This document shows positions 1 through 38,816 of a stretch of 38,816 nt of DNA, piece by piece. Origin of the DNA: an uncultured Peptococcaceae bacterium (GTDB lineage: Bacteria; Bacillota; Dehalobacteriia; UBA4068; UBA4997); NCBI GenBank assembly GCA_947625705.1, contig CANQPG010000010.1, forward strand, positions 1-38,816, written 5' to 3'. The translations under genes and the position numbers were made by a program. The notes under the pieces are model-generated. The model was given only the letters and a program-made list of their open reading frames with translations, was not told the origin of the DNA and did no database searches. Position 1 is the first letter of the stretch. Each line of letters starts with the position of its first letter.

Positions 1-50
1 TCCGGCGATTTATCATACAGCGATAACGTGAATCGTAGCATAGCAGTTAA

Positions 51-79
51 TTTCCAGTGCGATTACAGGAACAAATAAT
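51..79 (+). promoter_or_regulatory. Possible sigma-A promoter
   Basis: TTTCCA (51-56, 4 of 6 matches to TTGACA) is followed after exactly 17 bases by AATAAT (74-79, 5 of 6 matches to TATAAT). It would give a transcript starting near 86 with a leader of about 170 bases. No better pair lies closer to the start codon. This is a pattern match only and could be chance in AT-rich DNA. Confidence 0.3.
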
Positions 80-199
80 CCCACACAAGCCTGTCAAAAT
101 AAAGCACCCGTCTCCGATACGGCTGACACATTCCAGCCGACGAAAACGGGCGTTTGGTCTTATATTTTGGATTTCTGATTACCGGCGCACCGCTGATGT

Positions 200-228
200 T
201 GTTGTCATGCTTTATGCGGTGTTGTCAT
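200..228 (+). repeat. 9-bp direct repeat with 20-bp period in the leader
   Basis: TGTTGTCAT occurs at 200-208 and again at 220-228, exactly 20 bases apart, about two helical turns, and 30 bases before the start codon. The spacing would suit a dimeric DNA-binding regulator or a leader RNA element, but no known operator is recognised. Confidence 0.3.
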
Positions 229-242
229 TGGAAAATTTTTGT

Positions 243-248
243 AAGGGG
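243..248 (+). promoter_or_regulatory. Ribosome binding site of the giant gene
   Basis: AAGGGG sits 10 bases before the ATG at 259. It is the best Shine-Dalgarno-like sequence near any in-frame start and it decides the start choice, together with the signal peptide that follows directly. Confidence 0.7.
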
Positions 249-258
249 TCTGGGTTCT

Positions 259-342
259 ATGATTACCAAACACAAACGTTTCAGCAAATTCTTATCAATA
301 CTGCTGCTGCTGAGCATGGTTTTCAGCAGTACGGTGTATGCG
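259..342 (+). other. Signal peptide (residues 1-28)
   Basis: A basic N-region with K4, K6, R7 and K10 precedes a hydrophobic core (residues 11-22, rich in Leu and Ile) and a small-residue cleavage site V-Y-A at 26-28, predicted to be cut before Ser29. There is no lipobox cysteine, so a Sec-dependent, signal peptidase I substrate is expected. Confidence 0.9.
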
Positions 343-3300
343 TCACCGATCGGGCAGTATGATTTCAGTGCGCCGACGGCGCAGGAAGAGGCACCCGAAA
401 CGGACGCCGGCAGTGACCCGCCGCCGGGCGAGGTGAATGACGATGGAGCAGGCTCAGAGGAGGAAACCTCGGAGTCTATTCCTGCGTTGATGCTCATCAA
501 CCCGGGCGTGCAGTTTAAGCAGACCGGCGAGGAGATCGAGGTCTCTGCGATATACAGCATAGCGCAGGAGAGCCCGGTTTTCGCCATCACGGCGCGGAAC
601 GAGGACGGCGAGGCGTTGGGCGGCTTTGTGACGACGCAGACGCTGAACCCCGCGGTATACGCCGATTGGCTGGAATGGACGACTGACGACGCGGAACATT
701 TGGCCGTGACCCCCGGCGAGGTTACCGCGAGCGAGGGCTATTTCACCGCTGACCCGGCGCAGCAGACCAGACTTATCGTGCAGAGCAAGGCGACTTTGAC
801 CTGGCTGGGCGAGGCGAAAGAGGCTTTTGAGGCCGGCGAGGCGATCGAGGCCGCGTACAGCGTAAGTTATACCGGCGACGGCAGCGCGGAGAGCGGCACG
901 GCGTATTTTACACCGGAAGCCACCCCGGAGATGATCGCCGAACAGCAGGCGGCCAATGAGGAATATCAGAAGCTGCTGGAGGAGCTGATGAACCAGCAGA
1001 ACCAGCAGACCCCGCAGGACGAGCAGAGCGAGGAAGAGGCTGCGCTTGAGAGCATGCAGACGATGTTTGGCCAGGCCGAGGATAAGGAAACGCTGGAGTT
1101 TTTGGTGGAGATGTGGCAGGAGCTGAACCTGGGCGACCTGACGCAGGAAATGCTGACCGAGATGGGCGTTGACGTTGACAAGTTCATCGAGCAGGGCGTG
1201 AGCCTTGAGGAGATGGGCGTGTTCACCGAGGCGAAGCTGGAGGAGCTGAAAGCGCAGGGCATTGACCCGATCGAGTACGCGAAGATTTTGAGCGGGGACG
1301 TGACCGAGCCGGCGGACGAGAATACCGAGAGCACCGAGAACACCGACGACCTGGCGGCGGCATACGCCGAGGGCGAGAACACCGAGGACGAGACGACTCT
1401 TGACGAGATGGCGGCGGCATACGCGGCGGACGAGGAGGAGGAAAAAACCGGCGCGAATGATGGCAGCGAGGCCGCTGTAAGCGAAGATACATATAATAAG
1501 GAAGAAACTGAACAGGAAGCGGCGGAACCGGAGACGGCGGGCGGCTTCGATTTGGCGTTTACGCAGCAGAACACGCAGGCGGCGGCAGAGGAGACGCAGC
1601 CGAAAGAAACGCTGCCGCTGGCGCCGATGGAAGTCAGCGTGCCTGAGGTCAGCACGCAGGCGGCTGAGGTAACCGAACCGGCGGCTGAGGTCAGCGAACC
1701 CGAAGTCAGCGAACCGGCTGAGGTTACTGAACCCGAAATCAGCGAGCCCGAGAGCGAAATCACCGAACCGGAAATTGGCGAGGGTGAAATTGGCACGGCT
1801 GATGGCAGTGAACCCGCTGTAAGCGAAGATATATATAATAAGGAAGAAACTCAACCGGAACAGGCTGAAATCACCGAGCCTGAAGCAGCCGACCCCGCGG
1901 TAAGCGAGGAAGCACTGACCACGATGGAGGAGACGCCGATCGAGCCGATGGCGACCGCGACTTATTACGAAATTAAGCGCGGCACGCTGACCCGCGGCGG
2001 CAGCAGCCTGGGCACGGTGAACATTTATTACGACATGTTTGAGTTCGTGCAGAACGGCAGCGCGCTGCGCGGCGCTTTGCAGGTGGGCGACGTTCTGGAC
2101 GTGCATGATGGCGTTAAGAACAGTGACGGCAACTGGATAGACGCCAGCAACCTGACGTGGCTCTCCACTAACCCGAATGTGGCGACGGTGAGCCGCGGCG
2201 TGGTGACGGTTAGAGATGTTGGCCAGACGTTTATCGTTGTGCGCCAGAGCAGCACCAGCAATGTGCTGGGCATCTTGTATCTGAAAGTCACCCCGGCCGG
2301 CGTGGGCGGCAGCAACCCGGTTACGTACATAACGTATCCGCAGGTTGTGGCGGGCGATGCGTTCGTAATGACGCTGAAATCCAACGGCACCGTTTGGGGC
2401 TGGGGCAGCAATCAGTATGGCCGTCTGGCAATGGGCCTGGATAATTCGACGCTTTATGCCCAGCCGACCCAGGCCATGCGTATGGGCGGCAACGGCGAAT
2501 TGACGCCGCTGACCGGCATTGTACGGATCGGCGTGGGGCAGCGCCACGTTGTGGCGTTGGACGAAAACGGCATGCTGTGGAGCTGGGGTTATAACGGCTA
2601 CGGTGAGTGCGGTCAGGGCGATAAAAACGTCTGCACATACGCCAAGCTGGTCAAGGCTCCCTCCGGCAGCGGCTATCTTGGCCAGAGCACCGCTAAAATT
2701 ACGAGCGTGGCTGCGGGCGGTAACTATTATAAAAACGGTACCAGCATGGCGATCGGCGCGGATGGCACAGTGTGGTTCTGGGGTTCGCGCAACAAGTTTA
2801 ATACTACCAGCACTGCAAATGTGGCGACATATACGCTGCCGATAGACCTTTCCACGGTTGTCAGCACGTTTAAGGATATGCTTATCGTTGGCGTTTCCGG
2901 TATCGGCGACAATTATTATGGCATGAAAAAAGACGGCTCGGTTTATGGTTTTGGGCGTTTGGGTGGTGATAAGTATCTTTCCACTTCTAACGGCTTAACT
3001 GCCAGTATAGCCGGCAACCGAGGCCTGTTGTATATTACCCGGACGTATGACGGCGCTGAAGAACTTATGGTTGACGGGAAAGTTAGGGGTGTAGGTTGGC
3101 ATAATTTGGGCAGCGGCGATACAATATCTGCGTGGAGCAGACCCGGTGATGAAGTAACGGATCCGTCCGGCAATACGATGTCCGGCACCACGGCGGCGGG
3201 CAACTTTCCGGTGGCTGCCGGTTCGCTGACTTTCTCTGCAATTCTGAAAGCAGACGGCCATGTTTATACCAGAGGTAACGGCAACTGCACGGCTTTGGGT

Positions 3301-6300
3301 ATACCCAAGGTCAGCGGTTACGGTAATTTCATTAACACCGTGGCGACCGGCGAGCAGGGTGACGCCAGCGGCAAATTGAGCAATATTATCGGCATTGCCG
3401 AGCTGGCTTATGGCACTGACCAAACCCCGGCTAACGGTACGACATATAACAAAGCATCTTATACTTTTGCCATTGACCGCGACGGTTACGTTTGGGGTTG
3501 GGGCTACAATAATAAAGGCCAGTTGGGTAATGGTAAAACAGGCACGACAGAGTATACCCCTGTGATGGTATACTCCGGTATGGAGAATTACCTGGACGCT
3601 TCGGCGGCAACGTATTTCCCGGCTGGTTCGGGCACGACGGTTTCGACGTATGACGCGGCGGTTTCGACATACGGCGGGGACGAAGCGGTATTGACATTTA
3701 CCGCGGGCAGCTCCGACGTCGCCGTGGACTATTACGCGAGCACCGCGGCCGGCGGCGAACGCGTACATATTAAGAACAACACGTTCGTGCGCGCGGACGA
3801 CACCATCTTCACCGCCCTTAAGGTGGGCGACGCGCTGGCGTTCACCGAGGAAGACATTATCGGTGTGCAGGGCGCGTTCACGGTTTGGCGCGATTACGGC
3901 ACGTATGAGCCGGAGAACGTGAGCATACGCTCGCTGAACACCGACGTTATGAAGGTGGAAAACGGGCGGTTCGTGGCGCAGAAGCCCGGCATTGCTACCC
4001 TTATTGTGGAAGATGGCGAGGACGTGCAGGCGTTCTTCAAGATCCAAGTTGTGCCCAACGACGTTCTGGGCGGCGAGACTTTCCCCGATGTGCACAACGG
4101 CTATAACAGCACCACCGCGCTGAAAACCGACGGCACCGTGTGGAGCTGGGGCGACAACACCTACGGCCACCTTGGTATCGGCATGGACGGCACGATGAAC
4201 ACGCCCATGCAGGTAGTGGACGAAGAGGGCAACCCGCTTACCGGCATCGTTAAGATCGCGGCGGGCACTTATAACGGCATGGCGCTGGACAAGAACGGCC
4301 GCGTTTGGACATGGGGCGACAACACGTTTGGTCAGCTGGGCAACGGCGTCACCGGCGGCACCCGCAACTATGCGGCCAAGGTGGAGGGTCTGCTTTCCGG
4401 TAAGGTCATCGTGGATATTGCCTTGAGCAGCGTTGACGACACGCGCACGATGGTTGACAACATGCTGGCGCTGGACAAAGACGGCAACATTTACGGCTGG
4501 GGCACCAACAGGTATGGCGTGGCCAGCCCCAACAGCGCGACGAGCATTAACTTCAACACGCCGCAGGCAACCAGCTTGGAGTCTGGCCTGCTTTCTAATA
4601 TTATCGATATCGAGCTTAGCGGTTCGCATGCACTGGCACTGCGCACCGACGGTGTTTTGATTACCTGGGCGCACGGCAATAACGGACGCCTTATGCGGGC
4701 GGACAGCGTCGGCGATGCGGTCTTTGCGCCGGGTATCACCGATATGCCGCGCGATAAGGTTGTGGGCATGGCCAGCGGCAACGGCAACACGCTGGCGTTC
4801 AACGTCAACGGCGAGATGTATGGCGCGGGTATATCCTCCGGCTATGCGTTGGGCAACGGCTCAACAAGCAACAATATAGTTGCCATCAGCGGCTTTTCCG
4901 GTATTGACTATGACATGCCGGTGGAGGCGCGCATTAACATGAACTCGGCGGTTCTGCGCGCGGACGGCACCGTGGGCACGATGGGCGCGGCCAACCAGCC
5001 CTCTCTGGGGCGCGGCGCCACCGTTACGGCGGGCAGCGTGGGCACGGTTCTGCGCGGCGAAGCCCCCGGCACCAACCAATATCTGACGGATATTATTAAT
5101 ATAGGTAAAGACGGCAACCTTTACAACTGCAACAATCTGTCGGCCATCATTGCCGCGAACGTCAATTCGGCGATTCACGCCAACGGCAACATTTACATGT
5201 GGGGCGTGGACGCGGGGCAGTTCGGCAACAGCACCAACGGCCAAACGTTCAACACGCCGGTGCGCGCTGCGGCGCAAAGCTATCTGGATATCCGGAAGCT
5301 GCTTCTCTCCGAAAACGGCAGCAGCTTCACCCTTGTCGATTATTACAACGACCTTTACGTGCAGGACGGCAAATCCCGTACCGCCATCAAGGTGGGCGAT
5401 AAGCTGCGCCTTGATCCCGGCTCCATCAAGGTGGATACCGGCCTGAACCTGATGTATGACACCAGCTATACCCCCACGGGTCTGACGATGACCTCGCTGA
5501 ACCCCAGTGTCCTCGCCGTGCAGGGTGATGACCTTGTGGCGCTGAAAGCGGGCATTGCCTGCGTTACCGTGAAAGACAGCAAGGGGGCAGAGGGCTTCTT
5601 CACCGTGCGCGTTGTGCCGGCGGAGGAAGGCTTCATCGCCTATCCTGAAGTCGTCGCGGGCGCAAGTTTCGGCGCGGCCTTGAAAGCGGACGGCACCGTC
5701 TGGACTTGGGGCTACAACGCTTACGGCCAGCTGGGTATCGGCACCAACGACGCTTCCACCATACCCGTGCAGGTTATGCGCTGGAACGACGCCAACAGCC
5801 AGCTGATCCCGCTGGACGGCATTGTTAAAATTTCGCTGACCAGCACTTCGCTGGTGGCTCTGGACGAAAACGGTTATGTTTGGGCTTGGGGCGACAATCG
5901 TTGGTACGCTCTCGGCAACAACAACACTGAAGCGTCCTCCAATGTCGCCAAGCGCGTGTTGGGTCATCGCTATAACGCCACCACCCACAGAAATTACCTG
6001 CTGGGCGATGGTACTGACTCTGCGCGCATTGTGGATATTTCCGGCTCGTCCGACAGAACAGTTGCCGCCGTTATGGCGCTGTCTGCCGACGCTAAGCTTT
6101 ACGGCTGGGGCAATACCTTGATGGAACCACAGGCTACCACTATGGCGGCGTATACGGAACACGCTTTGCCGGTTGATCTTTCTGCCCAAAGCGGCTTGCT
6201 GCGCAACGGCACCCAGATTGAGGTGTTGAGAGGTACTACCGTCGCTTATCTGCTGCAGAAAGACGGCACGATTGTTGCTTGGGGTCTCAATAATGCTGGG

Positions 6301-9300
6301 CAGATTGGTAATGGCGTTGTTGGTAATGACACGGTTGCAGTACCTCCGACAATCGTTAAAATGTATCCGGAAAAGGCTGTGAACGTCTCCTCCGGTTATG
6401 CTTATGGCAACGCAATTACTATGGATGGCAAGCTTTGGGGTTGGGGTCAAAACGCCTTTGGCGGTGTTGAACCTGGCGCAACTTCCGCTGCCAACATACC
6501 TTTGCCTCAGGCGGCGGCTTCCTATAACAATGATGCTAACCTGAATGTTGTGCAGGTGGGCGGTTTTGCCAACAATGCCGTTTTGAAATCGAATGGTCTG
6601 CTTTATACCGGCGGACGTAATTATGGCTCTTCCTCCGGCAGCTATTGGTTTGGGTGGAACGCTGGCCGCGGCGAGAATGTGGCCTCCGGCTCTGTTGGCT
6701 ATGTTCAGGCCGGGCAAAGTTCGGCTACCAGCACCGACCCGCTGACTGATGTTATTGCGGTTTCGGAACCTTCGGTGATTGATGCAGCCGAAGCAGCGGA
6801 AACACAGCAGCAAAGAACGTATCACTTTGCCATTAAGGAAAATGGTTCGGTTTGGGGTTGGGGTATCAACTTTAATAATTTGGGTAACCCCAGCCTGGTC
6901 GCTGGGCAGGTATATTATCAGCCACAGCGTACCGGCAACACTTTCCTGGTGATGGATAAGTACCTTTATAATATGGCGCTGAATGAGAGAGTTACTCCGG
7001 CTACGCCTTACGTTGACGCGTTCAACGTCTTCGACGCGGGCGGCGGCGCGGTGCCGACATCGGGTCTGCATTGGCGCACCTATGACGGCAAGAGCGACAT
7101 TGTCAGCGTTAATTTGACCACCGGTGAGATGACAGCAACCGGTATCGGCACGACTTGGGTCATCGCCAACGTAGTGGGCGATCCGCTGGTTTCCGGTGTT
7201 ATCAAGGTGGAAGTCACCCGCGAGGGCGGCGTGGCTTTCCCGCAGTTGGCTGCCGGCAGCAACCATACGCTGGCGCTGAAAGCGGACGGCACCGTTTGGG
7301 CTTGGGGCGAAAATAACTATGGGCAGCTGGGCAGCGGCCAGGGCAACGGCCAGGCCGATTACCCGCAGCAGGTCGTCTCGCCCGACGGCACCGGCTTCCT
7401 CGGCCAGGAGTCCCCGATCGTAAAGATCGCCGCGGTGGGCAACGTCTCGGTCGCTTTGGCCGAGAACGGCACGCTTTACACCTGGGGCCAGAACCACAAG
7501 GGGCAGCTGGGTCATGGCACAACTTCGCAGTATGTGGCCGTCCCGACCCCCGTTTTGAAGGGCGAACAGAGCGGCGTCACCGGCAATAATCTGCAAAATA
7601 TTCTGCAAATTGCCGTGGGCGGCGTAGATAATGACAATATCTTTATGCTGGCTGTTGACGATACCGGCGCGGTTTACGGCTGGGGTTCCAACAGCGACAA
7701 GCAGATCGTTAACCGCACGGACGTCAGCTTCACTGCACCTGTGTACACCGGCTATGCCGACGGCCGCACCGCTGCCATCGGCAAGGGCGCCACGGCCTAC
7801 GTGCTGCGCACTAACGGCTCGGTTTACGCGACCGGCCGTAACACCAGCTATGAAATGGGCTTGGGCAACCGCAGCGCGATGAGCTCTTCCATGCTGGTTC
7901 CCATCAAAGACAAGATCTTTGCCATCGCAGCGGGCAGCTTGAACGGCGTGGCGGCCACGTATCATATTGATACTGCCACCGATAATGTGGCGGTGCCCGG
8001 CGGCCAGGTTTACGGCTGGGGCGCCAACACCAACAACATGCTGAACAACAGCACCGGCGGCTTGATCACGCCTACCCTGCTGACTGACCGCGGCGGTTAT
8101 CAGCTCTTTGGCGGCGGCGACGCCATGCTGTTTATGGAACGCTCCACGAACAACGTGCTGCACGCCACCGGCCTTGGCACCAGCGGCCAGCTGGGCGACG
8201 GCACTTACGTGAACACCAACAGCTCCGCTCCAATGAAGACCGTCTCCATCGACACTGTGGGCACCCCCACCAGCACTTCTGACGTGCTTTCGGCAGCCAC
8301 TGCCACCATCGGCTCTCACACGATGTTCGTCAACCGCGACGGCTCGGTTTGGAGCGTGGGCAGCAACGGCTCGGCTCAGCTTGGCTTGCAGACGGGCGCG
8401 GATAAGATCAATCTGGCGCAGTCCGTCAGCGAACAGCTTGCCGTCGATTATCCGACGGAGGGCGTGCTGCTGCATGTCGGCGAGAGCGCCAGCGTCTCCA
8501 CCTTGCTGACGGTTAAATCCAACTTCAATTTGTTATATGACCTGCCCGCAGGTTCCTATACATATACCTGCGAGCCCTGGAACACCGAAATTGCTTCGGC
8601 CAGCGGCATGGTGCTGACCGGTGTACGCACCGGCGAAACTTATGCCGCCGTCACGGTGAGCAATGCCGCCGGAACCGCCAGCCGCACGTTCTACCTGCGC
8701 GTTTCGGTCGTCCCGAACGACAGCGATTTTGATAACCCCGCCGACAAGTATGTGGTGTACCCGATGGTGGCCACCGGCAGCGGCTTTACGGCTGCCCTGC
8801 GCGCCAACGGCGACCTCTACGTCTGGGGCGATATGAGCTATGGCACGGCCAACGCCAACCAGGCCAGCCAGTATATTGAAACCACCCCGCAGCGTGTCCT
8901 CTCCGGTATCAAGCAAGTGGCGGCCGGCGGCGACTTCCTGCTGGCTGTGGGCAGAGAAGGTCAGGTTTATTCCTGGGGCGCGAACGGCCAGGGGCAGCTG
9001 GGCAGCGGCGACACGACGCCGAACCTGACGCCTTCGCTGATCTCGTACTTTACCGATAACGACATTAAGATCGCCAAGGTTTCTGCGGGCGGTGTGGCCG
9101 GCAGCAGCTTTGCTTTGGCATTGACGACCAAGGGCGACGTTTACGGCTGGGGCGTCAACGCGGCGCGCCAGGTATCCCCGCTGACGGTGGCCAGATTTAC
9201 CGAGCCTACTTATACCGGCATCGGCAGCGCCATTGACATCGCGGCGGGCGCTCTTAACACCAGCTATGCCGTGAAGAAGAACGGCACGGTGGCCATCTGG

Positions 9301-12300
9301 GGCGGCAACACCAACCGTGAGCATGGCCAGAATAATACTTCCACTGTATATGGCAACTCCGTTTTGAAGCTGGCCAATCCGGTGGTAATGATCGCGGCCG
9401 GTTACGGCGACGCGTTTGCGCTCACCAGCGCCCAGCGTGTGTTCACCTGGGGGCGCAACAACGAAAAGCAGCGCGGCACCACCACCCAGAATGTGCCCGA
9501 GGTCAGCAACAACCTGCGCGGCAGTATTCAGATCCAGGGCGGCAAGAGCACGCTGGCTTTGATCAGCAGTACTAAATTTAATGATGATACGTTTATCAGC
9601 AACGGCGAGGTTATGGGCGCCGGCCAGAACAACTACGGTCAGTTGGGCGACGGCACCAATACCACCGGCAGCACTTTCCACAACGCTGTGCCCGGTGTGA
9701 TATCCCAGACGGCGCCGAAGCTGCAGAACGTGATCAGTATCGCAACGGAAAATAACAGCGCACATTCCGCCGGCGTGATGGAAGACGGCAATGTGATCAC
9801 CTGGGGTCTCGGCAACTCCGGCCAGCTGGGCAACGGCCGCCTGCTGAACACCAACACCCCGGTCTTCGCCGGCGTTAAGGAATTGAAGCTGAACGTGGGT
9901 CATCGGTATTTGGCCAAAGTGGGCTCGGCTCCGCTGCTGATCACGGCCAACGTATCCGAAACCTTTAACGTATTTAATAATTCGACAACCAGCTACACTG
10001 ACATCTTCACGGCTTCCACCGAACCGCGTGTAGCCAGGGTCGATGCGGAGAACCGCGTCTACTTTGAGGGCGTCGGCACGGCCACCATTGTGGTTTACGA
10101 AAAACAGGCGGGTCTGTACTCGCTGGTGCAGGTATCCGTGCTGCCCGAGACGGCAGATTTGAGCAATACCGATACTAATTTGAATGACGTCTTCCCGCAG
10201 ATCGCCGTGGGCGCCTCCCATTCGTTGGCGCTGAAATCCGACGGTACGGTTTGGGCTTGGGGCAGCAACAGCAACGGCCAGCTGGGCGACGCGTCGATAA
10301 CCGACGCTACCTCCGGCAAGCCGATCCAGGTCAAACTGGAAGGCGGTCAGCCTTTGACCAACATCAAAGGCATTGCGGCGGGCGAAAACTTCAGCCTGGC
10401 GCTGACCAAGGACGGCCAGGTTTACGCCTGGGGGCAGAATAACTTTGGCCAGATCGGCCAGGGCACTGCGGCAGCTGTCAACGAGACGTCGCCGGTGCTG
10501 GTTGTGGGGCCGGACGGCGGCACCACTACTCTGGGCGATACCACTACCGGCGCGGTAGCCAAGATCGTGGCCGGCGAGCATAACGCCATGGCCATTATGG
10601 AGAACGGCGCGGCCTATGCCTGGGGGCGCAATGACAACAACGAGCTGGGCACCATGCACACCGGCGCGAATACGCTGCCGATCAAGGTGGTTGGTGTGAA
10701 CAACGCGATCGACGCGGCGTTCGGCAGTAACCACGCGGTAATTCTGCGCGCTGACGGCACGGCGGCCACCATGGGTTATAACCAGAACGGCCGGTTGGGT
10801 CTGGGCAATACGCAAAACAAGAATACGCCGCAGCAGGTGCTGAACCCTGAAGGCTCCGACGCATTGTTCGGCGTGGTGGAAGTGGCTGCCGGTGAGATCG
10901 GCACGCTGATCAACACGCTGCAATTCAAAGATGATAACTTCACGAATGTTGTATATGGCTTCGGCAGCAACGGCAGCGGTGAAATCGGCAACAATGCCAC
11001 CGGCGCCACCAACAAACTGCCGGTTCCTACCAAATATATTGATCCCGACGGCGACGGCACGGCGGTCAATCTGACCAACGCCAGCCACCTGATCTCCGGT
11101 AAACAGTTCAGCGGCGTTATTTATGACGATCCCGCTGTGGCCGATACCGAGATCAAGGGCAACCGCAACGTGCTGATGTTCGGCACCAACAACGCCGGCC
11201 AGTTGGGCAACCGTGCTTTCGGCGGCAGCTCTAAGGTGCCGACGGCGGTTTACAACGACTCGCTGACCGATGATTACTTCCGCAACGCCATGCTGCTGGC
11301 CACCGGGCCGACCAGCCAATATGTGTTGGCTTCTGATATTAACGGCAACCTGTATGCCTGGGGCGTCAACGATCAGAGCCAGCTGGGCGACGGCACCACG
11401 CAGGCTTCGGCTCTGCCTATTATGGTGGGCAGCTCGCCGATGACGATGGACGCCATGATGCGGCTGAATTTGACTGATAACACCACCGGCACCCTGACGG
11501 TGAACAATGACGGCAACCTGCTGAACCTGTTTGGCGCGGCTGGTGCGGCTGGTTCGCTGGAATGGCGCGTGGTTGATGACACTGTGGTCTCCATCAGCGC
11601 TGATGGCGCCACGTGTACGGTTAATGCCCTGAGACGCGGCGAGACCACCGTTCTGGTGAAAGACAGCGTGACCGGCAAGACGGCGGCCTGCCGTGTGACG
11701 GTTTCCGATGGCTTCACTAATCCGCAGCTGACGATGGGCAAAACGCATACCGTGGCCTTGAAGAGCGACGGCACCGTTTGGGCCTGGGGCAGCAACGACA
11801 AGGGTAAGGTCGGTATCAGCAGTGAACAGACCAGTATCCCGACGCCGCTTAAGCTGGAATATTTCGTCGATCCGGAAATTCCCGTCGAAAACGGCAATGA
11901 ATTCGAGTTTAAGGATATTATAACTATCGCGGCGGGCGGCGAGCACACCCTGGCGCTGAACGATCAGGGCGAAGTGTTTGCCTGGGGCAACAATAACTAT
12001 GGCCAGCTGGGCGTTAACCGCACCACCATGGCTTATGCCGACCAGCCTGTTCGCATTAACGGCCTGACCAATATCGTGGCCATTGCTGCCGGTGCTTACC
12101 ACAGCATGGCGATGAACAGCAACGGCGAAGTGTTCGTCTGGGGCCGCAACAACGCGGGTCAGCTGGGTCAGGGCAACTATGATACCAGCGGCAACACGCA
12201 GAACCCGACGCCGGTTAAGGTCAAGGGTATCGGCGGTTCCTCCACGCTCTCCGGCGCTATGGGTATTGCGGCGGCTTCTTACAGCAGTGCCATTTTGCTG

Positions 12301-15300
12301 CCCAGCGGCAGTGTGCTTACCTTTGGTGATAACACCAGAGGCGTTCTGGGCACCGGCGCGGCGCCGACCGATCTGCCGCGTTCCACGACGATCACCAACG
12401 TGCGCGGCCTGTCCGACGCCGTGGCTATCGTGGGCGGCGGCCGCAACTTTGCGGCTTTGACCTCCGACCGCGAGGTTTATGTATGGGGCGATAACCAGTC
12501 CCTGCAGTTGGGCAACCATGAAGTTATGGGCGGTTACAGCGCCACGCCTGTGCCGGTGACCACCGGTTGGGACGCCAACCTGGCCAATGTCACCGATATC
12601 AGTATCGGCGGCTATGATCTGACGACCGGTTCCGGCGCCAACACTGTTTCCAGTATTCAGATGATCGCCATGACGGTCGACGGCACGGTCTACACTTGGG
12701 GTTCTGCCGCTAACGGCAAGCTGGGCAACGGGCAAACGGAAAATCTTGCCGTGGCGCAGGAGCTGGTCAGCGAGCCGACGCTTACGGCCATGGACGTGGC
12801 GGCCGGCGGTATGCATACCGGCGTTATCGTCGAGAACGGTGACGTTTATGTTTGGGGTTCCAACAGCGATAACCAGCTGGGCAACCTGAATATGGGCAAC
12901 AATCAGCTGAACCCGGTCAAGGTGGGCGAGGATTACGTCTACATTGCTGAGGGTTATCACCACACGATCAAAGTTGGTCAGGAAATAACCGTTACGCCGG
13001 TATTCCAGCCTTTCTTCAACGTGCTGGCTAATGCGGCTGATGACACGACCTTTACATTTAATTCGGTCTATCCCGGCGTCGCCACCGTGGCGGCGGCAGC
13101 TGACGGCAAATCGGCCAAAGTGACCGGCGCGGCAGCCGGCCGCGGCGTGATCATTGCCGACGACGGCAATGGCCATAAGGCTTATACTGAAATTACGGTG
13201 CTGGACGCTGCTGCGGATTATCTGGTTATCCCGCAGACTTCCGCCGGCGAGGGCTTCACTGTGGCCGTGGACAAGGCAGGCACGGTTTACACATGGGGCC
13301 GCAACGATAAGGGTCAGTTGGGTGACGGCGATAACAGCGGCAGCAAGCGTATCTTCACGCAGCCCATTGATTTCGGCTTCACCAACGGCGAATATATCAC
13401 CCGCATTGCAGTGGGTGTGGATCATGTGCTGGCACTGGCTTCCGACGGCACGGTTTGGGCTTGGGGCAGCAACGCCAGCGGCAAGCTGGGCATTAACGCC
13501 ACCACGGCGGTCACGCCGTACAGCACGGTGCCGGTTCAGGTGGCATTGCCGGATATCGCGGGCGATATTGCAGATATCGCGGCGACGGCTGACGCCAGCT
13601 ACTTCATCACGCAGAACGGCAAGCTTTATGCCGCCGGCAAGGCTTCCGGCAGCACGGGCTATGGCATTGCGCCGACAGCGCTGAGCCTGTTTACCGAAAC
13701 GGTCAGCGTTTCCGGCAGTTATGCTCTGAAGGCTGACGGCTCGGTTTGGACTATTCCGGCCAACAGCACGGAAGCTTCGATCGCGAAGAAGAACGGTCTG
13801 GACGGCAAGGTGATCATTGCCGCTTCCAGCAGCTTGGATACGCCTAACCACACGCTGTTGATCGACAGCGAAACCAAGGTGTGGGCGTTCGGTCAGAACA
13901 GCAATGGTGAGCTTGGTATCAACGAGCGCGGCGAAGGCTCTGATCAGCCGGTTCAGGTACGGTCGCTGGAGGACGGCGGCCAGTTTACGGGCGCCCGGCA
14001 GGTGGCGGCCGGCAACGGTTACAGCCTGATACTGACCAATAATGGCGCTGTGTATGGCTGGGGCGCCAACGATAAGGGTCAATCCGGCCAGGCAGAGGTT
14101 GACGGCAGCCCCGCTGCCGCGCAGGCACTGCCGTATATGGTGATCTCTTATCCGAAATTTGACGAGACGAACAATACCGCCAACATCACCTGGATCGACG
14201 CGGGCACGACGCATAGCTCCAGCGTGGATAACGAGGGCTTTGTCTGGAGCTTTGGCGCGAATGAAAACGCCCAGTTAGGCAATGAGGACGACATGGACTC
14301 GGCGCAGCCCGTTTTGGCGGGTCAGCAGCAGATCTCCGTGGATCCGCAGGTGATCGATATCCTTACCGGCAGCTCTTTCGATCTTAAGAATGGCACCGAT
14401 CTGAACGGCAACCAGCTTAAGCTGGCGCTCTCGGATAACCTGAACCTGCTGCTGCGTCCCGGCGATACGGTGGGCACGTTTAAGGCCAGCTCGCTGAACC
14501 CGAACATTTTGACGGTGGAAAGCGATATGGTCACTATCACACCGCAGGTGGAAAGCGGTCAGGCAATTCTGCGGATCGTTGACACGACCAGGGGCGATGT
14601 GACTGCGGCTTATATTACGGTCAACATTCACAGTACGGCGGATACGGTGCTGCCGATGATCGTCGGCGGCGAGCAGTTCACCGTGGCGCTGAAAGCCGAC
14701 GGTACGGTCTGGACTTGGGGCGACAACACCTCCGGCCAGCTCGGCCAGAATATGACGGCGGACGTATTGAGCGGCAAGACCGTTCCGGTACAGGTGGTAA
14801 GCCCTGACGCGGCTGCCTACCTGACGGACGTCAGATATGTGGTGGCCGGTAAGTCTCATGTACTGGCTATCAGCAAGGTTGGTTCCGATTATAAGGTTTA
14901 TGCTTGGGGCGATAACTTCTACGGCCAGCTGGGCACCAACCAGCCGGACGCGGTGGTGGCCGTGCCGACCGAGATCGTGCTGCCGGAAGAAAACGGTCAG
15001 CCGGTTGTGCCGGTTCGGGTGAGCGCCAAGGAAAACACTTCCTATATGTTGACGCAGTCCGGCAATGTTTACGGCTGGGGCGAGGGCTTCGGCAGCGTTG
15101 ATACGCCGCAGAAACTCAACTGGTTCACCAATGTGGTCGGCCTTTCGGGCGAATATGTATTGACGGTTGACGGCAGCGTATGGCAGGTTGTGCCGAACGC
15201 CATGCCGGAGAAGATCTTCGGCTTCAAGGGCGGCACGAATGGCCGCGATGACGTTGACGTGGTGAAGATCGCCGCCGGTTACGATCATCTGTTGGCGCTG

Positions 15301-18300
15301 GATAAGAACGGCAACGTTTGGTCGATCGGCAAGAACGGCCACGGTCAGCTGGGCCGCAATAACAGAACCGATAACCCCTCCAGACCGTATATGGTTCTGA
15401 AGGGTGCGCAGACGAATACCGGCGATTACCTGGCGAATATCGTGGATATCGCGGCCGGCAGATATTGGTCGCAGGCGCTGGATAAGGACGGCGCGGTTTA
15501 CGTCTGGGGCTACAATGCCAATGGTCAGCTGGGCAACAACGAGACGGCAGATGCGCTGATCCCGACTGTTCCGGCCAGAAAGACCGAGGATAAGATCATG
15601 ACCGCTCTGGGCAGCGGCTATGACCTGCGCCTGGAAATTGAACAGGAAGGCACGGTTTGGGGCAGTGGTCTGAACAGCAGCGGCCAGCTGGGCGACGGCA
15701 CGACGACTAACCGCTTTACGCCTACCGTGGTGGGCAGCAATGAGCTTCAGCTGCTGCTGGATAAAGATACGACCGATGCCGATAATTCGTTTGAGGTGGT
15801 TCTGGGCACGATCTATCTGCACGCGGGCGACACCGCGCAGTTAAAGGGCGGCTTCAGTGTATTCAACCTGTATCAGCCCAATGTTGAAGCGGACGAATTC
15901 GCTTATCATACCAACAACAGCCCGGTGGCTTCCATCGTTGAAAACACGGGTATTATCACGGCCAACGCACCGGGTATTGCCTACATCAGTGTGGAAGAAT
16001 CCGGTTATACCAAGGACGAGGCTTTCCTGAAAGTTATCGTGCTGCCGGAGGGCGCTTCTTATGACTTCCAGCCGAAGATTTTGACGAATGGCAGCCATGC
16101 CGTGGCGCTGCGCCATGACGGCACCATTTGGAGCTTTGGTATCAATTCCAGCGGCCAGCTGGGTGTGGGCAATACCGCAAACACCGACGTGCTGACGCAG
16201 ATCAGCCCGACCGGCCATACCTTTAAGGAGATCGCGGTTGGTTATAACCATACTCTGGCTATCGCGGAAGACGGCACGGTTTGGGCGGCCGGCGATAACG
16301 GCTACGGCCAGTTGGGCACCGGCGGCGGCAACAGCAGCTCGATGACGCAGGTGAACGGCCTGACCGATATCATGGCCATCGCTGCCGGCAAGAACTTCAG
16401 CCTGGCGCTGGATAAGACCGGCCGGGTTTATGGCTGGGGCAACAACGAAAACGGCGAGATCGGCCTGGGCAACGCGGTGAACCGTCAGATGACGCCTACG
16501 CCGCTGGGTCTCAGCAGCATTGCCTTTATTTCGGCGGGCGCGGAACATTCGCTGTTCCTGACTGCCAGCGGTTCGGTTTATGCCACCGGCAGCAACCGTT
16601 ACGGCCAGTTGGCGATCTCCGGTGAGACTGTTGTCAAGACGCCGGTTCTGGTCAGCAGCCTGAACGATATTATTCAGATCAGTGCCGGTACGGATCACAG
16701 CTTGTTCCTGAACCGTACGGCCAGCGTTCTGAGCGTCGGCAACAACACCGTCGGCCAGCTGGGCCGCGCGGGCAGCGCTACTTCGACGCCTGCCATGGTG
16801 CAGAACGTTGACAGTATTATGGAGATCAGCGCCGGCGATCAGCACTCTTTCCTGCTGGATAACGAGGGCTATGTGCGCGGCTTTGGTCTGAACGATAAGG
16901 GTCAGCTGGGCAACGGTTCTTACACCGACCAGAGCGATCCTCTGCGCAACACGTTCCTGATGAATGACGGTATCCGTGCTAATCAAATCAGCGCCGGCAG
17001 CAAGTACACCGTACTTTCTGACGTCGACGGCAACGTTTACGGCTGGGGCGATTACACGCAGGGTACTGTTGCGGTCAACCGCAATGAAACCAAGAGCAGC
17101 ACGCCGGTTCTGATCGGTGAAAGACAGCAGCTCATCTATAACGATAATTTGACGGTTCCTGTTGGCGGAACGGTTACGCTGGACACTTACTTCGGCGATA
17201 AATTCAATTTGCTGACTGAGGATACCAGCAGCTCCGGCGGCACCTTCGAGTATCATATGCAGAACGAGGACATCGCGGAATGGGGCAGCGCCACTTCCAG
17301 CGGCGTGGAGATCACGGGCAAGACGCCCGGCGTCACCCACCTGAAGATCTCGCGCGGTGAACTCACTTCGATTTGTATCATTTCCGTTACCAGTGAAGAC
17401 GGCGTGGCTATGCCGATGGTTTCCTCCGGCAACGCACACAGTCTGGCGCTGAAAGCGGACGGTTCGGTTTGGGCTTGGGGCTATAACTATTATGGCCAGT
17501 TAGGCGACGGTTCGCAGAATTCCGCCGCTTCCCCGATCCAGGTGGACTTCTCTTCCATTCTGGACGCCGGCACCAACATCGTGGCGGTCTGCGCCGGCGA
17601 GTATCATTCTCTGGCGCTGACCAACAAGGGCGAGGTTTACGCCTGGGGCGATAACAGCCGCGGCCAGTTGGGCTTGGGCGTTACCGATGACTTTGTTACC
17701 ACGCCCACCAAGGTTGGCGGTCTGCTGGAGAACAGCATCATCACCAAGCTCTCGGCCGGTGAATGCCATACTATCGCGCTGGCAGCAGATGGCAGCATCT
17801 ACGCCTGGGGCGATAACCAGAAAGGTCAGCTCGGTATCGGTTTGGACGTTGACTCCCGCCGTGTACCGGTTCAGACCATTAACATCAACAAGGCCGTCGA
17901 TATCAGCATCGGCGCGGGCGGCAACAGCACCAAGGCGGTTCGTTATGACGGCACGCTGTGGGGCTGGGGCGATAACACCGCACATCAGATCGGCGGTATC
18001 GGCGCTGCGGCCGGTGCTTCGGGCATTGCTGAGCAGTACCTGAAACCGGAGCAGATCAGCCTGGGCGAATACGACGGCAAGATCGTTCGTACCTATGACG
18101 GCAAGAGCCACGTTGTTGTGCTGCTGAATGACGGCAAACTGATTTCCTGGGGCTATAACGGTGAGGGTCAGCTGGGCACCTCGGCCAGCGCCAGCACCAG
18201 TCCTGACTTTACGCCGTCGCTGGTAAGCGGCTTTGACGGCCAGCCCGGCAAGTATGTGGTATCCGTGGCCGTTGGCGCCACCCATAACGTAGCGCTGCTG

Positions 18301-21300
18301 GACGATCAGAGCGTTTGGGTATGGGGCGACAGCGCCCAGGGCCGTACCGGCCTGGGCACCACGAGCGACCAGCCGCTGCCGACCAAACTGCCGCTTAATG
18401 GTGCAAGTGAATATCGGGCGGTCGGCGTAGCCACCGGCGGTGCGTTCTCCACTATTGTGCTGGACGACGGTTCGGTTTATGCCACCGGCCAGAACACTTA
18501 TGGCCAGTTGGGCAACGGCACTTCCGGTAAGTCCGGCGAGTTTAAGAACCCGGACGAAGCCGATAAGAACACTTTAACGCGCGTAGTCGGCAAGACTTCC
18601 AGCATTACCCCGGACAGTATTCTGATCCCGGCCGGCGGCAGCGTAACGGCCACCGCCAAGTTTGAAAGCTTCAACCTGTTTGACGCCAGCACTATTTCTA
18701 CCACCGTTCAGTGGGAGATCATTGAAGAATTGCTGAAGCGCGACCCTGCCGCGGACGCGACTCCTTCCGCGACCACCGAGGGCGAGACCCCCGGCGAGGA
18801 CGAAGAGGTTACGTATGACCCGGCGGGCAGTGTCGCCACGGTTGACGCGAATGGTCTGGTGGTTGGCATTGCGCCCGGCACTGCCAAGCTGAAAGCTACC
18901 GATACCGTGACCGGCTATACCAAGACTATTGATATTCAGGTTGTTGAGGCCGGTTCGATCAGACCTGAGCTGATTTGGGTCGAGAAAGACGCCGCCAAGG
19001 CTGTTCTGGCCACGGCAGCCAAGGAAAAGGGCTATCTGGCCGACGACGAGTTCGATACGACCACTAACGATTATAAGAACATCAAGGGTCTCTATACCGC
19101 CAATCCCGAAATCGAGGGCGATTATGGCACGATCCGCGTCAAGAGCTTTGTCAGCGAAGACGTGATCGAGCTGGTGGATAAGGCGGGTACGCCGATCGCC
19201 GGTGTGACTGCGACGAAGAACAACACGGCCGGCAGTCAGTTCAACGGCTATTACGAATTTACCAATGTTCCGATGCCGGAGAGCCAGCTGGCTTATGACT
19301 TCTATCTGAAGTTTACCAATAATAATGTCAGCCCGGCCTATGAGGGCATTTACAAACTGCATGTTATCCGCTATTCGGACGACCGCGGCCTGTATTCGCT
19401 GATCGTGGGCAACAACATTGATAATCCCACAGTCGCTGATTTGACGGGTCTGAACGTCAATAATCCCAGCGATTTCACGGCGGCGCGTTTGGGCGACCGT
19501 ATCAAACACGCGGATCTGGCGGCGCTCACCACTACGGCGACGCTCACCAGTGAGCCCAATCACTACATCTACATTCTGGACGACACTAACGTGGCCACCC
19601 AGAACCAGCCGCGCGTATTGTACGTATACGCTGCCGGCCATGCCGCTTCCACTATCAAGGTGGACGATATTCTGGTGAACAGCGACCACAAGACGGAAGA
19701 CAGCGCGGTTCAGCCTATCCACAGCAACAGCCTTGACGCCCAGATGTTCTACATGGGCAAGGACGAAAGCGTTGTTAACGTGCCGATCCTGGTGACGGCG
19801 CAGAACGGCCAGAGCAAGAACTATTCGCTGAACATTTACCGTCAGTCGGTGGTTACCAATCTGGAGTCCATCACCGTTAAAGAACATGAAGGCACGCGTG
19901 AATACACCGCCTATAAGACGGGTCTGAACACTTATGAAGTGCGTCTGCCCGCCGGTATCAGCGCGGTTGATATCACGACCACCGCGGCGGTCGCCGATGT
20001 GGCGCCGACGATCAAGTACATCACCGGCACGCAGACCACCGCTGAGTTGGCCAATCCGGCCACGCTGGAGAACCATGCGCTTTCCGGCAATGTATCGCAG
20101 GATAGAGTGAATATTGAGGTCAAGGTTGGCAGTATTGTCAGCCAGCCGCAATACACGCTGAATATTATTACTACCGGTGACGAGGCCAATAACGCAACGC
20201 CGGCAGTCACCGTCAGCAATGACCGTATCGGCACGCAGACGTTGACCGAAAACCCGGCCGGGCGTTATGAATTCAGTGTCGACCGTCTGCAGGATAAGCT
20301 GACGCTGAATGTCACCACGCTGCTGGCAAGCGGCACCGTCAAGATCGGCGACTATGAGGCGCAGCCGTATCACAGCAGCCGCGAACTGGATATTGATATC
20401 CCGCCGGCTCCGGGTCTTGGTTATCAGGACTTCCCGTTTGTGATCACCGGCGGCGGCACGACGAAGACATACACGTTCCGCGTCTATTACAGTGACGCCG
20501 ATGCGCGCTTGTCGAGCATCACGGTTACGCCGCAGAGCCCGGCCGGCCCGGCCAGAAGCGCGGTTTACGACACCGAGGAGGACGCTTACATCGCCTCGGT
20601 TGGCTCCGGTACTACCAGCGCGATCCTTACGATCAATGCTGTTGACACCGGTATCTCGCTGTCGGTGGCGGCCACGGATGCCGACGCCAGAGCAGGCTTG
20701 GCCACAACAACGTGGACCAGCGGCTATTACAGCAACGTGCAGACTTTGGACGCTGGCGCTGATACCGTGCGTTATGTTGCGGTACGTCCTGCCGGCAGCG
20801 ACTATGGCGACGGCAATTATGACCGGGTGTTCCGGGTCATTATCCGCAAGATGTCCGGTGATGTAACGCTGACGCTGAAGTATGGCGATGATACGCTGAC
20901 GGCTGATACCACGGCGGATCCCACCGGCCATACCTATAACTTCCTGCTGCCGCGTTCCGCTGACGGCACGGATAACACCGGCACTACTGCCGCGCCGAAG
21001 GATTTGGTGGCCAAGACCACCAGCAGCGCGGCCAAGGTCGTGCTGAGCAACCAGGTGACGGGCGTGACCATACCGGCCACGGCCACCGACACTGACAGCG
21101 TGACCTTTACCACCGGTCTGCCTGTGACGCCGAATAAGACCACTTATTATGCTTACGTTAAGGCGGAAGACGGTACCACCGATACTTACACCATCAATCT
21201 CTCCAAGCGCACGGCCAACACCTCGCTGGACGCGACTGACGGCGTTAAGGTTATCGGCACGAACGGCACTTATACTGCCACCTTTAACAGTGCGACCAAC

Positions 21301-24300
21301 ACCTATACTGTAAGAGTTCCTTATGAGGCGACGGTCGATATTGCCGTGCAGCCGCAGGATCCCGACGCTTATGTGGCGCTGGATAGCGACACCGGCCATA
21401 TTGCGCCGACCGGCACCCCGGCAGTGGCGCTGTTCGAGGATTATGCGCTGACCGGCGCCGACAGCGGCCGCATGACTACCACCATGTATGTGCAGAAGCC
21501 GGACGGCATTAATCCTTCCACTTCCTATACATTGGTAATTGAATACTCCTCCGGTGATACCACTTTGCGTTCGCTGGACGAGCGCACCGATTACGCGGGC
21601 AAGATCCGCAGCGTGACCGGCGAGCCTGATTATGACTATGCACTGGGCGTCAACGCGCTTGATATTACCGACGGCAAGACGCTCACCCTGCGGGCTGAAG
21701 CCACCAGCCGCACCGCCAAGATCTACATTGATCTGTTGGACGGCAACGGCTACATCACTGATGACACCTATGTTATCACCAAGGACTTCACGCTTAACGC
21801 CGCTTTGATCAGCGCGGGCTGCATCATTAAGATCAAAGTGGAGCCGGAAGACGGCGGCACGCCGGCTGAATATGGTCTGAAGATTTATCAGAAGTCCAAT
21901 AACACGGCTCTTACGGCGGTTAAAGCGCCGGTGGTCACCGACGAAGCTGCGTCGCTGACTTATGATAACGATTTGGGCGGCTATGTGGTTTATGTGGAGA
22001 ATAACCGCACGATCCTGCCGATCCGCGTTATCGCCGCTGACGACCAGGCCACCATCGCTTTGGGTGCGCTGAACGATACCACCCAGCCCACCGGCGGTTA
22101 CAGCAGCAGTGCTGATTATACCAACAGCCGCTATTCCATTGCGGGCATTGACCTGACGACTGAAAACGTTATCTATATTTACGTTAAGGCCGAAGACGGC
22201 ACCGTTGCTCCGTATAAGCTGTTCGTGAAGTCTCAGGACGGCAGCAACAAGCTGGATAAGGTCGAGGTACTGGTGGGCAGCGTATGGCGCGAGGCTACGG
22301 TTGACGCCGACGGCAATTACAGTATCAATATTGCCAATACGGTGAACACCGTTGACGTTAAGGCGACGGCTGAGTCCACAAGCGTACGCGGTATCACGAT
22401 CAACGGCACCTATAACAGCAAGCCGGAGCCCAATGTGGTCATCAAGACCGGCGTGGCTGCGCCGACTACGGCGGCCAGCCGTGTGGCGATTGAGGTTACG
22501 GCGGCCAACGGTGACGTCAAGACGTATTATCTCAGCATTAATCATGTTGCCGTCAACACCGATTTGGGCAGCTTGAAGGTCAACAACCACATTATCAATG
22601 TGGCGGCGCCTCTGCTGATCGACGGCAAGACCTACTATGCGCAGCTGCTTACCGCGGCTGACGCCGATCCCGGTACGATCCTGATCTCGCCCAGCGACAG
22701 CAATTCCAGTGTGAAGCTGGAGCTGATGACGGCGACCGGCTCCACGCCGGAGGGCATGCAGTATTCCTATACGGAAATTACGCCTGCCGCTGACGGCACG
22801 TGGAATGACGTTAACTTTAACCATAAGTCGGTAGATTCCGGCGACCCGAGCGATACCACGCTGTTCCGTATCACGGTTACGGCGGCGGACGGCTACACCA
22901 CCGCGCAGTATATTCTGTCGGTCAGCTTCCCGTCCTCTGACGCCGAGCTGGAATACGTCAAAGTGGGCGACTATTACGCCCAGAAGGACGCCGACGCCGA
23001 TATTTGGCGGGTGGCGATCCCCGAAACCAGCACTTTCGCCCGTGTTACCATGAAGATGCTTGATGTTTCCGCTTATGTTGGCGAAGACTTCTCCAACACG
23101 CAGTGGAAGCAGGCTATCCATACCGAGACGATAACCGGGCTGTACCTGCAGGGCGGCAATACCGAAACCAAGTCCATCTATGTAATGGGTTCCAACGGTA
23201 TCCCGAAGGCTACCCCGTATACGCTGATCATCAGCGGCAGTAATGAGGCTGTAGGCGTGCAGGAGGTTACGGTGAACGGTCTGCCGGCCACCGCTCCGAC
23301 GGCAGATGAAGAGAATTACGTCTTCAATGCGCTGCTGCCCAATGCTTCCAAGGCCAGCGTAACGGTGGTGTCCAACAAGAATACGGCCAATGTTCAGATC
23401 GAGGCCAACAGTCCTGAAGCGGGGCGTGCCACTGCCGAAGTTGATTTGGCAGCCGACCCGGCTGAGGTCACTTGGGTGAACTTCACCGTCAGCGAAGGCG
23501 ACGAGGTGCTCGGCAGCAAGCTGAAGATGACCCGTCTGAGCGACGATTACCGCTTGAACCTGTGGCTGGACGGTGAACAGAACTATACCGTGAACGCCGA
23601 CGGCTCGTATTCCTATTACGTTGACGCCGGTGTGACCGAAGTTGACATCGAGGCTATTGCCGATAACCAGGCGTATATCGTGACCATTAACGGTTACAGC
23701 GATCAGTTTGGTTCTTCCAGCAGCGTCGATAACGCGGTCGATCCCACGCAGAACGCGAAGCTGGATAACTCCTATCTGTATAAGATGGGCACCAATGACT
23801 TCTCGCTGGTGACCGTGACGGTGAAAGCCGCTGCGGGCGACGCCGTGTTCGCCACTTATAACGTACGTATTTACCACAAGGCGAACAACACCGGTATTAC
23901 CTCGGCAATTGCCAACCCCGATACCGATTACGAGACCAAGGATACCGAGGCCGATGTGCTGTATGAGGGCACTGAGCCTTACGGCGTGTTCGAGGTTTAT
24001 ATCCCGATCGATGCTGATAACCCGAATAAACCGGTTTATCAGGCGAACATCAGGATCACGCCGGAGGATTCCAACGCCGAGATCAATCTGAATAATGCCG
24101 GCTTCACCGTGGGCACTGTGGAAAGACAGTTGTCGCTGATGAACCCGACGGATATCAAGGGCGACGGCGTGATGGGTTATATCGTTCCGATGGTGGTCAA
24201 GGCCGCCAACGGCGAGGAAATGCGCTACGAGATCCACATCTTCCGCATTAATATGCAGGCGGATCTGATCAAGGTTTCGCATAACACCGCGTCTAACGAA

Positions 24301-27300
24301 ATTACCCCGGACGACAACGGTATCTATAACGTTTATGAGCGCAAGGATAAGACGGGCTCCAGCCTGATCTTCCAGTCCTCGCCTGATACCTGGATCGAGA
24401 TCTTGCAGGAGCAGGGCGGCGTGATGACGCAGCTGGTCAAGAGCGACCGCACGCAGACCAATTCCAACATCTTGTCGGTATCCGATCTGCCGGTCAACGG
24501 TTTGGCGACTTTGGCTGATGACCAGTATCTGGAATACACCGTTATTGTTCATGCCAAGGACGACTCCGATTATTCGCGGCCTTATACGCTGCGCATTTAT
24601 CCGCAGAGCGACAATCTGGATATTAAGGTTTACGTCAACTTCGATGGTGTGAACGACATTGAAGTTGATTGGGATACCATTCAGCTGATTTACGACGGCA
24701 GTATCCCGATCGGTGTGGAAAATGCTACCATTAAGGTGGTGGCGGCCAATCCGTTCACCAAGGTTGGTATTGACAGCACAACCGATATGCACGAGGGCAG
24801 CTGGTCTCAGGATATTAACGTGCCTGCCGCCAACACCAGCGCACAGTTCAATATCTATGCCACCTCGCAGAGCGGCACTGATTTGACGACCAGCGGCAAT
24901 ACCGGCCGTATCCTGAAGCTGACGAGAAGAAGCAATGACAACAGCCTGAACGCCACCGACGTTATTCGTCTGGATACCACTCCGTTTGAAGCAGCCGAGG
25001 TGGACGGCGACGATTATGTCTTCTATATTGATAATAACCGGGCTCCGTTCGATGTTCGTGTGACCCCGGCGGCCAGCACGGCTTATGCCCGCGTTGGTTA
25101 TTACCGCAACAACACGGTTGATGACAGCAACTGGGTGGGCTGCGATTGGTCGACTTCTGCCGGCCAGGCGGTTGAGCATGAGGTTTCCATTGACGAGAAC
25201 GGCGGCCATTATCTGATCGAGATCATGGCTGAAAACGGCGACGTGGCCACTTATAACCTCTATATCCGCGCCAAGTCTGCTGATACGTCGATCAAGAGTA
25301 TCGTCTTCCAGGAAGGCAAGGTCGATCAGTTCAACGTTGACACCGGCAGTAATATTAACGTTATCTATGACGCCAATGTGGCGCAGGGCGCTTTCAGCTT
25401 CAAGATCGAAACGAACGAAGCGCACGCAGTTATCGAGGAGATCGTTCAGGTCAGCATGGCTGACGACACTGTGAGCGATATGCCTGCCGGCAAGACGGTG
25501 ACCTATAATGCCACCACCGGTTTGTATTCCATTGACAGCGGCATTGCCATCGGTTCCAAGGAATTCTACCGTATCAAGATGCTGGCGCATAACGGTGCAA
25601 GAAAGAACTATTACCTGCGTCTGACGGGCGCTTCCATCGACCTTAAGGTGACAAGCGTTAAGGTTGAGGAAACGACCAAGACGGCGGGCGACAGCAATGG
25701 CCGCTATGTATTCAACGTAGCGGAAGGCACGCCTAACGTTCCCGTTACCATCACGGCCAACACCGAAGCCAGGATTTACAGCATCAACGGCACGGCGATC
25801 ACGGCTCCGGTGGGCGCGATCAATGTTTGGAACGACAACAATTATGCTCTGGATACGACGGGCGACAGCACCGTTATCACCTTCGTGGTGGCGGCGGGCT
25901 TCTATCTGAACGACCAGAGAACGCCGAACGCCAAGGCTACCTACACGGCCGAGATATTCAAGGCCAGCAACAGCGTTTCGGTGGCCAGCGTGACGGTGAA
26001 CGGCGAAACGGCGATCGCCGACGCGAGCAACCCGACTATCTATGAAGTGGCTCTGCCCTCCACAGATACCTTGCCGGGCACCGATGTCAGCGGCAAGAAC
26101 CCGGCGCACATCATCATCAACGCGGTCAATGGCTTCAGCACCATTGAAATGCTGAAAGATGATAACACTACCAAGCAATCCGATATCGGCGAACTGACGA
26201 TAGACCGTACCACTAAGAACCCGGCAACAGACGTCGTCAATGAGTTTGACTTTGATGTCATTTCCTCCTCCGGCACGTCGAACCAGCACTACACGCTGTA
26301 TGTTTACCGTGACGCGGAAGAGATCGGCCTGGAAAGCGTCTTCTTCGAGGGCGTTGAGCTGATCGACGGCGCCAACACGGAGATCCTGCTGTTTGAGGAA
26401 CCTGCGCCGACCAGAGAATACACCGTTACGGTAGATAATCTGGCGCCGGTGACCCTGCGTATCAACGCCAAGGGCCGCATGGCCAATGTCCGGGTATACG
26501 GTGATACGATCACGACGCCGATCGTACAGCGGGCGTCGCTGCCGGTCACCAACTTGGCGCTGAATGACGGCGTGACCAACTTCTATTTCGAGATTTTGGC
26601 TGCCGACGGCATCAACGTCAGCGAAACCTATCATATTACTGTTAGATACACCGGCCAGCCCGAAGGCCGCCCGATCAGCGTTAAGTATGCCAACCAGGCT
26701 GCTGTGGCGGCGGATTGGGACGACCACATCTATCTGCTGAACGTTGGCAGCAGCGTCAACAACGGCCGTCTGGAGGTCGTGGCCAGCAGTATCAGAGAAA
26801 CCGTGACTTATAACACCGCCACTTCCACAAACGGCGAGCTTTCGGTTCCCAACCTGCCGGCGCTCTCTAACCCGACGGTATTTGAATTCAGCATTACGGC
26901 ACCGAACGGCGTCGATGTTGAGAATTACAAGCTGTACGTCATTAAGGGTCTGGCGACGTTGTCGAACATCACAGTTAATGACAACACGCCGACGCAGGCC
27001 AGCGCCTCGCGCTACACCTATAGTGTGGTGCCGAATGCGACTATGGCCAAGATCAACGTGACGGCCAGCATGGACGTGGCCCGCATCACTATCGGCTCCG
27101 ACGCGCCTGCCTATGGCACGGCGGAAAGCCGCGTGGCGCTCAGCAGCGGTTCGGTAACCACTGTTCCGGTCACCATCTCGGTTTATCCGTATGATGCGGC
27201 CAACAGCTTAAATTACGAAGTCGAGATCAGCAAGTACAGCAACGATCTGCGTCTGGTCAGCGTACAGGTTCAGTCCGGCGGCGTCTATAAGGTGGCGCAA

Positions 27301-30300
27301 TGCGATGAATACGGCGCGTTCTTCGGCTATATTCTGGCTTCCGACTTCCGCTCTGATGTGATCATTCAGAGCAACTCGGCCACGGCTACTGTAACGCTGT
27401 TCAAGAAGGGGGATACCACGCCTCTTACTTCCGGCGTCGGCAGTATTCAGGATTACACCATTCAGAGCCTGACCGATGATATGAACGAATTTGAGATCGT
27501 GGTCAGCAACGGTACTGATTCCGCGACTTATCCGTTCACCATTCTGAAAGAATCCGCCAACACCAAGGTCAAGACGGTTATCGCCGAACGCGGCACGGCT
27601 GACGAATATGTGGCCGAGCCGGGCGCTTGCGGCGAATTTACCGAGCAAGACCCGCTGGGTTCGGAGAACAATCCTTATAAGCTTTCCGACGCCCAGACGC
27701 TGCTGGACTTCATGCAGCTGACTGACGGCTCTTACGGCGTCATCATCAACGACATTGACCTTGACGGCGCTATCCCGGATTGGACGCCGGTCGGCACGAC
27801 TACCGCACCGTTTAACGGCCATCTGAACGGCAACGGCTTCACCATTAACGGCCTGACTTCCGATAAGGATATCAACGGCGTTTATTACACCGGCTTTATC
27901 GGCGTCAATGCCGGCACGGTGAAGAACGTTCGCTTCACCAATGTCACGATGAACGGTGATGAGGTTGGTATCGTGGCCGCCGTTAACCGCGGCACGATCG
28001 AACAGGTCGCCATCGCCGACGGCACGGTAACGGCTACCTTTAACGGCGGCGGCATTGCCTCCACCAACGAAGGCACTATCCGCAACAGCTATAACAAGGC
28101 CAACGTTACCGCCAAGAACGCGGCCGGTATTGCCTCCGTTAATGAGGGCTCGGCCAGCATCAGCAACGTTTACAACACCGGTACGATCGCGGTTACCAGC
28201 GGTGCTTCCGGTTATAACGCGGGTATCGCGGTGAGAAATATTCAGTCCGCCAGCATTACGGACGCATTCGGTCTGCTGCCGGATATAGCGGTTTACACAG
28301 GGCTTTCCAACAGCAACATTAATAACTGCGTATCCATTAGCCCGGCAAATCTGCAGGACGCGGCTTATATGTCGGCCAACAGCAGTTGGGACTTTACCAA
28401 CGTATGGCAGATCTTCCCGGATATGTATCCGACGCTGCGTATTATGAACACGCTGGATCCCGAGAGCCCGGTCGGCGGTCTGCCGGACGGATCGGCGGAA
28501 AATCCCTACATCATTACTGATGAGACCGGTTTGAACAGTATCCGCAATGATCTTTCCGCCCATTACGTGCTGGGCAACAATATCACGATCAGCAGGTCGT
28601 TTGAGCCTATCGGTACGCTGGAAGATCCGTTCACCGGCTCGCTGGACGGCAAGATGTATCAGATCGATAATCTGAAGATCAACGCCGGCGTGACCCTCTC
28701 CGACGGCAACCAGTACGCCGGTCTGTTCGCGGTGAACAGCGGTACGGTTAAGCACCTGACGCTGGTTATGCCGAACATTACCGCCAGCGCTGCCAACTCC
28801 TATGCGGGCGCTGTGGCCGGTATCAACAATGGCACGATCGAAGTGGTCGGCACCTATTTCGGCACGCTGACTGCCGGCAATGTGGCCGGTGGTATTGCCG
28901 CCGTTAACGAGGGCACGATCCAGAACGTATACAACCGCATGACCATCACCGGCGGCAGTCAGATCGGCGGTATCACCGCTATCAACAAGGCGGCCGGCAC
29001 GGTGGAAGTGGCACTGAACCTGGGCACGCTCAGCAGCGGCGTCAGCGGCACGCTGGCATACCGCAACGAAGGCAGTATCACCAGCGGTTATGCTTCCTAT
29101 TCCGGGCAGCTGGTCAAAGACACTACCGGCGGCGGCACGCTCACCAGCAGCTTCCGCAAGTGGGACTCTCAGCTGAAGGTACAGTCCAACTATGACAGCA
29201 ACTGGGATTTCACCAACATCTGGACGATGCCTTCCGGCTCGTACCCCACGTTCAACACTGCGGTGCTGTCCACGGCAAGCTTAAGCCTGATGGCAGCTGA
29301 CCCTGACCTGAGCCAGTACAACTGCACGCATATCGTATACATTGATTCGACCAAGAACAGCAGCAAGATTTACATTGAGGCGGACGATCCGCAGGCTGTT
29401 ATCGCCATTAACGGCGGCAACTATCGCGGTATCTTTGAAAACGTGCTGCCGGCGATCAACCGCGTCAATGTTATCCCGTTCGTCATCACCGCTACCAACG
29501 GCGATTTTGAAGAACACCATCTGGTCATCATGAAAGTCAACGGCACGGCCGAGCTGCTCTCCGTTGTGGTGAACAGCGATCCGATCACGCCGGCCGGCAG
29601 ACTTTATACCGCTAATCTGACGGATCTTACCGCCACGACCGCCAATGTTGAGCTGACGGCGGCCAACTACGGTACGATCAAGGTATATGACAGCTCTAAC
29701 AACGAAGTTACCGGAACGATCAACGACTCCACCTGGACGAATGCTGCGCTGCCGCTGACTGACGGCGAAACCACGGAGTATACCATTGAGGTTACTTCCG
29801 AGGACGGCAGCGATACGGAAAACTATATCCTGCGTCTGGTTCCGGTCGGCCAGCCGGAGGGCGTCGGCTACGTTAAGGTCGATATCAACGACGGCAACGG
29901 CCTGCAGACCATGACCCCGGATAACGACGGCAACTTCTCGATGAACATTGCCAAGGATCTGGCCAGCATTATCGTTGAGGCCAAGGCTGCTTCGGCCACC
30001 GCCATTACTCAGGTCAACAATTCCGGCAACACGGCTCGGGTAGATAACCAGACGATCACGCTGGATCTGCAGACCAAGACGATTTACATTCCGATCAAGA
30101 TCACCGACGGCGGCGACGTTATTTACAACGGCCGCGTGAAGCTGGTGCGTCTGGACGTTGATGATACTCTGGACAGCATCAAGGTCGACACGCAGGAAGT
30201 GATCGGCACCAAGACGACAGAGCAGATCAGCGGTGAGGATTACGACTTCTATCAGGTTCTGGTGGCCGCCGGCTCGACGCACCATGTGGAGATCAAGGCA

Positions 30301-33300
30301 ACTTCCAACTTTGCCATGGTTACTGCCGGTGTGCCCACCGCCGCCGACCCGAATTCTTCCAACTTCAGTAAGTGGGAGGATACGGCTCTGGCTTTGAGCG
30401 GCGATGAAGTGACCACGCTGCAGATCAAGGTGCGCGGCGCCGATTCGGCAGCCGACGAGTACAAGACATCGTATCTGCGCATTATCGAGGCCAATGACGA
30501 TACAACGTTTGATGACGACAACACCGACGGCGCTATCCGCGTGCTTTACACGGATAACAGCGGCAACCAGTCGGTGAAAGCGGATCGCGAAACTGATACC
30601 AACAATTACGTGGCCTGGATCCCGTCGCAGATCAGTACGGTTGACGTAGAAGCTGTTACCAACGCGTTTGCGGCGCAGCTGCAAATCGGCGGCAACGCTT
30701 ACGTTCAGCATATCAACAAGCTGAGCGGCCTCAGCGTGCCCACCAACACGACGACGGTCACGATCAACGTGCTCTCTTCGGCCAAGGTGCTGGCAGGCGA
30801 CACCAGCAATCCCACTGCTTACACGCTGACGATCAAGAAGGCTGACACCTCGATCGCCAACGGCAGTGTTGAGCTGTACAGCGGTATCAATACCGCGGAT
30901 AGCGGCAACTCGGCCTTCACGGTCACTTATGATCCCAGCACGCAGGAATACAGTGCGGTTATGTATCCGTATGATGCAGCCCGCGTGAAGTTCAAGGCGA
31001 CCGAAACTACCAATTATGTACGTATCGGTTATCTGGATCAGAACGATCCGAATTATGCCTCTAAGGTTGGTAATTACGCCAATAACGATGCGAACATCAT
31101 CTGGAGCGGCGGCACGGGCGGTGCGTCGTGGCAGCTGGACGGCGGCAACGGTGTGGAAGTTAATGACATTCCGCTTTATGTGCCCGCCGACACGGCAACT
31201 GCCAGCAAGACGATGGTCAAACTGGCTGTGGCTCTGCCCAACGGTGAAAACGGCGGCTCCGGCACGGTGCAGTATTATAATCTGATCATTCGCCGCCAGT
31301 ATCAGAACAACGACATTACCATCAGCGTTAACGGCAATGTGATAACGGAAACCGATACCACGTTTGAGGGTTCCGATACCGTTCACAACTATTACGTCGG
31401 CGTGCCGGTTCGCGGCAACGACAAGATAACGCTGAACGTCAAGAAAGCCGTTCACGATGTGGACGGTGAGCCGAAGGTTGACGTCCTCAGCATGGTCTAC
31501 ATGCCTGAAAACATCAGCGATGCGGCGCATAACACCAATTACACCTTGAGTATCCGTCCGGTATCCGCCCTCTCCGAGAGCGACCCGTACACGATATTCT
31601 ACGTTGACGCTACGCCGGAAGTCGGCAACACCACGCGTCATAAGCTGTATATCTACCGCATGTCTCAGGACGTGACGCTGGATTACGAAAATACGATGGT
31701 TGGCGGCACGCTGCGCACCAACACGGAAACCACCGATCCGGTGATCGATGAGTTTGCCGTCAGCGACACCAGTATCAGCCTTGATAACAAGGTTCTGGTA
31801 TATCTGGTTGCCAATTCGCCCAAGGCGAAGATCGTGCTGAACGGTCAGACTTATGTCGGCAAGACCGTGGATCCCAATGCACAGCCGGGCGACCCGCTGG
31901 GTGTTTGGGTACCGATCAGTACCATTACCAATCAGGCGGTTATCCGTTATCAGGTGATTTCCGAAGACGGCACCGTTACGGCCAACAACCGTTTGAACAT
32001 TCGTATGCTGTCCTCCGATACCAGCCTGAGCACGGTTGAAATGCAGGGTCTCAGCCGCCGCAGCGGCGAGGCCGTGGAGGGTATGGAAAATACCTATAAA
32101 GTGTATGTATCTTCCGCTGATATCGCGCAGGGCAGAGTAAGAGTGATTTTGACGGCCAAGGTGCAGACGGCCAAGACCCAGGCTATTCTGATCGATGACA
32201 GCGGTAATGAGGTCACGAACAGCAACGCCAACATTTCCTACACCGTCAACGCCATGTATGACGTCAGCAACCTGGGTTCGTCGGCTCTGCCCACCAAGAC
32301 GGTCAAGGGCAAGATCATCGCTGAAGACGGCGTGGCTGCTACCGAATACGATATTATCCTTTGCCCGATGGATAAGGATAATCATAACGTTGAAGTGATC
32401 GACGACAAACACAGCGTATTCGTTGCCGAGGCCGGCGGCCTGGCGACGGCGGCGCAGAACGCCGTTTGGGTTACCGAGGGTGACACTTCCTATTATCTGG
32501 CCACCGTCGGCAACAGCGTGACCGCGCTGGATATCAAGGTTGTGGCCGAGCATGCTTATGCCGGTGTGGACATTAACTCCACCAACCAGTACGCCGTACA
32601 TGAAAAGACCATTCAGCTCACCGGCCTTAATCCGGGCGAGTCTTACGAGTATACTTTCCGAGTACGCAGCCAGGACGAAATGGCGGTGGCCTCGGCCAGA
32701 GAGCTGGGTAAGGAATACACGCTGAAGATCCAGCGTATTTCCGAAAACCGCAATCTGGGCAGCATTACCTGGATGGAGCCCGGCGGCGCCACCACTGAGA
32801 TCACCCATATTGATCATGTCAATAAGGTCGTTAACATTGAAGTGCCTTATGCCAGCGCCAACGTAAGACTGCTGCTGGTGGCTGACGATGACTCTTCGGT
32901 GGTGCGTTATGAGGGCGCACTGGCTGATACCTTGCAGACTTCGCCGGTATCCGGCCACCAGATTTTGGTCAACGTACCGTTTGTTCTGGCCGATGACGAC
33001 ATTAATAACGGCGTAAGAAGCCAGACCTATGAGTTTAAGGTGCTGAACAATAACGGCAGCGATTTGGCTCCGGCAACCTACAATGTTGTCGTTACCAGAA
33101 GAAGCAATACCCTGACTCTGGCAGAAGTCACGCTGGACGGCCGTCTGGCTACGCAGGATCCGGCGGATCCGCATCTGTTCACCATTCAGATCGGCAGCGG
33201 CGAGACCGGCACGGTCAATGACGGTATCCGCGCAGTGGCCACCGTCAGCACGGAAAATCAGGGCACGGATATCACCGGCCACGAGGAATTCGTCAGGATC

Positions 33301-36300
33301 GCCGGCAATACCAATTATTCCGCCGGCGCGGATAGCTACAACAATGCCGGCAGCGGTATCGATTTCAGCGGTATCCCGGTTGGCGGTTCGCAGGATTATA
33401 CCATCACCGTGGGTTCTTATGACCTTGACAACAGCGGTGTGCCGGATCAGACGGCAGACACTGTTCTGCGGGTGACGCGCCTTGACGCTGATGAAGTCCG
33501 CGAAGACTTGAAGGCTCTGTTCTTCGTCAGCGCTTTGGAAAGCCCCGATTCTTATCAGGTGGCGACCGAGAAGACGATCGATACCACTACCAGAACTTCC
33601 ACCTGGACGTCGCTGATCAGTGCCAACGCCAACACGGCTTATCTGAAAGTTCAGGGCTTCTCGCCGACCAGCGAGATCGAAGTGCGCTACAACGAACCGG
33701 GCGGCACGGTTTACACCGCCACCGGGACGATGTCGGTAAGCGCGGCGCTGAACATGGGCGTTCTGGACGAAATTCAGGCGGAGGTATACGTAAAGGCCAG
33801 CGACTATGATCCGATCAATAAACCGGAAGCCATGTGGTCTTACACGCTGATTATCCAGAAGACGTCGGCCAACACGGCCATCAAGAATAACGGCGTTTTG
33901 GTTACCAACGAGGACGCTGATACCGTTACCGCCCGTACCAAGTCGGCAACTGTTTACCGTGCGGAAATGCCGGTTGGCAGTGAATACGCGACGATCAACG
34001 TGACGGCGGCCGACAGCAAGGCCAAACTCCGCTTCTATCATAAGGATAGCAACGGCAACATCGTTTGGGATACGGCGGAGACCACCGGCAGCGGCACCAC
34101 GCCTCTGATCGACTTCTCGTACACCGACTCGAACAACCAGACGATCATTCTGAACAGCTACACTGAATACGTCCGTATCACCGCCCGCAACGGCAATGAT
34201 TCCACGGATTATGAAATTCAGCTGATGAATACGCCGCAAGGCACTATGATCAGCGGCGTCTACGCCATGGATACGGCACAGACGTCTCAGAGCAAGGCCG
34301 ATACGACCGGTCTGAATACTTATCTGGTTCAGATCCCGCATACATACACGCAGTATATCCTGCATGTTGACGCCCAGGAGCCTCAGGCTAATGTCGGTAT
34401 CATTGATATTGACGGCGACACCTCCAAGGCGACCACGGCCACCGAAGGTTCGATGGAAGAAACCATTGACTTTGCGACCGGCAACAGCATGACGGTGCAT
34501 ATCCGCGTAACGGCTCCGCTTGGCAGCTATCAGGATTACTTCATTCTGGTCAACAAGTATTACCATGAATACGATATGAGCGTTGTGGTGGAGGGCGAAG
34601 CGGCGGTTCGTCAGGACGATCCCAACGACGATACCACGCCTCCGTTCTATGTACGTCAGAGCAAACTGCCCTTCAACCAGAGAACGGCGACGATCAACCT
34701 GCATCTGGCGCAGTTCAATGAAAACAAGCATTACAAAGTGAAGCTTGCCACCGATCCCGATTCGGCCTGGCAGGAATTCACCACTGCTTCCACGGTCATC
34801 ACGCTTAACGCTCCGCTGAATTCGATCCAGGAGTACGTACACATCAACGTCAGCCCGGTCGAGGGCGGCGGCGCTCTGGAAGACCTGACCGTTCTGATTG
34901 AACGCGACAAGATCGATAATTACCTTGGCCGACTGACGGTTGACGATAATGACGCCATTCCGGCAGTAGACGAAAACGGCGACACTTACTTCACCGCTTA
35001 TGCGTATAACAACGCCAACACGGCGACGGTAAAGATTTGGGCGCTTGATGAAAATGATCACGCCAAGATCACGTTGACCAACCCCGAAACCGATCAGAGC
35101 TGGGAGGGCAACAACGACGGCACGCTGTTTGCAGTCGTTGATGGCCTGAAGCCGATCAGCGAGGTTGACGGCAACATCTTTGACATTCACATGTCCGCGC
35201 TGGCTAACGGCGGCGTGGCGGATTACAAGCTGATCATCAAGTATATCCCGGTAGACATTTATCTGGATGATTTGGTAGTCAAGAGTACGAACGAAGATGG
35301 CGAGGCTCTGCCGTTCCTGAACCGCGATGCCTTCAGTCCGAACGTCTTTAACTATGAGATCAGCTTTGACTCCAACCTGCTGGATTACTGGCTGCAAGGC
35401 AGCGCTGCGGAATCTGATGACGCATTGATGGCTTACGCCGCCGCGCACGGCCTTGGCACAATGCGCGCCAACGTCCGTATCAATAAGGGTGCGGAAATTC
35501 CGCGTATCGGCCAGGATACGGTAACGCTTGATCCGACCACCAGTGAAGACTTCTTCCAGATCCCGGTCGACGTTATGGTGCCGAATTACACCAAGACGTA
35601 TTACGTCAATATCCATTCGCCGTCCGGTGATAACACGCTGATCCCCACTTCGGAGGATAAGAAGCGTACCGGTCTGGAAGTTGTCGGCTATCAGATCTCG
35701 CCTGAATTTGAGCCCACCCATAAGGATTATGACCTGACGGTTGAGTCTCATGTTGGTCAGGTTGACATTCATGCGATTGCCAACCATTATCACACCGCTT
35801 CCCGCACGCTGATATCCATTTATCGGAACCAGATGCTGCTGGGCAGCGAGATCTCCGAGATCACCCAGCCCGTTGACCTGGCTTACGGCGAGAACAAGTT
35901 TGTGGTTCGCGTCACGGCCGAAAACGGCGATACTAACGATTACACGGTGAGCATTTACCGCAAGCCGGTGGAAGCCAAGCTGCAAGAGCTGCTGACCGGC
36001 GAAAACCTGAACGCGATGATGCCGGCCATTGACGTCGGCAGCGACCAGTATCTGGCTTATGCAGTTGCCGGGTCCACGGTTATGATCAGCGCGACGGGTT
36101 ATGACCCGAGAAGCGTTGTCACCATTACCCCGGCTGCCGGCGCCGGCACGGCTGTTACCGGCAGTGTGGGCGATGCGGCTGTGACTTCGGTTAGCATGCC
36201 GATGACCGGCAGCGTCAATGTGGACGTTAAGGTTGAGGTCATGGACGGCGCGACTGTGGCGGCCACCCATACCTATCAGCTGGTGCTGTGGGCGGCCTCC

Positions 36301-38697: not shown

Positions 38698-38737
38698 GGA
38701 TACTATCCTAACAACTCACGCTTACACATACGCAATT

Positions 38738-38783
38738 AAAGCCTCAGTCATCACTTTTGGAGAGTGAAGGTTGAGGCTTTTTC
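38738..38783 (+). terminator. Rho-independent terminator of the giant gene
   Basis: AAAGCCTCA (38738-38746) pairs with TGAGGCTTT (38772-38780). The stem continues inward through two G-U pairs, a C-G pair, one A-A mismatch and TCACT / AGTGA (38751-38755, 38763-38767), closed by a 7-base loop and followed by a short T run. It lies 40 bases after the stop. Confidence 0.9.
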
Positions 38784-38816
38784 ATATATTGATTTGGAAT
38801 TCACTACCGGTGATTC
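38784..38816. other. Short downstream flank
   Basis: AT-rich sequence with no gene. It ends in an imperfect inverted repeat GAATTCAC / GGTGATTC (38797-38816) cut by the window edge, which may be chance. Confidence 0.4.

Follow-up and report, generated by a model that had tools for sequence, protein, structure and literature searches.

Eleven seven-bladed RCC1-type propellers alternate with Ig-like domains in a giant, putatively surface-tethered protein of an uncultured Peptococcaceae bacterium

RCC1-type propellers of eukaryotes occur mostly singly or with few per chain. Repetitive propellers of the RCC1/BLIP-II type are already known as a group found mostly in bacteria, among which BLIP-II is a secreted bacterial seven-bladed member (PMC9218822), as is the protein described here, though BLIP-II itself is a single small disc. 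Giant surface proteins have been described in abstracts on a 7651-residue adhesin of Mobiluncus (PMC10619420) and on Giant1-5 of Apilactobacillus, which occur in small genomes (PMC12863079). Our protein is likewise very long, secreted and built of repeated beta domains, but its head is an array of discs, and alternating propellers are absent from those abstracts. In the limited set of literature searched, no paper on RCC1 with dockerins or on alternating propeller/Ig arrays was found, and a single paper, PMC6083626, contains both RCC1 and dockerin. With the RCC1-like domains (RCC1, UVR8 and the RLDs of HERC1/2; PF00415/PF25390) the giant protein has in common the seven-bladed fold, the blade motif and significant homology, with sequence matches down to 3e-106 (HERC2, UVR8), and its match to BLIP-II is weaker (5e-14). 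Unlike those domains, it is bacterial and secreted and carries eleven discs per chain in alternation with Ig-like domains, and neither Ran guanine-nucleotide exchange nor UV sensing is expected of it.

The window, by which we mean the whole stretch of DNA analysed (38,816 bases), is an entire contig (C10) of a 1.6 Mb genome that is in 70 contigs and 92% complete. A single open frame on the + strand spans it, from an ATG at 259, with AAGGGG upstream, to a stop codon ending at 38697 (12,812 residues), and the long frames on the opposite strand most probably arise from codon bias as shadow frames. The preliminary description of this DNA had placed a propeller/Ig array at 1948-18951 and likened it to beads on a string with RCC1/BLIP-II kinship. 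The span, the bead-like layout and the kinship are all upheld by our analysis, but that span leaves out some 6,500 residues of cadherin-like stalk and a broken C-terminal end with a dockerin-like motif, and the protein extends far beyond the array, which forms its N-terminal half. At about 2.4% of the genome, the giant gene must either bring a large benefit or have been acquired recently. Pfam searches of the giant protein found no catalytic domain and no carbohydrate-active domain, and no family in the acidic region at 343-1947. The features of the window are:

259 to 342, + strand: clear signal peptide MITKHKRFSKFLSILLLLSMVFSSTVYA (by reading of the sequence)
343 to 1947, + strand: acidic low-complexity N-terminal region (sequence, Pfam)
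1948 to 2331, + strand: Ig-like domain 1, BIG2 type (linker-family profile)
2305 to 3576, + strand: RCC1 propeller 1, seven blades, 4-5 degenerate (Pfam, blade profile, Foldseek)
3577 to 4077, + strand: Ig-like domain 2 (linker-family profile)
4051 to 5277, + strand: RCC1 propeller 2, seven blades, blade 7 degenerate (Pfam, blade profile)
5278 to 5637, + strand: Ig-like domain 3 (linker-family profile)
5611 to 6936, + strand: RCC1 propeller 3, seven blades (Pfam, blade profile)
6937 to 7233, + strand: Ig-like domain 4 (linker-family profile)
7207 to 8433, + strand: RCC1 propeller 4, seven blades (Pfam, blade profile)
8434 to 8754, + strand: Ig-like domain 5 (linker-family profile)
8728 to 9879, + strand: RCC1 propeller 5, seven blades (Pfam, blade profile)
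9880 to 10188, + strand: Ig-like domain 6 (linker-family profile)
10162 to 11436, + strand: RCC1 propeller 6, seven blades (Pfam, blade profile)
11437 to 11715, + strand: Ig-like domain 7 (linker-family profile)
11689 to 12930, + strand: RCC1 propeller 7, seven blades (Pfam, blade profile)
12931 to 13224, + strand: Ig-like domain 8 (linker-family profile)
13198 to 14328, + strand: RCC1 propeller 8, seven blades via homology to propeller 9, blade 4 unsupported by score
14329 to 14646, + strand: Ig-like domain 9 (linker-family profile)
14620 to 15741, + strand: RCC1 propeller 9, seven blades (Pfam, blade profile)
15742 to 16065, + strand: Ig-like domain 10 (linker-family profile, Pfam, AlphaFold)
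16039 to 17121, + strand: RCC1 propeller 10, seven blades, 28 strands as 7x4 (Pfam, blade profile, AlphaFold)
17122 to 17406, + strand: Ig-like domain 11 (linker-family profile, AlphaFold)
17380 to 18561, + strand: RCC1 propeller 11, seven blades (Pfam, blade profile, AlphaFold)
18562 to 18969, + strand: Ig-like domain 12, above the Pfam Big_2 cut-off (linker-family profile, Pfam)
18970 to 38688, + strand: cadherin-like (PF12733) stalk (Pfam and self-built profile)
27652 to 29250, + strand: GLUG-like repeat stretch inside the stalk (GLUG likeness by eye)
38689 to 38816, + strand: probable mobile-element end, with the 14-bp TTCAGTTAAGGATA and a terminator-like hairpin

Blades were counted with a 36-residue profile built from the clearest blades of the giant protein itself, with gapless calls at 24 bits or more. 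We detected 65 such blades in 11 groups, against a best score of 5.2 in 20 shuffles, and the protein's other half gave no blade with the same profile. The gaps between the 65 fit exactly 12 more blades at the expected spacing; 11 of these are degenerate, yet score within the top ~0.1% of background positions. The last, blade 4 of block 8 ('YALKADGSVWTIPAN'), has the first half of the motif only, without the WG, and as its score gives no support we count it provisionally, via its homologue in block 9. The 65 profile blades and the 12 gap blades thus give seven blades in all 11 blocks and 77 in total, the number first counted by eye, now as 65 strong, 11 degenerate and one by homology. Pfam places RCC1 or RCC1_2 above the curated cut-off in every one of the eleven blocks, with WD40_RLD also matching, and certain blade spacings in blocks 8-9 are short (37-46 residues).

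The 12 linker segments, one ahead of each block and the twelfth behind the last, have lengths of 93-167 residues and form one family with the BIG2 pattern. Pfam Big_2 (PF02368) was found at E<=1 in 5 of the 12 taken singly, and their joint profile matches the Ig-like domain of Nup210 (3e-11), S-layer proteins (7e-7), Sap and the BIG2 domains of intimin, with E-values from 3e-11 to 1e-5. With all 12 segments in one family homologous to BIG2 structures, the strict alternation of propellers and Ig-like domains, closed by a twelfth Ig-like domain at the end of the array, stands as originally described.

AlphaFold models were made of block 1 and of blocks 10 and 11 together with the Ig domains beside them, and were compared by Foldseek. 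Block 10 was predicted as seven sets of four strands, 28 in all, with pLDDT mostly 65-90, and aligns with UVR8, a closed seven-bladed disc, at a TM of 0.87 and an rmsd of 2.2 over 363 columns; because of this match to closed seven-bladed discs, we infer that the disc is closed. Block 1 is among the most divergent and was modelled at a mean pLDDT of 55, yet its best match is still UVR8 (TM 0.78). The mean pLDDT of the two models (55 and 62) indicates moderate confidence, the mutual placement of the discs is unreliable (pTM 0.48) and Ig domain 12 is not resolved in the model. These predictions support a closed seven-bladed fold for at least one disc, where model confidence is adequate, and more weakly for block 1. 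The earlier expectation that separate blocks would fold as closed seven-bladed discs, followed up here on blocks 1, 10 and 11, is thus matched by block 10 but only moderately by block 1.

The eleven propellers are mutually 28-37% identical. Blades in the same position across blocks have a likeness of 38.5, whereas 2,000 permutations reached at most 32.8, and 34.0 with cyclic shifts, and this conservation of blade position between blocks indicates that whole discs were duplicated and then diverged. Blades 1 and 2 contribute most of this signal, whereas blades 3-7 and the spacings are variable, as expected if the frame was kept while the surfaces diversified. Such low identity suggests that the array is either old or fast-evolving. 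Searches for RCC1 repeats in eight genomes of the same genus gave no matches, with a weak propeller match in one, and both gain by this lineage and loss by its relatives are possible.

That the eight relatives are without RCC1 repeats, and that C10 holds one gene and no marker, might also point to an assembly artefact (repeat expansion) or to a contaminating contig from another organism. An assembler could not have copied units that are at most 37% identical, however, and in codon usage the propeller part agrees (correlation 0.92) with housekeeping genes on another contig, C6, which we take from reading of their translations to include clpX, lon, gatAB and guaB homologues. For comparison, a giant gene of a genome from the same order (G028) has a codon correlation of about zero with those C6 genes. 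The codon usage of C10 places it with the rest of its genome, and an element end and a split domain join C10 to C6. Assembly duplication and contamination are therefore rejected on unit identity and codon usage, and an origin of this kind is extremely improbable.

The stalk gave ~39 matches to the self-built cadherin-like profile, of which about two thirds were significant, and is interrupted by the GLUG-like stretch, where a sub-threshold match to Peptidase_M26_N was the only one in Pfam. We found that the stop codon ending at 38697 lies in the 14-bp element end, which occurs genome-wide only at the end of C10 and, inverted, at the start of C6. On the C6 side the element end lies at 1-111 of L018, a C6 locus; the first 84 bases of C6 code for the tail of a DUF4368 protein (E 1.8e-7), a domain that ends large serine recombinases, and past the 14-bp motif a 1,455-residue frame opens midway through a cadherin-like domain. 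Of the 87 profile positions, the last stalk domain in the window has 1-48 and the opening stretch of C6 has 67-87, and the C6 frame matches the stalk in codon usage (correlation 0.96). Given the split cadherin-like domain, the inverted 14-bp ends and the codon match, a mobile element most likely split the giant gene, and there is a strong case that the C6 frame continues it. The stop at 38697 was considered as the natural end and rejected as improbable, because it is inside the element end, which splits a cadherin-like domain. A search around the recombinase genes on contigs C15 and C26 did not find the element's interior. Since the gene is interrupted in the assembly, this strain may not produce the complete protein.

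At its end, the C6 frame has a dockerin-like repeat on each side of an acidic stretch: one matches dockerin (PF00404) at E 0.005, below the cut-off, and the second repeat-like stretch is far upstream, with the long acidic stretch between them. The adjacent S8 subtilase carries a dockerin above the cut-off (E 3e-9), and these two places, within L018 107-6598, hold the only dockerin matches in the genome. Downstream of the subtilase lie large secreted proteins (L018, 6639-18629). Two of these share a 61%-identical N-terminal domain with no Pfam match, and one protein of the set ends in SLH domains; a long near-identical C-terminal region is common to the frames ending at 10085 and 14805. Pfam recognised no cohesin in this genome (G000, 92% complete). 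Proteins beside the dockerin genes that looked cohesin-like by eye found no support in Pfam and PDB searches and were set aside.

Shorter arrays of this kind were detected in G028, where proteins (L046-L049) carry two, three or four seven-bladed propellers with spacers of ~85-95 residues between them, in most cases a Listeria-Bacteroides repeat and in one Big_2. Some G028 propeller proteins end in dockerin or SLH domains, and the genome has 55 cohesin matches. Of the dockerin-ended propeller proteins at L049 and L050 of G028, one is joined to an S8 subtilase, and the orders S8-RCC1-dockerin and RCC1-RCC1-dockerin both occur in this genome. The G028 arrays have fewer discs than the giant protein, and these are more alike (43-76% identity within a protein, against 28-37%). 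In a sample of the phylum, 91 of 399 genomes had a propeller match, and a few other proteins held more than one propeller. One 3,121-residue protein from another family (L095, genome G406) has near-identical 432-residue propeller-plus-spacer units, each of either six or seven blades. The shorter arrays of G028 make the giant array an extreme variant of a wider design: its disc number, divergence and size are extreme among the proteins compared, and the design is not unique.

We consider it probable that this secreted giant surface protein is a surface-tethered multivalent binding arm, with putative ligand binding and attachment via its dockerin-like end. The diverged discs would be putative binding heads for proteins or glycans that nearby cells or particles carry, the BIG2-type Ig-like domains would be joints holding each propeller, and the cadherin-like domains would form a long stalk with the propellers at its far end, held at the cell surface by the C-terminal dockerin-like end. 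Our data establish the anatomy, from which we infer both surface attachment and ligand binding, and the dockerin or SLH ends of some G028 propeller proteins fit the tether; that each disc might bind protein, as first proposed, is plausible for these putative binding surfaces. Against a binding arm stand the lack of a recognised cohesin, the dockerin-like end that is split and below the Pfam cut-off, the interruption of the gene in this assembly, and the moderate confidence of the models. The main rivals are a structural filament and a cellulosome-like component. There is a modest chance that the protein is a filament or sheath in which propellers are rigid spacers or lattice modules with no specific ligand, as the closeness of the Ig profile to S-layer and intimin Ig domains, the very long stalk and the lack of a catalytic domain by Pfam would allow. 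Purely structural repeats often remain alike, however, whereas these discs are 28-37% identical with variable loops, and a strict seven-blade disc would be a costly spacer.

A cellulosome-like component, in which the dockerin-like end would dock on a scaffold shared with the neighbouring subtilase while the discs bind substrate for polymer digestion, is suggested by the dockerin on that adjacent S8 protease and by the dockerin-ended propeller proteins and many cohesin matches of G028. It is improbable here, where the giant gene's genome has no recognised cohesin and Pfam finds no carbohydrate-active domain in the protein. The propeller group, the blade number and the short spacings of blocks 8-9, which we take to be of BLIP-II-like length, fit an array of inhibitors in which each disc caps a secreted enzyme of competitors or hosts, but the sequence is nearer to RCC1-like domains than to BLIP-II, and we regard such an array as quite improbable. 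Returning to the surface-tethered binding arm, the discs might form a diversified repertoire with a different ligand for each, a multispecific capture arm on a dockerin-like tether whose tethered form the mobile element may switch on or off; this extension is speculative and rather unlikely.

These findings indicate that bacteria use RCC1-type propellers as repeated modules on Ig-like linkers, with up to eleven in one polypeptide. The seven-blade disc was kept while its surfaces diverged, which makes this array a testable case for multivalent, and possibly multispecific, recognition by giant surface proteins.
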